Assembly (NCBI GenBank): GCA_002690925.1
Contig: NZGD01000256.1
Location: forward strand, 1-64,000
Reading direction: 5' to 3'
Length of the DNA stretch: 64,000 bases
From: Rhodopirellula sp.
GTDB taxonomy: Bacteria; Planctomycetota; Planctomycetia; Pirellulales; Pirellulaceae
In this document: positions 1 to 64,000 of the stretch, piece by piece
How positions within the stretch are numbered: the stretch's first letter is position 1
Layout: every line of letters begins with the position of its first letter
The notes under the pieces: model-generated
What the model was told of the DNA's origin: nothing
Databases searched by the model: none
What the model saw: only the letters and a program-made list of their open reading frames with translations
Translations under genes and position numbers: made by a program

Positions 1-195
1 ACTGCATTAAAATCTGATGCATCGCCACCGCCCATCGAAGGTTCTTCTGTAGGACCAGAATTAATTCTTCATAACAGCGCATCCCTGTGATGCACTCGAC
101 AGAAAACTCCGGCCACGTCTCCCAAGTCGATAAAAATTCCTCTGCCGCAACAGCAACGAAGAAAATAGCAATCCAATTGAAGTAAAATTGAGCAC

Positions 196-2607
196 ATGAT
201 TAAGAGAATGTTATTGGAATCCTCGCTGGCTTTAAGACTTTCAATCTGTGGCATCTTGCTGGCATGCATGCATGACTGGGCGTGCGGTGATATTCAACCT
301 GACGTGAACACATTTCAGCAAAAGGTCAAACCGCTGCTTGAAAAATACTGCGTGGAATGTCACGGGCCACAGGATTTCGAGGGCAAGATACGTATCGACA
401 ACATCGATCCGAATATCGTTTCCGGCCAACACTCTGGAAAATGGGAAGACATTCGAGAAGCTTTCAACTCCGGCGAAATGCCGCCCGAAGATCGCCCACA
501 ACCGACGCTTACTGAACGATCAGTGATCACCACGTGGGTCGACACCGAATTCAAAAAATCCAAGCAATACGGAAACTCTGGCAAACGAGGCAGCGTACGA
601 CGCTTGACTCGATATGAACTGCAATATGCCCTTGAGGATTTGCTGAAAATATCGGTAGCAAATGAAGTCAGCGCACTTCCCGAAGAGGGCACGAGCGTCG
701 AAACCGGATTAAAGAACAATTCCCGACTGCTCATGATCAGCGGGCCGCACCTCGAATCCTACTTGAACGTTGTACTGTCTGTGATTCAAAGAATGAAGCA
801 GATTGCGGCGTTTGAGCCTTATTCCGAGAAGGTTGATATTGCAAACCTGGATACCGCACCGGCCGTTACTTTTGCGTCCGAAGGTCGCAAGAACAAACCG
901 CCTGTGGGCAAAGTTGAACGTGCTGGCAAAGGGGTATTAATTAACCAAGGTGGATACCTTGATCTGCCCATTCGCTCCATTTCCAAATACATGTTCCAAA
1001 CATCTCTAACAGCAAAAGCAGAGAAACCTGGAAAGCTGCAAGTCGCCATCGGCTTCACTCACTCGGAGGTCGACCCACGCCAGAAAACGGCGGTGCTTGG
1101 AGACATCAGCATAGAAAAGAGTGATGTATTACGTACCTACTCACTGAACTCCCATCCGGAGATGCTACCGACAGAAATGACACGAGCGTTAGACCGCCCA
1201 TTTTTCATTCGCATCACGAATCGAGGTTCGCAGCCGATTTACTTGGATGCTTTTGACTACGAAGGAAACGTCAACACTGAGTTGACCGAGAGTCTGATAC
1301 CAGCAGACATCAGTGACATTGCAGATCACCTACGCCACCGCATTCACAACTTCGTTGAGAAAGCATTTCGACGTTCTCCAAGTGAGGCAGAGTTTCAAAA
1401 ATATTACAGCATCTATCAAGCACACAGTCGTGATGAGGACGCAATCACCGCTCTGTTGAGCACCTATAAAGAAATACTGTGTTCACCCAGTTTCTTGTAC
1501 CTGGGTATTCCCGGAGAGCTATCTGACACCGATGCAGTGAACTACAAGTTAGCCGAGAGGTTGGCGATCTTTCTGTGGTGTTCAGTACCGGATCAATCCT
1601 TGCTGGAATCCGCGTCAGCAGGTGAATTAACCATGCCCTCTACCCTGGCGTCACACGTTGAACGAATGCTCCGTGATGAAAAGTCACGAAGGTGGGTTGA
1701 ACACTTCACCGACCAATGGCTTCAGACTTCTAAACTGTTCAACGTCGCGGTCGACAAAAACTACTATCCCAGATTCAAAACTTCCTTGAAGGAGCTCATG
1801 CGTTGGGAAACGGTGGAGTCAGTCAACGATGTTTTCCGAAATGGTTCACCCGCACTTGATCTTCTGGATGCTAATCATGTTTTTGTGAATCAGACATTGG
1901 CTGCGTTCTACAAAATGAAAGGAGTCAAGGGAACCGAATTCAAGAAAGTTGTGGTGAACAAGAATACGAATCGTGGCGGGCTATTAACCCAAGGAACCTT
2001 TCTCGTTGGCAACTCTGACGGGATGAATTCACACGCCATTCTGCGAGGTGTGTGGTTGGCCACCGTGATCCTGAACGACGCACCCCCGGAACCACCCAAG
2101 AACGTGCCTCCCTTAGACGACAGCATTCCAGATTTCAACAAGTTGACACTCAACGAGAAACTGTTTGCCCACCGCAGTAACACGGCTTGCAAGAGTTGTC
2201 ATCAAAAAATCGATCCTTGGGGCATTCCGTTCGAGAACTTTGATGCAAGCGGCGCCTGGCGCGAAAAGGTGCTCGTCGTTTCCAAGGCGGAAAATGGGCA
2301 AAAGAAAGCAAAGAAGCCAAGCTTCAATCGGGACTATATCCCCATTCAGCGCCAATCGACATTGCCAGACCAAGTCGACATTGATGGTGTGAGTGAGCTC
2401 AAACACTATCTCGTCACACATCGAAAACACGACTTTGCACAAAGTCTTGTGGAACGGCTTCTGGCTTACGCGCTGTCACGAGACCTCGATTACCATGATG
2501 AAGATCTGATAAAACAGTTAGTCGAGCGTTTCGAAGCCGACAATTACTCTGTACCCATCTTGATTCGCGAAATCGTCCAAAGTGAACGATTCCACCGAGG
2601 ATATTAG
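196..2607 (+). CDS. DUF1592/DUF1588-family planctomycete cytochrome c-like protein (pair 1)
   Basis: 803 aa, exported: a hydrophobic signal segment spans about residues 10-30. A planctomycete-type cytochrome c motif CVECH lies at about 52-56, followed by the DUF1587, DUF1595, DUF1592, DUF1588 and DUF1585 block order usual for this family. A second CxxCH (CKSCH, with KIDPWG following) sits near residue 665. Domain order is assigned by recognition of family-typical segments, not by a search. The family is very common in Planctomycetes and is presumed to carry haem and act in the periplasm; its reaction is unknown. The stop codon is 4 bases before the start of the DUF1552 gene at 2612, so the two are almost certainly co-transcribed. 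Two similar pairs occur at 27026-30351 and 43023-46718. Confidence 0.93.
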   Translation: MIKRMLLESSLALRLSICGILLACMHDWACGDIQPDVNTFQQKVKPLLEKYCVECHGPQDFEGKIRIDNIDPNIVSGQHSGKWEDIREAFNSGEMPPEDRPQPTLTERSVITTWVDTEFKKSKQYGNSGKRGSVRRLTRYELQYALEDLLKISVANEVSALPEEGTSVETGLKNNSRLLMISGPHLESYLNVVLSVIQRMKQIAAFEPYSEKVDIANLDTAPAVTFASEGRKNKPPVGKVERAGKGVLINQGGYLDLPIRSISKYMFQTSLTAKAEKPGKLQVAIGFTHSEVDPRQKTAVLGDISIEKSDVLRTYSLNSHPEMLPTEMTRALDRPFFIRITNRGSQPIYLDAFDYEGNVNTELTESLIPADISDIADHLRHRIHNFVEKAFRRSPSEAEFQKYYSIYQAHSRDEDAITALLSTYKEILCSPSFLYLGIPGELSDTDAVNYKLAERLAIFLWCSVPDQSLLESASAGELTMPSTLASHVERMLRDEKSRRWVEHFTDQWLQTSKLFNVAVDKNYYPRFKTSLKELMRWETVESVNDVFRNGSPALDLLDANHVFVNQTLAAFYKMKGVKGTEFKKVVVNKNTNRGGLLTQGTFLVGNSDGMNSHAILRGVWLATVILNDAPPEPPKNVPPLDDSIPDFNKLTLNEKLFAHRSNTACKSCHQKIDPWGIPFENFDASGAWREKVLVVSKAENGQKKAKKPSFNRDYIPIQRQSTLPDQVDIDGVSELKHYLVTHRKHDFAQSLVERLLAYALSRDLDYHDEDLIKQLVERFEADNYSVPILIREIVQSERFHRGY

Positions 2608-2611
2608 TGCA

Positions 2612-3955
2612 ATGGCCATGAAGACCTGGCATCTACAACGACGGACATTTTTGCGGGGGACGGGAGTCTCTCTTGCACTCCCATTCATGAATGCGATGGC
2701 GGCGGGAAGCGAGGAAAAAGCGCTCCGAAGCCTGCCAAAAAGAGCAGCTTTCATCTTCTTTCCAAACGGAGTGAGTCTTCCACCAGAAAAAGATCCACAG
2801 CACAAGGATTGGTACTGGTTCCCCAAGGGAGCAGGAAGAACTTACGAATTCAGAACCAGTCAAGCTGCGCTCAATCCGTTCCGTGAAAAAATCTCTGTCA
2901 TATCCGGACTCTCACATCCCCAAAATCGCAATAGCGGTGACGCTCATGTGAATCCCACAGGATTCATGACATCCAAAGATATCGTGAAAGGAAAAACAAG
3001 CGTCAATTCCATCTCGATCGATCAGGTCATCAGTGATTTCCACAGTGGTCAAACGCAGTTGGCGTCGATGCCTCTATCGACGGTGGGCGGAGTTGGCAAT
3101 TTGAGTCGAACCTACACGCTGTCTTTTGACAAGAACGGAAAGGGAATTCCGGCGTGGTCAAACCTGAAGGAAATTTACGAGAGGATGTATGTTGCCAATA
3201 GTCCTGCAGCCAAGGCCCGCTTGCGCGAAAAGACACACCTTCTCAATGAAATTTACCGGGATGCCAAAGATCTCAAGCGAAACTTGGGGCAAGAGGATCA
3301 AGCGACACTCGACGAATACCTGGCATCCATCGCAGAATTGGAGAAAAAAGTCGCCAACGACAAATTGTGGACCGACAAGGGAGTTCAAGTTGAGGCACCA
3401 GAGATGAATTTGGAGATTGAGTTCACCGATGTGGAGAACTACATACGGACGATGTACGACTTGATGTACCTCGCTTTCAAATCAGACATCACGCGTGTCG
3501 CGACCTATCAAATTGCATCCGAAGGTGGAACTGCACCGACCAATAACCTCTCCAAACATATTGGCATCAGCAAAGACCTTCACCAATTAAGTCACTCTGC
3601 AGCCAAGGGCAAAGACGGCTTCAAGGATTGGGGCCTATGGGATCAATTTGTAGCCCGACAACTGGCCTATTTCATCAAGCGGCTTGGGGATGCAAAAGAA
3701 GGAGACGGCTCTCTTCTTGATCGCTGCTTGGTCTTCCAAGGTGCAGCAACCTCCAAGGTCCACGACAATACAAACTTTCCCCTGATTCTTGCCGGTGGAA
3801 CAAAGATGGGGCACAAAGCTGGCCAGTTTGTCACTTACGACGAACAAACAAATGCCTTGTCCAACCTGTTTGTCAGAATTGCCAATTCGATGGATGTTCC
3901 CATCGAGAATTTCGGCGATAGTTCTGGGATACCAATGAACGAACTCTTTGTATAA
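2612..3955 (+). CDS. DUF1552 domain protein with Tat-like signal (pair 1)
   Basis: 447 aa from the ATG at 2612. The open frame runs upstream to 2582, but that would overlap the preceding gene. The 2612 start places a twin-arginine motif (RRTFLRG) near residue 9 followed by a hydrophobic stretch, which is a typical exported N-terminus for this family; ATG 2618 is an alternative. The body matches DUF1552, the usual partner of DUF1592 cytochrome-like proteins: an early FFPNGV segment, a central block of charged helices and a late block around GHKAGQ. The function of the family is not established. Since both partners are exported and adjacent, they probably act together in the periplasm. Confidence 0.92.
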   Translation: MAMKTWHLQRRTFLRGTGVSLALPFMNAMAAGSEEKALRSLPKRAAFIFFPNGVSLPPEKDPQHKDWYWFPKGAGRTYEFRTSQAALNPFREKISVISGLSHPQNRNSGDAHVNPTGFMTSKDIVKGKTSVNSISIDQVISDFHSGQTQLASMPLSTVGGVGNLSRTYTLSFDKNGKGIPAWSNLKEIYERMYVANSPAAKARLREKTHLLNEIYRDAKDLKRNLGQEDQATLDEYLASIAELEKKVANDKLWTDKGVQVEAPEMNLEIEFTDVENYIRTMYDLMYLAFKSDITRVATYQIASEGGTAPTNNLSKHIGISKDLHQLSHSAAKGKDGFKDWGLWDQFVARQLAYFIKRLGDAKEGDGSLLDRCLVFQGAATSKVHDNTNFPLILAGGTKMGHKAGQFVTYDEQTNALSNLFVRIANSMDVPIENFGDSSGIPMNELFV

Positions 3956-4065
3956 AGCGGTTGCTCTCACGCGTCGACTGAATTCCGAAGTGTGTAGCAT
4001 GGTAAAATCATGTGCACGCCGATTTAGAGACACAAAGAACAATACGGCATTCGTGCAATGCGGCC

Positions 4066-4791
4066 TTAACAACCCTCACGTAGTCGCTCACCAAACGAAT
4101 CATCAAGCTCTTCAATACGACGGATCTTGGCAACAGTGGTTTCAATATCATATTCAACACGTCGGAACATCAATTGCTGATCATCCATGACGACGTAACA
4201 AGCTCGGCAATCTCCATCGCGTGGTTGCCCTACAGAACCCACGTTGATCATGACTTTGTCATCGTTGAACGTGTAACCCTGTTCAATGTTTTTCGGTCTT
4301 AAAAAGTGAGACTGACTGAACACACCAGGTATATGCGTATGCCCTTGCAAACAACAGTGGTCAAATCGATCAAATAAATCAGACATCTTGATAGGATTCT
4401 GAACATCCATGGGAAGAACGTATTCGTTCGTTGGCTCTTTGGGTGACCCATGCACAAGCAGCATTCGTTGTTCCTGATAACAACGGGGAAGTCCACGCAG
4501 AAATGCATGGTCCTCTTCTCGCAATTGCTCACGTGTCCACTCCACCGCCCGCAATGCTGACGAGCCAAACCCATCCGGGTCTGCACCAGCGAAGACAGCC
4601 TCGTCATGATTTCCCAAAATGCAAATCGCGACAGATTTCATTTCTTGCAGGCATTCCCGAGGATTGGGTCCGTAGCCGACAATGTCACCCAAGCAATAGA
4701 TTCGCTCGATTCCCTGTTGGTGAATATCTGCGAGAACTGCAGTCAACGCTTCATGATTGCTGTGTATGTCGCTAATCAAAGCTCGTTTCAA
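4066..4791 (-). CDS. Calcineurin-like metallophosphoesterase (YfcE/MJ0936-like)
   Basis: 241 aa with the full set of metallophosphoesterase motifs: DIHSN at residues 8-12, GDIVGYG at about 35-41, GNHDE at 60-64, a VHGSP motif and GHTHIPG. This is the compact predicted-phosphodiesterase branch, which binds two metal ions and hydrolyses phosphate esters; the substrate cannot be told from sequence. There is no signal peptide, so it is cytoplasmic. It converges with the DUF1552 gene and stands alone. A second, differently built phosphoesterase lies at about 25877-26773. Confidence 0.9.
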   Translation of the reverse strand: MKRALISDIHSNHEALTAVLADIHQQGIERIYCLGDIVGYGPNPRECLQEMKSVAICILGNHDEAVFAGADPDGFGSSALRAVEWTREQLREEDHAFLRGLPRCYQEQRMLLVHGSPKEPTNEYVLPMDVQNPIKMSDLFDRFDHCCLQGHTHIPGVFSQSHFLRPKNIEQGYTFNDDKVMINVGSVGQPRDGDCRACYVVMDDQQLMFRRVEYDIETTVAKIRRIEELDDSFGERLREGC

Positions 4792-4841
4792 AGTTCACCT
4801 GGCGATTGGGATTGTGCAATCATATTTATGTTCATTTGTCC

Positions 4842-4860
4842 ACGAGGCATTGCGCCTCGT
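4842..4860. other. Short hairpin in divergent intergenic region
   Basis: The 358-base gap 4792-5149 between the divergent phosphoesterase and PQQ genes has no credible ORF. It contains a perfect 7-bp inverted repeat (ACGAGGC / GCCTCGT) with a 5-base loop, followed on the plus strand by four T. No gene ends into it on either strand, so it is more likely a leader hairpin or chance than a terminator. Promoters for both genes should lie in this gap. Confidence 0.3.
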
Positions 4861-5149
4861 TTTCCAGATTTAGAACCGCCGAGTCTATCACAAGCGTCAA
4901 CCTGAATTGCAAGCTGAAACGAAACAGTGCCTGTTCGACTACTCGCTATGGTCTGGCAGTGAAATTGGCCAATAGGACCCTTCACTGAGAAAGTCAGGCG
5001 ATCAGGATGCCCGAGACATCGACCATGTTTCCCCTACCACTGTGCAGCAACAGAATTTAAGCTGTCAGGGTGCGTGCAAGGTGACTCAAGTCAGATTCTG
5101 TGTCACACAGGTTGCTTAATCCCCCGACGGAATTCACTCGGATTAGTTC

Positions 5150-6406
5150 ATGAAGTTCTTTCTAGTTTTTGCCGGTCTTTTTGTTTTTCAACTTTCGCTG
5201 CCTGCAGCCGAATGGAACCAATACCGCGGCCCCGCTGGTGACGGAAAGTCATCCGAGTCCATTGACTCAGATCGGTTTCAATCAGGGATGCAAAGAGCGG
5301 TATGGAAAGTGCCAACCACACTGGGCTTCAGTTCCTTTGCAGTCTCTGGTGATACCGTTTACACGGTAGTCACTCGTAAGCATGAGGGTGAGGATCGCGA
5401 AACATGTATCGCGATCGACTCGTCAACAGGTAACGAACGGTGGGCGGTCCCGTTAAGTGCCAGCGATTACGGGCATGACGGAGGCAATGCTGGTGCGCGT
5501 GATAATCGGGGTGGCGATGGTCCCCGCAATACCCCCACGGTCGACAATAAACATGTCTACGTCTACGACGGACGACTTGTTTTGAACTGTCTCAACGCAA
5601 CCGATGGTTCGGTCGTTTGGAGACATGATATCGTCAAGGAATTTTCCGGACGCCACATCAAGTGGTACAACGCAACTTCCCCGTTATTGCACGGCAACAT
5701 GCTATACGTCAGTGGTGGCGGACCAGGCGAAACCTTTCTTGCATTTGACAAGGATACAGGAAAAGTTCGGTGGAAGACGGGTGATGATTTAATGACTCAT
5801 GCCACACCTCACATCGCGACCATCAAGGGGAAACCACAAGTTGTCTTTTTCATGCAATCAGGTCTCGTTGCTTTAGCCGCAGACACAGGCGAGCTCACTT
5901 GGACATCCCAGTTCCCGTTTAGCGTATCAACAGCCGCGTCCCCGGTTTCCGAGGGCAACCAGATTTACTGCTCAGCCGGTTATGGTGTAGGTGCGGGACT
6001 TTTCTCTGTGAATGAATCGAAAGAGGCAGAAGAAATCTGGTTCAAGCCAAATGAACTGATGAATCACTGGAGCACCCCAGTCATCCACAATGGACACTTG
6101 TACGGAATTTTCGAATTCAAAAAGTATGGCCGAGCACCATTGCAATGTGTTGAGCTGCATACAGGTGAAATCAAATGGTCACATCCAGGCTTCGGCCCCG
6201 GCAATTGCATTCTGGTCGATGACCAGTTGGTTGTTTTGTCTGATGCTGGCAAAGTCACACTAGTGAAAGCAACGCCCGAGGCGTACAAGGAGTTGGGAAG
6301 CGCCCAAGCAATCACCGGAAAATGCTGGTCAACACCAGCATTCAGCGATGGTCGACTCTATGTACGAAGCACCCAAGAGGGGGCCTGTTTTGACCTGTCA
6401 AAATAA
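5150..6406 (+). CDS. Secreted PQQ-like beta-propeller protein
   Basis: 418 aa. The signal peptide is about residues 1-19, ending near LPAAEW. It is followed by the WNQYRGPAGDGKS opening that marks planctomycete outer PQQ-like/quinoprotein propellers. Repeating blades carry the motif of a conserved Trp plus Ala-x-Asp-x-x-Thr-Gly (AIDSSTGNERW, AFDKDTGKVRW, ALAADTGELTW). These fit a BamB/PQQ-like fold; none of the cofactor-binding residues of true quinoprotein dehydrogenases is obvious. It is probably periplasmic and acts as a binding scaffold or in redox. It is monocistronic as far as seen, and a related protein is at 22463-24019. Confidence 0.88.
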   Translation: MKFFLVFAGLFVFQLSLPAAEWNQYRGPAGDGKSSESIDSDRFQSGMQRAVWKVPTTLGFSSFAVSGDTVYTVVTRKHEGEDRETCIAIDSSTGNERWAVPLSASDYGHDGGNAGARDNRGGDGPRNTPTVDNKHVYVYDGRLVLNCLNATDGSVVWRHDIVKEFSGRHIKWYNATSPLLHGNMLYVSGGGPGETFLAFDKDTGKVRWKTGDDLMTHATPHIATIKGKPQVVFFMQSGLVALAADTGELTWTSQFPFSVSTAASPVSEGNQIYCSAGYGVGAGLFSVNESKEAEEIWFKPNELMNHWSTPVIHNGHLYGIFEFKKYGRAPLQCVELHTGEIKWSHPGFGPGNCILVDDQLVVLSDAGKVTLVKATPEAYKELGSAQAITGKCWSTPAFSDGRLYVRSTQEGACFDLSK

Positions 6407-6663
6407 AGTCTTGGCAGACCACCTTGTGAGTCTTGTGTGCTAGTATCCATTAGTAATCTCAAGTCCTGATCTTTTGGACCTGAACCACTGTGACTCAAAG
6501 AAGCTCAGATCAACAAGCATGGCTGAGGGTCCCGAAAAAACATCCCTCACGTCAGGAAAATCCCGCCTGCGGTGAATATCACATAAGACTTCATACTTTT
6601 CTGAACCAACAACAGTCTGCACGACGATCGTAACACTTCCTCAATTCACCTAGACGATCTGGT

Positions 6664-8601
6664 CTATTTGTTGCGTGCCGCCAAAATCTGTGACAGCCAA
6701 TCTTCTTTGGAATCGTCACGCTTGAGGTTCCAATACGCGAGACCACCATAGTATTGGATCTGCACCGACTTGATTCGATCATGCTCTGAAACCAACAGTT
6801 TGATTGGTTTTCCTTGCACCGCCTGCTCAACTGAACTCAGCATGCGATTGGTGCTCCATTTGTGATCACCCACAGCGACAATCGTTTGTCGAGGAGCCAA
6901 CATTGCTTTATCTGCGGGGCTATCAAGCAACACATTCTTAACCTCACCTGAGGATGAGAAGGAAACCCCCAGTGAGTCCAGCAAGTCAACACCAGACCTT
7001 TGACGAAATGTACTGGCCGGGATCTTTGGTTTCTGATTGGTGATTTCAAAACTGTAACCCAAAAGACTCGCCACCTCCGGATCAAATTGCTGCTGAAACG
7101 ACTCTATCCGGCGAGATATCAAACCATCCCAATCAAAGGGTGCCACCGCATGAAGCTGCTTGACAACTTCGCTTCGATCGAAGCCGGCTGGCTGCTTCAC
7201 CGATCGTTGTGATTTAAAAAACGAGTGACAAAAATCATCTAATGATTTATTGCCATTTGTCAGATGTCGTATTCTCGCATCGGCTTCCAACCAAAACAGC
7301 ATTCCTTCCATGTAGTAATCCTGGCTCCGTCTTAGCCCACCCCAACTCGGGCTCGCACCTCGGAGGATATGTGATGCAGCCGCCGTGTCTGCAAGTGTCC
7401 GCCACTGTCGGCCCTGTTGGTTCATGGCATTTCGAAGTTCTACCAAGAGCCGATTCTTGAATTCCTCATCACTCATCATACCGCTTCTTGCTTCTACCAA
7501 CTCTCCCAAGTACTGAGTAAGCCCCTCGTAAACCCAAAGCAACTCGGTGTCTTTTGCCGTATGAAAATCACTCGTCAGCATTCCCTCAGGGCGTCGAAAC
7601 TTGCCGCACCAAGCGTGCAGATATTCATGGGGAACCAAAAGACGATCCCAACCTTTCAGCGCACTCACCGATTTCAGTGACGACGGTGGCAAGATATTGA
7701 AGGTGGAACGTGCGTGTTCAAGACCGTTCTTGGGCAATGCATCGGAAACCCCAAGTAAAATATCAAATTGGTCAAAGGGATGAGATCCAATCAGATATGA
7801 CGTCTGCCGCACCATTTCTGCATACTTCTTGACGACCTCGTCGCTGATACTTTCCGCAGATTTGTTGTCAGAGAAGACATGAAGCGTGTGCGGAGGCGAA
7901 AGCGAAGTGTCTGTGACAAGATCAAAACGACGGTAGTACCTACCAAGCATCAGAGGACTGTCCACTAGCGTCCGCAGACTGACAGGACGGAACGAGCGTA
8001 CATATTCTTCTTTCGCATCACTCGCCGACATAGCCAAGGCAGAAGCTACTTCCCATTGAATGGGAAGACGCATGCTCACGCCAATCTGTTGTTCATCCAC
8101 ATCAGCCCCGTCGGGATAAAGCAGCAAGCAACTTGGGTTCACAACTCCGATGGATCCAGCAAAAAAACAATCATGACCAAAGGATGTGGTTGTCGGCTGG
8201 TTCACAACATAGCGCACAGAGACATGAACTTCGTTGGATCCACGGGGTACTTCGACCTCCAAACGGTAAACCTCGCCCGGCGTCCGTCTCCAGTTCAAAC
8301 GCTTACCATCCGCGTCATGGATTTGAAGGCCGGCAATATTTGCGATGGGGCCACCGGGCCCGTGGGACCCCGGCACCCACTTTGGATACCAAAGCGATAT
8401 CTTCCCCGCCTTCGCGGTCGCAGCAACGGGGATTTGCAGCGTCGCTTCAATCAAACCCCGGCTTGGTTTGCTGCAATCGATTAGCAAATGCATCAAATTG
8501 GAAGCGTCTTTTTTTTCCTGAGCGGAAACTACGTTCGTCCCAGCGACCACCGCAGCAAGCAGCATAAAGAGTAGAACTTTTCCAATAAGCGAATCATACA
8601 T
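6664..8601 (-). CDS. M61-family (glycyl aminopeptidase-like) metallopeptidase with PDZ domain
   Basis: 645 aa from the ATG at 8601, chosen because it begins directly with a signal peptide (about residues 1-27, ending NVVSAQ); the open frame extends to 8694 without a good reason. M61 features are an N-terminal beta domain, the GLEHARS motif, the zinc motif HEYLH at about residues 325-329 followed by AWCGKFRRP, and a downstream Glu in WVYEGLTQY. The C-terminal part (about 530-640) looks like a PDZ domain with a DSPADKAML motif. Family members are secreted zinc peptidases. It converges with the PQQ gene. Confidence 0.85.
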   Translation of the reverse strand: MYDSLIGKVLLFMLLAAVVAGTNVVSAQEKKDASNLMHLLIDCSKPSRGLIEATLQIPVAATAKAGKISLWYPKWVPGSHGPGGPIANIAGLQIHDADGKRLNWRRTPGEVYRLEVEVPRGSNEVHVSVRYVVNQPTTTSFGHDCFFAGSIGVVNPSCLLLYPDGADVDEQQIGVSMRLPIQWEVASALAMSASDAKEEYVRSFRPVSLRTLVDSPLMLGRYYRRFDLVTDTSLSPPHTLHVFSDNKSAESISDEVVKKYAEMVRQTSYLIGSHPFDQFDILLGVSDALPKNGLEHARSTFNILPPSSLKSVSALKGWDRLLVPHEYLHAWCGKFRRPEGMLTSDFHTAKDTELLWVYEGLTQYLGELVEARSGMMSDEEFKNRLLVELRNAMNQQGRQWRTLADTAAASHILRGASPSWGGLRRSQDYYMEGMLFWLEADARIRHLTNGNKSLDDFCHSFFKSQRSVKQPAGFDRSEVVKQLHAVAPFDWDGLISRRIESFQQQFDPEVASLLGYSFEITNQKPKIPASTFRQRSGVDLLDSLGVSFSSSGEVKNVLLDSPADKAMLAPRQTIVAVGDHKWSTNRMLSSVEQAVQGKPIKLLVSEHDRIKSVQIQYYGGLAYWNLKRDDSKEDWLSQILAARNK

Positions 8602-9144
8602 GGCGTTTTTTTGCTGAACGAAAATAGGGATTGAACCTCCACTTTGCATCGCGGACAGACAGGTTTCAACGAGAAAAGAAACGAATTGAACCATTCGGTA
8701 CGCGAGAAAGTAAAAAGGGGATCATTTTGAGGCAAACGAGGGTATGCAGACCTTAATTGAACAAGATTGTCCGGCAGTTAGCACCGACGGGTGGTCTCGC
8801 CACTGCTACATGTGACCAAAAGCCCAATTGATTACTTTTTTCCTTTGACAGAAAAATGGACTGATGTCGGGGAATCGTTCACTCCACAAGCAGGCTACAT
8901 CAGCATGACACAGCGAGCAACGCTCGGAATCTGGCTACGAACAATCTTACGACGAGTTCGCATCATTGGACCGAGGACACGAACCGTTGTATGTGGCGTT
9001 TGACTACACCCAACCGCGAGCCCTCTTGAACTTGAGAGCCAGATAACACTCGACACCTGGATGCCAGCATGGTCTCTTTTAATTTGACATCAACCGTTCA
9101 ATATTTCGCTGGCCAATGGTATCGCCCTTACGTTCGATGTTACC
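8602..9144. other. Intergenic region without supported genes
   Basis: About 540 bases between the start of the M61-like peptidase (minus strand) and the end of the desaturase gene (also minus). Short open frames occur on both strands, but none has a recognisable protein pattern or a good ribosome binding site. It should hold the promoter of the peptidase gene and the terminator of the desaturase gene, but I could not pin down either. Confidence 0.5.
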
Positions 9145-10119
9145 TCAGGTACCGCGAAGCCCGTGATCTAAAAAATGATCAGGAGTCAACTGATAGCCGT
9201 TGGCATTTGCGTAACTTTCGTGATCTGTCGCGCCAAGAAATTCGAACACCTCTTTCAGTTGCACGACCGGTGTCTTTTCATCCAATGCTCTAGCACCTGG
9301 AAGATTGTAAAAAGGAATATAACACCACTGATGATGTTCGTAATGCATCCACACGTTGTGGGGAAAGAGCATCTGCTGCAACAACCAATGAGTCTGATAG
9401 CGATGGGTCTCAGCAATGCCACGATGCTCGGTCCATCCCCGCAGTTCGATCAAGGCCCAAAACACTGTTGGAATAGCGATTGCATAAAGACCTAACAGCC
9501 AGAAGCTGTCCAGCATCCACAAAGTCAATGCGAAGCACGCCCACCATATTGGGATTCCAATCCACTCAGTTTTTGTTTGTGGCAGCAGGCTACGAATCAG
9601 CTTTGCATAATCAAGCAGTTGAATTCCTAAACAGCCCTTGATGAATCGCCAAGCAGGGGCGGCTGCTTTCACAGGAATTCTCCACTCGCTAGACTGAAAA
9701 AAATGCCTCTCTGGATCATGCTCTGTACCCAGATGGCGATGATGGCGTTGATGGAAGCGACGATAACCAGCGAGCGATCCGCCTAGCGGCCAAAAACAAA
9801 GCACCATGCCGATGGCATCATTGACCTTCCGCCGCCGAGTCACCGTGTAATGCGCTGCTTCATGCCCCAGAACGCCGAGTGCGTGTTGTCGTGTCCCGAT
9901 CACGAGTACGCTTGCCAGACAGACCCACCAAGTCGGCCAAATCGCTGCACAAAGCATCGCGGCGAGGATGATCATCCAATCCATCCCCAATGCCAAGACC
10001 ATGCGCCAAACCACCGGTACGGCGAGTTGTTTCAACTGACGCTGAACGTCTCTGATACTGACACCAGCCCCCTGCAGTGTACGTTCCCCAGATCGATGGG
10101 TTTTCTTGTTCTGGCTCAT
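9145..10119 (-). CDS. Membrane fatty acid desaturase
   Basis: 324 aa. The three histidine boxes of membrane di-iron desaturases are present: HEAAH at 86-90, HQRHHRH at about 123-129 and HYEHH near residue 278. Hydrophobic segments lie around residues 45-80, 103-115 and 190-225, consistent with a four-helix integral membrane protein. The enzyme would introduce a double bond into acyl chains or a related lipid using oxygen and an electron donor; the position of attack cannot be inferred. A methyltransferase gene lies upstream on the same strand with a roughly 60-base gap, so co-transcription is possible. Confidence 0.9.
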   Translation of the reverse strand: MSQNKKTHRSGERTLQGAGVSIRDVQRQLKQLAVPVVWRMVLALGMDWMIILAAMLCAAIWPTWWVCLASVLVIGTRQHALGVLGHEAAHYTVTRRRKVNDAIGMVLCFWPLGGSLAGYRRFHQRHHRHLGTEHDPERHFFQSSEWRIPVKAAAPAWRFIKGCLGIQLLDYAKLIRSLLPQTKTEWIGIPIWWACFALTLWMLDSFWLLGLYAIAIPTVFWALIELRGWTEHRGIAETHRYQTHWLLQQMLFPHNVWMHYEHHQWCYIPFYNLPGARALDEKTPVVQLKEVFEFLGATDHESYANANGYQLTPDHFLDHGLRGT

Positions 10120-10179
10120 GGCTGTGTTCTCGCGCTAGGTTGTTAGTTCAGGTGAGAGGTATTTTTCAAATGACCTGAG

Positions 10180-11013
10180 TCAACAGGCGAGACCACTCGC
10201 GACGTGAATGCCTGCCGAGATCTTCGCATTCGCAGAGGCCAATTGGCGACGCATTTCTGGAAGTAGTTCCCGCATCTCCGCAGCTAGATCTTGTGGCAAC
10301 TGTTCAATTTTGAACTGTGTGGTAATTCTGAAAAACGATTCGAGACCAATCTGTTCACTACTCATGACCTCAACCTGTCGCTTCACGTTGGCAAAGTGAT
10401 GTGATTTCAGTAAACCATCGAGTGATCGTCCAACGTGTCGATTACCGCCGCCTTCAGTTTGAAAGACTCCGGCCGCTCTTGTCAGTTGTTCAAAGGAAGA
10501 ACACGCTGGTGTAACATCCAGATCGCGATCATCAACATCCACAATCAGGACGCGGCCACCAGGCTTCAAAACTCGTTTGATTTCAGCAACTGCAGTGACA
10601 GGAGTACTAAGATGCTGAAACAGAAATCTTGCATAAACGAAATCGAACGAAGATGCCTCGAACGGCAAGTTTGTGCAATCTGCTTTACAAAATGTAGGTG
10701 CCTCACAGCCGTCCTGCTGTGAATCATTGATGGCAACCTGCAGGAGTGATTCATTGAGATCGACTCCTGTCACATGACTGTCAGGCACAAGCGACTTGAT
10801 TTTGCGAGTGACCACTCCTGGACCACAGGCAAGATCAAGAATATTGCAACACCCCTGAATACCATGCGCAACCAATACTGCCTTTTCCTGTTCCCAGAAT
10901 AAGGTTGCCTGCTCTTTCAGGCGGGCTAGTTCCTGTTTCTTTTCGTCAAATTCATCAAATGAATAAGTGCCGAGGTTGGGCCCGCAGACTCGTTGTCCCT
11001 GAATTCTTGACAT
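10180..11013 (-). CDS. Class I SAM-dependent methyltransferase
   Basis: 277 aa. The start at 11013 is set by a strong AAGGAG ribosome binding site 8 bases upstream; the longer frame to 11223 would overlap the next gene and looks non-coding. Motif I is ILDLACGPGVV (about 58-68), followed by an acidic VTGVDLNE and the motif IV/post region FVYARFLFQHL and LKPGGRVLIVDVDD. It resembles UbiE/arsenite-type methyltransferases that act on small molecules or lipids; the substrate is unknown. It lies between a desaturase and a GNAT-like gene on the same strand, possibly a small lipid or secondary-metabolite operon. Confidence 0.88.
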   Translation of the reverse strand: MSRIQGQRVCGPNLGTYSFDEFDEKKQELARLKEQATLFWEQEKAVLVAHGIQGCCNILDLACGPGVVTRKIKSLVPDSHVTGVDLNESLLQVAINDSQQDGCEAPTFCKADCTNLPFEASSFDFVYARFLFQHLSTPVTAVAEIKRVLKPGGRVLIVDVDDRDLDVTPACSSFEQLTRAAGVFQTEGGGNRHVGRSLDGLLKSHHFANVKRQVEVMSSEQIGLESFFRITTQFKIEQLPQDLAAEMRELLPEMRRQLASANAKISAGIHVASGLAC

Positions 11014-11141
11014 ATCAAAACACTCCTTAGCAAGGCAGCCAGGAATTGTGATCCCGGCGTGAAATTTAAATGAATGGGATTTCAGATATTTGGAATTGGG
11101 TAGTCGTAAAAGTGCAGACTTGATTTGTCTGCTGTTCGGCA

Positions 11142-11777
11142 TCAACATGAGGTACTGAGTTGGTTCTGATCGAATTGGTGAGTGGTTAGAGATTGCCGTT
11201 GTACGGCAGTCCGAGCGGACCAACGTTCAGCAAACTGTTGAATATTCAGGATCTGGGGGTACAACGTGGCTGACCGTGCATTCACGAGTCGCTGTGGCAA
11301 AACGGTATAACCCAACCGCTGGTAAACACGGGTCAAAGGCTTCTCGGACCAACAGAGATCGAATTGACTTCCCGACTCAATCGCTAGACGAAGGCAAAAT
11401 CTTGCCAGCCCAATCAGCACAGTACCACGTCGATAATTGGGGTGAATGATCAGCCGATCCGTGCGACTGAAGCTCTCAGGTTCACTGTTGGGAAGGCCAG
11501 TTTTGTTCTGGATTATCGAATCCGCGTACTGGTCGTCTCCAGCGACACTGGCATAGGTACCCCAGCGAATGGTACCAACCGTTTTGTCTCCCAACCTTGC
11601 CTCGATCAGATGCAGCTGCTCATCAAGCCGCTGTTGCTCACGAGCTCCCGCACCCTCCTCTCGAAGAAGGTCAGTTCTTCCCATCCATGAATAGCATTGG
11701 CGTCGAAAGTCTCTGATCGAGCGTTTTCGTTCGCTGCTGGCGGCTAGTTCAAGGGTGACAGTCTTGCGGCGGCTCAT
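11142..11777 (-). CDS. GNAT-fold acyltransferase-like protein (FeeM/N-acyl amino acid synthase type)
   Basis: 211 aa without signal peptide. The arrangement (an Arg-rich N-terminus, a hydrophobic core strand, then a charged region with DRLIIHPNYRRGTVLIGLARF) resembles GNAT proteins of the FeeM/long-chain N-acyl amino acid synthase group. The segment R-x-x-I-H-P-x-Y-R-x-G matches the pyrophosphate-binding loop region loosely. If so, it would transfer an acyl group to an amine. The neighbouring methyltransferase and desaturase support a lipid-related role, but this is inference. The C-terminal 25 residues look unstructured. Confidence 0.6.
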   Translation of the reverse strand: MSRRKTVTLELAASSERKRSIRDFRRQCYSWMGRTDLLREEGAGAREQQRLDEQLHLIEARLGDKTVGTIRWGTYASVAGDDQYADSIIQNKTGLPNSEPESFSRTDRLIIHPNYRRGTVLIGLARFCLRLAIESGSQFDLCWSEKPLTRVYQRLGYTVLPQRLVNARSATLYPQILNIQQFAERWSARTAVQRQSLTTHQFDQNQLSTSC

Positions 11778-12464
11778 CTGCTAGTACTCCAGAGTGAAAA
11801 TTCGACACGCCTCCTATTGCGGTCCTCAGCAGGAGGCAAGAATCGAAGCGTCAGCAAACAATCACTCAGGCGCGTAATTTCTAAAAAAATCCTGACACAG
11901 GAAATACCGCGGATTTGCAAGCCGAGATGCCGAAGGAATGAAGTCTGGGGCTCGGTACTGAATGTCGGCAAGTGATATTGAAGAGGTGGAATAAGTTCCC
12001 GCGATTTGAATGAGTCAGGCTCCTTAACGAATTCAGAAAATTCAAACGATGGAGAACTCTCATAAATAGAGAGTTCTTGCCACGGACCCCGCCAAAAGAC
12101 CACCCGCCGCGCCCCTTGACGTGCAACCAGACCCACAAAGCATTCCCACTCCGGGGAGCTACAAAGCGTGGGTTAACGCTCTGCTAAATACAAAGCTGAG
12201 ATCCCCCAACCCAACGGTACGGTGTTTCCGATATTTGGTAATTCGTCAAAGGTACTGCTACCCGTACCCAGCTGGCTATGATTTCGAATCCAAGACTCAC
12301 AGCAAACTCTGGTGCCTAGAATGAACCTTTTTTAGTGATAATTAGCCTTGTACCACACGGCTAATGTTCAAAAACAAATGTGAAGTCACGCCAACAAAAC
12401 TGTTAGACTGTCAGAGTTAAGAACGTTACTCACGACTTTCATGCATCTCAAAGGGGCGGTTCAT
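11778..12464. other. Intergenic region with a hairpin
   Basis: About 690 bases between the divergent GNAT-like gene and the SHD1-WD40 gene. Minus-strand open frames in 11774-12138 have no protein-like pattern. The notable element is a perfect inverted repeat listed separately at 12053-12077. The region should hold promoters for both neighbours. Confidence 0.5.
12053..12077. repeat. Perfect 9-bp inverted repeat
   Basis: AGAACTCTC at 12053-12061 and its exact reverse complement at 12069-12077 are separated by the 7-base AT-only loop ATAAATA. It is not followed by a T tract on either strand and lies mid-gap between two divergent genes, so it may be an operator or an RNA hairpin in a leader. Confidence 0.5.
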
Positions 12465-14792
12465 ATGAGTATGATTCTGAAACGTGTGCGATTGGTTATT
12501 GTCCTCGCTGTCTCACTTCCCGCACTTGTTTGCTGTGGCGAAGATCTGATCAAGCCGTCCGATGGAACGGTCCGTTATAAATTGTCGAATTTCCGGATGA
12601 ATACCGGAATCACAGGTGATGGAATGTCCTTTGATTATCGTCGAGTCTCGGAGGGTAAGGGGCAAGCCAAACTTCAGATAAACACAAATCAAGGTCTAGT
12701 GTCAGTAATGGGATTACCGATTCAGATTAAAGAATCTGGAACCATCAATTTGCGAGATATGTTTGGACGTTCCAGATCAATTATCAACCGGAATCAGGAT
12801 GATGGCATCGCATTCTATTTTGTTATTGATCTAAGCACCAAAAAGAAACAACTCGTCTCAAACATATTGCGGGGTGGTTCGCCTAAAGTCAATGTTCCGG
12901 TCCGCGAACTAACTCAGAAAGAACGCGATGAGATCGAGCGTCGTAGAATTGCCAGTTTGCCTCCCAAAACCACTCCTTCTGGATACATACGCGGGACTGC
13001 GACGACGCAACTCGTACCAGGAGCTCCGATCATGTTGGGTCGCGGCGGTGAGTGGAAAAGTGGTGTGGTCGTAAGTCTTCCGACCTCCAGTACCGTCAAG
13101 GTCAAGGCCGATGATTCCATGCGACTTCTCACACTTGCACGAGCTGACTGGATTGCGGTTTCCCAACAAACCCAACGTGACATCGAATCTAATCCGGGCC
13201 AGTTTTCAAACAAGTTCCGGACGTTAGCCGACGGCGATCTTGTGTTGGAAAACGACACGACTGCCTTCAGTGCAGACATGGCTCTTGCTCAAGGCTCCCC
13301 TTTGAAATGGGAGCGATATGGCAGTTGGGTAGATGTATTCTTTTTGAGCACGGACAACGTCTCTGTTCGTGTGTTAAGTCGTCAATATGGGAAAAGCAAA
13401 GTAGAATTTGTACCACTCAACGAGTTAGCCATTCTCAACAGGACTCTGACTGACCAAGAAAACGAACAGGCCAAGGCTGGATTCGCTGCAAATGTGGCAA
13501 ATCTCGGGAATAAGACCGCTTCTCTTAGCAACGCGCCTGGCTCCATGAAGATGGTGGCCGGATTAGCCAATACATCAAGCTCACCAAAACTTGGATCTAC
13601 ATCATCACCGAAGATGCCGATGAAAGCACCGCAACTGGGACCACTACGTAAGTGGTCTGACCAGACTGGCAAATTCGGTATCGAGGCACAATTCGTCAAG
13701 CGGGAAGGAGACAACATTTTTCTTAAGCGGGCGGATCAGCGTACGATCTCGATTCCTCTGGAAAAGCTAAGCGACGCTGATCAGGAGCATCTGCAGCAAG
13801 AAGAAGAACAAAAACAAGTCATGGAAGCCGACAATCCATTTGGGGATGTCATCGATGGTGTGGCCATTTCGTCAGATGTTGACTACTCACGATCCATGAG
13901 ATCTAAGTTGAAAATCGATGACCTCGGCTGGGGGGCCAAGTCCGTGGCGATCTGCCCAAAAAATCGATTCATGCTAATCGGACGGTCAGGTTCTTCCGCA
14001 ACGCTTGTTGATCTCAATAGCGGCCAAAAGCTGATCGATTCTGAACGCATGGATCACATGGGCGATATCTTTGTCTGCGGCTTCAGTAAGAACAGTGAGT
14101 ACGTAGTATTGGGAGGTTACAAGGGCGTTTTCGAAGTTTATCTCGCTGACGGTAACGGCAAACTGGAACTCAAAGGCCAGCACAAATTGCACAGTAGTGA
14201 GATCACGACTTTGGCACTATCAGCAGATAGCAAATTTGCTTTCTCTGGAGAAAGAGAGAAGGTTGCACGATACTGGGAACTTGAAACAGGCCAACCCATT
14301 GCCACCATCGATGGATTCGACGGCAAAATCAAAGCAACTCACATTTCTCCCGCGGGTGACCAGTTGATGGCGACTGATGGAAAGACATTGAAAGTGTATT
14401 CTGTCCCTCAAAAGCAAGTGACCGCCACCTTTGAAGTCGCACGCTCGCACGTTTCCGGGCAAGCAGCTGCTTTTTCACCTGATGGATCCAAGTTGGCCAC
14501 AGGGGACAGTTATGACATCGTTATCTGGGACTTGGTCAACAGTCGCAAACTGGGCGTATTGGAAGGCGACGCTATCAACTGGTCCATCTCTTTTGCACCT
14601 GACAACCGCCACATCTTGAGCGGTGCGAACGGCGTGATTCATGCTTGGGATTGCGACCAGATGGCAAAAGTCCAAACCAATCATATCGGCAAGAATTTTT
14701 ACGTCCAAGCGATTGGTATCAGCAACGATGGTACTGTGGTTGCCGCTCCTTCAGCTTTCAAAACAGTCACCGTCCTTAGTGCGACCCAATAA
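12465..14792 (+). CDS. SHD1-domain and WD40-repeat protein, exported
   Basis: 775 aa from the ATG at 12465, preferred over 12441 because AGGGG sits just upstream and the signal peptide (about residues 5-25, ending VCCGE) then begins properly; it could be a lipoprotein. The middle region (about 385-445) carries an SLA1 homology domain 1-like segment (RKWSDQTGKF...IEAQF, then ISIPLEKLSDADQ). The C-terminal third (about 480-775) has WD40 blades such as VAICPKNRF, TTLALSADSKF and AAFSPDGSKLATG. SHD1-WD40 combinations are typical of Planctomycetes. The likely role is as a protein-interaction scaffold; no catalytic motif is seen. Confidence 0.85.
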   Translation: MSMILKRVRLVIVLAVSLPALVCCGEDLIKPSDGTVRYKLSNFRMNTGITGDGMSFDYRRVSEGKGQAKLQINTNQGLVSVMGLPIQIKESGTINLRDMFGRSRSIINRNQDDGIAFYFVIDLSTKKKQLVSNILRGGSPKVNVPVRELTQKERDEIERRRIASLPPKTTPSGYIRGTATTQLVPGAPIMLGRGGEWKSGVVVSLPTSSTVKVKADDSMRLLTLARADWIAVSQQTQRDIESNPGQFSNKFRTLADGDLVLENDTTAFSADMALAQGSPLKWERYGSWVDVFFLSTDNVSVRVLSRQYGKSKVEFVPLNELAILNRTLTDQENEQAKAGFAANVANLGNKTASLSNAPGSMKMVAGLANTSSSPKLGSTSSPKMPMKAPQLGPLRKWSDQTGKFGIEAQFVKREGDNIFLKRADQRTISIPLEKLSDADQEHLQQEEEQKQVMEADNPFGDVIDGVAISSDVDYSRSMRSKLKIDDLGWGAKSVAICPKNRFMLIGRSGSSATLVDLNSGQKLIDSERMDHMGDIFVCGFSKNSEYVVLGGYKGVFEVYLADGNGKLELKGQHKLHSSEITTLALSADSKFAFSGEREKVARYWELETGQPIATIDGFDGKIKATHISPAGDQLMATDGKTLKVYSVPQKQVTATFEVARSHVSGQAAAFSPDGSKLATGDSYDIVIWDLVNSRKLGVLEGDAINWSISFAPDNRHILSGANGVIHAWDCDQMAKVQTNHIGKNFYVQAIGISNDGTVVAAPSAFKTVTVLSATQ

Positions 14793-14949
14793 CAACCTGC
14801 CATAATACGACTAACCGAACCGTTACCTCGGCAATATCAGACTATCTCGAAATCACAGCGACAGCATCAATAAGAAATTCCGCTGTCGGCGTTTCTGCTC
14901 CGGAAGCAATTCGAATAATTGCAACGCAGAACTTTCTCCTGCAAACGCG

Positions 14950-15996
14950 TCATGCTTCCTGCTTCGGAAACGGCCTTAAACCAAGCAGCATCTCTGCGCG
15001 TTCAGACAATGGTTTGTCAACGAATTCAACGTCTGTATACTCAGCCAGGTGACTGACAACGACATCATAAACTGTTTGGCGAGTTTGGCTGGTATCTACT
15101 TCAACACACTTCTTCTTGCTCTTGAAAAAATCAACCGTGGGCAGCGTCTCTTCCTTGAACGTATCGAATCTAAGCTTCAGGCTTTCGACATTATCATCAG
15201 TTCTGCCTGTGTACTTGGCTCGTCCCAAGATGCGCTGCTTGAGTACCTCATAGGGACATTCGAAGTACAACATTTTCGGTAGTTCTGTATCCTTTCCAAA
15301 AACATCAAACCATCCTTCCAGATTGGAAAGGGAACGCGGGAATCCATCAAGCAGAAAATTGTTCTTTCCTGTCGTTCGGGTAATTTCTTCCATCGCTTTT
15401 TGGAGCAAAGTGACAACAACTTCATTTGGCACCAACTTACCCGCTGCGATGTACTGCTGAATTGCCGCAGCCGTTGATCCACCCGCGTCACGCTCAGCAC
15501 GAAGAAGGTCACCCGTCGACAAGTGGTTCCAGCCAAGTTGTGACTCGGCAAGTTCACACATGGTTCCCTTGCCGGCGCCCGGTCCTCCCAAAACAAACAC
15601 AACGTTCGGCGTGGGACAGGGTAACCGTGGATCAAAGTGATGGACCATCACACTGGGGGCAGGGGCAACACCTTTTTTATATACATGCCATACTCGATCA
15701 CTTGGAGGCATCTCGTCGTCGCATGTCATATCATACGCAAGATGACCATCCAAGCGGCAGATGCGCCACGACTTGTAGCTGTTTGAATATGACAATGCGG
15801 GACTGCGAGCCGACTTTCCATCAGCACGATCCCATGCGAATTTCCCGTTCCAATAGCCAAGACTGGAAACGGTACCGGATTCTGATGTGACAGGTGGTGC
15901 CGTTGATGGTACGTACAGGCCATCAACTTCGGGTAGCCCAGCACCCGCTACTTCAATGAAGAAAGTATTTGGTTTGTGTGCCTCTGTTTCGGCCAT
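14950..15996 (-). CDS. UMP-CMP/adenylate kinase with extra N-terminal domain
   Basis: 348 aa from ATG 15996 (MAETEAHK); the frame is open to 16110. The C-terminal 210 residues are a nucleoside monophosphate kinase: P-loop GGPGAGKG at about 137-144, STGDLLRAE, LLDGFPRS and RTDD. The wording is closest to UMP-CMP kinases of eukaryotes as I know them. Residues about 10-110 form an added domain with VAGAGLPEVDGLYVP at its start and a later SWRICRL and DRVWHVYKKG. That pattern recalls small repeats seen in algal, oomycete and dinoflagellate proteins rather than bacterial ones. It should phosphorylate UMP or CMP with ATP in the cytoplasm. Origin by transfer is inference. Confidence 0.8.
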   Translation of the reverse strand: MAETEAHKPNTFFIEVAGAGLPEVDGLYVPSTAPPVTSESGTVSSLGYWNGKFAWDRADGKSARSPALSYSNSYKSWRICRLDGHLAYDMTCDDEMPPSDRVWHVYKKGVAPAPSVMVHHFDPRLPCPTPNVVFVLGGPGAGKGTMCELAESQLGWNHLSTGDLLRAERDAGGSTAAAIQQYIAAGKLVPNEVVVTLLQKAMEEITRTTGKNNFLLDGFPRSLSNLEGWFDVFGKDTELPKMLYFECPYEVLKQRILGRAKYTGRTDDNVESLKLRFDTFKEETLPTVDFFKSKKKCVEVDTSQTRQTVYDVVVSHLAEYTDVEFVDKPLSERAEMLLGLRPFPKQEA

Positions 15997-16580
15997 TGTA
16001 TTTTCCGATAAGAATTCGCTGCGTTCAAAACTGCACAAAAGGTTTAATGCCCCGAAGGGGGAATGTTCCCATGTTTTCAGGAGCCAGAGCAGGTGTGGAG
16101 CATCTGACAAGAGCGTAGGTTGTTATTGCTTCTATCTTTGATTCTACCATGTCGATATCTCTCTCGAGAACATCATACTGGTCAACCTTAGTGGCAATAA
16201 AAAACATTCAACATCATTCACGGTCCTTGCACTTTCGAACAACGAGGCGATTCGAAATGGCCTGTGCATCCATTCACATGACCATGCACACACCAATCCA
16301 CCTCGAGCAAAACTGCTCGATTTAAGACAAATCCAAAACGATCATTTGGCCGCATCGTTTTCCACACCTTGAACCCTGTCGAATCGTCTTGCAGCGATAC
16401 AGAAATTCGCGCGTTCGGACAGCAGGTTGGATGCGATAGCCTGCGTTTGAGAGCAAATCTTCTACTCTGCGGCGGATCGATGGCAAAATATGAATGAAGC
16501 ACATAATGCGCCAGCCACATCGCTGAAATTTCAGAGTGCACGGTGTATCATGACGTTGCACCAAACTCCGGGAGACTACT
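15997..16580. other. Intergenic region, no supported gene
   Basis: About 580 bases between the divergent kinase and sulfatase genes. Minus-strand frames at 16218-16541 and 16322-16831 are open, but the second runs antisense through the sulfatase start and neither shows a family pattern. The sulfatase ribosome binding site (GGGAG at 16570-16574) lies at the right-hand edge. Confidence 0.45.
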
Positions 16581-18059
16581 TTGTCGATACGCATCTTTGC
16601 CACATGGTTGTTATTCAGTATCGGTTGCCTTTCCAGCTGTCTGGCCGACCGACCGAATGTGCTGTTCATTGCCATCGATGACATGAATGACTGGACCGGG
16701 TTTCTTGGCGGCCACCCCCAAGCGATCACTCCGAACATGGATCGGTTGGCTCGACGTAGTGTGAAATTTACCAACGCACACTGCATTGCTCCCGCATGTT
16801 CGCCCTGTCGCCTTGGCTTGCTGTACGGCACCGAGCCATTCCATTCGGGCCTGTATCCGTTCTACGATCATCAACAGATTCCAGACTCGGTACTGGGCAA
16901 ATACACAAGTCTGCCTGCGCTGTTCCGCCAACAGGGCTACCAATCTTTTGGTGCGGGAAAAATTTTCCATGGTTCTGTGAATTTACCCGGTGACTGGGAC
17001 GCGTATCACCAAAAAACTCAGATGAAACTGGCCTACGCTCCCGAGCTTGGTTATCAACAGGGAGATTCCACCAAGATGGCTTTCTGCCCCACAACCAATC
17101 CGCTCGAAGACCATCCTGATTTTCAAGTTACATCCTATGGGGTGGATGTGCTGTCACGAGACCATGACCAACCGTTTTTTCTGGCGGTAGGAATCGTCAA
17201 ACCCCATCTGGCTTTCGTTTGCCCTGAAAAGTTCTTTGAGATGCAGGCGGAGCAGATTGAGGCACCGGCCATTGAGCCCAAGGATTTGACAGACGTACCG
17301 TGGGTCGGCAGGTCGATGGTAAAATTGGGTGATGATCACAAATTCCGTAAAGCAGAAGCGTGGCAGCGCGTTCGGCGTTCGTACCTAGCCTGTATTTCGT
17401 GGGCTGACTACAACGTTGGCCGTTTGCTCGACGCCTTGGATGCCAGTCCACACGCGCGTAATACCATCGTCGTTCTGTGGTCTGACCACGGGTACCACCA
17501 AGGTGAAAAACGCAGCTTTCGAAAGTTCTCGTTGTGGGAAGAGTCGACCCGCGTTCCATTTCTGTTGATGGACACACGTCAGGAGAACGTACCAGAGGAC
17601 CGTTCCTGTGATGAAGCTGTCTCGCTGATCAACATCTATCGAACCCTTGGGGATTTGTGCAGCCTGAAAGTTCCCCCATACGTTGATGGTCAAAGTCTCG
17701 CCGAACTGCTGACACAACCTGACAAGTCCATTGATGCACCCGCGATCACGACATGGGGGCGCGGCAATTACACCGTTCGCGACGATCGCTACCGATACAT
17801 ACGTTATTTCGATGGCGGTGAAGAATTGTACGATCACTCCAACGACCCGAACGAATGGAAAAATCTGGCAGATGACTCAGCATACGCCACGATCAAATCG
17901 CAGTTGAGCAATCAACTTCCAGACAAAGAAGCACCTCTGGTGAAACAGGGCATTGCTTTATGGAACGTCATCGACGCAGACCAACCGCAGAAACTCAAGA
18001 AGTTCAAGAACACAACTTGGCCAGATTGGCTGAAGAAACTGAAACCCAGCTTGCAATGA
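16581..18059 (+). CDS. Sulfatase (iduronate-2-sulfatase-like)
   Basis: 492 aa starting at a TTG, supported by GGGAG six bases upstream and by the signal peptide it creates (about residues 1-22). Alkaline-phosphatase-superfamily sulfatase: metal-binding DD at 33-34 (NVLFIAIDDMNDW) and the formylglycine motif CSPCR at 73-77, where Cys73 is the residue converted by the maturation enzyme. VPF, DHGYHQGEKRSF and the late NGLYD-like segment (EELYDHSNDPNEW) fit iduronate-2-sulfatase-type enzymes of Planctomycetes. It removes sulfate esters from polysaccharides, probably in the periplasm. No sulfatase-maturase is visible here. Confidence 0.93.
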   Translation: MSIRIFATWLLFSIGCLSSCLADRPNVLFIAIDDMNDWTGFLGGHPQAITPNMDRLARRSVKFTNAHCIAPACSPCRLGLLYGTEPFHSGLYPFYDHQQIPDSVLGKYTSLPALFRQQGYQSFGAGKIFHGSVNLPGDWDAYHQKTQMKLAYAPELGYQQGDSTKMAFCPTTNPLEDHPDFQVTSYGVDVLSRDHDQPFFLAVGIVKPHLAFVCPEKFFEMQAEQIEAPAIEPKDLTDVPWVGRSMVKLGDDHKFRKAEAWQRVRRSYLACISWADYNVGRLLDALDASPHARNTIVVLWSDHGYHQGEKRSFRKFSLWEESTRVPFLLMDTRQENVPEDRSCDEAVSLINIYRTLGDLCSLKVPPYVDGQSLAELLTQPDKSIDAPAITTWGRGNYTVRDDRYRYIRYFDGGEELYDHSNDPNEWKNLADDSAYATIKSQLSNQLPDKEAPLVKQGIALWNVIDADQPQKLKKFKNTTWPDWLKKLKPSLQ

Positions 18060-18099
18060 GTTCATGAGCTGGAACAGGCCGCAGCATGCACTAAGGCAA

Positions 18100-18115
18100 C
18101 AGGAACGAGTTTCCT
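18100..18115. terminator. Possible weak hairpin between convergent genes
   Basis: In the 97-base gap between the convergent sulfatase and ABC permease genes, CAGGAA and TTCCTG form a 6-bp stem with a short loop. There is no T tract, so only the location between convergent stop codons suggests a terminator role. Confidence 0.25.
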
Positions 18116-18156
18116 GCTGATGGTCTCAATTTTCCACTGGACGAACTGGACTGTGG

Positions 18157-20676
18157 TTATTCAGATTCGCGACTGTCTTGCTGTTGTTCACGATCTTCGT
18201 TCGCCTTCACTTCGCTTGATTTCATCAACTTCTGCGCCGCCACCCGGAGCCGATCGATCCGCTCTGCATGCGCCTGAGTTGAAATCCAATACGGAGACAA
18301 TGGAAGAGAATACACCTTGTGGCGAGGTCCCAGCAAATCACCCCAAACAACCAAGGCCTGTTCCTGCAACTGAAGATTGTCAGCATCAGACGGTTGTTCA
18401 CAGAGTTTCAACAGCAGATACGTGATTTCATCCACGTTTCGATCAGCACGCCGTCGTTCGTACGGAATCGCGCTCCGCATGAGGGCAACGGGAAAGCCGA
18501 GAAAATTTTTAGGCGCAGACTGCATGCTTTTTCCATCCCCGACCCACCAACTTTGTCGATTGTAGACCTGCCACTCACCCAGCAAGGCTATACGCCGGGA
18601 CTCTTGCCGCAACTCTGCACTGGGAATTTGAGAAAGAACTCGCGCCAAAGGCCGTGTCATCCTTTTTTGGTCATAAATGTCGAGAAGAGCAATACTCGCA
18701 TCATACTCGCATCTCTCTGCAAACATGAGGTCCATGCATGACATCTCGCCCTTACATACCTGCTGACGAACGCGGTTCGACCAATCAAGCAAAACTTCAA
18801 TCGCCAGGAGTCGCAGATCCGAGTCAAGGTTTTCTCCCCCCGTCAACGTAGGCGTGTTCAGTTCGAGTAACCACTGAATATCTTCGCGGGAAACTCTGCT
18901 GCCAATCTCATCAGAGGCCAGTTCCTCACGCAGCAGCTTGATACACTCGTTTCTTTCGTCTGCGCTAAGTTGATCTGCTGACCTTTCTGATTTGTCAGCA
19001 AAAGCGTACGTCGAGTACTTCTCCGCATGGAGATTTCGATAAATTGGGCGGCCGTTCGGGTAGGTTTTTGGCTCAGGGACAGGCAAGGCCAAAAGACGCT
19101 GTCGCCATTGGGCACGCAACACCGGTGTCGTTGACACTCGAAGTGATGCAACGATAACAAGCGGACAGAGCAGTGCCAGAAGAACATAAGAGACGGCACG
19201 AACTTCGGGTTTTTTCAACCACTGGATACAACGACGGATTCCACCAGCATTGTTTCCATCTCTGTGCGGGTTTTCGATCCAGGCACCTGTGAGTTGCCAA
19301 CTGCCAAACAACATGACTAGCGCACTGATCATGATCCACCACGCATAGTTTGGATACATGGAAACAAACAACATCAGCATGATGGCCGGTATCACGGCAA
19401 ACGCGGGCCCAGCAAAAAATGCCAATACAGGGCGACGGATCCACTGGCAGACCAGTTGCCCAAACGCAAAGCATGTCACCAACTCGATGATCGCGCCCGC
19501 TAGCGATAGCCCCCGGCTGTGCAGATCAACCCGTAACAGGGTGTCGGTTTCAGGATGCAGAACCAGAAGAAAGACAATCAGCGCCACGAGCATAAAAAAC
19601 GGCGTAGATAGACGTGTCCACCAAATGACGTTCACCGTAAATCCACGGTCCGCGAAATAGCTGCGCCGGTTTTTGAAATTGTCGCCGTAAAACACGAGGA
19701 CACCCAGCCAGATAGCGGCAAGGCCCAGAAACAACGGCATCAGATTCTCCCAGGCGTTGGCTGACCAGTTCCACCTGTCCCGCCTGAAACCAGACGAAAG
19801 CAACATATAACTGACAGACGTAAGAAGAATGACCAGGCCAAGATGCCAACACTGTCGTATCTGTTGCCACACCAGAACCTTTGCTGTGGATGCTCGCGGA
19901 GCAATCACGGGAACCGGTGGCTTGTAAGCTACACCAGTTGATGATGAATTGAGTCGTTTACTCCATGAACGGCCAACCATTCGATTGAGCCTGCGTCTGG
20001 CAAGCATCCGTTGCAATGCGGCCACGAACATCATTCCGCCAAGAGTGGCAACACCCAGTGCGAGCTGTTCAGAAAAAGTCGGATCAGCCAAAGCGCCGCC
20101 GTAGTTAATCTGACCGGTAAGGATCCATCTCGTCAAAAGTTCAAACAGATAGGTTACACCACCGATCAGGGGTACGACTGCAAGCAGCCCTGCTACCGGC
20201 GAGCGAAACAGATACGCCGTCACGAACCCGAGGAGCATCAACATCACACTGAAACAGGCCAGATACAGCACACCTTCAAGGCTGATCATCTCCTCTGCAA
20301 ATGGCGAAAATTTGTCTGTAACGAGCATGCCACTCGAAATCAACACCAGGGAAGAACCCAGCCAGCAAGTTACCAATCCACCCGATGCAATCAACAGTTT
20401 GGCATCAGCAATGGACTGCCACCTCACAGGAAGTGTTCTCAGCCACAACAAGGTGCCACGTTCTTCTTCGTTGCCAACAAGTATCGCCGGTACACCAATG
20501 GCAAACAGATTCGGCATCAGAATCCAGAAAGAGACAAAGACACTGGCTGCATCTGCTTCATTCATCAGAGGTGATACGAGAACCAGACACACAGCTGCAC
20601 CCAGAATCCCGATCAATACTGCCAGCAACAGCGCTCGCGCCGTCATGGCATCTTTCCAAAGCAGATGACGCATCAT
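18157..20676 (-). CDS. ABC-2 type exporter permease
   Basis: 839 aa, start at the first of two adjacent ATGs (20676 or 20673). The N-terminal 240 residues contain about six hydrophobic segments like an ABC-2 permease. A second membrane block of similar size follows (about 275-510), so one chain seems to carry two transmembrane bundles. The last 330 residues are soluble, rich in charged helices, with no recognised domain. The order of genes (GntR regulator, ATPase, permease) marks it as the membrane part of a YtrA-controlled exporter. The substrate is unknown; homologous Bacillus ytr/bce-like systems respond to cell-wall-active compounds. Confidence 0.82.
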   Translation of the reverse strand: MMRHLLWKDAMTARALLLAVLIGILGAAVCLVLVSPLMNEADAASVFVSFWILMPNLFAIGVPAILVGNEEERGTLLWLRTLPVRWQSIADAKLLIASGGLVTCWLGSSLVLISSGMLVTDKFSPFAEEMISLEGVLYLACFSVMLMLLGFVTAYLFRSPVAGLLAVVPLIGGVTYLFELLTRWILTGQINYGGALADPTFSEQLALGVATLGGMMFVAALQRMLARRRLNRMVGRSWSKRLNSSSTGVAYKPPVPVIAPRASTAKVLVWQQIRQCWHLGLVILLTSVSYMLLSSGFRRDRWNWSANAWENLMPLFLGLAAIWLGVLVFYGDNFKNRRSYFADRGFTVNVIWWTRLSTPFFMLVALIVFLLVLHPETDTLLRVDLHSRGLSLAGAIIELVTCFAFGQLVCQWIRRPVLAFFAGPAFAVIPAIMLMLFVSMYPNYAWWIMISALVMLFGSWQLTGAWIENPHRDGNNAGGIRRCIQWLKKPEVRAVSYVLLALLCPLVIVASLRVSTTPVLRAQWRQRLLALPVPEPKTYPNGRPIYRNLHAEKYSTYAFADKSERSADQLSADERNECIKLLREELASDEIGSRVSREDIQWLLELNTPTLTGGENLDSDLRLLAIEVLLDWSNRVRQQVCKGEMSCMDLMFAERCEYDASIALLDIYDQKRMTRPLARVLSQIPSAELRQESRRIALLGEWQVYNRQSWWVGDGKSMQSAPKNFLGFPVALMRSAIPYERRRADRNVDEITYLLLKLCEQPSDADNLQLQEQALVVWGDLLGPRHKVYSLPLSPYWISTQAHAERIDRLRVAAQKLMKSSEVKANEDREQQQDSRESE

Positions 20677-20806
20677 TCATCTCCATCAATCATGGGAATG
20701 TAACCATCCACCGGTTTTGGCTCGATTTGAATCGACTCAACATCGGACTTGTCAAACATGGCAGGGTAATGCTGCCAACACGCAGGTCTCAGTTCACTTT
20801 CAAGGC

Positions 20807-21751
20807 TCAGTTCACCTTCAACATGGTCGAATCCACTGAATCAGAATCGTTCGCCGGACGATTGGCCCGTGGATCGCAGACGGCAACGAATATCTCCTCC
20901 AGAGACGCCGTCTCCTCTTTCAGCTCGATAGCGCCGGTATCTCCTGCATAAACACCGCGCCAATCTTCAGGCAAACCCCGCACAACCCAACGCATCTGTC
21001 TGGCATTCTGGGACTCCGTCAGAACTTCTCCCGGAGGCAAAGGTAATGTGGCTGCGGAATCATCCATCGTCGCCGTGACAATCGAAGTTTCGTTTTTCAA
21101 TACTTCCAACGGTTGCACCACTTTCAGCTGCCCCTGCGCGAGTATCGCAACCCAGTCAGCTACACGCTCGACTTCACTGATCTGGTGGCTGCTCAACAGC
21201 ACTGTTCGACCCAATGCAGCAAGATCTACCATCGACTCAAGGAACTGTCGGCGCACCATCGGATCAAGCCCACTGGTCGGCTCGTCCAGAATTAACAAGT
21301 CGGGATTGTGGGCCGTCGAAAGTGCCAACGCTACCTTTGCGCGTTGACCTTTACTCATGTTTTTCAGCTTGACACCACCCGGTACATCAAATCCCGTGAC
21401 GAGGCCATGATACCTGTCTGAAAAACCGTCTTCGTAGAACGCCGAGGTGAACCATCCAATCTGCTCGGCAGTCATCCACTCGTACATCGCCGGATTGTCG
21501 GAAACATAGCCAATCTTACGGCGAATCGCGGTACCCGACTTGGAACAGGATTCACCAAGTACCGTCGCTGATCCCTCATCGGCCTTGAGAAAACCGGTCA
21601 GGATTCGGATCAGGGTAGTTTTTCCGGCGCCATTCTCACCCAACAACGCAAAGACCGTTCCCGATGGCACCTCAAGACTCACGGCATCCAAAGCCTTGGT
21701 GTTGCGAAAGGACCGAGACACGTTTTGAAGAGAAATCACAGGTTGGTTCAT
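20807..21751 (-). CDS. ABC transporter ATP-binding protein
   Basis: 314 aa. Walker A GENGAGKT at 38-45, an ABC signature variant MSKGQRAKVA at about 132-141, and Walker B with D-loop LLILDEPTSGLDP at about 153-165, with the H-loop in LLSSHQISEVERV. The C-terminal about 100 residues form the extension typical of ABC-2 exporter ATPases. The signature has MSKGQ instead of LSGGQ, as seen in YtrB/EcsA-type subunits. It energises the permease encoded directly downstream (131-base gap) and is preceded by the regulator (39-base gap), all on the same strand. Confidence 0.93.
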   Translation of the reverse strand: MNQPVISLQNVSRSFRNTKALDAVSLEVPSGTVFALLGENGAGKTTLIRILTGFLKADEGSATVLGESCSKSGTAIRRKIGYVSDNPAMYEWMTAEQIGWFTSAFYEDGFSDRYHGLVTGFDVPGGVKLKNMSKGQRAKVALALSTAHNPDLLILDEPTSGLDPMVRRQFLESMVDLAALGRTVLLSSHQISEVERVADWVAILAQGQLKVVQPLEVLKNETSIVTATMDDSAATLPLPPGEVLTESQNARQMRWVVRGLPEDWRGVYAGDTGAIELKEETASLEEIFVAVCDPRANRPANDSDSVDSTMLKVN

Positions 21752-21790
21752 TGCGTTATCCTCGCCAAAGAAAAGGGAGTCTTACCTGAT

Positions 21791-22195
21791 TCAGCTTTTT
21801 GTATCCTTGCCATTGCTGACATCCTGTTTTGCCAATTCACTTTCAAACAGATCGCGTAGTTCTGCGGCTGACATGCCACCGCTCAAGGCATCTGCCAGAG
21901 CACGTCGCACGGTCTCGGCAACCAGCGAGTTGCGTGCCTTGGTGCACCGCGTGACAGAATCACGCCGGACAACCAGACCCCGACCACGCAGCGGCTCAAG
22001 TACAAGGTCACTCTGCAATTCCTGATAAGCGCGGGCGATGGTGTTGGGGTTGATCGCCAGATCTTTTGACAACTGCCGCACGCTGGGCACCATCTGTCCA
22101 CCCACCAACACACCATCCGCGACCGCCAGCTTGACCTGGCGTACAAGCTGCTCGTAAATCGGCACTTCACCGTTGGGATCAATTGAAAAATACAT
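21791..22195 (-). CDS. GntR-family transcriptional regulator, YtrA subfamily
   Basis: 134 aa, with a strong AAGGTGA ribosome binding site 5 bases before the ATG. The N-terminal winged helix-turn-helix is typical of the GntR/YtrA subfamily: PIYEQLVRQVKLAVADG, VPSVRQLSKDLAINPNT, AYQELQSD and GRGLVVRR. The short C-terminal tail (about 60 residues) lacks a large effector domain, as in YtrA regulators that control ABC exporters. The protein is first in an operon with the ATPase and permease and very likely represses it through the palindrome at 22208-22229. Confidence 0.92.
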   Translation of the reverse strand: MYFSIDPNGEVPIYEQLVRQVKLAVADGVLVGGQMVPSVRQLSKDLAINPNTIARAYQELQSDLVLEPLRGRGLVVRRDSVTRCTKARNSLVAETVRRALADALSGGMSAAELRDLFESELAKQDVSNGKDTKS

Positions 22196-22207
22196 GGATC
22201 ACCTTTT

Positions 22208-22229
22208 GTGTACTACCGCATTAGTACAC
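22208..22229. promoter_or_regulatory. YtrA-type operator palindrome
   Basis: GTGTACTA at 22208-22215 and TAGTACAC at 22222-22229 form a perfect 8-bp inverted repeat with a 6-base spacer, 12 bases upstream of the GntR start codon and overlapping the region where the promoter or transcript start should be. The half-site TGTACTA resembles known YtrA-family operators (GTACTA-type half-sites). Autorepression of the ABC operon is the simplest reading. Confidence 0.8.
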
Positions 22230-22462
22230 CCGATCACATGGTTCGTCAAGAGACAAAATCGAGGGCATCAGACAAGGATCCCCGCCCTCGTCAAGCGACA
22301 GCCAAAGGAGCAATCGTTTGCCCATTCTGCAAATCGCTCCTCGCAGTGGCGAAACCGCTATGAAAATGACACAGACCCGGCTCATTCCGCGGCGCGATCG
22401 CAGATCAACAACCGGTTGCGTTACAATTCGTCGATCGACCCACAGCATGTGAGATTTCAGTG

Positions 22463-24019
22463 ATGCGAATTCCAATTTTGACCATTTTCTGCTTGTGTTG
22501 CGTGACCACCTCGCAAGGCCGCGAACCTGAATGGTGGCAGTTTCTTGGACCGCATGGTACGAATCGTGCGGCATCGGATAATTTGCCACTGAAGTGGACG
22601 GATACCGAGGGGATCGCCTGGAAGACAGCGGTTCATGGCCGGGGCTGGTCCTCTCCCGTCATCGATGGCGACCGAATCTGGATGACAACTTCTACGCCTG
22701 ATGGAAATCAGTTATTCGCTGTCTGTGTGAACAAGGTCACGGGCAAGATCATCCACGATCAAAAAGTTTTCGATGTCAGCAATCCGCAAAAAATCAGCAC
22801 GGCAAATACCTATGCGACTCCGACGCCCGTCGTCAAAGAGAACCGTGTGTTCATCCATTTCGGAACTTATGGCACTGCTTGTCTTGATTCCACGACAGCC
22901 AAAATTCTGTGGACGCGCCGTGATCTGAAATGTGATCATGAAACGAATGCCGGTCCGGCGAGTTCACCAACGATTGTTGGTGACCATTTGGTTTTTCATG
23001 TGGATGGGCGTGATGTTCAATACATCATTGCGCTTTCGAAAACGGACGGAAAAACAGCATGGCGAACGGAACGTTCCTTCGATTACTCGGATGTACCTGT
23101 CAATCAGCGAAAGGCCTACAGTACCCCCGGTCTGGTCGAAACGAGAGCGGGCGAACAGATGATCAGCGCAGCCGGGCAGGGAATCTATGCCTATGACCTC
23201 AAGGGTCAGGAAATCTGGCGTGTCCGGCACAAAGGCTGGTCAATTTTTCCTCGACCGATTGGCGGCAAGGGGTTGGTGTTCACGATTGTTGACCGCGACT
23301 ACCCGGAATTATGGGCCATTCGTGATGATGGCCAAGGCGATATCACCGATACGCATGTGAAGTGGAAAGTAACCCGGGGCATGCCCGCCCGATGCACTCC
23401 GCTGCTCATCAACGATCTTCTGTATCTGGTCAACCGCGAAGGCATCATGACCTGCCTGGAAGCAGAAACAGGCGATGAGGTGTGGAAGCAGAGATTACCT
23501 GGCCAATACTCTGCCACTCCCATTCACACCAAAGACCGAATCTACCTGTTTAACGAAGACGCCCATTGCACGATCATTCGACCAGGCCGCAAGTTCCAAA
23601 AATTGGCTGAAAATTCCCTGACGACTCAGCAGTTGATGGCCACACCTGCCGTGGACGGTGATGCGTTCATTGTCCGCACCGCTGGTTATCTTTATCGCAT
23701 TGAAGATGGATTCCAACGCAAAGCTGAACCCGACAGCACAAATGAATTCATCGGATCATGGGACATCGGACGCCCGGAATCGGGAGGCAAGCCAAAATTT
23801 GTGATGACACTCAAGGCTGATCTTTCCGCCACCAAGAGTCACGTCCTCAATGCCACAGGCCATTGGAAAATTGTCGACGGAGAAGCTCGAGTCGTCTGGA
23901 GTGATGGTTGGCGGGATATCATCCGAAAAGAGGGGGATCGCTATCGAAAGATCGCTTTTGGTCCTGGCTCGGATTTTGATGATACAGCTGACAACACCGA
24001 CGATGCCAAAAAGCGTTGA
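22463..24019 (+). CDS. Secreted PQQ-like beta-propeller protein
   Basis: 518 aa from ATG 22463 (a GTG at 22460 is one codon upstream). Signal peptide about 1-20, then EWWQFLGPHGTNRA, a variant of the planctomycete quinoprotein opening. Propeller blades carry AVCVNKVTGKIIHD, TACLDSTTAKILW, IALSKTDGKTAW and TCLEAETGDEVW. The C-terminal 110 residues (after about 405) form a separate beta-rich tail with EFIGSWDIGRP and a possible TIGR03066-like or lipocalin-like segment, not identified with certainty. Periplasmic; its role is unknown. Confidence 0.86.
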   Translation: MRIPILTIFCLCCVTTSQGREPEWWQFLGPHGTNRAASDNLPLKWTDTEGIAWKTAVHGRGWSSPVIDGDRIWMTTSTPDGNQLFAVCVNKVTGKIIHDQKVFDVSNPQKISTANTYATPTPVVKENRVFIHFGTYGTACLDSTTAKILWTRRDLKCDHETNAGPASSPTIVGDHLVFHVDGRDVQYIIALSKTDGKTAWRTERSFDYSDVPVNQRKAYSTPGLVETRAGEQMISAAGQGIYAYDLKGQEIWRVRHKGWSIFPRPIGGKGLVFTIVDRDYPELWAIRDDGQGDITDTHVKWKVTRGMPARCTPLLINDLLYLVNREGIMTCLEAETGDEVWKQRLPGQYSATPIHTKDRIYLFNEDAHCTIIRPGRKFQKLAENSLTTQQLMATPAVDGDAFIVRTAGYLYRIEDGFQRKAEPDSTNEFIGSWDIGRPESGGKPKFVMTLKADLSATKSHVLNATGHWKIVDGEARVVWSDGWRDIIRKEGDRYRKIAFGPGSDFDDTADNTDDAKKR

Positions 24020-24213
24020 GTCAGAACACATCGGTGAAAATCGCGATCGAACTGACGTGTTGTCCACCTGATCAACCTCCGGCCAAATCGGACTATACTG
24101 AATCCCCGGACATTCGTGGCCCAAAATTTCTGGGCCCCGGCTTTCCTCCACTCCGGTATTTTTGCGTCCCCGGCATTGCTGGAGCACCTTCATTCCTAAG
24201 TTCTTTTTTGCTG

Positions 24214-25683
24214 ATGATCACTCCCCTGCCTCAACTCCACCAACAGTTCCTGTGCCTGATCTTGTTGACAACCACTCTGATTGCAGAGCCCGTGTCGGGC
24301 AAAGACCCGCTGCCCGATGAACTTCAACGAAGTGAATCGATCGAACGGATCTCGAGGTCGTATGCCAAAGAACTGAGCGATGCAAATGCACCAGGTGAAA
24401 AAACTGCCTTGGCTAAGCGATTCATGGCAGAAATCGAAAAATACGACGACCCTACCGATCGATTCGCCTTGTTGCGACTGTCTCTCGATCTGGTTCGTGC
24501 CGCCGAAGATTGGGATACCGCGATCCTTGTCGTCCGCGAGATGCAGGATAATTTTGAAATTGACTCCGAGGCATCTGAACGACAACTGCAATTTCTGAAG
24601 GACAAAAAGAAAGCTGCAAGCAAGAAAAGGATCAAGTTCTCAGGCACACCAAGTACGTCCTCCAATGCCGACGCGAGCGTTGATGACTCATGGCCCGAAG
24701 ACAGTGATCAAATTGTCATTGATCTGGAAATGCCTTACGAGACAGCGGTTCTAGGCGCGTCAGGCGATGTGATCGTTCTGCTGCTGACGCTGAAAGAGAA
24801 ACTCGCCATTTTTGACGTCAAGGCGCGCCAGATCAAGCACGAGATTCCGTTGGAAAATGCCAATGTGAAGTTTTGTGTGGGCGCTGACTCGATCTATCTC
24901 GCCTATCCAGAGCCGAATACGATCGAACGGTGGAGTCTGAAAACCTACAAAAAAATGAAGTCCAGCAAATTACCTTTCCAGAATCCCATTGAACATCTGG
25001 TGGTTGGACGTGATACCAATGGTCCGATCTTGGCAGGGGCTGAACACGAGCCAGGAATGTTTCTGGATGGGAAATCGTTGCGTCCCATTCCGACTCGTGT
25101 TTTTGATCGCCAATACCAACGCGTTGGGCAGCTTCCCGGTGCTGGTCCTGCTACCCGAATGCGTGCCAGCGCCAATGGCAAGGTATTTTCAATTTGGGGA
25201 ACCAGCGGCTCCCCAGGTGGATTTCGTACTTTGGTGATGAAAGGCAATACAGTCGATACTTATTATGCGCACGACACCATGGGATACATCGCTCCCAGCC
25301 CGATGGGCGACTTGATGTACACGGCCAAAGGAATCTACACCACTCAAACCAAAGAGTATGCGGTCAACAAGGAATTGCACGCACGCAGTTTTTTCATTCC
25401 CGCAATCGATAGTGAATTCTCCATCAGCCTGGTCAGAAGTGACGACAGGGATGCAGCAGCACCTGCCCGGGCCAACATCCACATGCGTGGTAATCCACAA
25501 CCAATCACGACGCTGCCAAAGATTGCCTTCCGACCTGGCGGTTACGGCGAATTCCACAATCGGGCTCCGATGCCAATTGACCTGCGGATGTTTCTGTTTG
25601 CCAAGCGCGGTTTATTGCTGACATTGCCCGAAACAAATCGTCAGATCGTTTATCACCGCGTTGGTGATCTGGATTCCAAGTGA
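24214..25683 (+). CDS. Secreted propeller-like protein of unknown function
   Basis: 489 aa from ATG 24214; upstream codons are open back to 24016 but look non-coding, and the 24214 start gives a signal-like stretch (FLCLILLTTTLIAEPVSG). Residues about 25-125 are helical and charged, with a Lys-rich linker. The rest (about 150-489) shows WD40/propeller-like strands (VIVLLLTLKEKLAIFDVKARQI, GADSIYLAYPEPN, MRASANGKVFSIWG). No catalytic motif. It follows the PQQ gene on the same strand and may be co-transcribed with it. Confidence 0.7.
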   Translation: MITPLPQLHQQFLCLILLTTTLIAEPVSGKDPLPDELQRSESIERISRSYAKELSDANAPGEKTALAKRFMAEIEKYDDPTDRFALLRLSLDLVRAAEDWDTAILVVREMQDNFEIDSEASERQLQFLKDKKKAASKKRIKFSGTPSTSSNADASVDDSWPEDSDQIVIDLEMPYETAVLGASGDVIVLLLTLKEKLAIFDVKARQIKHEIPLENANVKFCVGADSIYLAYPEPNTIERWSLKTYKKMKSSKLPFQNPIEHLVVGRDTNGPILAGAEHEPGMFLDGKSLRPIPTRVFDRQYQRVGQLPGAGPATRMRASANGKVFSIWGTSGSPGGFRTLVMKGNTVDTYYAHDTMGYIAPSPMGDLMYTAKGIYTTQTKEYAVNKELHARSFFIPAIDSEFSISLVRSDDRDAAAPARANIHMRGNPQPITTLPKIAFRPGGYGEFHNRAPMPIDLRMFLFAKRGLLLTLPETNRQIVYHRVGDLDSK

Positions 25684-25876
25684 ACGGCATTTTCGTACTG
25701 ACAGTTCAAGGACTACGCAGACGTCTCCAGACGCTCATGTTGAAATCAAGCCTGACAATCTGACCTGGAATCAAGCAAAGAGGCAGGGCAGAATCACGAA
25801 GGTGCCGACAGAGGGTCATCAGCCTAGACATGGAGCGGATTTTGTGCCAAGAGAGAATTTGAGGACATTCGGAATA

Positions 25877-26773
25877 GTGAGCACTCTAATCAGCCATCTG
25901 TCATCTGGTCCACTCGACATCGTGGGTGACGTGCATGGTGAAATTGATCCATTGCTCTCACTGATGCATCATCTTGGGTACGACGAACACGGATTTCATC
26001 CGGACAATCGTAAGCTTGTCTTCGTTGGTGACCTTACGGACCGCGGACCAGATAGCCTGACCGTTGTCAATCTTGTGCAGACACTAACCGAAACACAACG
26101 TGCACAGTGCGTACTAGGAAATCATGAACTGAATATCTTGCTTAACCAACGCAAACACGACAACGGATGGTTCTACGGAGAAGAATTTTCAGATAATGGA
26201 TACATCGTTCCACAGGCCCTCGCCAACAACAATAATCGGGATCGCATACTGGATTTTTTCAACACCCTGCCCATTGCGCTGGAGCGTGAGGACCTGCGTG
26301 TAATCCATGCTTGTTGGCATGCGCCAATGATGAAGTCACTTAGAGAAACAGAAGACGTGATCGCCCTCACAGAACAGCATGAGGATCTCATCGAAAAACA
26401 GACCGAGAATTCTCACTTGGACGAAGTCGACATTTCGCTGGAGCACCAAAATCAGAATCCTGTCCGCAGGTTAACATCAGGCCCAGAAGAACGCATTCAC
26501 TCTCCTTTTTTTGCTAGCGGGAAGATGAGGCATGAACAACGCGTTCAGTGGTGGAACAACTACAACGAAACTTTTTGTGTATTCGGACATTATTCCATTC
26601 CTGATGGCAAACCACGGGGCAATCAGTCCTCATTTTGCGTTGACTATGGGGTAGGCAAACGCTGGACTGAGCGAAGGCAGGGCCGAACAAAAGGATTCAC
26701 GCTCAAGCTTGCGGCGTTGAGATGGCCCGAAAAGTTGATCGTTTTCGATGAGGGCGAGTCGAGACAACTCTGA
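25877..26773 (+). CDS. Metallophosphoesterase (PrpE/ApaH-like protein phosphatase fold)
   Basis: About 298 aa if it starts at GTG 25877, with GAGG at 25861-25864 as a weakly spaced binding site. The frame is open to 25661, but that part overlaps the previous gene and looks random, so the start is uncertain. The motifs are those of PPP-type phosphatases: DIVGDVHGEID, FVGDLTDRGPDS, LGNHELNILL, then HACWHA and VFGHYS. PPP-type bacterial members act as protein phosphatases or Ap4A hydrolases. The insertion between motifs (about 165-225) is longer and charged. The domain architecture differs from the phosphoesterase at 4066-4791. Confidence 0.85.
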   Translation: MSTLISHLSSGPLDIVGDVHGEIDPLLSLMHHLGYDEHGFHPDNRKLVFVGDLTDRGPDSLTVVNLVQTLTETQRAQCVLGNHELNILLNQRKHDNGWFYGEEFSDNGYIVPQALANNNNRDRILDFFNTLPIALEREDLRVIHACWHAPMMKSLRETEDVIALTEQHEDLIEKQTENSHLDEVDISLEHQNQNPVRRLTSGPEERIHSPFFASGKMRHEQRVQWWNNYNETFCVFGHYSIPDGKPRGNQSSFCVDYGVGKRWTERRQGRTKGFTLKLAALRWPEKLIVFDEGESRQL

Positions 26774-26986
26774 TCCCTCTGATGGTGGTTGCCCCTATGG
26801 ACCATCGAAAGTTCCAAACGGTTAACCAGACGCGTCCCTTCACCAGGCTGATCCGGGGCCCGCGACAACTGAAATGATTTCGAAATCGGTTTACAATGAA
26901 CGGAACTGGCCCTTACCATAGATAACCCGCTTTAGTGAGCCTCTGCGGTGGACACCTCACCGATGCGGGCATGATGCCGCCATCTC

Positions 26987-27006
26987 TGCCCTGCCCTACC
27001 CTGCCC
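26987..27006. repeat. Four tandem 5-bp units in 5' region
   Basis: TGCCC occurs as units 1, 2 and 4 and TACCC as unit 3, ending 19 bases before the ATG of the DUF1592 gene at 27026. It is C-rich on the plus strand and sits where a leader would be. It could be a slippage-prone tract affecting translation, or chance. Confidence 0.5.
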
Positions 27007-27025
27007 TTTCACACTCGCCATTCAT

Positions 27026-28960
27026 ATGAACTCGCGTTCAATAAAGTTCGCGTTAACAATTCTGCTGGCAACGCTGGTGGGAATGATGACACAAACCCAG
27101 TTAACAATGGCTGATGAAAAAGTTGTGATGCCTGATTCAGCGGTCATTGCATTTTTGCGAGATCATTGCCTGGAATGTCACAACGCCGAAGCACCTGAGT
27201 CTGGACTGGATTTGAGCACATTCTCCCAAACAGACGATATTACAAAAGCAGTTACCGATTGGACCAGAATCGCGGCTCGGGTAAGCGAACGGCAAATGCC
27301 ACCAGCAGGCAGCAAAATGCCTGAAACCGAAACCAGAGTAAACTTCGTTCGCTGGATCCACAGCACACTTTCCAAGCACCTCTGCGATGATGGCGTTACA
27401 GCGGGGCAACCGGTTATCCGGCGCATGAACCGCACAGAGTATGCCAACACTGTTCGGGACCTGCTGGGGATACCCATCAACGCAGGACACGCCTTGCCAA
27501 ATGACGGTGCTGGCGGAGAAGGTTTTGACAATGCGGCAGAAACATTATTCATTTCCCCAATCTATGCGGAGAAATATCTACAAGCCGCCAAGTCAGCAAT
27601 TGGCCATGCATTAAAAGATCCTGCCGATCGAGAGCGAATCATTGTTGCTTCGCCCAACGAGGAGCGAACGCCGAATCAGGCTGCCAGTCTGGTCCTAGGT
27701 AATTTTCTTCCACGTGCTTTTCGTCGCCCCGTGAGCGGCAACGAAATTGAAGAGTATGCCACGTTATTTGACCAGGCGTTCGCAGAGGATGATTCCTATA
27801 ACAGTGCTATCGAATTCGCCCTGGTAGCCGCCATGGTTTCACCAAAATTTCTATTTCTATACGAACAGCCAAGTAAACCCGGCGAGCAAACACTGGTTTC
27901 CCATCATGAAATGGCATCACGTTTATCTTACTTTCTGTGGGCATCTATGCCTGATCAGGAACTGATGCGGTTAGCTGATGAAAAAAAACTGCACGATGTT
28001 GATGTACTAACAAAACAAGTCAAACGCATGTTGCGAAGCGAGATCGACTCGCGTGGTTTGCGACGGGATTCGAAAGTGCGCGGCTTCGCATCAAGCTTCA
28101 TTGAACAGTGGCTTGGAACACGTGCCCTGGGCCGTGAATTCAAGCCGGATGAGTCGATTGCTCCCCGGTATGATTCTGAATTGGAAGGTGGAATGAAGTA
28201 TGAGCCCATCTTCTTTTTCGAGGACCTGCTATCTGATAATCGCTCGCTGTTAAACCTTATCGATTCAGATTTTACGTATGTGAACCGTCGACTGGCCAGT
28301 CACTATGGAGTCCGAGGTGAATTCCGCGAGCAACCCAAGCGAGTTGAATTGAAAAAAAGTGATCGACGGGGAGGTTTGCTGGGGATGGGCGCGGTGTTGG
28401 CCGTAAGCTCTTTACCGCACCGAACCAGCCCTGTGCTTCGTGGTAAGTGGATACTTGAGACCATGCTGGGCACTCCGCCACCGCCACCACCCACTGATGT
28501 ACCAGCACTGAACGAAGCACCCAGCGCCTCAGGCGAATTCACTTCATTGCGCGAGCAACTGGAAGCTCACCGCTCTGAACCCCAATGCGCGTCCTGCCAT
28601 AACATGATGGATCCACTTGGTTTTGGTTTGGAAAATTATGATGTTCTGGGAAGCTACCGCACCCAAAATCGGGGTACCCCAATTGATACATCGGGTACCC
28701 TGCCTGATGGAACACAGTTCAACGGTTCGAATGAACTGAAACTTTGGTTACTGAAGCGAAAAGATCAATTTGTCCGTAATCTGACTCGTAAAATATTGGG
28801 GTACTCACTTGGTCGCAGCTTGACTGGTGAAGACAACTGTGTGATCGACTCGATCGTGGAAACGCTGGCTGAGGATGATTATAGTAGCCAAACGTTAATC
28901 GTTGAGATCGTCAAAAGTGTTCCGTTTCGATATAAACAGGTGGCACCAGCCACCAACTGA
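27026..28960 (+). CDS. DUF1592/DUF1588-family planctomycete cytochrome c-like protein (pair 2)
   Basis: 644 aa. Signal peptide about 1-29 (ending TMADEK). CLECH near residue 48, then GLDLSTFSQ and WTRIAARVSERQMPP, the planctomycete cytochrome c region. IRRMNRTEYANTVRDLLGI is the DUF1587 motif, DFTYVNRRLASHYG belongs to DUF1592, and CASCHNMMDPLGFGLENYD near 521-540 is DUF1588. The DUF1585 region follows to the end. This is the shortest and most canonical of the three copies here. Its stop is 8 bases before the DUF1552 gene. Confidence 0.95.
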   Translation: MNSRSIKFALTILLATLVGMMTQTQLTMADEKVVMPDSAVIAFLRDHCLECHNAEAPESGLDLSTFSQTDDITKAVTDWTRIAARVSERQMPPAGSKMPETETRVNFVRWIHSTLSKHLCDDGVTAGQPVIRRMNRTEYANTVRDLLGIPINAGHALPNDGAGGEGFDNAAETLFISPIYAEKYLQAAKSAIGHALKDPADRERIIVASPNEERTPNQAASLVLGNFLPRAFRRPVSGNEIEEYATLFDQAFAEDDSYNSAIEFALVAAMVSPKFLFLYEQPSKPGEQTLVSHHEMASRLSYFLWASMPDQELMRLADEKKLHDVDVLTKQVKRMLRSEIDSRGLRRDSKVRGFASSFIEQWLGTRALGREFKPDESIAPRYDSELEGGMKYEPIFFFEDLLSDNRSLLNLIDSDFTYVNRRLASHYGVRGEFREQPKRVELKKSDRRGGLLGMGAVLAVSSLPHRTSPVLRGKWILETMLGTPPPPPPTDVPALNEAPSASGEFTSLREQLEAHRSEPQCASCHNMMDPLGFGLENYDVLGSYRTQNRGTPIDTSGTLPDGTQFNGSNELKLWLLKRKDQFVRNLTRKILGYSLGRSLTGEDNCVIDSIVETLAEDDYSSQTLIVEIVKSVPFRYKQVAPATN

Positions 28961-28968
28961 GAAACCCC

Positions 28969-30351
28969 ATGGCTCATTATTTTCCTCAACTATCCCACTG
29001 GCGTCGTCCGCTGACGAGACGGAGCCTGCTTCGAGGCACCGGAGCAGCATTGGCATTGCCGTGGTTGGAGGCCATGATAAACACGAAGACAAGGGCTTCG
29101 GAACAAGATGATCACAGTTCCTCGGGTGCTCCCACGCGAATAGCCGCGCTGTTTGTTCCCAATGGTGTTCGGCAGGATCAATGGACGCCCGAGAAAACCG
29201 GGCGTGACTATGAACTGTCGCCTACACTGCAACCTTTGGAAAAACTGAAAGATCAATTGCTGGTGCTGACCAATCTGTGGAACCAGGGAAGCAATATCGG
29301 GGATGGCCATTATGTCAAAACATCAGGCTTTCTTACCTGCACCACCATCAATAAATCACTTGGCATCGACCTGAATTGCAACGGTCTATCCATGGACCAA
29401 GTGGCTGCAAACCACGCCGGAAAAGAGACCCCGATTCCTTCACTTGAATTGGGAATCGATCCAGTCACGACAGGTGTCGATACCAATGTTGGATACACGC
29501 GTGTTTATGGATCGCACATCGCGTGGTCAGGCCCGACAAGTCCTCTGGCCAGGGAACTCAATCCAAGGATGGTCTTTGAACGTCTGTTTCGTGCATCGCA
29601 CCCAAAAAAAGCAACGCTCAAACGTGATCGCCTACTGCTGGATCGTGTGCTGACCGATGCCCAAGAATTGAAACAGAAACTTGGATCCTCCGATCGGCAG
29701 CGCATGGATGAATATCTGCAATCAGTACGATCGATCGAAAAGCGTCTTCAGAATCAACAGGCAGGTGGAAATAAAAACTGGCGTCCACTGGTTGAACTCA
29801 ATCCCAAAGATCGACCGAATGATGAGGCTCCCGATCAGTACCCTGAACAAGTACAACTGATGTTGGACATGATCGCATTAGCATTCCAAACTGACACGAC
29901 GCGAGTCTGTACATTCATGTTTGGAAACGCCGTCAGCGGCCGCAATTTCTCATTTCTAGAGGGCGTCACAGGTGGTCATCACGATTCGTCACATCACCAA
30001 AACAATGAAGACAAACTTAGGCAATACCAATTGATCAACGTGTGGCACATCCAACAGTATGCTTATTTGCTGGAAAAGCTTGCCGGGATGCAGGAACACG
30101 AAGGAACTGTGCTCGAACATTCCATGATTCTGTATGGCTCTGGCTTGCGCGATGGGAATAGCCACAACCCACACAATCTTCCAATCCTGGTGGCTGGCAG
30201 CGGCGGTGGGAAAATCGCGACAGGTCAACATTTGCAGTACGGGCGGGATACACCCCTTGCCAATCTGTACGCCGGTATGTTGAACGCGTTTGATGCAAAT
30301 ACCAGCAGCTTCGCCGATAGCACTGGGATATTACCGGGCATGTTGACCTAG
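28969..30351 (+). CDS. DUF1552 domain protein (pair 2)
   Basis: 460 aa, partner of the preceding gene. The N-terminus has paired arginines (RRPLTRRSLLRG) before a hydrophobic run (TGAALALPWLEAM), a Tat-type export signal. Family landmarks include FVPNGVRQDQW, the helix GSSDRQRMDEYLQSVRSIEKRL, DTTRVCTFMFGNAVSGRNF, HHDSSHHQNNEDKL and SGLRDGNSHNPHNLP. The His-rich TGGHHDSSHH stretch might bind metal, as a guess. Function unknown. Confidence 0.94.
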   Translation: MAHYFPQLSHWRRPLTRRSLLRGTGAALALPWLEAMINTKTRASEQDDHSSSGAPTRIAALFVPNGVRQDQWTPEKTGRDYELSPTLQPLEKLKDQLLVLTNLWNQGSNIGDGHYVKTSGFLTCTTINKSLGIDLNCNGLSMDQVAANHAGKETPIPSLELGIDPVTTGVDTNVGYTRVYGSHIAWSGPTSPLARELNPRMVFERLFRASHPKKATLKRDRLLLDRVLTDAQELKQKLGSSDRQRMDEYLQSVRSIEKRLQNQQAGGNKNWRPLVELNPKDRPNDEAPDQYPEQVQLMLDMIALAFQTDTTRVCTFMFGNAVSGRNFSFLEGVTGGHHDSSHHQNNEDKLRQYQLINVWHIQQYAYLLEKLAGMQEHEGTVLEHSMILYGSGLRDGNSHNPHNLPILVAGSGGGKIATGQHLQYGRDTPLANLYAGMLNAFDANTSSFADSTGILPGMLT

Positions 30352-30536
30352 GCCTTCGACCTGCTGATACAGCTTGGAAGTCTGGAACTGTGTGTAGCAA
30401 CGTCTAAAAGCAGACTGCTCAATCTGTTGCGTGGATCTGAGTACGACGAATACGAAGCCGGACTTACGTGTGCTTTTTAATGTTGAGATTATTCGCTCTC
30501 GCTCGATGACCGTCGCCGCTCGCAAGAGGAAACCAG

Positions 30537-31604
30537 ATGAACCCGTTGCCGAAATTTTCGACAGGAATCTTTAGTTTCTCAGCAATTGTACTTGTCGGCG
30601 TGGGATTTTCGCCGTCCCGATCATTTGGTCAATGCTGCTTTGGGGCGCAAAATTCAGTGGCGGAAAGCCATGACGGGCGATTTCGCGTAGAAGCGACCTC
30701 ACTTACGGGAACCGGTCACCATATTCATGGTCCGTACAAATTCCGCTTTCACACACTACGGGTGGGTCCCAACGGCAAGACGAAAGAACTTGGCGTCTTT
30801 GAACGCAAATGGGCGACAGACCGTCATTTTCAAATGTCAATTTTCGTTTCACCGACCGGCAATGGGTTTGCGCTTAGCACTTCGCTCGAGAGACCGATCC
30901 ACTTCTTAGCACCTGATGGAATCGTTCTGGCGACCATTGATGGTCAGAAATCCGCAGAGATTTCGTGCGGACGCAGGGGGCATCCGGCCCTTGAATTCAC
31001 ACTGCGTGGCAGAACCAGATTCGGAATGCGGTCAACGAAATTATGGTTGCCGCTTTTTCACGTCACCGGACCCGAGTCGGAGTGGACATATGACCGACCA
31101 CCGAGAGTTATCACAGACAAAGCGAACCTTGGCTTTGACCCTGTGCCACCAAAAGAGATTTCCTGGCTAATGCAAATGCTGCAGTGGCGACCGGAACTTG
31201 GCAGCCGCGAGGCAATTCGTGCGAAGGAGCTGATCGCAAAAAAAGATGAAGCAGGTCTGATTAACCTCGGATTTTCGGCGCTATCGCTCGTTGAGGAAAC
31301 ACTCGCGACAACAGCGCGGCCTGACCTGCGGCGAGTACAAAGCGAGATAAATCGCCGCCTTTGCGGACACCGTAACGCATGGCGCAACCTCAATCTTCTT
31401 GTAACGCTACTTCAACACCCGAATAAGGAACTGCAAGATTGCGCTCTGAATAATCTTCAGGCGTTACTTCCGGAGGGTAAACCGAACGCCGAATGGATCA
31501 ACGAAAATCAGCGGCATTTGCATTGGGACTCGAAGCGAAATATCTATTTCCATCAGCTGAGTATTGAAACCCAAGGCGAACAAAACCCTGAACCTAACCT
31601 CTGA
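30537..31604 (+). CDS. Secreted protein of unknown function
   Basis: 355 aa with a signal peptide (about 1-32, ending SRSFGQCC). Residues about 35-190 look beta-rich (DGRFRVEATSLTGTGHH, FRFHTLRVGPNGKTKELGVFERKW), followed by a helical, HEAT-like C-terminal third (GSREAIRAKELIAKKDEAGLINLGF, LLVTLLQHPNKELQDCALNNLQALL). I do not recognise the family. It stands alone between a DUF1552 gene and a long intergenic gap. Confidence 0.7.
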   Translation: MNPLPKFSTGIFSFSAIVLVGVGFSPSRSFGQCCFGAQNSVAESHDGRFRVEATSLTGTGHHIHGPYKFRFHTLRVGPNGKTKELGVFERKWATDRHFQMSIFVSPTGNGFALSTSLERPIHFLAPDGIVLATIDGQKSAEISCGRRGHPALEFTLRGRTRFGMRSTKLWLPLFHVTGPESEWTYDRPPRVITDKANLGFDPVPPKEISWLMQMLQWRPELGSREAIRAKELIAKKDEAGLINLGFSALSLVEETLATTARPDLRRVQSEINRRLCGHRNAWRNLNLLVTLLQHPNKELQDCALNNLQALLPEGKPNAEWINENQRHLHWDSKRNIYFHQLSIETQGEQNPEPNL

Positions 31605-32076
31605 CACGACTGAAATCGTATCGGAAGGTTAATTGAATCAATTACGAGGGATCAGACCTCACCTTAAGTGAGAGAAGTATTGGCTACAACTTTATGAAGA
31701 CACAATTTCATACCCAAACATCTACTGGTTCTCCGTAAGTTGAAATAACCACTGTGCAGCATTATTAAATGCTCTGACTCCCGCAAGCAGACAAATATCG
31801 ATTCACTCATTTCCCCCAACTCAGATCCCACTAAACACAACAAATTCCAATCCAAACCGGTCTCTCAATGGACGGTATCGGCCACTGCCCCAGCTGCACA
31901 CAGTTAATCGCCGCGTGACACCGCATCCTCTATTAAATAAGAATGCTGGTGACGACAATTCTTCGCAGGTAATGCATCTGTCTAGCAAGGGCTAGCTCTC
32001 TTTCTGCTTGACATGACCCGCGATTTATCAAGCAAGCTCACGAATGGCAATTTGAATGAATGATTCAGTTGTGCGT
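31605..32076. other. Intergenic region between convergent genes
   Basis: About 470 bases between the end of the secreted unknown (plus) and the end of the esterase (minus). Short open frames are unconvincing. An AT-rich palindrome (TAATTGA-A-TCAATTA at 31630-31644) is present without a T tract. Nothing else seen. Confidence 0.45.
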
Positions 32077-34101
32077 TCAGTGCTTGACTTGCCAATTCTC
32101 ATCAAAGAATTCTGCGGCTACGATCTTACCCGGCCACAAAGAATCTGGCGGTGTTCTCAAGTCGACAACTGCCCAGTCTGGCAACTTGGGTACCTGACGT
32201 GCGTTGTTCAAGTAAGCAAATTCCCGATAAGTAAAACCGCTATTGAGCACCACATACCGGTTTGGATTTGCTGGATTGGGATAAATCATTGCTGGAACAT
32301 GGTGGTCGGAACTGTATTTCCGTTCCCCGATCCTGACATGCTGGTCTGTCCACTCCATGGGTAATTTTTCGATCACCGATTTAACGATTGCATTACTTTG
32401 TGGATCACCAAACAGGATCAGGTGATTGTTCTCCACATCCTGTTGGGTGACTTCAATATCATCTTTCACGACTGCATCGCCGCGAAAATGTCGCCTCCAC
32501 TCAGCGACCAAACGTTCCAACTCGTGTGTCGTCCAACTGCCCACCAATTTCTGCTGTGGCTTGCCGGTCGGCCTTACGACGATAAAGGAGTCCATGAAAG
32601 CGTCGTCAATCGGACCCTGTAAATTGTGCTGCTTTCGCAAAGCAGTTGCTTGCTGTGGTCCCAATTGCCAATTCCCTGACTGTTGATACAGTTCACACTG
32701 CCACGAACCATCAGTTTCTGGACGTGAGGCAAGGATGGGCTTCTGATTCGATGCAGAAAAAACAATCGACACCGGCTGATCTGGGCGAAAGGGACTGCGA
32801 CCCGCCGGGATCGCAAATCGTAAACTGGTCACTCCCTTCGATTTCACTTCAATCGAATTGTTCCGAGGAATCAGCTTGGCCTGCACCGTGGCCTGTTCCC
32901 AATGCTGCTCAAGACCGGTCACGGTCAGCCAATGCAGGCGATTGTATTTGAGGGTGAAAGTGGCAAAGTGCAATTCTTCTGGCAACTTCAGACGCCCTAC
33001 TTCTGCCAAGCGATCCATCTTTTCCTCGATGATCTTGATCGAAGGCGGGTTAATCGTATGCTTGGTTTCCGCACCAATGATGTGCGTGAGTTTCAAATCT
33101 CGCACGGCGAGCGCGGTTTCCATGATATCGGCGGCTTGTTTTTGAATATCCAACTCGCCGCTATAAGCAACCACGGGTAATTGAAACAGATTGTCGGCAT
33201 ACCCAGGACAGTCATACATCCTCCATAGCTTTCGCTCAAATTCAGTAGGTGCAAGCGTCTCTTTTTGGAAGAAGCTAAGAAACTCAGGCGTTTCAGAAAA
33301 ACCAGCCCCAGGGTTCGCTGCAAAAAACAGGTCAGGATAGTGCACAGCCATTTGCCAACACCCCGCGCCTCCCATTGAAAATCCTCGCACCGAAACTCGA
33401 TCATCATCAATGCTGTAATGTCTTCGCGCGTGTTCCAACGCTTCCAATACATCAATCTCGCCAGCAAATTTGAAGGCATTGCTGTAGCGACCATAGGGGT
33501 GCAGAACAATCGTATCTTGCGGAGCAAAACGACCGACACGACTCATACGTTCGGCAATGAATACAGACTCACTTGAGCGCTCGCCCCGGCCATGAAACCA
33601 CAGATCAAGACGGTATCGCGTTTTACCCGTGTCTGAATATGACTCCGGGATCACGAGACCATAAGGCTGGACGGTACGATCAATGCGGGAACGAAAACCA
33701 CGTACCACCAATCCTTTTTGGGATGTCCATGGTGCCTCACCCTTCAACAAGGCATCCGCTCGTTGTCGTCCTTCTGCGAGTACTTTCGTTGCATTCTTCA
33801 CATCTCGAGCAGAAAAGAGTTCGCGATACTCGACTCCCTGCTTCACCGCTCGAAGAAAGATCTCGACATCAGGTAACAGATCGACTGTAAAAGTGTCTTT
33901 TCGCTGCCGTAATTTTTCCACTGACTGTTGAAGCAAATCCAAACCACTCAACAGTTCTTTCTTCTCGCTATCACTCAGTTCCACACCGAGTGGCGGTACG
34001 GGCCGCACATTTTCGGGAATGTTATCTTGCGGACCATCTGCCCACAGCTGGGTGCAGGAGCATGCGGTGAATAGCCAAATGAAGCATTGTTGGTAAGTCA
34101 T
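32077..34101 (-). CDS. Secreted esterase/prolyl-oligopeptidase-like hydrolase
   Basis: 674 aa from ATG 34101, chosen because it starts the signal peptide (about 1-22, ending TQLWADG); the open frame extends to 34173. The alpha/beta hydrolase core has [13 protein letters not shown] (oxyanion strand) and the nucleophile elbow RGFSMGGAG, with [10 protein letters not shown] and a late His as probable acid and base. The N-terminal about 120 residues are helical; the C-terminal 230 residues form a beta-rich domain, ending [23 protein letters not shown]. Similar exported planctomycete peptidases/esterases carry this layout. The substrate is unknown. The P450 gene lies upstream on the same strand. 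Confidence 0.78.
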
Positions 34102-34281
34102 CTTGAAAATCGACAGAACTGGAAACAGATTCAAAGTTCGAATTGTAGTACAAGCTTCCTTGCGAGGGTACAAATAACTTACGGCCGCACCATGAGCACA
34201 TTACCGTAAACCATCGAGTTGAACTTTATCGATACGCTGTCTCTGGTTGAAAGCACAAGTCCATTACTCGACATCCGACTA

Positions 34282-35772
34282 TCACGATTGCCTAAGACGC
34301 AAACGGACCAAGGTGCCATCCCTCGGTTTAGTCGAAACCCCAGCTTTAGGATCATTTTTTTCCGTGACCGCTTCAAACTCAAACAATTTGACAATGCCAC
34401 CGACCACAAGTGACGCCTCCAATTCTCCCAAGTGTTTTCCTGGGCACACCCTTGGGCCGTGTCCAAACCCAAAATGCAAATACTTCTTACTGCAACCAGC
34501 TTTGTCGATTGTTTCCCATCGTTCTGGATGAAATTCATCAGCCCGATAACCTGTTTTTTCTTCACCCCAAAATTCTTCTTGACGATTGGAGTGCCACACG
34601 TCAAGCAGGATATGCGTACCCGCTGGCAGCAGCAGTCTGTCTCCGTCTGCAAGGGTAATCCACGTATCAGAAACAGCCCTCCGCGGCAAAAAATAGAGTG
34701 ACGGCGTCAGCCGCAACGTTTCTCGTAGAACATTCTTCAAATACAACGCCTTGTCGATCACAACCGTTTCAAAGGAGTCAATCGTTTTGACTTCCTCGAA
34801 AATCCGCGATTGGCACTCAGGATTTCTCGCGAGATGCGACACTGCCCACGCGGCATAGGAAGTCGTTGCCTCAAGTGCACCGGCAAGGAAGACTTTGACA
34901 TTACTCCGCAGATCGTCATCGCTCCACTTCGTATCAACACGTGCCCATGCGCAGGCTCCTTCTGATCGCGGTGCCATCGACAGATCGGTTAATTTCTCAA
35001 ACAACCCAAATGCTTCTTCCAACTCTGGGTCGGGACGCTTCTCTTTCCGCTTGCGAAAACGAATAAAATCAAACTGCTGATCGATTGTGTCACGAACAAT
35101 GTAATCGATGACCTTGTCGATGGCTGGGATGTAATGCTCACGTACATCCTGAGGCTCCACTTTTGCGCCAAAAAAGTTGAACAATAACATCTCCATCATG
35201 ATGCATTTTATTTCCGGCTCAAGAGCCAACTCAATTTCACCGATATTGGAATCCCGAAAATATTGCTTGAGTTTGCCAACACGTTGTTGAACATTATTCC
35301 GAAAGGTGTGCTCAAATTTCTCAAACACATCATCTGTGAACAGACTTGTTTTCCCAAATGCTTTTGCAGACGCTTTGCGATGCGTTTTCCACTCTGGGCC
35401 ATTCGAAAATAGCAAGGTATCAGGTCCCGTTGCCCTTGCGATACCTGTGGAAGGCATGGTGTCTCGATCCAATCGCCCCTCGCCGGTACCCGTGGCAGTC
35501 AACAACGCCCGAATCACTTCTGGATCCCGGGTTACCATTACCGGATCAAAACCGGGAATTTCCAAATAACGATTGTGCTTGGCACGGCCCCGCTCGGTAC
35601 CAGCTTTGGCAAAGAAAGTAGCCAGGATCTCGATGGGCTGATGATAATTTCCACGGGTTGGGAATGGTAAAGTCTTACCACGAGTTCTGGGGCGCGTAAT
35701 CCAAACACGTGAAACAGGCACATCACCTTTGAATGGATTTATCCAGCATAGCTGACGCAGGATTCGGAACAT
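34282..35772 (-). CDS. Cytochrome P450
   Basis: 496 aa. Haem-binding loop FGHGPRVCPGKHLGE near residue 450 with the Cys thiolate, and the ExxR motif in RETLRLTPSLYF. I-helix FLAGALEATTSYAAWAV: aligned on the acid (Glu), the next residue, normally the conserved Thr of the oxygen-activation relay, appears to be Ala. The motif FLPRRAVSDTWI lies in the usual place. There is no N-terminal membrane anchor, as in soluble bacterial P450s. It needs a ferredoxin or flavodoxin reductase partner, which is not visible here. The substrate is unknown. Confidence 0.93.
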   Translation of the reverse strand: MFRILRQLCWINPFKGDVPVSRVWITRPRTRGKTLPFPTRGNYHQPIEILATFFAKAGTERGRAKHNRYLEIPGFDPVMVTRDPEVIRALLTATGTGEGRLDRDTMPSTGIARATGPDTLLFSNGPEWKTHRKASAKAFGKTSLFTDDVFEKFEHTFRNNVQQRVGKLKQYFRDSNIGEIELALEPEIKCIMMEMLLFNFFGAKVEPQDVREHYIPAIDKVIDYIVRDTIDQQFDFIRFRKRKEKRPDPELEEAFGLFEKLTDLSMAPRSEGACAWARVDTKWSDDDLRSNVKVFLAGALEATTSYAAWAVSHLARNPECQSRIFEEVKTIDSFETVVIDKALYLKNVLRETLRLTPSLYFLPRRAVSDTWITLADGDRLLLPAGTHILLDVWHSNRQEEFWGEEKTGYRADEFHPERWETIDKAGCSKKYLHFGFGHGPRVCPGKHLGELEASLVVGGIVKLFEFEAVTEKNDPKAGVSTKPRDGTLVRLRLRQS

Positions 35773-36054
35773 TCAAGCCTCCATCGGAAAGACTACCAGC
35801 ACAGATGTTTTGAGATAGACCTGCTTGGTCAGTGCACTAGGTCATTCGAACAAATCACGTTGCCTCAATGCAGATCAAACATGATGACGTATTCAGCATG
35901 GTTGGTGGGGGTTGGTATCATGTCCCCAAAGCTTATGAGCCGAATCTAGCTCAACTGCGGTTTGGAATTGTATTCTCTTCTTGCCTGCCGCATCACAACC
36001 GAGGCTCGTGTTACGAGTAGCCTAAAACCCGCAGTGTAAGTTCCGTCATGCTAA

Positions 36055-36657
36055 TCAATTGGTAGCACTTTGACTTCCTTTACATCCCAACAACTGTTTC
36101 CGCTCATCATTGTGCTCACAAAGTAAGTTACCCCAACAACCCCCATTGAGGACTTGGTCGTCACTCGATGTTAACCACCAAATTCTAGCCTCGCCCACCA
36201 AGCCAGTATTGATCGGCGTTGTTTAAAGCGCGCGAACTTTTAGAACACTGGTGGCGTCATTGAACCGAGTCGTTCTGCATACACCGACTGCAGCAAAAAA
36301 TTTCGCGTTACCATCTTCTATTCTGAACACATCGCCCCATTTGCCTGGACAAACGAAACCGCGTTCTTAACTCATGACGACAAATTTACCACAAGCAAAA
36401 ATGGTATTTGAATCGATAAAGCGAGCACCATGTATTTTACCCACCAGAATGGAACTGTCGGGAGTGGCCTCACCGTTGAACGATTGCATTCGCGATTCAT
36501 TGATCACCTTGCTACCTTTAACGGGACCACCTTACATGCTGACTGAACGGATCTCGCTATCAATAAATTCATTCATCAATGTCGCGACATCCGGTTTTTC
36601 AGAGGCTACCACAATCCGATTAAAATGCTCCTGCATCAAAGATTTGGCATGTTCCGA
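36055..36657 (-). pseudogene. In-frame gene remnant with several stop codons
   Basis: Reading the minus strand in the frame of the gene at 36658-37509, the sequence past its TGA stays protein-like for about 200 codons, ending at TGA 36057-36055. It is interrupted only by TAA at 36534-36532, 36369-36367 and 36225-36223. Segments such as VVASEKPDVATLMNEFID, ILVGKIHGARFIDSNTIFAC, KWGDVFRIEDGNAKFFAAVG and GEARIWWLTSSDDQVL have G-rich first codon positions and coding-like composition. A decayed gene is the likely reading; it is not clear whether it was an extension of the upstream protein or a separate gene. No family recognised. Confidence 0.5.
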
Positions 36658-37509
36658 TCAGGGCATGGCAGCCAGATTGCTGAGATCAGGTTCGTACATC
36701 CACGTCTCTGTCTCCACGATCGCATTTTCCTGCATGACGGCATTGTGCTCCTGCAGATACTTTTCCCACTCACCTTGTCCATGTAGCTCGATGAACGCTT
36801 GTCTTACTCGACCAACACTTGGCATGTCCGCGGTGTCGTTATAAGCAAGCGTCTCTGCATAGATCATGAAATCACCGCCATCCTCCAATCTGGCGATACT
36901 AAAATCAACAGGTTGTTTCAGGTGATCAAAGGCAGAAATTAATTTTTTGTAGTTAGCCTCCAAACGCTGATACATTCCTGGCTTCATTCGCCAACGGCGA
37001 TGCTGCGAAAAACGTGATTGGCCCGGTTCTGCGATTCCCTGAGAGAACAGGCCCTCGATGGGTCGCCAAACTTGTTGGTTCCCCGAACTTTCCTGCAACG
37101 GTGCAATATGCTCCAACCAGTGGTTCGCCTCCGGCACCTCCCATGAGGCTGCTATCCCCTGAACGGGATGAATGGGATTAGTGTACAACTCTCTCGTTGT
37201 TCGAAACCCTCTCGCAAATTGGTTTGCTCGAGGTCCCGTTAGTATCCGCCATGTGCCCCACTGTGCTGAATCTTTTCCAGTATTGAATTTCAGCTGCTTG
37301 TCTTTCACCGCCTGCCGCCAGTTTGCCACATTTTCCGGAGCAACTTCGATAAATCGGAAAACATAGAGTGGCGATTCCTCCACGACCCCTTCATTCTTTT
37401 CTGCCCTGCCCACTGAGATTTCGCCGAGAATCGGCAACAAACCAACTGCGATCATTGTTAAGACAGTAGGGGAAAATGCAAAACGAATCCGCAAGAGCTC
37501 GAACTTCAT
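36658..37509 (-). CDS. Secreted protein of unknown function
   Basis: 283 aa from ATG 37509 (MKFELLRIRF), chosen for the signal peptide it starts (about 1-32, ending SVGRAEK); the frame is open to 37635. The body has two similar halves, each with a W-x-x-x-x-K-like start and FxxxExxx pattern (YVFRFIEVAPENVANWRQAV; FSQHRRWRMKPGMYQRLEANYKKL), hinting at a pair of ABM/NIPSNAP-like dimeric alpha+beta barrels, a suggestion only. It ends in LAAMP before TGA, after which the same frame continues as the remnant at 36055-36657, so the true C-terminus may have been longer. Confidence 0.7.
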   Translation of the reverse strand: MKFELLRIRFAFSPTVLTMIAVGLLPILGEISVGRAEKNEGVVEESPLYVFRFIEVAPENVANWRQAVKDKQLKFNTGKDSAQWGTWRILTGPRANQFARGFRTTRELYTNPIHPVQGIAASWEVPEANHWLEHIAPLQESSGNQQVWRPIEGLFSQGIAEPGQSRFSQHRRWRMKPGMYQRLEANYKKLISAFDHLKQPVDFSIARLEDGGDFMIYAETLAYNDTADMPSVGRVRQAFIELHGQGEWEKYLQEHNAVMQENAIVETETWMYEPDLSNLAAMP

Positions 37510-38052
37510 ACGTAGATACCTATTCCAATTAGTTGGGCCACTATTTGTTTTTTCATGCTCAACTGACTGCTGTGGGGCCCGCTGCGTGCCGCCTGAGATG
37601 CTGACGTTCATCCGGCAATCGCAACCCACATTCACCTTCTACCTTCCCTCAGGAAGGCCTGCCCATCAGGTAGTGCGAAATTGTCTCTTCAGATACCCAA
37701 CTCAATCCAGGAAATTTCTTTTGATTTTCGAAAATTATTCACTGTCGGACCTGAAACTCACACCTCTAGGGGACTCTGACCCTTTTTCTTTGCAATGAGA
37801 TTCGAAGGGTGAGAATTCAGGGTTGCATCAGATTAATTGCCTCATCAATGATCTGTCAGGACCGGTCGCAGCATTGCAGCCTACCCATCTAGCACAGTAC
37901 AAAAAGTAAGTAACTGCAACGAATTCCTACTGTTCACCGCTGTGGCACTCACGTGGACAGACAAGAAAATCATGAGTTTTGGCAAGTCCCTAAGCGGAGT
38001 GAGTAGGATATGAGGCCTCAACTCGCCGGATCCCGCTCACGATGCAGCTATC
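37510..38052. other. Divergent intergenic region, no supported gene
   Basis: About 540 bases between divergent genes. A 70-codon plus-strand frame at 37586-37798 lacks a recognisable pattern. Promoters for both neighbours should lie here. Confidence 0.45.
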
Positions 38053-39579
38053 ATGCAACGAATAAAATATCTCATCACATTTTTATTTTGTGCTGTGCCG
38101 TCGTTGGAATGCATCTCGCAAGTGCATTATTTCGAAGATGGCCGTCCTTGGAAAAACAGAGCGAACGGAGGTCCAGATCGCGAAGTAGACGGTTGGTACT
38201 ACAATCTAGGTGTCACAGGGATGCGTGCTGAATTGTCAGCATCAAGACCCAAGCACCTCCTGATAAAATATGTGTTCACTGGATCACCCGCAGACAAGCA
38301 GATTCAGGCTAACGATTACATCGTCGGTATTGGCGGCAAGGCGTTTGAGACAGCGCACCAGAATGGCTACGGGGAATCTGTTTTTGGTGCCAAGGGGCCG
38401 ATACTTGAATTCGCGAACGCTCTCGAAACAGCACAAAGTAGCGCCGGCAAAGGAAAACTGATTGTCGACATTGATCGCAACGGAAAGCGACAGCTTGTGA
38501 CATTGGATGTTGGGCAACCCTACGTTGGGTTTGGAACCAACTTTCCTTCAAATGATGCCAATTCTGTACATATCCTCGAAGACATATATTCTTATCTGCA
38601 AAAAACCCAACGGAGCAATGGTTCGTGGGGTAGCCCACCACACGACACCTTCGCACCCTTAGCACTGCTTGCCAGCGGACGCGCCGAGCATTTGGAATTG
38701 GTACGTAGAAATGTGAGATACCACGCAGATACCACTTCCTCCAAAGACCAATCCTGGTTGATCAATTGGCGTTACATGTCTGCCGCCATTGTGATGAGCG
38801 AATATTATCTTGCGACTGGTGAGAAATGGGTATTGAAGGAGTTACAGGAAGTCCACGATTTTCTTGTTTCCAGTCAGTACGTCGATCAATCACAGATTGA
38901 TACCAAAACGAGAAGAGAGAGACCACAAGACTTACCAAAAACCATGATGAGCGCTCATGGTGGCTGGGGACACAACCCAGGTTTTGAGGGGTATGGCCCT
39001 ATCAGCATGCTCACCGGACAAGGGGCCTTAGCCTTTGCACTGATGAAGCATTGTGGTGTCAATGTCGATCGCAAGCGGCACCTCTTTGCCTATGACTTCT
39101 TGGCTCGCGCAGCGGGTCGTAATGGGTACGTATGGTATGCAGATGAAGCGGCTGGTCAGAACAACTGGGCGGATATGGGCCGCACGGGTGCTGCGGGAAT
39201 CGCAAATGCTCTTAGTCCTTACCCCGACCCTGTGCATCGCCGCCGTGCCCTCAGTCACGCAAAGATCATTGGCACCCACCCTGAAAGTTTTCCGGATACC
39301 CATGGGTCTCCAATCATGGGTATGGGATACGCAGCTTTGGCCGCATTTCATGATCCAGCCAGCTTCCGACGTTTAATGGACAAGAACCGCTGGTGGTTCA
39401 CATTGTCACAATGCACCGACAACAGCTTTTACTACCAACCCAACCGCGATAATGCTGGGTACGGCGCCGACTCACGCATTTCGGCGTCTGCCGTTACCGC
39501 CTTCATTCTTTCTTTACCCAAACAATCTCTATTCATGACAAACAGGCAATCACAAGCCCGCGAATTCCAACCGAAATAA
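38053..39579 (+). CDS. DUF6288 protein with PDZ-like domain
   Basis: 508 aa with a signal peptide (about 1-24). The opening YFEDGRPWKNRANGGPDREVDGWYYNLGVTG, followed by a PDZ-like domain (about 60-160: FTGSPADKQIQANDYIVGIGG, GKGKLIVDIDRNGKRQLVTLDV) and a long helical C-terminal region (YSYLQKTQRSNGSWG, AHGGWGHNPGFEGYGP, GMGYAALAAFHDPASF), is characteristic of DUF6288 proteins of Planctomycetes and Verrucomicrobia. The C-terminal part probably forms an alpha/alpha toroid. Export is clear; function unknown. Confidence 0.85.
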   Translation: MQRIKYLITFLFCAVPSLECISQVHYFEDGRPWKNRANGGPDREVDGWYYNLGVTGMRAELSASRPKHLLIKYVFTGSPADKQIQANDYIVGIGGKAFETAHQNGYGESVFGAKGPILEFANALETAQSSAGKGKLIVDIDRNGKRQLVTLDVGQPYVGFGTNFPSNDANSVHILEDIYSYLQKTQRSNGSWGSPPHDTFAPLALLASGRAEHLELVRRNVRYHADTTSSKDQSWLINWRYMSAAIVMSEYYLATGEKWVLKELQEVHDFLVSSQYVDQSQIDTKTRRERPQDLPKTMMSAHGGWGHNPGFEGYGPISMLTGQGALAFALMKHCGVNVDRKRHLFAYDFLARAAGRNGYVWYADEAAGQNNWADMGRTGAAGIANALSPYPDPVHRRRALSHAKIIGTHPESFPDTHGSPIMGMGYAALAAFHDPASFRRLMDKNRWWFTLSQCTDNSFYYQPNRDNAGYGADSRISASAVTAFILSLPKQSLFMTNRQSQAREFQPK

Positions 39580-39711
39580 ATGCATTACTACCACAATTTG
39601 AAAAACCAACTACGTCAACTCATCGAATCTCCTACCCCAACCTTGCCACTCATTACCTGAGTCTGGCCACCTTCTGCAATTATTTTTCCCCACTCCACAG
39701 AAAGTCAAATA

Positions 39712-40191
39712 ATGAACTACTGCAAACCATCATTGATCACTTGCACCTTGGTACTGCTCTTTATCAACCTCTTCGTCAACCTTGGCAATGACGGACAAAC
39801 AACAGCTGACGACTCCAAACGCAAGATAAAAAGTTCTGAACATGTCTACTGGCTCATCACCACAAGTATCAAAGAAGGACAACTCGATGCATTGAAAAAA
39901 ATCAACGCCGAGATGGTTAAGAACACCAAGAACAATGAACCAGAAACCCTGACTTACGACTGGTCAATTTCAGCTGATGGAAAGAAGTGTTATTTCTTTG
40001 AGCATTATGCCAACTCTGAAGCCGTCATGATTCACACCAAGACCTTCGGTGAGAAATTCGCTGAACGATTATTGGGGATGATTGAAATTGACAGCTTTGA
40101 AGTCTTTGGAAATCCTGACGAGAATGTCCAAAACTCGCTAAGTCCACTCGGAGCAAAATTCAATTCCTCGATTGGCGGATTCAGTCGCTGA
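39712..40191 (+). CDS. Exported ABM-like (quinol monooxygenase fold) protein
   Basis: 159 aa with a hydrophobic N-terminal segment (about 8-25). Residues about 42-125 show the antibiotic-biosynthesis-monooxygenase-like pattern: YWLITTSIKEGQLDALKKINAEM, LTYDWSISADGKKCYFFEHYANSEAVMIH and FGEKFAERL. The fold is a dimeric alpha+beta barrel, and most family members lack proven enzyme activity. It follows the DUF6288 gene after about 130 bases on the same strand and could be in the same transcript. Confidence 0.75.
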   Translation: MNYCKPSLITCTLVLLFINLFVNLGNDGQTTADDSKRKIKSSEHVYWLITTSIKEGQLDALKKINAEMVKNTKNNEPETLTYDWSISADGKKCYFFEHYANSEAVMIHTKTFGEKFAERLLGMIEIDSFEVFGNPDENVQNSLSPLGAKFNSSIGGFSR

Positions 40192-40386
40192 TCATCTGGA
40201 ACTACCAGCATCAGATCTAAGAGCTGACTTGTCGCCACAGGAAATCACATCCTCCATTAGCCCAGGATTCATTGGCGTTGTAGGGTCGTGCATTCAATTT
40301 TGTGATCGACGAGTAAACTGAAGTTAGTGACCAGCCGAAGTCAGCTGGTCTACCGATTCCAAGAGTCAGTTCCAAAAGCAACCCGA

Positions 40387-40686
40387 TCAGAAATCACCGG
40401 ACTCTTCACCCCAGATCCATCGATCCAGCACTTCGCTTGGAGGTCGTTGCCGATTACCCCAGAAAAAGTCATCGGCTTCGGCTTCCCAGATCAAATATTC
40501 ATACTCGCGCAGCAAATCATTCAGCTCTTCCTTGTATATCTCTGTTTTATAATCTCCCTTGATATCGCCGAGCTTGACGAAAGAGTCAGGTTCTGATTTA
40601 CGAGGACGGTCCTCAGCCGTGACATTGAGCCCCAGAGTCAGCAACATTGCGATCGCGGCCAGATTAGAAAAGTAGGTCGGTTGCAC
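40387..40686 (-). CDS. Small exported hypothetical protein
   Basis: 99 aa if translated from GTG 40686, which has AAGGA about 8 bases upstream; the longer frame to 40950 looks random. A hydrophobic signal (about 8-20, AAIAMLLTLGLNVTA) precedes a short acidic, helical region ending IWEAEADDFFWGNRQRPPSEVLDRWIWGEE. The family is not recognised. It is convergent with the ABM-like gene. Confidence 0.55.
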   Translation of the reverse strand: MQPTYFSNLAAIAMLLTLGLNVTAEDRPRKSEPDSFVKLGDIKGDYKTEIYKEELNDLLREYEYLIWEAEADDFFWGNRQRPPSEVLDRWIWGEESGDF

Positions 40687-41012
40687 GTGATTTTCCTTAC
40701 ATTCGAGAAAGACAAGACAAAGCGTTGTACTTTGCTTCCGCAATCTCGATGCATATACCGTGCCAAGTCCCTCTCCCACTTTGCAACGATGATTTCTAAC
40801 GCAAAACAGGCGTGTTTTCAGATTTGCTTTGTGATGGTCAGCGTCTTCCAATGAGACACTGAGTTCTGATTTTGAGAAAACTGACGCGGCATTTGGGCTG
40901 CATGCTTGAAGCGAAGCAGCAACCTTGCCAGTACTGTACGCGTGCAACATTCAATCGTCTATCAAACCCGATTTCTGGTCGCGCCCCGCACCGCCCGACG
41001 CGACCTGCCGTT
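40687..41012. other. Intergenic region without supported genes
   Basis: About 330 bases between two minus-strand genes for small exported proteins. It should contain the promoter of the 99-aa gene; I see no other feature. Confidence 0.4.
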
Positions 41013-41438
41013 TTAATTGAAAAACCCACCGAAAAATACAATCACCGCCACCACTTTGCGGCGTCCCTGATCATCGCAGCAGTTTGAACTACTGCCCCAC
41101 GAACGACCACTCTGGCGGATTGTCCCCCCACTGTTGACCTCACCGATTAAGCGACCTTGTTTACGGACCTTCCCACCAGACTCAACGCTTCCAATTTTTG
41201 ATCCTGACCGACGAATCGTGCCACCCGATTCAATTTCTCCAATCAAGGCACCATTTTTTCGGACCTTGCCATTGGAATCGATACTGCCCACTTTTTTTCC
41301 TCGCTCGCGTATCGCACCTTTCTCATCGACCGTCCATGCAAGAGCCCCAGACTTTCTGATCGTAATATCGGCCGCTGCCGACACCCCCCCCGCCATCATT
41401 CCAAAAAAAATCAAACTTGATGCCAATATTTGATTCAT
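41013..41438 (-). CDS. Secreted five-fold 16-residue repeat protein
   Basis: 141 aa: signal peptide (about 1-22), a short spacer, then five consecutive 16-residue units (residues 41-120). The consensus is Gly-x-(Ile/Val)-Arg-x-x-Gly-x-x-(Ile/Val)-Gly-x-(Ile/Val)-(Glu/Asp)-Ser-(Gly/Asn), for example GKVRKNGALIGEIESG. The last unit is degenerate and ends in a Cys pair. A hydrophobic C-terminus (VVAVIVFFGGFF) closes the chain. The pattern predicts a five-bladed beta structure, like proteins described as a five-fold beta-flower. It may be a surface or periplasmic scaffold; the role is unknown. Confidence 0.75.
   Translation of the reverse strand: MNQILASSLIFFGMMAGGVSAAADITIRKSGALAWTVDEKGAIRERGKKVGSIDSNGKVRKNGALIGEIESGGTIRRSGSKIGSVESGGKVRKQGRLIGEVNSGGTIRQSGRSWGSSSNCCDDQGRRKVVAVIVFFGGFFN
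41079..41318 (-). repeat. Five 48-bp coding repeats
   Basis: Five exact-length 48-bp units encode the 16-residue repeats of the protein at 41013-41438. Units 2 and 4 share the GKVRK start and units 3 and 5 share GTIR, suggesting a two-unit (96-bp) duplication followed by divergence. Confidence 0.75.
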
Positions 41439-41684
41439 CGATTTCTAACCTCTCACCACAATTTTCTACAGGGTCATGTAAACGATTTAAAGTCACTCAC
41501 CTCAGTTACCGAGTTACGTGAAAACGGTATCAGGAGTGCCATTGATTTCTTCATCCTGCTCTTAAAACACAAGCAAGCAATCGAACAAAAGTTACAGAAG
41601 TGAGTCTTCTCAACCCGTTCTGTAACACCTCTCTGGTTCCCCGATCAGACGAAATAGGTAATCATCAGCGGGTCCTCAAACACC
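41439..41684. other. Intergenic stretch, no supported gene
   Basis: Upstream region of the repeat-protein gene and downstream region of the small membrane protein gene, both on the minus strand. I see no other feature. With 41869-42152, also empty, it brackets the small ORF at 41685-41846. Confidence 0.4.
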
Positions 41685-41846
41685 CTATCGTTCAGTACTG
41701 CAACTGCCTCCTGGACCACGCATACGCCCACCATCGACTTCATCTTTGCTTGCGTGTTTACCTTTCTCGCAAAAGTATACACCCGCAATGATCCCGATGA
41801 CCACAAAAGCCAAGGCCCCCAAGGGTTCATGCCAAGCAGGAAACAT
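41685..41846 (-). CDS. Small single-span membrane protein (candidate)
   Basis: 53 aa: a hydrophobic segment ALAFVVIGIIAGVYF (about 11-25) is followed by a charged, Gly-rich tail (KGKHASKDEVDGG). It is not on any annotated frame of normal size, so support comes from the clean TM-plus-tail pattern, coding-like codons and AAGG just before the ATG. The AAGG lies inside the 3' arm of a hairpin (41847-41868). Confidence 0.45.
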   Translation of the reverse strand: MFPAWHEPLGALAFVVIGIIAGVYFCEKGKHASKDEVDGGRMRGPGGSCSTER

Positions 41847-41868
41847 CCAGCCTTACGCGTGAGGCTGG
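41847..41868 (-). promoter_or_regulatory. Hairpin that may cover a ribosome binding site
   Basis: On the minus strand CCAGCCT pairs perfectly with AGGCTGG over an 8-base loop, and the second arm directly abuts the ATG of the 53-aa ORF. AAGG, the only Shine-Dalgarno-like sequence, is at the loop/stem border, so the stem could block translation. Confidence 0.4.
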
Positions 41869-42152
41869 TCGGCTTCCCCGTCGACACTTTCTGGGTCACA
41901 ACGTGATCGGAGTCTTGATTCTCCTACCTCATTTTGACCTACGATGAGCGCTAATTAGCCAGATGGTTTGCAAGCAGAAACATGTAGCGTGCCGATTTCG
42001 ACGGCGTCCTCAACAACTTCTGTTACCTGCCAGATAACGCAAACCATGGTTCATTTGAGAATCAAACCTTGACAATCACCTGCCGAACAACTCAGTGGCA
42101 CGAGATTTTGACGGATTGCCTGAATCAGTTGTAGCAGATTATGATTCTGTTC

Positions 42153-42920
42153 ATGGAAGTGATCGCATTGCAATCCGGAAGCAGTGGAAACTGCATATAC
42201 GTCGCAGCTGGTGGCAAACAACTGTTGTTTGATGCCGGGATCAGTGGCATTCAAGCCGAGAGCCGTCTGGCTGCTCACGGCCGAAACATTCGCGACATCG
42301 ATGCACTGATCATTTCTCATGATCATCGTGATCATACCGTGGGCATGGGCATCTATCAGCGCAAGTATGGTCTGCCGATTTATGTCACGCGGGCAACACT
42401 GGCTGTCGCTCAGCAAAAGATTCGGCTTGGCAAGATGAACGACATCAGGCATTTCGATGCCGGGTCTACGTTTTCAGTGGGAGACGTACAGATCCACACT
42501 ATCCCGACACCCCACGATGCCGCCGATGGCGTTGTTTTTGTAATCGACGATGGCAGCCACAAAGTTGGCATTCTTACCGATCTGGGGCACGCCTTTGATG
42601 AACTCGATGAGATTCTGCCGCAATTAGATGCAGTGTTCATCGAAAGTAATCACGACCTTGAGATGTTAGCGGGCAGCTTTTACCCCGAGAGCCTCAAAGC
42701 TCGGATCCGCAGTTCGCAGGGGCACATTTCAAATCTTGACGCTGCTGAATTATTGCAACGTGCTGCATCACCAAAACTTCAATGGGCATGTTTGGCACAT
42801 CTTTCTGAAGAAAGTAATACACCTGAACTGGCAATCGAAACCCATCGCCGATTGCTGGGAGATCGCTTTCCAGTTTACTGCGCAAGCCGCGACTCAGCGA
42901 CTCCTCCGCTACGACTCTGA
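42153..42920 (+). CDS. MBL-fold metallo-hydrolase (WalJ/YycJ-like)
   Basis: 255 aa from ATG 42153 (MEVIALQSGSSGNC); ATG 42141 is four codons upstream. The opening LQSGSSGNCIYV and the metal motif HDHRDH (in LIISHDHRDHTVG) match the WalJ/YycJ group of metallo-beta-lactamase proteins. Later landmarks are PTPHDAADG, GILTDLGHA, FIESNHDLEML and HLSEESNTPELA. The enzymes are dinuclear-metal hydrolases, proposed to be 5'-3' DNA exonucleases linked to DNA repair and cell-envelope regulation in Firmicutes. No WalK/R genes are nearby. Confidence 0.9.
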   Translation: MEVIALQSGSSGNCIYVAAGGKQLLFDAGISGIQAESRLAAHGRNIRDIDALIISHDHRDHTVGMGIYQRKYGLPIYVTRATLAVAQQKIRLGKMNDIRHFDAGSTFSVGDVQIHTIPTPHDAADGVVFVIDDGSHKVGILTDLGHAFDELDEILPQLDAVFIESNHDLEMLAGSFYPESLKARIRSSQGHISNLDAAELLQRAASPKLQWACLAHLSEESNTPELAIETHRRLLGDRFPVYCASRDSATPPLRL

Positions 42921-43022
42921 GTGATCCGTTAAGGCACGTTGGTTATCAGTTCGCCAGTCAACGTTGAAGGTAACCAATAGCCGCAGATAAACGCGAATCA
43001 TTTCTCTACATTTTGCACAGTA

Positions 43023-44453
43023 TCAAATCAGTAATTCAGTGAGTGGCCCTTTCTGCTGATTCTCATCCAAACTCAGATCAAAACGGCCGAAAACATCGCG
43101 TGGTTGTCCGGCAGCCTCCAGCAGTGAATTGTAGAGACAAGCGATTGTCTGATGCCCTGGCTTTCCATAACCCGGATACTGCAGATATCGCCCTCCAGCG
43201 GTTCGCTTCAGTTTACCGGCGATTCCTCCGAGCAATACGAAGGGCCATTCAGTACAGCTACCATGGTGTTTATCAGCAGCATCGCTCAGATAGACAATCA
43301 ACGTGTTGTCAAGCATTGTGCCATTGCCTTCGGGCACAGCTTTAAGTTTTGCTGCAATTCGCGCGATCTGATCAACCTGAAAACGACGAATGCGATTCCT
43401 CGCTTCAACCGCACTCATCCCTGGAACCGTTTCGGCGTGACCAATGCCATGGACATGCTTTTCGATCCCCAACCCACGATACGTGATATCGAGTGTATCC
43501 GCGCGAATCGTAACGACATTCGATAAACCGGCAATCAATGCTGCTGATGCAATATCAAAGTGTGCCTCAATTCGGTCTGTTTCCACATTGGACTGATACT
43601 TATCATCCACTTGGGGTGCGTGACGCCGAATCGTCGCCTCAAGGCCCAGCAACTGCCGGCGCCGATCTCGTAGGCTCTCAAACGCTTGCAGATAGTGGTC
43701 TAATTTTTGCTGGTCCATTCCGCCAATCTGTCGTTGCAGATTCTGAATATCACCAACCATGTGATCCAACAGCATCGCGCTCAATTGTTTATCTGCTTTG
43801 CCGTCGGCACCTGTGGCCGCGATGCCGAACAAATTCTTGTAAGCCATCAGAGGACTAGCCTGAAAAGGTAGAGGACGATCCACGTCAATCGCCGAAATGC
43901 CCGGGTAGACCACCGAATCTTTGACCCCCGACAAAACCTTACCACCAAGCGTCAAACCAACATGCGGAAAAATCGATGGGAGTGCTTTGGCAAGCATCCC
44001 ATCAACAGTCGCACTCGCAGCACGTCCGGGATTTCCTTCGCTTCCGGTGTGATAACATCCCAGCGCTCCATACCACGCTGAATGACCACCTCGACACATC
44101 TTTCCAGACAAGCCCTGTAGAATCGTCAAGTAATCTCGATGTTCGGTCAACGGCTTGAGTGAATCAGGTAGCTCATGTTCAGCGAGGGATGCGTCAAGGA
44201 GCGATTCAGCGGGCTTTAGTTCATCAGGCCACCCGTTTTCATTTCCTGGCTGAGTCAAATCATCAGCCAGCTCAGTTGGTACCAGCTCTGCCGGAGTCAA
44301 CCCACTGCACTTGACCACGAACAGAAAACGTTGGGTACCACCTGATATACCTGCGGCCTCTGCCTCCACTCGCTGTAGAAACGGAAGTAGTAGCGGCGAA
44401 ACCGTGGCAGCAGCGGCCGTCTTGAGCATAGCTCGGCGATTTCTTTGTGACAT
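43023..44453 (-). CDS. DUF1552 domain protein (pair 3)
   Basis: 476 aa, partner of the upstream DUF1592-type gene; the two are separated by 3 bases (TAA ACC ATG). The N-terminus RNRRAMLKTAAAATVSPLLLPF is a Tat-type signal. The body keeps DUF1552 features (FVVKCSGLTPAEL, HSAWYGALGCY, QKLDHYLQAFESLRDRRRQLL, DTLDITYRGLGIEKHVHGIGH) but is diverged from the two others in the window: FVVKCSG replaces the usual FxPNG. Function unknown. Confidence 0.9.
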   Translation of the reverse strand: MSQRNRRAMLKTAAAATVSPLLLPFLQRVEAEAAGISGGTQRFLFVVKCSGLTPAELVPTELADDLTQPGNENGWPDELKPAESLLDASLAEHELPDSLKPLTEHRDYLTILQGLSGKMCRGGHSAWYGALGCYHTGSEGNPGRAASATVDGMLAKALPSIFPHVGLTLGGKVLSGVKDSVVYPGISAIDVDRPLPFQASPLMAYKNLFGIAATGADGKADKQLSAMLLDHMVGDIQNLQRQIGGMDQQKLDHYLQAFESLRDRRRQLLGLEATIRRHAPQVDDKYQSNVETDRIEAHFDIASAALIAGLSNVVTIRADTLDITYRGLGIEKHVHGIGHAETVPGMSAVEARNRIRRFQVDQIARIAAKLKAVPEGNGTMLDNTLIVYLSDAADKHHGSCTEWPFVLLGGIAGKLKRTAGGRYLQYPGYGKPGHQTIACLYNSLLEAAGQPRDVFGRFDLSLDENQQKGPLTELLI

Positions 44454-44456
44454 GGT

Positions 44457-46718
44457 TTATTCTGTTTTTCGATACAGGAAAGAATCTGATGACAACAGCG
44501 CGGCGATCATTGCCTTCATGCTGCCACCCTGTTTGACATACGCCTGGTCGGCTGCCATCAAAGTGGGCGAATCACCCAACGTTTCATTTCGCCCTAACCA
44601 AAAGCGGAACGCGTGGCGGACGAACGACTGGCGAACACGCTCTGATTTCCCCAACCGCTGTACCAGTTCAAACACATCATTCACATCTCCATCTAACTGG
44701 CGATCACCGCTAGCACCGATGTATCCATGAGTGTCAATGTCCGTCGTTGAAGAGTTGCTGTGACGCTCCGGAAAAATGGTCAACAGTTCACCCAACACTT
44801 CTCGTTCCCGGTGTCGACCAAAATCATCAAACTGCTCGAAAGGAAAACCCAGTGGATCCATTTTCTGATGGCACTTCCAACAGTACTCGTCCTTGGTCAC
44901 TCGTAAGCGCTCGCGAAGCGATCGATCTCGGTGTTCCGGAACAATAGCATTGACATCAAGTGGAATGTCAGGAATTGTGTCCGCCAACAGGTGCTCACGA
45001 ATCCACTTACCACGACGAATTGGGTCGTTATCGAAATTTCCACTCCAGGCTATCAACCATGCCGGATGAGTAAGAATACCGGCTCGTTGACCCGCTGGCA
45101 TCTTAAACGGCTGTTCAACCGGATAGTCCCATGTTGTGTGATCGAGATTGTAAAAGTTGACATACTGTCTTGAACTCGGACCCTCGATCGGGATTGGGTG
45201 ACGCCCCGCTGCTTCTGACCGCAGAAGGTACTTGGTATTGAATTCAAAGTTGGCATCATTCTCATTCGTCTTGATGTAATGCAAATCTTTCTGGATGTAA
45301 TCTCGTGATCCAAGATACGCCACAAAGTACTCATCCGTTGTCAACAACTGATTCAAGACATCGCGGTCCCTATCAAAGATATGCATGACCAATTGGTCGG
45401 CATCGTCAACCATTCGTTGAGTCAGATAACGATCACCAAAGCCAATACGCTTTTCATCCTTGAATACATTAGGCGCATGGTGATACCCGAAGAATTCTCG
45501 AAAGAACCTTAGAGTACGCGTATTTCGGATACCATGATCCTGAGTGAACATTCGGTAATCAGCCGTCGACATATTGTTGTTATCAAGTATCTGCACCACA
45601 ACGCGTTCGATGTCTGCTTTTTCGGCAAGCTCGCCACTCAAAGCAAGATTCAGCAAAGTGCCTCTTGTTTCACCGTCTGTGGCAACCACTTCAATTTCAC
45701 TCGGACCTTTATCTGTCAGAGCACGAGCGATCGCAAAGGCCAGTTCAGTTGGAGACAGCCGACGTCGACCGTCTGCATCCTCCGGGCCTAAGCCAATTTC
45801 CATCCGATACACCGCCTCTGGTTTCATCAGAATACCTTGCAGCATTACTTGCAATGCCTTGGTGTTGCCTCCGACTTTCGCCGCATTGCGAAAAAAACTG
45901 GTCAACAACTCGTATTCTGATTCACTCGGCGTACGTTCCAACAACAACTCAAATTCAACGTCAATGGCTGCCCGCACCATCTCATCGGTTGGCCTATCTT
46001 GAGATCCAAGAATAGCCTCAAATTCGGTGGGTGTTCGTTTTGAATTCCTGACTTTGCCTTCGTGATCACGAAACGTCACTCCCTGGGTTTGATAGTCAGC
46101 CAGAGTTCGACAATTCATCATTAGCAATTGCAAGGTGGCCTCACCCGCAAACTGCTGGGCTGAAAAATCTGCGATTTCACCTCGTGATGCATCGAATGCA
46201 AAAGGCTGGTGTATCGCCGTGACATCGCGCAAATGCTGACCGAATCCTTTTAAAAACTCGTCGTAAACGTACGGACTCAAACGCCATAGACGTGGTGGCG
46301 ATGAGGCCGGACCACGATGCGACCCATCAAAAAGCTTTTCGTGGCTAACGTAATTACCAAACTGTGGTGACTTCAGTTTGTGCCGAACGATCGGCGCGTG
46401 ACCAATTTTCTTCAATTGATTGGAAATCCAATCTGTCACCTGTTCAACATCCTTCGCTGACAACTGTAACGAACCCTCTGGTGGCATGGCCCCCAACGTG
46501 ATTTGCTCGTGGACCTGTTGCCACGTTTCAACGAGCTTCTGATCTACCGAATTTGCGTCAGCAAAATCAGTTCGGATATCCTCTAAACACAAAGCCGCAT
46601 CGGGTTCCGATTTTCCGTGACAGCCTGAGCAGTAAGCTTTCAATACTGCCACGACTCCCTCGCTACCATCTACCTCGGCGCACATCGATGACTGGCAGGC
46701 AAAAATAAAAAGGCACAA
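44457..46718 (-). CDS. DUF1592/DUF1588-family planctomycete cytochrome c-like protein (pair 3)
   Basis: 753 aa from TTG 46718. No ATG or GTG gives a complete signal peptide: the hydrophobic region continues upstream (FQLCLFIFACQS) to a stop at about 46754, and the next ATG (46685) would remove it. A TTG or another non-standard start is likely; a small frameshift upstream is possible. YCSGCHG (about 29-35) is the cytochrome c motif. LERTPSESEYELLTSFF, LTHPAWLIAWSG and YCWKCHQKMDPLGFPFEQFDDFG belong to the DUF1595-DUF1588 blocks. It is more diverged than the copies at 196 and 27026. Confidence 0.88.
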   Translation of the reverse strand: MCLFIFACQSSMCAEVDGSEGVVAVLKAYCSGCHGKSEPDAALCLEDIRTDFADANSVDQKLVETWQQVHEQITLGAMPPEGSLQLSAKDVEQVTDWISNQLKKIGHAPIVRHKLKSPQFGNYVSHEKLFDGSHRGPASSPPRLWRLSPYVYDEFLKGFGQHLRDVTAIHQPFAFDASRGEIADFSAQQFAGEATLQLLMMNCRTLADYQTQGVTFRDHEGKVRNSKRTPTEFEAILGSQDRPTDEMVRAAIDVEFELLLERTPSESEYELLTSFFRNAAKVGGNTKALQVMLQGILMKPEAVYRMEIGLGPEDADGRRRLSPTELAFAIARALTDKGPSEIEVVATDGETRGTLLNLALSGELAEKADIERVVVQILDNNNMSTADYRMFTQDHGIRNTRTLRFFREFFGYHHAPNVFKDEKRIGFGDRYLTQRMVDDADQLVMHIFDRDRDVLNQLLTTDEYFVAYLGSRDYIQKDLHYIKTNENDANFEFNTKYLLRSEAAGRHPIPIEGPSSRQYVNFYNLDHTTWDYPVEQPFKMPAGQRAGILTHPAWLIAWSGNFDNDPIRRGKWIREHLLADTIPDIPLDVNAIVPEHRDRSLRERLRVTKDEYCWKCHQKMDPLGFPFEQFDDFGRHREREVLGELLTIFPERHSNSSTTDIDTHGYIGASGDRQLDGDVNDVFELVQRLGKSERVRQSFVRHAFRFWLGRNETLGDSPTLMAADQAYVKQGGSMKAMIAALLSSDSFLYRKTE

Positions 46719-46956
46719 CTGAAATGAAAAACTTCTGATATCGGTTACCCTGTATTACGCACGTGTTCCATCATGCAGCTAAAAAAGATCGCGACGGAGC
46801 CTTGTGAAACGGAATTCCGTGAACCAAAAAACCCTGACTAACAGACCAGGAGCAGAATCAACGGAACAACTCCAAAGATTACCATAACTGCCCAGCGGTC
46901 AACCCTCAACACTGACTCACAATCACAGCTCAACGACATCGCGATTGCATTAGTAC

Positions 46957-48006
46957 ATGTCAAACACCTCTGATCGAACACCGAACGGATACACGGAACT
47001 GTTCGAATGGTTGTTGGGGACTTGCAACAAAGGTGTGCGGGGATTGTATCTTTGTCTGCGAGGCACGGACTATCAGTCATTAGCTGAATTTTCACGCAAC
47101 TTTGGCATCTGCATGAAAACAGTCGCTGATGTAGAGAAGGGTCTGGAACTCTGCATTCGTCCCATGCGTCGCACAGCCATTGGTCGACGCTGGGCAAATG
47201 CAGTCGCAACAGTCCAGCAAGGCGGCACTCTTACAGAAGCTCTCCAACCAGCTCATGAATTTCTCCCTCGCTTCTATCTCCCTCTTGTTGAAGCGGGTGA
47301 ACAATCAGGACGATTGACAGACGTTTTTCAATTTTTGCATGAACACTGTAAAGCGCTTCTTGAACCCTTGGCCAACTTGCGTCGCACATGGCTTTTCCCA
47401 CTTGCTATTTTTTTCGCCGGTTCAGTGCTCCGCATACTCATGTGCTTACTGAGCGGAGATGTGCTTCGGGCAATCCAATTGGGATTCTCGGAAGCCATCG
47501 GCTGGGCTTTTACTGCCCTGATCCTTGGGTTGGTCATGCTAGGTCCAATCCGTTATCCCATCGACAAGATTCGACTTTTTCTGCCTTTTGTTGGTACTTT
47601 GGAACGAGAAATTGCGATGCACCGGTTTTTTCGTGTGATGTCCATGATGTATGCCGTGGGCGAGCACCGAGTCGAATTTATGATTCGTTTGGCAGCAGAA
47701 TCGGTGAACAACCGCGCCGCACGCATGGAACTGGAGAAAGCCGCCGTGGCGATCGAAAACCGGGAAACCATGGCGGAAGCATTCCATAGCGTCACTTTCC
47801 TACCTCCACAGACTCAAACGACGATCAAAACATCAGAAGTTTCGGGAACATTGGAGCGTGGTTTCCGTCAAATTTCAGATGACGCTGGAGCATCGATGGT
47901 GATGAAACTGAAATGGATTCAACCCATTTTGTTCCGCCTTGTCGTCGTGTTGGTAATACTCTCCATACTGTCAACGTTGCTTAAAATCTTAGTGGGGTTC
48001 ATTTGA
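46957..48006 (+). CDS. Orphan GspF/PilC-like type II secretion inner-membrane protein
   Basis: 349 aa. Two GspF-type domains: residues about 45-160 (FSRNFGICMKTVADVEKGLELC, GRRWANAVATVQQGGTLTEALQ, FLPRFYLPLVEAGEQSGRLTDVF) and about 210-330 (HRFFRVMSMMYAVGEHRVEFMI, TIKTSEVSGTLERGF). Three hydrophobic segments at about 150-170, 180-200 and 325-345 match the usual topology. It would sit in the inner membrane of a type II secretion or type IV pilus machine. No GspE, GspG or pilin gene lies beside it. Confidence 0.85.
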   Translation: MSNTSDRTPNGYTELFEWLLGTCNKGVRGLYLCLRGTDYQSLAEFSRNFGICMKTVADVEKGLELCIRPMRRTAIGRRWANAVATVQQGGTLTEALQPAHEFLPRFYLPLVEAGEQSGRLTDVFQFLHEHCKALLEPLANLRRTWLFPLAIFFAGSVLRILMCLLSGDVLRAIQLGFSEAIGWAFTALILGLVMLGPIRYPIDKIRLFLPFVGTLEREIAMHRFFRVMSMMYAVGEHRVEFMIRLAAESVNNRAARMELEKAAVAIENRETMAEAFHSVTFLPPQTQTTIKTSEVSGTLERGFRQISDDAGASMVMKLKWIQPILFRLVVVLVILSILSTLLKILVGFI

Positions 48007-48888
48007 TAATCAAGTCAATCAGGGAATCTCAGTTGTTCAACTACGTCCTGAATTTCTCAGGCCAGCAATGTTAACAACAAGACGTGAAGACACGGGTTAT
48101 CAAACGGGTAACATTGAACCTCAGTGCCGCCTGTAAAGATGGTCACAACAATGGGGTTACTCAGAACCAAGATGAAAAATAACCGAAATTTACTTCGACG
48201 GCGGAAGTGAGTTTTCTTAAGTTGATTATTTTATCTACACCCACGTGACTGCTCGCTTGTCCCAAATCCATGCACTCGCTTATTGAAGCAGCATTGCACA
48301 ATGCCGTTGTCACGCGACCAATCAATGCACGATATCCCCGCATGGACTTCGTCGACTGATTTTGAACTCCGGTTACGGCACAGGACTGACTCAAAAAATC
48401 TGGATACCGATGACCGTATTGTGCCGATCAGAGCGGCACAATGTTTATACAGTCACCAAAACTCCAGCAAATGGCGACCTTAACCCCATGCAAAGCATAT
48501 GAGGCTGCCATCGCCGATGCCCAAAATCCACGATACAAACTCAGCTCACATGTTGACCAATACTTGGATCTGCATATAGGTGCGAACGATAACGGTGAAT
48601 ACTTTGCCACGGAAATGCAGGGCAACCTAATGGTCAATATTCCGGGAATCCAACAATGGCAGTCTCGAAAATCTTGCCAGCGATGACATCGTAAGTACAA
48701 CTGCAACCGACGGTTGTTTGAGCGTTTGGGTGGTCAAGCCGAGAACAATGATCGATTGCCTTCTGTCCACGCGACTCTGCAAGTGTGAGGCACCACCAAG
48801 CGATTCAAAAACTCACACCACTAAAACAGACCTGTGGTATGGAATCCATCTGACGACATGCACCGGCTTACGCGTGGTGCCTATTGCC
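48007..48888. other. Long intergenic region, possible gene remnant
   Basis: About 880 bases between the end of the GspF gene and the end of the exonuclease (convergent). A plus-strand frame around 48480-48660 reads like a folded protein (AYEAAIADAQNPRY, HVDQYLDLHIGANDNGEYFATEMQ) but has no start signal or clear full gene. It may be a remnant. Nothing else seen. Confidence 0.4.
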
Positions 48889-49623
48889 TCAGTTGTGATC
48901 GCCGCCTGCGTTTTCACGCCACGCCAAGGCATTCATGAATGCCTGCCGAGTGTAAGGATTCAGATCTTGCTTCAACATGTATTCCAAGTAGTCACCGGGA
49001 ACCGCTTCCGATTCATCCGTGCTGAACAGGTACTTTCCTCGATGTTTTCCCCACGCGATCTGCTTCGGATGAGTTCGCGCGTGGTGTGAAAAGTTAAAGA
49101 ACTGTCCCCCACTTTTGATTTCCTGCCGCTGAACAATCTGTGTTGCCAATAAATGCAACATCCTGACATCTGCCTCAGCGCTATGCGCATCTTTGGCCAA
49201 ATCCCGTAGCCAGCGTTCATATCCGAACAAATGATAAAGAACTGCCAACTGTTTATGGCAGTCAATCTCTGGCCACAAATACTGAGATATACCCAACGTA
49301 TCGATGCAGCGCACATCACGAGGTGATCCGATCACCTCGTAATCAAAATCGACATTGTGCGCAACAATGAAATCACCAGGCTCCAATGGTATGAAACTGA
49401 CCGCCTCCGCCGATGGTGGGCAGCTCTCCAATTCTTCTGGAAGAATGCCATGCACCACGGTTGCCCCCAGCTTCATTTCCCCTGCTGGTTGATATCTTTG
49501 AACATGTACCACCGGGTCGTTGTTAGGATTGAACAAGGCCCATGCTACCTCGATCACCTCATTAGGATCTCCGCCCGTTGTCTCAGTATCGATCAAATAT
49601 ATCTTGTTCAACGAAACTCCCAA
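48889..49623 (-). CDS. DEDDh 3'-5' exonuclease (ExoX/DnaQ-like)
   Basis: 244 aa. The exonuclease motifs are DTETTG at 12-17 (ExoI), HNVDFDYE at about 89-96 (ExoII) and HSAEADVRML at about 147-156 (ExoIII, DEDDh type). Residues 190-240 add a small domain (IAWGKHRGKYLFSTDES...DYLEYML) like the DUF3820 tail found on ExoX-like proteins. It likely degrades DNA from 3' ends in repair. The next gene upstream is unrelated. Confidence 0.9.
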   Translation of the reverse strand: MGVSLNKIYLIDTETTGGDPNEVIEVAWALFNPNNDPVVHVQRYQPAGEMKLGATVVHGILPEELESCPPSAEAVSFIPLEPGDFIVAHNVDFDYEVIGSPRDVRCIDTLGISQYLWPEIDCHKQLAVLYHLFGYERWLRDLAKDAHSAEADVRMLHLLATQIVQRQEIKSGGQFFNFSHHARTHPKQIAWGKHRGKYLFSTDESEAVPGDYLEYMLKQDLNPYTRQAFMNALAWRENAGGDHN

Positions 49624-49722
49624 TCTTAATAACGGAATGGTTCAACAACACAACAATCATACCAATCCAAAGATACTTCTCGCGTAACTTCGACTGTTCA
49701 ACAAGCGTCACTACGTAAACTC

Positions 49723-51057
49723 TTACCCATCGTAGCGATCATAGTTCGTAGCCGTTGCGTCCCAATCGACTTTTCCCAATACAGAGAACACCATTTCATC
49801 AATCGCTAATCCAATCTCATCGCTAAACCAGCATATTTGCAGACGTGAATAATCACTCGAATCACCCGTGGCCGTCGGATAAGGCGATCCCAAAGTGGCT
49901 TGAAAACGGTAGCGAGGAAGTGGAAATACCCCCGGACGGACAAAAGTAAATCCTCGCGCCGTGCATGCTCTCTTATGTTGGCGCTGTTCAAGATTCACCA
50001 TAATAGTGTGACTGATTGACTCAAGACTTCCCTCCAAATGATTGAGGTAGGTCTGTTCGAAACCAAAATTGTTCAGACTCAATTTTCGGCTTTTGAACAT
50101 CTCTCGCCCTTTCCAAATGGAATCCATAGTTGCTCGATCCATTCGATGACCTGAGTAATCATCGTCATGAAAAAACGACTGTCGCCAGCTAGCGTGATTG
50201 GCCTGCTGTTCCTGCAGCACTGCGAGGGCATGCAAAGCAGTCGTCCGGTGAATATCCAGCACTGGCGAGATGGATCCCTCAGCATCGCGTTGATAACCGC
50301 CTGCGAGATTCCAGGCAATTGGTATTCCTTGGGCTACGAATTGCTCAAAAACAACTCGGTCTCTTTCAGATAATTCTGCACTGTCCAGAACACCACCCAG
50401 CGGATCATCACGATGGGCATCGGCCCCAGCTTGATACAACACAATATCAACGTGCGCAGCGCGCATGGTCTTGATCACTTCATCAAGCCACACAAAATAC
50501 CTCCGAGAGTTGGCAAGACGCTGAAACCCGGAAGAGAAATGCAGAATGGAATCTTGCAGACCCGATTTCCGAATGATTTCATCAGTTCCATCACCAGCAT
50601 GCCAATCACAATCCAGAATTCCAATTTTGTTAATTTCATCACGTTGCAACAGGCGATTGGCTGCAACCATCAATCCATTGAAGGTGCAAAATCCATGATT
50701 AGAAGAATAGCCTGCGTGATGGAAACCGCTTGAGGGTGAACATGCCAAACCTGAATCAAGCGCATCCTCAGCTGCGGCGACCATGGAACCAACCGTCCAT
50801 CGAGTCGATTCAGCCACAGCGGCGTCTGTATTACCATGACCATTGGTAACCTCACCACTGAACACATCCTGCACGTACTCCGGATCATGGACCGTTTGGA
50901 GTTCTTCTATCGAAATAGGATCAAATGCAACCCGTTTGACCAACCTGTGCTGTACCCAATCTTTGTAAACGGAAGCAGGTTTTTCTCCCGAAGGCGAATA
51001 GCCACCTGATGGGCAGGACATACGATCATCGTAAAAAGTGCGTAGAAGATGCTTCAA
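49723..51057 (-). CDS. Histone-deacetylase/AcuC-like enzyme
   Basis: 444 aa from TTG 51057, supported by AAGGG 6 bases upstream and by the family-typical RTFYDDRMSCPS just after; the frame is open to 51237 but looks non-coding. Zinc-hydrolase motifs: FHHAGYSSNHGFCTFN (catalytic His pair), DCDWHAGDGTDE (metal Asp and His), YQAGADAHRDDPLGG (second Asp) and NLAGGYQRD (Tyr). These deacetylate small acyl amines or lysine. Residues after about 310 are an added C-terminal region of roughly 130 aa with no recognised domain. Confidence 0.88.
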   Translation of the reverse strand: MKHLLRTFYDDRMSCPSGGYSPSGEKPASVYKDWVQHRLVKRVAFDPISIEELQTVHDPEYVQDVFSGEVTNGHGNTDAAVAESTRWTVGSMVAAAEDALDSGLACSPSSGFHHAGYSSNHGFCTFNGLMVAANRLLQRDEINKIGILDCDWHAGDGTDEIIRKSGLQDSILHFSSGFQRLANSRRYFVWLDEVIKTMRAAHVDIVLYQAGADAHRDDPLGGVLDSAELSERDRVVFEQFVAQGIPIAWNLAGGYQRDAEGSISPVLDIHRTTALHALAVLQEQQANHASWRQSFFHDDDYSGHRMDRATMDSIWKGREMFKSRKLSLNNFGFEQTYLNHLEGSLESISHTIMVNLEQRQHKRACTARGFTFVRPGVFPLPRYRFQATLGSPYPTATGDSSDYSRLQICWFSDEIGLAIDEMVFSVLGKVDWDATATNYDRYDG

Positions 51058-51495
51058 AAAAGAACCCTTGTGAAAAGACGAAGGAAGAAGATTGTGAGCC
51101 CAGCATGCACCGCAAACAGTGAGATATTGCCAAGCAGGACAAGAGAGCAGCAGAAATCCTGAATGACATACTGTCGCGAGAAACAGTACACTTCTATAGT
51201 CACATTTCAGACCCACTCGGGGCGCGCAAAACCCCATTGATTGTTCATTCCACCATTATCAGTCAAATGAACCGTCCGAATATGAAGCCAGTGCTTTTTC
51301 TGCACACCACTGAGTATTATCACTTAGCTATCTCTGCGCAAATCACGCCATGGGTAACTCACTATCTGGTGCTTCCAGCGCCATGGATCTGAACAATATA
51401 GATGCTGGAACGCGTATGCACTCGGACGCGTTTGTACTCTGTTCTGTGCCGACAAAGACGTTTACCTGCGAGCCTCTGCTGCCGATCGATTCAAC

Positions 51496-51914
51496 GTGAA
51501 GTCCACCCTGAAAAGAAGATTGATTTATGTTGCGGCAACCACAGTATTGCTGCTGCTTGGATTGGGCTCACACTATGCAGAAATTTTTCCTCCGGATTTC
51601 ATCAAGAATTATACCGGGGACGCATGTTGGGCAGCGTGGGCTTACCTGGTGCTAAGTCTCCTCATGCCCCAAAACTGGTACTTCAGCAGGCCATTACTGC
51701 GACCACGTGTGCTTTTACAATCGAGCTGAGTCAACTCGATCACGCCTCATGGATCGATTCGTTACGGCGGATAATGTTGGGTAGATTAGTTCTGGGTTTC
51801 TATTTCACGGCCATTGGACCTCGTTCGTTATACGGTTGGCATTTTGTGTTGTGCCGTGCTCGAATCTGTGCTGAAACCCAATACTCAGATCAATATGCGG
51901 TGATTAGCCAGTAA
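51496..51914 (+). pseudogene. DUF2809 membrane protein gene with a frameshift
   Basis: Two frames together give a complete DUF2809-like protein: the first, from GTG 51496, reads RRLIYVAATTVLLLLGLGSHYAE then YTGDACWAAWAYLVLSLL. After about 51667-51690 a shift to the frame one base back reads TIELSQLDHASWIDSLRRIMLGRLVLGFYFTAIG to the stop at 51914. The first frame ends at 51727-51729. The join lies near the homopolymers CCCCAAAA (51667-51674), where loss of one base is likely. It may be a decayed gene, a strain-specific slip or a sequencing error. Its 3' end overlaps the EutBC gene by 11 bases. Confidence 0.6.
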
Positions 51915-54201
51915 GAGATCGAAGTAAATGCACAGTCTCTTTGGCCGCACGTACTGGCGGCAAAGCAGTCGATGCGATTCCAGAGACGACTTTGGTAATG
52001 TTGTGATCCACTCGTCCACTGCTGCTCCACACCTGACCGTCAGGAGCTGTGATGTAGACAGAAAATGTACGATGGCCTGTCCCGGGACGCTCCCCAATCA
52101 CATGCAATAGTGCTCTTGGTCCCTTGGATTGTGCGAATAGAATTTCGCCAATGTGGTAGCCCGCCCTGACGCGCCCCGAGTTCACGACAATATGATCGGG
52201 TGCCGGTTTGAATTGGTCACGAAGCAACTGTTCCCGCAAGCTTTTAAGGAATGGCTGCAAATGATTCTTCTCCATGATCGACAAAGCGTTGAGTCCATCA
52301 GAGATAACGATCTGTACATTGAATCGGCCATCATGCTTGATACGAAGCCCCTGCACCCTCAAAGCAGATTGCTCTCGCAATTTCTCACCACTCGAGGGAT
52401 GCAAAATGTAGTCATTGCGATCTTCTGATTTGGTATTCAGTGTAATTGACACAGGAATTTCACTTATGAACCCAGGTGTCAATTGTGCCCAAATACTTTT
52501 TTTAGCATCGTTGTAGATGCGATCAACATTTCGTTGAGTAGATTTCGGAAGATCTGAGACTGATGCTCCATGCCCTTCAGTGATGAATACTCCTCTGCTT
52601 CGCACAGACGCAATCTGCTGCTTTGCTTCTCGCCTGATTGCCTGTTCGGGCCGTAGGTCACCTTTGCGTTGCTGATACTGAAAATAGACCCACGTTGGGT
52701 CGCCAAAATGTGCGGTTGGCATCCCTCGTTCGTCGATCACCTTAATCATTCGAAAGAATTCCCACATAGGATCGTTCACACGATAGCCAAACTTCTGCCG
52801 AATGCGCAAATGATCATGATAGCCCGTAGTCAGATAACCAAGCATGGGATCGATCTTGGTTGGTAAAGCCATCAAATATGCGGGATTAGCAGGCATGATT
52901 TGGTCAAGACACCAATCAAGGTCCTGCAAGGAGACCTCCATGTGAAGCGTGGAACAGACGTCAAGTCCAATGGTCAAACCATGTAGTTTTCCCATGACGA
53001 TATCCTCAAGACAGCATCGAACCAATTGCTCCTTGGTTCGGAATACTTCCGGACCGATAAACCCGGCGACGTCATTCAAATGGACCCATGGTTTCAAATC
53101 AGTACCCGACTTGGCTTTCGCTACTTCATATTTCAAAGCCCGAGCAAAACCATACTTTCGTGATTCGTGCACAACCATGTCAAAACCGTTGCCATGACCA
53201 TTTGTAAAATCTGCTCCCTGGCCCGTTTCAAAATAAAGATCAAATTGTCCCTTGCGTTGCCCGGCATAAGCCAACATTTTCTCCACGCTGATATCAAAAG
53301 TTCGGTTGGCACCATCATTACCAGCAATACTCTGGAACCAAAGTGCTGTGCTCCCAGGCTGTCGCTGCTCAACATCAGCCTGTACGTCGATGTGTGACAG
53401 TACACAATGGGGCAGATCAGTCTGCAGTCCGAAGACTTCAATTATCTCCTGCAACGTCCGTTCCACCCCAGCTACCGAATCCAGATCGCTTGATACTGGA
53501 TTGGTTCCCAACAGGACATCACCCACTCCATAAGCCCAGGCGTCAAAAACCTGCCAACGTATATCCTCATGATTATCAGTTGGTGAATTCGGCTGCACAC
53601 GCGCTCCCAAGTAGCCCTTTGCACCAATGTTGCTATTGGGCATCGGGTGAAATATTTTGGAGGCTACCGTGACCAATTCGTCATTACTCATTAATTTCAC
53701 AACGCAACCAATCACGACGCTGGACAGAGAAGGAAGCACCGCCTTGATTGATACCTCATCGTGTTCAAGAAGAAATTGTTTCAATTGCCCAAGCGTTTGG
53801 CTTTGATTCGTTGGGTGTTCACCACGTACGACTGTCTGTTTCAGCAGTTGAGACAAACGATCCTGCGTAATGGGATGGTCATCTACATCAGACAAGATGG
53901 TATTTGACAACAACTGACGCGCAATGCCCCGAGCAGCGTCATTGGTAGCCGCCACCCCAAGTGCCGCGTCCCCCTCTTTAAAAGGATTAGCTGCCCCAAT
54001 GATGTTCCGGTAGGCGTTCTCATCAAATCCCAACTGCACACGATTCAAGTATTCAAAGATACCTTCACCAACCTGCGCGTTTACCAAACTGACAGTCTTC
54101 TCCTGTGGTTCAAATGCAGTCAGAGGCTGTGCAAAGGTCCCAAGAGCGGCCACACCACCAAGACTTCCCGCCTGCGTAAACTGCCGTCTGCTGATTCTCA
54201 T
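51904..54201 (-). CDS. eutBC: Tat-exported ethanolamine ammonia-lyase, EutB-EutC fusion
   Basis: 765 aa from ATG 54201 (MRISRR), with GAGAGGG upstream. N-terminus: a twin-arginine signal SRRQFTQAG plus a hydrophobic stretch to about residue 30. About residues 38-500 match EutB: IIGAANPFKEGDAALGVAA, RVQPNSPTDN, LLGTNPV, LYFETGQGADF and TIGLDVCSTLHME. The residues that in E. coli EutB contact substrate (Arg160, Gln162, Asn193, Glu287, Asp362) appear kept by motif. The rest (about 585-765) matches EutC: SDGLNALSIMEKN, GRVRAGYHIGEILFA and IGERPGTGHRTFS. The reaction is adenosylcobalamin-dependent cleavage of ethanolamine to acetaldehyde and ammonia. Fusion of both subunits and a Tat signal are unusual. 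Confidence 0.88.
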   Translation of the reverse strand: MRISRRQFTQAGSLGGVAALGTFAQPLTAFEPQEKTVSLVNAQVGEGIFEYLNRVQLGFDENAYRNIIGAANPFKEGDAALGVAATNDAARGIARQLLSNTILSDVDDHPITQDRLSQLLKQTVVRGEHPTNQSQTLGQLKQFLLEHDEVSIKAVLPSLSSVVIGCVVKLMSNDELVTVASKIFHPMPNSNIGAKGYLGARVQPNSPTDNHEDIRWQVFDAWAYGVGDVLLGTNPVSSDLDSVAGVERTLQEIIEVFGLQTDLPHCVLSHIDVQADVEQRQPGSTALWFQSIAGNDGANRTFDISVEKMLAYAGQRKGQFDLYFETGQGADFTNGHGNGFDMVVHESRKYGFARALKYEVAKAKSGTDLKPWVHLNDVAGFIGPEVFRTKEQLVRCCLEDIVMGKLHGLTIGLDVCSTLHMEVSLQDLDWCLDQIMPANPAYLMALPTKIDPMLGYLTTGYHDHLRIRQKFGYRVNDPMWEFFRMIKVIDERGMPTAHFGDPTWVYFQYQQRKGDLRPEQAIRREAKQQIASVRSRGVFITEGHGASVSDLPKSTQRNVDRIYNDAKKSIWAQLTPGFISEIPVSITLNTKSEDRNDYILHPSSGEKLREQSALRVQGLRIKHDGRFNVQIVISDGLNALSIMEKNHLQPFLKSLREQLLRDQFKPAPDHIVVNSGRVRAGYHIGEILFAQSKGPRALLHVIGERPGTGHRTFSVYITAPDGQVWSSSGRVDHNITKVVSGIASTALPPVRAAKETVHLLRSLTG

Positions 54202-54370
54202 CATGTGCCCTCTCAACATCTTGAATGCACCCCATTTAACCAGGGGCGCTGAACCTATCCACGACTCACTTTTCCAAAACAGACTACTTCTACCTTCGAC
54301 CCCATCAGTCAGGCGTAACAGGACACATCGCCATGCACCCTAGATTTACGCTCACTGGTTTTCAAACCCT

Positions 54371-54775
54371 TTACGCATCTCCTAAAGGATACACCTTATA
54401 ACCAGCCTCGGATAACGTTTTAAGAGTCAGTGGCCACTGTGCACTTTTGATCAGCAAATAATCTGTCTCATAGGTGGAGACTGCAAATACGCTGATGTGA
54501 GCATCTGCCAGATACTTTGTAATCTTGGCGAGAATCCCCACCAAAGAGAAATCAAGTTTTCCAGCGACTCGCATGCAAATCCAATCAGGCTCAGATTTTA
54601 CATTGTCTGGCACGAGAGACTCACGACACACAACGGAAAGTTCATCAGGTGTCCAGGTCAACGACACAAACTGCTGCTTACCGATATCATTTTGCAGCGC
54701 CCACTGGGGTAGCGACTCATCAGCTGCAAGACGACAAACTGCATAGCGATCCGGTAAAAACTCAAAACTGAACAT
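54371..54775 (-). CDS. ACT-domain protein
   Basis: 134 aa, soluble. Residues about 75-130 are an ACT domain (GKLDFSLVGILAKITKYLADAHISVFAVSTYETDYLLIK), preceded by a related N-terminal half (FSFEFLPDRYAVCRLAADESLPQW, SLTWTPDELSVVC), so it resembles the two-ACT regulatory proteins that bind amino acids. Its start codon overlaps the stop of the upstream gene (TGATG), so the two are translationally coupled. It may sense an amino acid, perhaps linked to the nearby threonine synthase-like enzyme or EutBC, but this is inference. Confidence 0.85.
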   Translation of the reverse strand: MFSFEFLPDRYAVCRLAADESLPQWALQNDIGKQQFVSLTWTPDELSVVCRESLVPDNVKSEPDWICMRVAGKLDFSLVGILAKITKYLADAHISVFAVSTYETDYLLIKSAQWPLTLKTLSEAGYKVYPLGDA

Positions 54776-55272
54776 CAGTTACTGTCTTGACGCTCTTTGT
54801 CGGCAGGAACAATTTTTGTCTCCAAGAATTTTGTCAGAGCGACCGCATCATCAGTACCAATCCTGATTTTTCGACCTTGTCTATACCAAACATCCACACA
54901 GTCATATCCCCACAAATTCCAAACCCAACCTCCACTCGGACTTACATGAATACCCCAACCGTCCAATATCGTTGATTTGGCTTGCTCGACTCTCTCGAGT
55001 TCACTGTACTGTAAACGGCGCTTGAATAATGTCAAAGGTCCGAAAGCAATCAACAACTCAGCGCCCTGATCACTTACCGTCAAATCACGAAAACACAAAG
55101 CAAGAAGCAACATCAAAGCACCGCTACTGTACATGGCTACCTGCGCGACAACCACATTTGTCAAAGCAGATCCAGCTAGCGTACCGACCCCGATAAACAG
55201 CAGTAACAGATAGGTAGGGGCAGACTGCCTGTGGTCATAGAGCATGAAAGACTCGCCGGTGTATTCCAACAA
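54775..55272 (-). CDS. Small membrane protein, PH-like
   Basis: 165 aa. Two hydrophobic segments (about 21-38 and 43-63) anchor the protein. The soluble part (about 65-150) has a PH-like strand pattern (CFRDLTVSDQGAELLIAFGPLTLFKRRLQYSELERVEQ, then WGYDCVDVWYRQGRKIRIGTDD), as in bacterial PH-domain membrane proteins. Overlaps the ACT gene (TGATG). Function unknown; the coupling suggests a shared role. Confidence 0.65.
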   Translation of the reverse strand: MLEYTGESFMLYDHRQSAPTYLLLLFIGVGTLAGSALTNVVVAQVAMYSSGALMLLLALCFRDLTVSDQGAELLIAFGPLTLFKRRLQYSELERVEQAKSTILDGWGIHVSPSGGWVWNLWGYDCVDVWYRQGRKIRIGTDDAVALTKFLETKIVPADKERQDSN

Positions 55273-55626
55273 AATTCCAGAATTGTTCTGTTACCGCATA
55301 ATCTAACAGACACTCAGTCGACATTGAAAGAAACGGACACTTAAATAACGAGCATCGGCACGTTACCCAACAACACATTTTTGAAAGGTGAACAATTAAA
55401 GACAGATTCTTTTCCCCAACTACCAGTGATTGACCGAATTTTAGATTCATTGAGGCTCGGATTTCCCAGCATGATCTCCATGGAAATCCTACGCATTCAC
55501 TTTCCTGTCTTTCAGCTGAATTCCCACCGTGGGAGAAGCAGAGTAATCTACTGCGAAAGAAAGTTCCAAAGTACCATCCCTCAATTCACATTTCTGCTTC
55601 TCCCCCTGTTAGACGGTATTTTCGCA
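55273..55626. other. Divergent intergenic region
   Basis: About 350 bases between the membrane-protein gene (minus) and the HATPase-GNAT gene (plus). The plus frame is open from 55381, but its product before 55627 is low-complexity and lacks a domain, so I read it as a leader. Promoters for both sides belong here. Confidence 0.45.
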
Positions 55627-57087
55627 ATGGAAATGGAATTACGCCTATCCAATGATTCGCCTTTGCTTTCCAGCGTTCAGGCCTTCATTCGCTCTACCCT
55701 CAATGAAGTTGGACTTCCTGAGCCAACGGTTACCGGGCTTGAGCAGTTAGTAAGTGAAGTGATTATTCACACTGTCGATCACGCCTATCCCCATGGAGAA
55801 CAAGGCGCGATCATCGTCAAAGTCACTGAGTCGATGGGTAAATTTGAACTCACGATCTGCGACGATGGTGTACCACAAGATATTCAGCGACTAGAGACAG
55901 AGCTAATCCAAGGTCCAATCAACCTGCCTGGCTTACGAAATGCACTCGATACAGGAATCCTAGATGAAGTCCACTGGACAGCCTTGGGTCCGAACGGGAA
56001 GGCTCTGCACTTGATCAAGTGGCTTCACGACAAGTCGGTCCATGAGGGTGACTCAAAACCCGCCAGTCAAGATGAGCCACTGGCGCCTACACAAGAATAC
56101 GATGTTCGCAGATCGCGTCCCGAAGAAGCGTTACAAATTTCACAGCTGATTTACCGAATTTACGGCAATACATACTTCAACGAAGACCTGTACTACCCTG
56201 AACGAGTTGCTGCTCAGCACGCGAATGGCAAAGTGCTATCGATTGTTGCTACAGACAGAGACGGCTATCTGGCGGGTCACTGTGCGTTGGAATTTAATGA
56301 TGCAGGTCCGGTTGCAGAAGTCGGTCAAGCGGCGGTTGATCCCCGCCATCGTGGCAGAGGTCTGCTGAACCAAATGAAGGGTGCGTTGGATAAGGAAGCT
56401 CAGGATATAGGGCTAGCAGGCTGGTATGCTGATTCCGTGACGGTCCATATCTACACTCAAAAATCAAATGCCCACCATGGAGGCCACATCTGTGGCGTGG
56501 GTTTAGGAGTCTCACCAAAGAATGAGTCCTTTGCGGGAATCGCTGAGGAACTCTCACAACGTGTTAGCTGTGTGATTTATTTTCATTGGGTCACAGAGCC
56601 TGCAGAACGGGAAGTTTTCATTCCAGAGCGACATCAACAAATCGTCTCTGAGATCTACGAAAACCTCGGATGCCCTATTCGATTTGGTACTGCTTCGCCT
56701 AGTCATCAGGCACATGGAACACTTTCCATCAAGGTAAACCCTCGGGCACATTTTGCCGCAATCCATATAACAACGCTTGGTCAGGATACTGTCCAAAGTA
56801 TACGGCGGGCTGCGAGAGAACTTGTCGAACTCTCGCATGTGGAAGCTCTCGTTGTGGAGTTACCACTGGAAAACCCTGGCACCCCAGATGCGTGTGAAGC
56901 ATTGGAGCAACATGGTTTTGGATTCACCGGCATTGGACCGCACTTCACGACAAATGGTGATGTGATCAAACTAGAATACCTGATAGAGCCACTGGAAAAG
57001 CAGCCCATTAAATTATTCGAGCCATTCGCCGAGCGTTTGGTCGACTATGCTTTGGACGAGCAGAAACGCGTTCGTGAATCCATGTGA
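55627..57087 (+). CDS. HATPase-GNAT fusion protein
   Basis: 486 aa from ATG 55627. Residues about 1-135 match an RsbW-like anti-sigma/histidine-kinase ATPase (LEQLVSEVIIHTVDHAYPHGEQGAIIVKV, then FELTICDDGVPQD). In the N-box E-x-x-x-N-x-x-x-H-A-Y the Asn that holds Mg appears as His (EVIIHTVDHAY), which would weaken or abolish ATP binding. Residues about 155-330 form a GNAT domain (VRRSRPEEALQISQLIYRIYG, GQAAVDPRHRGRGLLNQMKG, the pyrophosphate loop RHRGRG). The last about 150 residues hold a beta/alpha region without assignment. It may sense or acylate; the target is unknown. Confidence 0.75.
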   Translation: MEMELRLSNDSPLLSSVQAFIRSTLNEVGLPEPTVTGLEQLVSEVIIHTVDHAYPHGEQGAIIVKVTESMGKFELTICDDGVPQDIQRLETELIQGPINLPGLRNALDTGILDEVHWTALGPNGKALHLIKWLHDKSVHEGDSKPASQDEPLAPTQEYDVRRSRPEEALQISQLIYRIYGNTYFNEDLYYPERVAAQHANGKVLSIVATDRDGYLAGHCALEFNDAGPVAEVGQAAVDPRHRGRGLLNQMKGALDKEAQDIGLAGWYADSVTVHIYTQKSNAHHGGHICGVGLGVSPKNESFAGIAEELSQRVSCVIYFHWVTEPAEREVFIPERHQQIVSEIYENLGCPIRFGTASPSHQAHGTLSIKVNPRAHFAAIHITTLGQDTVQSIRRAARELVELSHVEALVVELPLENPGTPDACEALEQHGFGFTGIGPHFTTNGDVIKLEYLIEPLEKQPIKLFEPFAERLVDYALDEQKRVRESM

Positions 57088-57199
57088 GAAGCCGTGTATT
57101 ATCAACTTGAATCTCATACTGTTGTCTTACCAGCAGCACGTGCAGTCATCATGAACCGGCAAACAGATCTGTAAACTTGGCAACCTCAAAAACTTGACG

Positions 57200-58426
57200 A
57201 TGCAAAACACAAACACTGACCGACCAACTTTTGTCACACACCTGGAATGCGGTAAGACAGAAACACATTATGCAGCTGACCAGTTGCATGGATTGTCTGA
57301 AGTTGGAAGCCCCCTCATCGTACGATACGATTTGCAGGGAATATCCAAAGCGCTCAGTAAAGACGAACTCCAATCACGCCCGGCAGACCTCTGGCGATAC
57401 AGGGAATTTCTACCAGTCCGCCAGACCAACAACATTGTGAGCCTCGGAGAGATCATGACGCCCTTGATCGAACTTGCCAGTTTGCAAGCTGGTCAAGGAC
57501 GTTTGATCGTTAAAGATGAGGGTCGATTACCCACGGGCTCATTCAAAGCACGTGGGCTCTGCATGGCTGTTTCGATGGCTAAGGAACTTGGCGTGACAAA
57601 ACTAGCTATGCCAACCAATGGCAATGCTGGAGCGGCCATGGCTGCTTACGCCAGCCGCGCAGGTATGGAAACCTACGTTTTTTGCCCAGATGACACACCA
57701 GAAATCAACGTGCGAGAAATCGCTGCACAGGGCGCAAAGGTATGGCGAGTCAATGGCCTGATTAACGACTGCGGCAAGCTGGTCGGAGCTGGAAAAGAGA
57801 TCCACCAATGGTTCGACTGTTCCACACTCAAAGAACCGTATCGAATCGAAGGTAAGAAAACGATGGGTCTGGAATTGGCAGACCAATTCAACTGGGAACT
57901 TCCTGACGTGATTTTCTATCCCACTGGTGGAGGCACTGGATTGATCGGGATGTGGAAAGCATTTCAGGAACTCCAGGCAATGGGTTGGATCAACGGCCGT
58001 TTACCACGGATGGTTGCCGTGCAGGCAACTGGTTGTGCTCCCATTGTAAAAGCCTATGACGAGCAGAAGCAGTACGCCGAACTGTGGCAGGATGCACACA
58101 CTGTTGCTGCTGGAATTCGTGTTCCGGCGGCTATCGGTGATTTTCTGATTCTCAATGCAGTACGTGAAAGTGATGGATTTGCGACAGCTGTAACCGATGA
58201 GGCAATTCTATTTGCCCGGGATGAGGCTTCCAAAAAAGAAGGAATGCTGATGTGTCCAGAAGGAGCTGCAACGCTCGCAGCCTATCAACAGGAATTGGAA
58301 TCAGGAAGAATCTCAGCTGATGAGACTTGCGTTCTATTCAACTGTGCCTCAGGCCTGAAATACCCTTTGCCGGCAATGAATGCACGCATCGATTTGAAAG
58401 AGACGATTGATTTTGAGTCTCTCTAG
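57200..58426 (+). CDS. thrC: Threonine synthase-like PLP enzyme
   Basis: 408 aa from ATG 57200 (a TTG at 57194 is two codons upstream). Fold-type II PLP enzyme: the Schiff-base Lys is in GSFKARG (about residue 117), the phosphate-binding glycines in PTGGGTGLIG (about 240), with a CNG-like loop PTNGNAGAAMAAYA and MCPEGAATLAA near the end. The N-terminal THLECGKTETHYAADQLHGL resembles the Zn-ribbon-like start of threonine synthases but with only one Cys pair. It would make threonine from phosphohomoserine, or be a relative acting on another amino acid. It follows the HATPase-GNAT gene by 112 bases. Confidence 0.85.
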   Translation: MQNTNTDRPTFVTHLECGKTETHYAADQLHGLSEVGSPLIVRYDLQGISKALSKDELQSRPADLWRYREFLPVRQTNNIVSLGEIMTPLIELASLQAGQGRLIVKDEGRLPTGSFKARGLCMAVSMAKELGVTKLAMPTNGNAGAAMAAYASRAGMETYVFCPDDTPEINVREIAAQGAKVWRVNGLINDCGKLVGAGKEIHQWFDCSTLKEPYRIEGKKTMGLELADQFNWELPDVIFYPTGGGTGLIGMWKAFQELQAMGWINGRLPRMVAVQATGCAPIVKAYDEQKQYAELWQDAHTVAAGIRVPAAIGDFLILNAVRESDGFATAVTDEAILFARDEASKKEGMLMCPEGAATLAAYQQELESGRISADETCVLFNCASGLKYPLPAMNARIDLKETIDFESL

Positions 58427-58578
58427 TCAAAGAGCCGAATCCCAGCCAAGGCCAGTTTGATTTCCAGGAACAGCCCGTAAAATTTTACTGGCGTTTTAGA
58501 ATCACTCCATAATTTTCACCGTTCACGACGGTGCATGAGTGGGATTGAATTGCCAACACATCCTCCCTTGAACATCCC

Positions 58579-60033
58579 ATGATTTTTCCGTTCATCTTCG
58601 TAGCCACATTGCTGGTGCTAGGCATTGGATTGCGACTCAGGTTCGCAATTTTCCGCTGGTTGTATATCCCTGCTTCAGTTCTGGCAGGAATGATTGGTTT
58701 ACTGATCATCCAAGTTGACTTCAGTGTGACATTGACATCACATACCACTGCTTGGTCTGAAACGCTCAAGAGTTGGCCCGGATTCCTGATCGCCGTGATC
58801 TTCGCTGGAATGTTGCTGGAACGTGAACCGGCACCTTGGCGAAAAAGCATTTCACGTGTTGGACGGCAGGGTCTGATGGTGTGGGTCATCGTGCTAGGAG
58901 AAACCGCCATCGGACTGATCGCGACCTTGCTGTTGATCAAACCGTTTTTTGATGTACCTCATTCGTTTGGCACACTCATCGAAACTGGTTTTGCGGGTGG
59001 GCACGGTACTGCTGCTGCCATGGGCCAAGTTTTCAACCATCCAACGATACAATTAGATAATGGGTTGGATCTTGGAATTCTGATGGCCACATGCGGACTG
59101 CTCTACGGATTGATTTCAGGTATTTTCTGGATCAACGTCGCCGTGAGGAGAGGGTGGATTAAAAAGCAAAAATCCAAATCCGAAAACGTTGTCAATGCAG
59201 GATATCGCCCTGAAAACTCTCCCTCTTGTACGCCAGCAACCCGCCCCATGCTCGGCTATGCACGAATTGGTAAGGAGACGATTGATCCATTGCTATTTCA
59301 AGTGCTATGGTTGGCGATCGCCTTTGGTATTGGCCTTGGGCTTCAAAGTCTTGTGACCTCATTCGTGGGATTCATCGAAGCTTTTGGGGATGCAACCAAT
59401 ACAATCGTCAAGGGTGGAGAACAACTATCAGAGCGACTGACACTCGAAAGTATTGCTGGCAGCTTTCCTCTGTTCATCTACACACTGTTCGGTGGATGGA
59501 TCGTACGCGTCATGCTGAGTTTGCTCGGCTATGAAAACGCCATCGATCGAGACACTATCAATCGGCTGACATCGACAGCAATGGATGTTTTGATTGTCGC
59601 TGCTATCACCACATTGAACATCACCGCAGTGAGCACCTTGATTGTACCGTTCACTATCCTGTTTCTCTTTGGTGCCGCGTGGACGGGATTCTGCCTCATG
59701 GTTCTGGCGCGAAAAATGTTACCGCCCGAGCACTGGTTCGAATTGGGACTGATCAACTACGGCATGTCGACCGGCACCACGGCAACCGGTTTCGTGCTGC
59801 TGCGATTAGTCGACCCGGAACTAGAATCAGGTGCTGCAGAAGATTATGCGTTAGCAGCCCCCCTTTCTTCGCCGTTCATCGGTGGAGGTATGATCACAGT
59901 AGCGATGCCACTACTGGTCTTGGAGCGAGTACCGCTTCCTGTCACAACGATCACCGTCGCCCTACTCGTTGCGATTCTGATTTGGATCGGCCAACAATGG
60001 AATCGACGTACAATTATCAAGTCGGAAACTTGA
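58579..60033 (+). CDS. gltS: Sodium/glutamate symporter (GltS family)
   Basis: 484 aa integral membrane protein. About ten to twelve hydrophobic segments span the sequence; the hallmark GFAGGHGTAAAMG (about 137-149) matches the GltS signature, and TTATGFVLLRLVDPELESGAAEDYA is a second family block. A longer loop (about 200-225) is hydrophilic. It imports glutamate or a similar amino acid with sodium. It is same-strand with the threonine synthase-like gene (152-base gap), so amino-acid uptake and use may be linked. Confidence 0.88.
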   Translation: MIFPFIFVATLLVLGIGLRLRFAIFRWLYIPASVLAGMIGLLIIQVDFSVTLTSHTTAWSETLKSWPGFLIAVIFAGMLLEREPAPWRKSISRVGRQGLMVWVIVLGETAIGLIATLLLIKPFFDVPHSFGTLIETGFAGGHGTAAAMGQVFNHPTIQLDNGLDLGILMATCGLLYGLISGIFWINVAVRRGWIKKQKSKSENVVNAGYRPENSPSCTPATRPMLGYARIGKETIDPLLFQVLWLAIAFGIGLGLQSLVTSFVGFIEAFGDATNTIVKGGEQLSERLTLESIAGSFPLFIYTLFGGWIVRVMLSLLGYENAIDRDTINRLTSTAMDVLIVAAITTLNITAVSTLIVPFTILFLFGAAWTGFCLMVLARKMLPPEHWFELGLINYGMSTGTTATGFVLLRLVDPELESGAAEDYALAAPLSSPFIGGGMITVAMPLLVLERVPLPVTTITVALLVAILIWIGQQWNRRTIIKSET

Positions 60034-60226
60034 TGCAATGACTAGCCAAAGCGACAATACTTCCCGATGAGCAGGTTGTGGTCAACGTGCCATCCATTCG
60101 CGGTCGACCCAGATTCAATATAAGATCGGGCAGCCTCGAACACCAAACCCTGTAATGATTTGGTCGCAACCATAAAAAGACAATGTTTGGGTTAGCAACG
60201 CTTCCAGCATCAATAACTCACTCTTT

Positions 60227-63200
60227 TCATTCTTCTTCCCCCAAGTAACTGACATCAAGTTCGCTGAACACATCATCCAGATGATTGGAAGCCAGCGCCT
60301 TGGTCTGCGATTCCCCCATCGCACCACCGAATACGGCATCAGCAGACAATGAACTTAGTGATGGAAGCCTAGAGGCATCTGAGGACGATGCATCTTCAAA
60401 CGCCGGAAGCGTTCCCTCTGCATCCCAATCTCGATCCTCGAGACATCGGCCAAAGCGTCGCCTCTGATCAAAATCAAATCCGCGGCTCACTGCAGAGGGT
60501 GCAAGAGCCGCCTCTTCCGGTACCTGCTCCCCAAATTCTCCTTCCATGACAGCAATCGATCGTATTGCGTTTAGCACAACAAGTGCGTCAAGCGTGGATA
60601 CTTGGCCATCAGCATTGACATCTGTCAACGTGATCTCTTCGTTAGCAGCAGCTGAGAACTCCCCAGTTACAAAACCTGAACTGATGTTGTTGATGACCAG
60701 CAAAGCATCCAAAGCTGTGACAAACCCGTCAAGATTCGTATCAGCCGCCAAGGCATGGTTGTGGTTGATAATCGTGAGCGAATCGCCAGGTGTAGCATTC
60801 AAAGGAATGCCAGCATTTTCGTCAACTCGTTCAATACGAATGGCATCAAAAACGACGCGTTTACCATCAATTCCAATATTGTTGATCTCAACACGGAGTG
60901 GTTGTGAAGAATCGGAATAGTCAAAACCGACAACAGCATCGATCCAGACAGATCCCCGATCTTCATAGTGATCAGCATAGTCTGATGGATGAATCAGTTG
61001 ATTAAGGTAAGAAGTTTCCTGCACGGATGCGTCCGAAACGATGAAGGGAACATCCGAAGCTGCACGGCTATAAGGTGCCCATGTAACACCGATGTTGTAT
61101 CGCCCCGGGTCCAGCCCATCCAAAACCCAAGCACCAGTCGTTGCAATACGGTCAGTCGTAGCCAGTTTAATCGTATTTTCGTGCCAACCACGCCGATCAC
61201 TGGAGAGTTTGACCATCATCCCGGTCTGTTCAAATCGGACATCTCGGTCATCAAGTATCAACGCGTCGCTGAGAACTTCACCTTTCAAGGCTAACTTGAT
61301 GATTGGATTATGGGGGTCACTTGTTGCGAAGGCAAACGTCCCCTCAAAACCCCCCACCGCCTCGGCTTTCTGACGAATCATCAAGTCGAGGGCTTCACCT
61401 TCATCGAGATAGCTGGGCTCAAAATTAACGACCTCAAATCCGACTGGCACTTGACGCAACGATTCAACAAGCAGTGGCATTGATGAGTGGTTGATGATCT
61501 GAACTACTTCGTGTGTCGCCGTACCATGAGTTGCCTGTCCAAAATCGATCAAGTGGCCAGACTTAATATCCGATCCACCATATGACATACCAACACGTGG
61601 CTGATGAATCCGTTGTAATCGCACGGCATCTGCCACGACAGACCTTCTGTCATCAATATCAGTCAACGTTACAGTTAGCATCTCCTCAGCAATGTAAACA
61701 TCAGTCAACAGTTCCCAAGGTGACTGACTGCCCTGTAGATCATCCGGTTTACTTCGTTGATCAATTAGGGTTCGTATCGCCGTATCGCCACTGATGACGT
61801 CATATTGCGCTACACTTGAATGACTGCTTCGGTCTACCCAAGTCGAGTAAACGGAATACCACCCTGATTCCATATCATCAAATGTCCAGATTGCCTGACT
61901 ACCCGTCTGCCGACTACCGCTGACGGCATAGGTTTCTGCCTGTGCACCTGAATGTCGCCGGTTTGAAAACTTTCCGACCTGAACATAATTTTCTGAAGAC
62001 ACTCCATAGCGATCACCATTATCGAGTTTAAACTCACTCATCACAGTTCCGTGCAAATCGATCGAGATCACGCCGCTTTCGGCGTTATCAGTCTGCATCA
62101 GAAGCGTACCATTGGCTGCACCGATGGTCTGAGCATCAAAACGCACTTTCAAGTCAAGCGAATCACCAGGGCTGACGGTGACAGGATATTTAAGTGGCGC
62201 GCTGGTTAATGTAAAGCCCGAAGAGACGAAAGGCACATCAAGCAGGACGAGGTCCTCCAAACCATCATTGTGAAAACGCAGACTACGCGTCACTGTCTTC
62301 ATCAATTGCGTCTGGCCAAAACTGACATTCCCCAAGAAAGGATCTATTTCTGCCGCTGACGAACTTTCACCCGCTTCCAATAAGCTCAAATCAATTATGC
62401 GCAATTCTGAGATGGGTTCCAGTGAGTCAGAATCCAAGGGCTCCAATCGAAGGGCATCAATATAGGATTGACCATTTTCAGTACTGTTAATGGTGACTGT
62501 CAAATCACCATCAGCGCTCACCGTAACACGCTCGAATAACGTTACCCAATCAACTCCAACCTCATGGAAGTAGTCCTCCTTGTCAGCTGGACGCAACTGT
62601 TGATTCACAATCTTGGATTGAGTGCCACAAGAACCTTCGATTTCACAATCTGCTGAATGGGTCGTCTTGACCGCAAATGGAACATCCGGTGCTGCGTTAC
62701 GGGGATTTCCATACCATGTTGCCGCTATACGATAAACACCTGCATCCAAATCATCCCATATCCACGCGACCTGATGCGTTCCACGGTTAGACAATCTGGT
62801 CTCGTAACCACCCAGGGCTTTCCGTTGTCTGGTGAAGGAGGCCCTACCCTCCGTAACCGAGAAATACTCGGAAGGCTTGCTTCTACTACCGTTGTCGGCA
62901 TAAATGACATCTTCGATCGATCGATCGACTCTACCACTAAGATCAACTTTGAAGATCGACTCATCGACATCATTGGTTTCGAAAGCCAAGGTGCCTCGAT
63001 AAGCTCCAGGCTGTGGCCCCACAAGCTCAAGTCTCAAAGTAGTTGAATCGCCAGGTGCTACGTGCTGACCACCTAAAAAGCTTGCCTGATAACCCACTGG
63101 CACCGAAACATTCCCCAGGCGGTTCAAAACCGCACCAGTTTCCGAATCATAGCGATAAGGCAGGTCGGTAGCTGTTTCGTTAAGATTGAGTATCAAACTC

Positions 63201-64000
63201 ACATCGCCCAGATTCTCGATTTCAAAATCACGGACAGTACTCTCTCCAAACGCGGTTAGACCAAAATCAACCTCCGAGATGCCGGACAAGACATTTTGAT
63301 TGTTAGCCGCTTCCGTTACCCGAATTTCGGGAGCGTTGTGACGCATTCGTTGAACGCTGACTGCATCGATATAAGCGACAAGCGTGTCCGAAGCGGCATT
63401 CACAGCGACGACCAGTGAATGATCACTGATCGAGACAGTATCACTCAAATCACGCCAGTCTACATCGCCATAGTGATAATCCGGCTCTGCAAAGGATTGC
63501 TCATTGCTCAACAATGTGTTGTCGTTTGAATCCAGAATTTGATAACGACTCAAGCCACGAGTACTACTGCCATCCGGAGCCGTAACAGAAACCAAATACT
63601 TACCAGGACTGAGTCCACCCAGTGTCCATTCACCTCGTCCTTCTTTCCGTCGATAAGTCCTAAGTGCGTCACCACCGTATCCTACATTGTCATCGTGGTA
63701 AGGTTTTCCATAATACCTAAATGTGAAGTCACCATCATCATGAATCTGTGGTTGCGCGTCCATCCACTCGATGGTTTCGAACTCATAGTGCATCACATCA
63801 CCCACCCCACTGACTGACAATAAGTGCCCATTGTCCATCACCTGATTACCGTAGGTACGAATACGTAGTTCATCACCATAGAACGTTTCAGAATCGCTTC
63901 CAACATTCTGACCGCCCTTGAAGGTACGAACCTGTGAAAGCGTATCTGCAAATACCAAATCACTGTACGCAGTGCCAATCACATTCTCATAGGTACTGAG
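60227..64000 (-). CDS. Giant secreted mosaic protein, golvesin-like/ASH repeats and dockerin (5' end cut)
   Basis: The reading frame is open to the window edge, so the gene continues beyond 64000; about 1257 codons are visible. It starts in LSTYENVIGTAYSDLVFAD, like a calcium-binding repeat. Then four golvesin-C-like units (each ending in a D-A-(I/V)-R-type motif such as SYIDALRLEPL, VVADAVRLQRI or VVFDAIRIERV) alternate with three choice-of-anchor-D/ASH-like units with TFG or FGQT starts and TND or TSD ends. Two dockerin type I repeats (DTNLDGFVTALDALLVIN, DVNADGQVSTLDALVVLN) come near the C-terminus. It is probably a large extracellular adhesin or polymer-interacting protein. No PEP-CTERM-like tail is seen. 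Confidence 0.88.
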   Translation of the reverse strand, partial: LSTYENVIGTAYSDLVFADTLSQVRTFKGGQNVGSDSETFYGDELRIRTYGNQVMDNGHLLSVSGVGDVMHYEFETIEWMDAQPQIHDDGDFTFRYYGKPYHDDNVGYGGDALRTYRRKEGRGEWTLGGLSPGKYLVSVTAPDGSSTRGLSRYQILDSNDNTLLSNEQSFAEPDYHYGDVDWRDLSDTVSISDHSLVVAVNAASDTLVAYIDAVSVQRMRHNAPEIRVTEAANNQNVLSGISEVDFGLTAFGESTVRDFEIENLGDVSLILNLNETATDLPYRYDSETGAVLNRLGNVSVPVGYQASFLGGQHVAPGDSTTLRLELVGPQPGAYRGTLAFETNDVDESIFKVDLSGRVDRSIEDVIYADNGSRSKPSEYFSVTEGRASFTRQRKALGGYETRLSNRGTHQVAWIWDDLDAGVYRIAATWYGNPRNAAPDVPFAVKTTHSADCEIEGSCGTQSKIVNQQLRPADKEDYFHEVGVDWVTLFERVTVSADGDLTVTINSTENGQSYIDALRLEPLDSDSLEPISELRIIDLSLLEAGESSSAAEIDPFLGNVSFGQTQLMKTVTRSLRFHNDGLEDLVLLDVPFVSSGFTLTSAPLKYPVTVSPGDSLDLKVRFDAQTIGAANGTLLMQTDNAESGVISIDLHGTVMSEFKLDNGDRYGVSSENYVQVGKFSNRRHSGAQAETYAVSGSRQTGSQAIWTFDDMESGWYSVYSTWVDRSSHSSVAQYDVISGDTAIRTLIDQRSKPDDLQGSQSPWELLTDVYIAEEMLTVTLTDIDDRRSVVADAVRLQRIHQPRVGMSYGGSDIKSGHLIDFGQATHGTATHEVVQIINHSSMPLLVESLRQVPVGFEVVNFEPSYLDEGEALDLMIRQKAEAVGGFEGTFAFATSDPHNPIIKLALKGEVLSDALILDDRDVRFEQTGMMVKLSSDRRGWHENTIKLATTDRIATTGAWVLDGLDPGRYNIGVTWAPYSRAASDVPFIVSDASVQETSYLNQLIHPSDYADHYEDRGSVWIDAVVGFDYSDSSQPLRVEINNIGIDGKRVVFDAIRIERVDENAGIPLNATPGDSLTIINHNHALAADTNLDGFVTALDALLVINNISSGFVTGEFSAAANEEITLTDVNADGQVSTLDALVVLNAIRSIAVMEGEFGEQVPEEAALAPSAVSRGFDFDQRRRFGRCLEDRDWDAEGTLPAFEDASSSDASRLPSLSSLSADAVFGGAMGESQTKALASNHLDDVFSELDVSYLGEEE

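Follow-up and report, generated by a model that had tools for sequence, protein, structure and literature searches.

Can a radical enzyme that depends on adenosylcobalamin (AdoCbl) work outside the cytoplasm? To our knowledge, AdoCbl enzymes are regarded as cytoplasmic. Coenzyme B12 is made in the cytoplasm and is easily damaged. The question is raised by a reading frame in a Rhodopirellula sp. contig, of which a stretch of 64,000 nucleotides (hereafter the window) was analysed. A sequence-only reading had described the frame as EutB and EutC of ethanolamine ammonia-lyase fused behind a twin-arginine (Tat) export signal, with no eut companions nearby, and had proposed that the enzyme releases ammonia from ethanolamine outside the cytoplasm.

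The observation itself was confirmed: the frame encodes a single-chain EutB-EutC protein with a Tat-type signal (Table 1). Both domains lie in a single ORF with no internal stop, which sets the protein apart from enzymes with separate large and small chains. Position 51904 is the last base of the TAA stop and 54201 the A of the ATG. A second ATG, one codon earlier at 54204, is preceded by a Shine-Dalgarno-like GAGAGGG and adds one Met; the true start may be this codon (MMRIS), and the signal is retained with either start. Cleavage of the signal may occur after LTA, a position that we have guessed.

Table 1. Positions in the window of the fused gene, its parts and some of its neighbours.
Feature	Position	Strand	Basis
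CDS, fused Tat-EutB-EutC protein, 765 aa + stop	51904..54201	(-)	ORF translation, Pfam
Tat-type signal, residues 1-29 (SRRQF = residues 4-8)	54115..54201	(-)	Sequence, homologues, pLDDT
EutB domain, residues 64-496	52714..54012	(-)	Pfam
Stretch between the two Pfam matches, residues 497-548	52558..52713	(-)	Domain limits
EutC domain, residues 549-762	51916..52557	(-)	Pfam
Histone-deacetylase-like gene	49723-51237		Window neighbour (Pfam)
ACT-domain gene	54371-54775		Window neighbour (Pfam)
Sodium/glutamate-symporter-like gene	58579-60033		Window neighbour (Pfam)

The Pfam matches on which the domain limits rest scored 438.5 bits for EutB (cut-off 25) and 106.8 bits for EutC (cut-off 25.8). The NCBIfam subfamily model for EutB was passed (570.8 against a cut-off of 554), and the equivalog model for EutC was missed (81.6 against 230), so that the EutC part is not classed as an ordinary EutC. 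Matches in the PDB, found with phmmer, were 2qez (EutB of Listeria), 3abo_A and the E. coli light chain. The source genome matches EutB once and EutC once, in each case within this ORF, whose GC content and GC3 resemble those of five neighbour genes.

The fusion belongs to a clade (fus1) and is no single oddity. The sequence-only reading had proposed a search for further Tat-EutBC fusions in Planctomycetes, and relatives with and without a signal were found: 153 distinct sequences share more than 52% identity with the window protein, most of them from Planctomycetota, Myxococcota, Bacteroidota, and Gemmatimonadota, and 146 of them extend into EutC. A scan of named genome contigs, biased towards the fus1 type by its use of the window protein's own peptides, gave 23 relatives, 22 of which continue into EutC, while the 23rd (L023) is cut by a contig end after residue 250. 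The 23 come from Rhodopirellula and Rubripirellula MAGs, other Planctomycetota, Archangium, Algoriphagus, other Bacteroidota, Gemmatimonadota (including one Longimicrobiales), and one member of the Geobacteraceae. EutB of any type was present in 70 of the 241 genomes from the source family (Pirellulaceae), in 30 of 392 drawn from the source phylum, in 85 of 145 from the order to which Archangium belongs, and in 97 of 390 from that of Algoriphagus (96 above cut-off), in the last case mostly as separate chains. A tree of the EutB parts, made by a quick method with L003, L023 and L032 left out, placed fus1, a second planctomycete fusion type (fus2) and the separate-chain enzymes in one group each, with a very long fus1 branch. 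Identity between clade members and E. coli EutB is 30–35% (71 sequences).

The source assembly, a draft, consists of 314 contigs and has a contamination value of 7.84; such a genome could in principle yield a misassembly, or a mis-called start, that joined two genes to a chance signal. The recurrence of the fusion (22/23 named-contig relatives, 146/153 clade sequences) nonetheless rules out an assembly artefact; it is also seen in named isolates of Archangium and Algoriphagus and in single-contig genomes, and close congeners share the gene order of the window. An origin of the frame by such an error is thus hardly credible.

Compared with EutBC, as had been suggested earlier, the predicted structure recovers the folds of both E. 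coli chains, chain by chain. The AlphaFold2 model of the window protein (23 sequences) had a pLDDT of 83.2 and a pTM of 0.84, with residues 1–33 below a pLDDT of 50. Foldseek matched it to 3abo_A (E 1.8e-27, TM 0.86) and to 3abo_B (E 1.4e-10, TM 0.70; both TM values by target length), followed by diol and glycerol dehydratases.

The active site is also conserved. The sequence-only reading had staked its case on five substrate residues of E. coli EutB, and all five are kept: R201, Q203, N234, E325, and D414 of the window protein align with R160, Q162, N193, E287, and D362, respectively. The first four are present in 99/99 signal-bearing clade members and D362 in 98/99 (one gap), and the 52 unsignalled members keep all five wherever the residue is present, with gaps in one member at E287 and in two at D362. 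Six further EutB positions (V326, F329, M392, L402, F258, and S247), which we take to line the substrate pocket, are kept in 70/71 clade sequences, the remainder being one gap. A role of Glu287 in catalysis is described in two reports (PMC8473560, PMC4413051). Within EutC, G168, L169, R206, V207, G227–G231 (G227-E-R-P-G231), and Y241 are kept in 69/69 clade sequences, and D167 in 62/69, with E in the other seven.

Certain differences from the E. coli chains are likewise fixed in the clade, namely S292A, S295T, V327A, and C361L in EutB (70/71, one gap) and S170N and N261G in EutC (69/69), and another substrate is therefore possible. An exported AdoCbl lyase with the same chemistry, acting on another small amino alcohol or a vicinal compound, would be in keeping with these changes, which lie near the active site in sequence, with the missed EutC equivalog cut-off, and with the long branch and low identity that separate the clade from separate-chain EutB. 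We nevertheless regard a different substrate as unlikely, given that the separate-chain enzymes have identical residues at the five substrate positions and at the further ones checked. The substrate residues also speak against an exported cobalamin-binding protein, a scavenger or store that has lost its lyase activity. A role in uptake would be in keeping with an exported corrinoid protein, and downstream aldehyde genes of the E. coli type were not found nearby, but substrate residues unchanged over 99 signal-bearing sequences would not be expected under selection for binding alone, which makes this a very improbable function for the protein.

Turning to export, the N-terminus of the window protein has S-R-R-x-F followed by a hydrophobic stretch, both by our own motif rule and on reading, and has no Cys within residues 1–40, so that it lacks the lipobox cysteine of a Tat lipoprotein. 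Tat signals were called with this self-made rule in two versions, the first without and the second with a minimum distance. The first passed 59/71 fused homologues (one of them, L012, a false positive on reading) as against 1/21 separate-chain or fus2 proteins and, when the same motif was sought in the 80 residues that follow the first start, 20/181 neighbour genes, some of which read as real Tat proteins. These proportions rule out a chance signal. The second version drops L012 and misses L225, which is Tat-like on reading (TRRRLLQTGIALGSL). By this version, 67 of 76 planctomycete members carry a Tat signal (7 with a lipobox), 7 have none and 2 are cut. On reading, L050 and L212 among the seven rule-negative starts proved to be cut at contig ends, and only L020, L120, L222, and L227 truly lack a signal, so that 68 of 72 uncut planctomycete starts have one. 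The signal claimed by the sequence-only reading is thus borne out as a predicted one, by the window start itself and by its conservation in most planctomycete members.

Elsewhere in the clade the picture is mixed. A Tat signal was called in 24 of 62 Myxococcota, with a lipobox in 21 of those 24, and in one of six Gemmatimonadota. Seven of eight Bacteroidota have R-K or R-N before x-F together with a lipobox, which could be a Tat variant or Sec lipoprotein signals, and the Geobacteraceae member has a Sec-like, not Tat, start on reading. A FastTree tree took 142 of the 153 clade rows, cut or partial rows being left out, and comprised 96 signalled members (RK/RN type included), 45 unsignalled and 1 Sec-like; the signal label changed five times on it, against a mean of ~38 when shuffled. 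In the census and the residue counts, the rows for fus2 (12) and for a third fusion type, fus3 (6), include stand-alone EutC frames and one fragment; the full fusions number five fus2 and four fus3 proteins. Because 45 of the 142 tree members are unsignalled, the role of the enzyme does not depend on export. The proposal of an exported enzyme stands as regards fusion, signal, and active site, and gives way where export would have to be constant across the clade.

Signalled and unsignalled copies can also occur within one genome. The scan of Archangium's order gave 14 two-copy genomes, of which 13 were examined (the fourteenth is G669): in 12, one copy has a Tat signal with a lipobox and the other has no signal, and in G655 both fused copies are signalled. 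The signalled copy of G706 (L187), collapsed in the census as a duplicate, was taken from its own sequence, and some myxobacterial fused matches were left out, e.g. those of G743, G744, and G670–G672 and one G669 copy. These pairs provide a natural within-cell comparison between a signalled and an unsignalled copy.

The isolation of the gene from other eut genes, as claimed in the sequence-only reading, holds for the region searched. No eut genes besides eutB and eutC were matched by E. coli queries (tblastn) at positions 44001–64000, and none was seen by Pfam among nine neighbouring genes of the window and a small frame that overlaps; a PLP-enzyme gene is also among these neighbours. The same was seen across the clade, where E. 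coli eutA, H, G, E, D, T, J, K, L, M, and N were found at 0 of 81 loci (tblastn, 950,859 bases), as were five planctomycete or Bacteroidota queries for the permease, EutH and EutA; the number of independent places is below 81, because some loci are entered twice (e.g. L001/L077, L002/L066, L004/L076, L005/L073, L018/L090, L008/L187) and some contigs are very short. With the same queries, EutH and EutA were detected at 4/4 fus2 loci (three genomes), EutH at 4/4 fus3 loci, and an amino-acid-type permease at four of five separate-chain loci, which were the source of two of the queries; at L095, the remaining one, an MFS gene is present. The missing permeases fit an enzyme that would meet its substrate outside; they are no proof of export, because the permeases sought are missing from the unsignalled members as well.

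Pfam likewise found no eut genes among 20 selected clade, six myxobacterial, and two Bacteroidota neighbours. Transport matches among the Pfam-typed neighbours were to OpuAC/BPD transport (L071) and AI-2E transport (L086), besides the sodium/glutamate-symporter-like gene of the window. When neighbours were clustered across the clade, no conserved operon emerged, and only close synteny or small groups were common to several members. In L021 and L084 the fusion gene is preceded by one for a superoxide dismutase that carries a Tat signal of its own, 3 and 32 bases before the start, respectively; it was identified by Pfam on the L021 protein, to which the L084 protein is 71% identical, and L021 and L049 denote a single contig. 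Five genomes (L053, L054, L055/L072, L081, and L082) have a co-directional PQQ-propeller gene upstream, at 9 bases in L081 and L082 and 34 in L072; the N-terminus of its product looks like a Sec signal on reading. Distances to the start codon were measured for L021, L084, L081, L082, and L072. Neither the window nor the 11 clade loci scanned contained an Rfam cobalamin riboswitch.

As for the machinery that an exported enzyme would need, the source genome encodes TatC (195.7 bits), a component of the Tat translocase, and a PduO-type cobalamin adenosyltransferase. The reactivase EutA, which removes damaged cofactor in an ATP-requiring process according to a review (PMC5821096), had no match in this genome. 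The sequence-only reading had noted that no reactivase gene lies nearby, which does not set this gene apart: EutA above cut-off was equally absent from 8/8 planctomycete genomes tested that have separate-chain EutB, and its absence was therefore rejected as a distinguishing mark. Among 30 genomes tested, near full-length EutA was present only in G053 and G081, beside fus2, with a weaker profile match in G345. Short matches to the EutA profile in two Archangium and one Algoriphagus genome (26–27 bits), formally above cut-off, span 62–64 of its 475 positions and were not taken as EutA.

The periplasm is without ATP, and a self-inactivating radical enzyme would be short-lived there because its reactivase needs ATP. 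Since both the supply of the cofactor and reactivation are cytoplasmic, the Tat-like N-terminus might go unused, or the protein might stay on the inner face and act in the cytoplasm like other ethanolamine ammonia-lyases; unsignalled members of the same clade point the same way, and export of the window protein is only predicted. A cytoplasmic enzyme is nonetheless hard to reconcile with a signal in nearly all uncut planctomycete starts, with a lipobox in most signalled myxobacterial copies, with pairs of signalled and unsignalled copies within one genome, and with the upstream superoxide dismutase of two genomes, itself Tat-signalled. We consider cytoplasmic action quite unlikely.

It is instead probable, in our judgement, that the protein is an AdoCbl-dependent single-chain ethanolamine ammonia-lyase that is loaded in the cytoplasm, exported by Tat and splits ethanolamine outside. 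Translocation, loading, substrate, site of reaction, and fate of the products are what we infer here, in the following way. With EutB and EutC joined, the cofactor site between them could form in one folded unit, and a single signal would serve to export the two halves of the cobalamin site together as one chain. The protein would fold and bind AdoCbl in the cytoplasm. Tat transports proteins in the folded state, and a cofactor-bearing enzyme would therefore leave loaded, crossing the pore as it is. It would then act in the planctomycete periplasm or, in myxobacteria, as a membrane Tat lipoprotein. Ethanolamine, e.g. from degraded phosphatidylethanolamine, would be converted to acetaldehyde and ammonia outside the cytoplasm, and both products could cross membranes and diffuse into the cell. 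A reaction outside would make an ethanolamine permease unnecessary and would keep the aldehyde out of the cytoplasm.

From sequence, this interpretation is plausible and has gained support, and the recurrence of the fusion together with an export signal suggests that this radical enzyme can work outside the cytoplasm. If it is exported by Tat, an AdoCbl enzyme would have to take its cofactor out with it and last without being reactivated; this raises questions of quality control before transport, of cofactor retention in the fused enzyme, and of ethanolamine use without a permease or microcompartment. The wider reading, of a whole clade of AdoCbl radical enzymes that work outside the cytoplasm, are loaded with B12 before Tat transport and do without an ATP-dependent reactivase, with some myxobacteria keeping an exported and a cytoplasmic copy, could as easily fail as hold.

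We found no description of an exported ethanolamine ammonia-lyase in the literature searched, which lay mostly outside subscription journals and included PMC5821096, PMC3306737 and PMC2667541. Among known systems, E. coli EutB/EutC (3abo; EC 4.3.1.7) shares with the window protein its domains, the five substrate residues, the EutC motifs, and the chain folds. The window protein differs in being one chain instead of two, in its Tat signal and in its 32% identity to EutB, and its gene differs in lacking eut companions at positions 44001–64000, EutA in the genome and a match to the EutC equivalog. The planctomycete fusions of the fus2 type are also single chains in the EutB-EutC order, but are only 28–29% identical to the window protein, carry no signal, adjoin EutH and EutA wherever flanking sequence was retrieved, and have Ala in place of Asp362 in 5/5. 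The Bacteroidota fusions of the fus3 type, likewise single chains and with the substrate residues kept in 4/4, are 37–38% identical to the window protein, unsignalled and adjoin EutH. Respiratory reductive dehalogenases (RdhA) are presumably unrelated to this family and, as we understand them, contain Fe-S clusters and perform no adenosyl radical chemistry. They are described, in two papers, as corrinoid enzymes with a twin-arginine signal (PMC4918011, PMC6737245), and in this they resemble the window protein and offer a precedent for export with the cofactor in place.

Upstream of some Tat-EutBC genes related to that of the window, two kinds of gene were observed (see table, which also lists other features near EutBC loci). 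The PQQ-propeller gene holds this position in one planctomycete group, at loci L053-L055 as well.

Features in the vicinity of EutBC genes, by locus (L) or window coordinates
Feature	Coordinates	Position
Superoxide dismutase gene, own Tat signal	L021:5177-6133	3 bases upstream of Tat-EutBC
Superoxide dismutase gene, own Tat signal	L084:5811-6692	32 bases upstream of Tat-EutBC
PQQ-propeller gene	L082:4747-6234	close upstream of Tat-EutBC
PQQ-propeller gene	L081:8274-9761	close upstream of Tat-EutBC
PQQ-propeller gene	L072:7852-9516	close upstream of Tat-EutBC
Rfam RF02001 match (Group II intron domain)	L084:11167-11287	vicinity of EutBC locus
Planctomycete-type protein, domains PSCyt3, PSD2, PSD4 and PSD5	window 44457-46718	

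A third EutBC fusion type, found in Bacteroidota (L206-L209), has no signal, shares 37-38% identity with the window protein and is immediately preceded by EutH. The second, planctomycete type (L064/L210, L069, L070, L111 and L115) likewise joins EutBC in one chain without a signal; at the loci whose flanking sequence was retrieved, its genes lie next to those for EutA and EutH. In the alignment with E. coli EutB, the substrate-binding residue Asp362 is exchanged for Ala in all five of these proteins; this type may use a different substrate.
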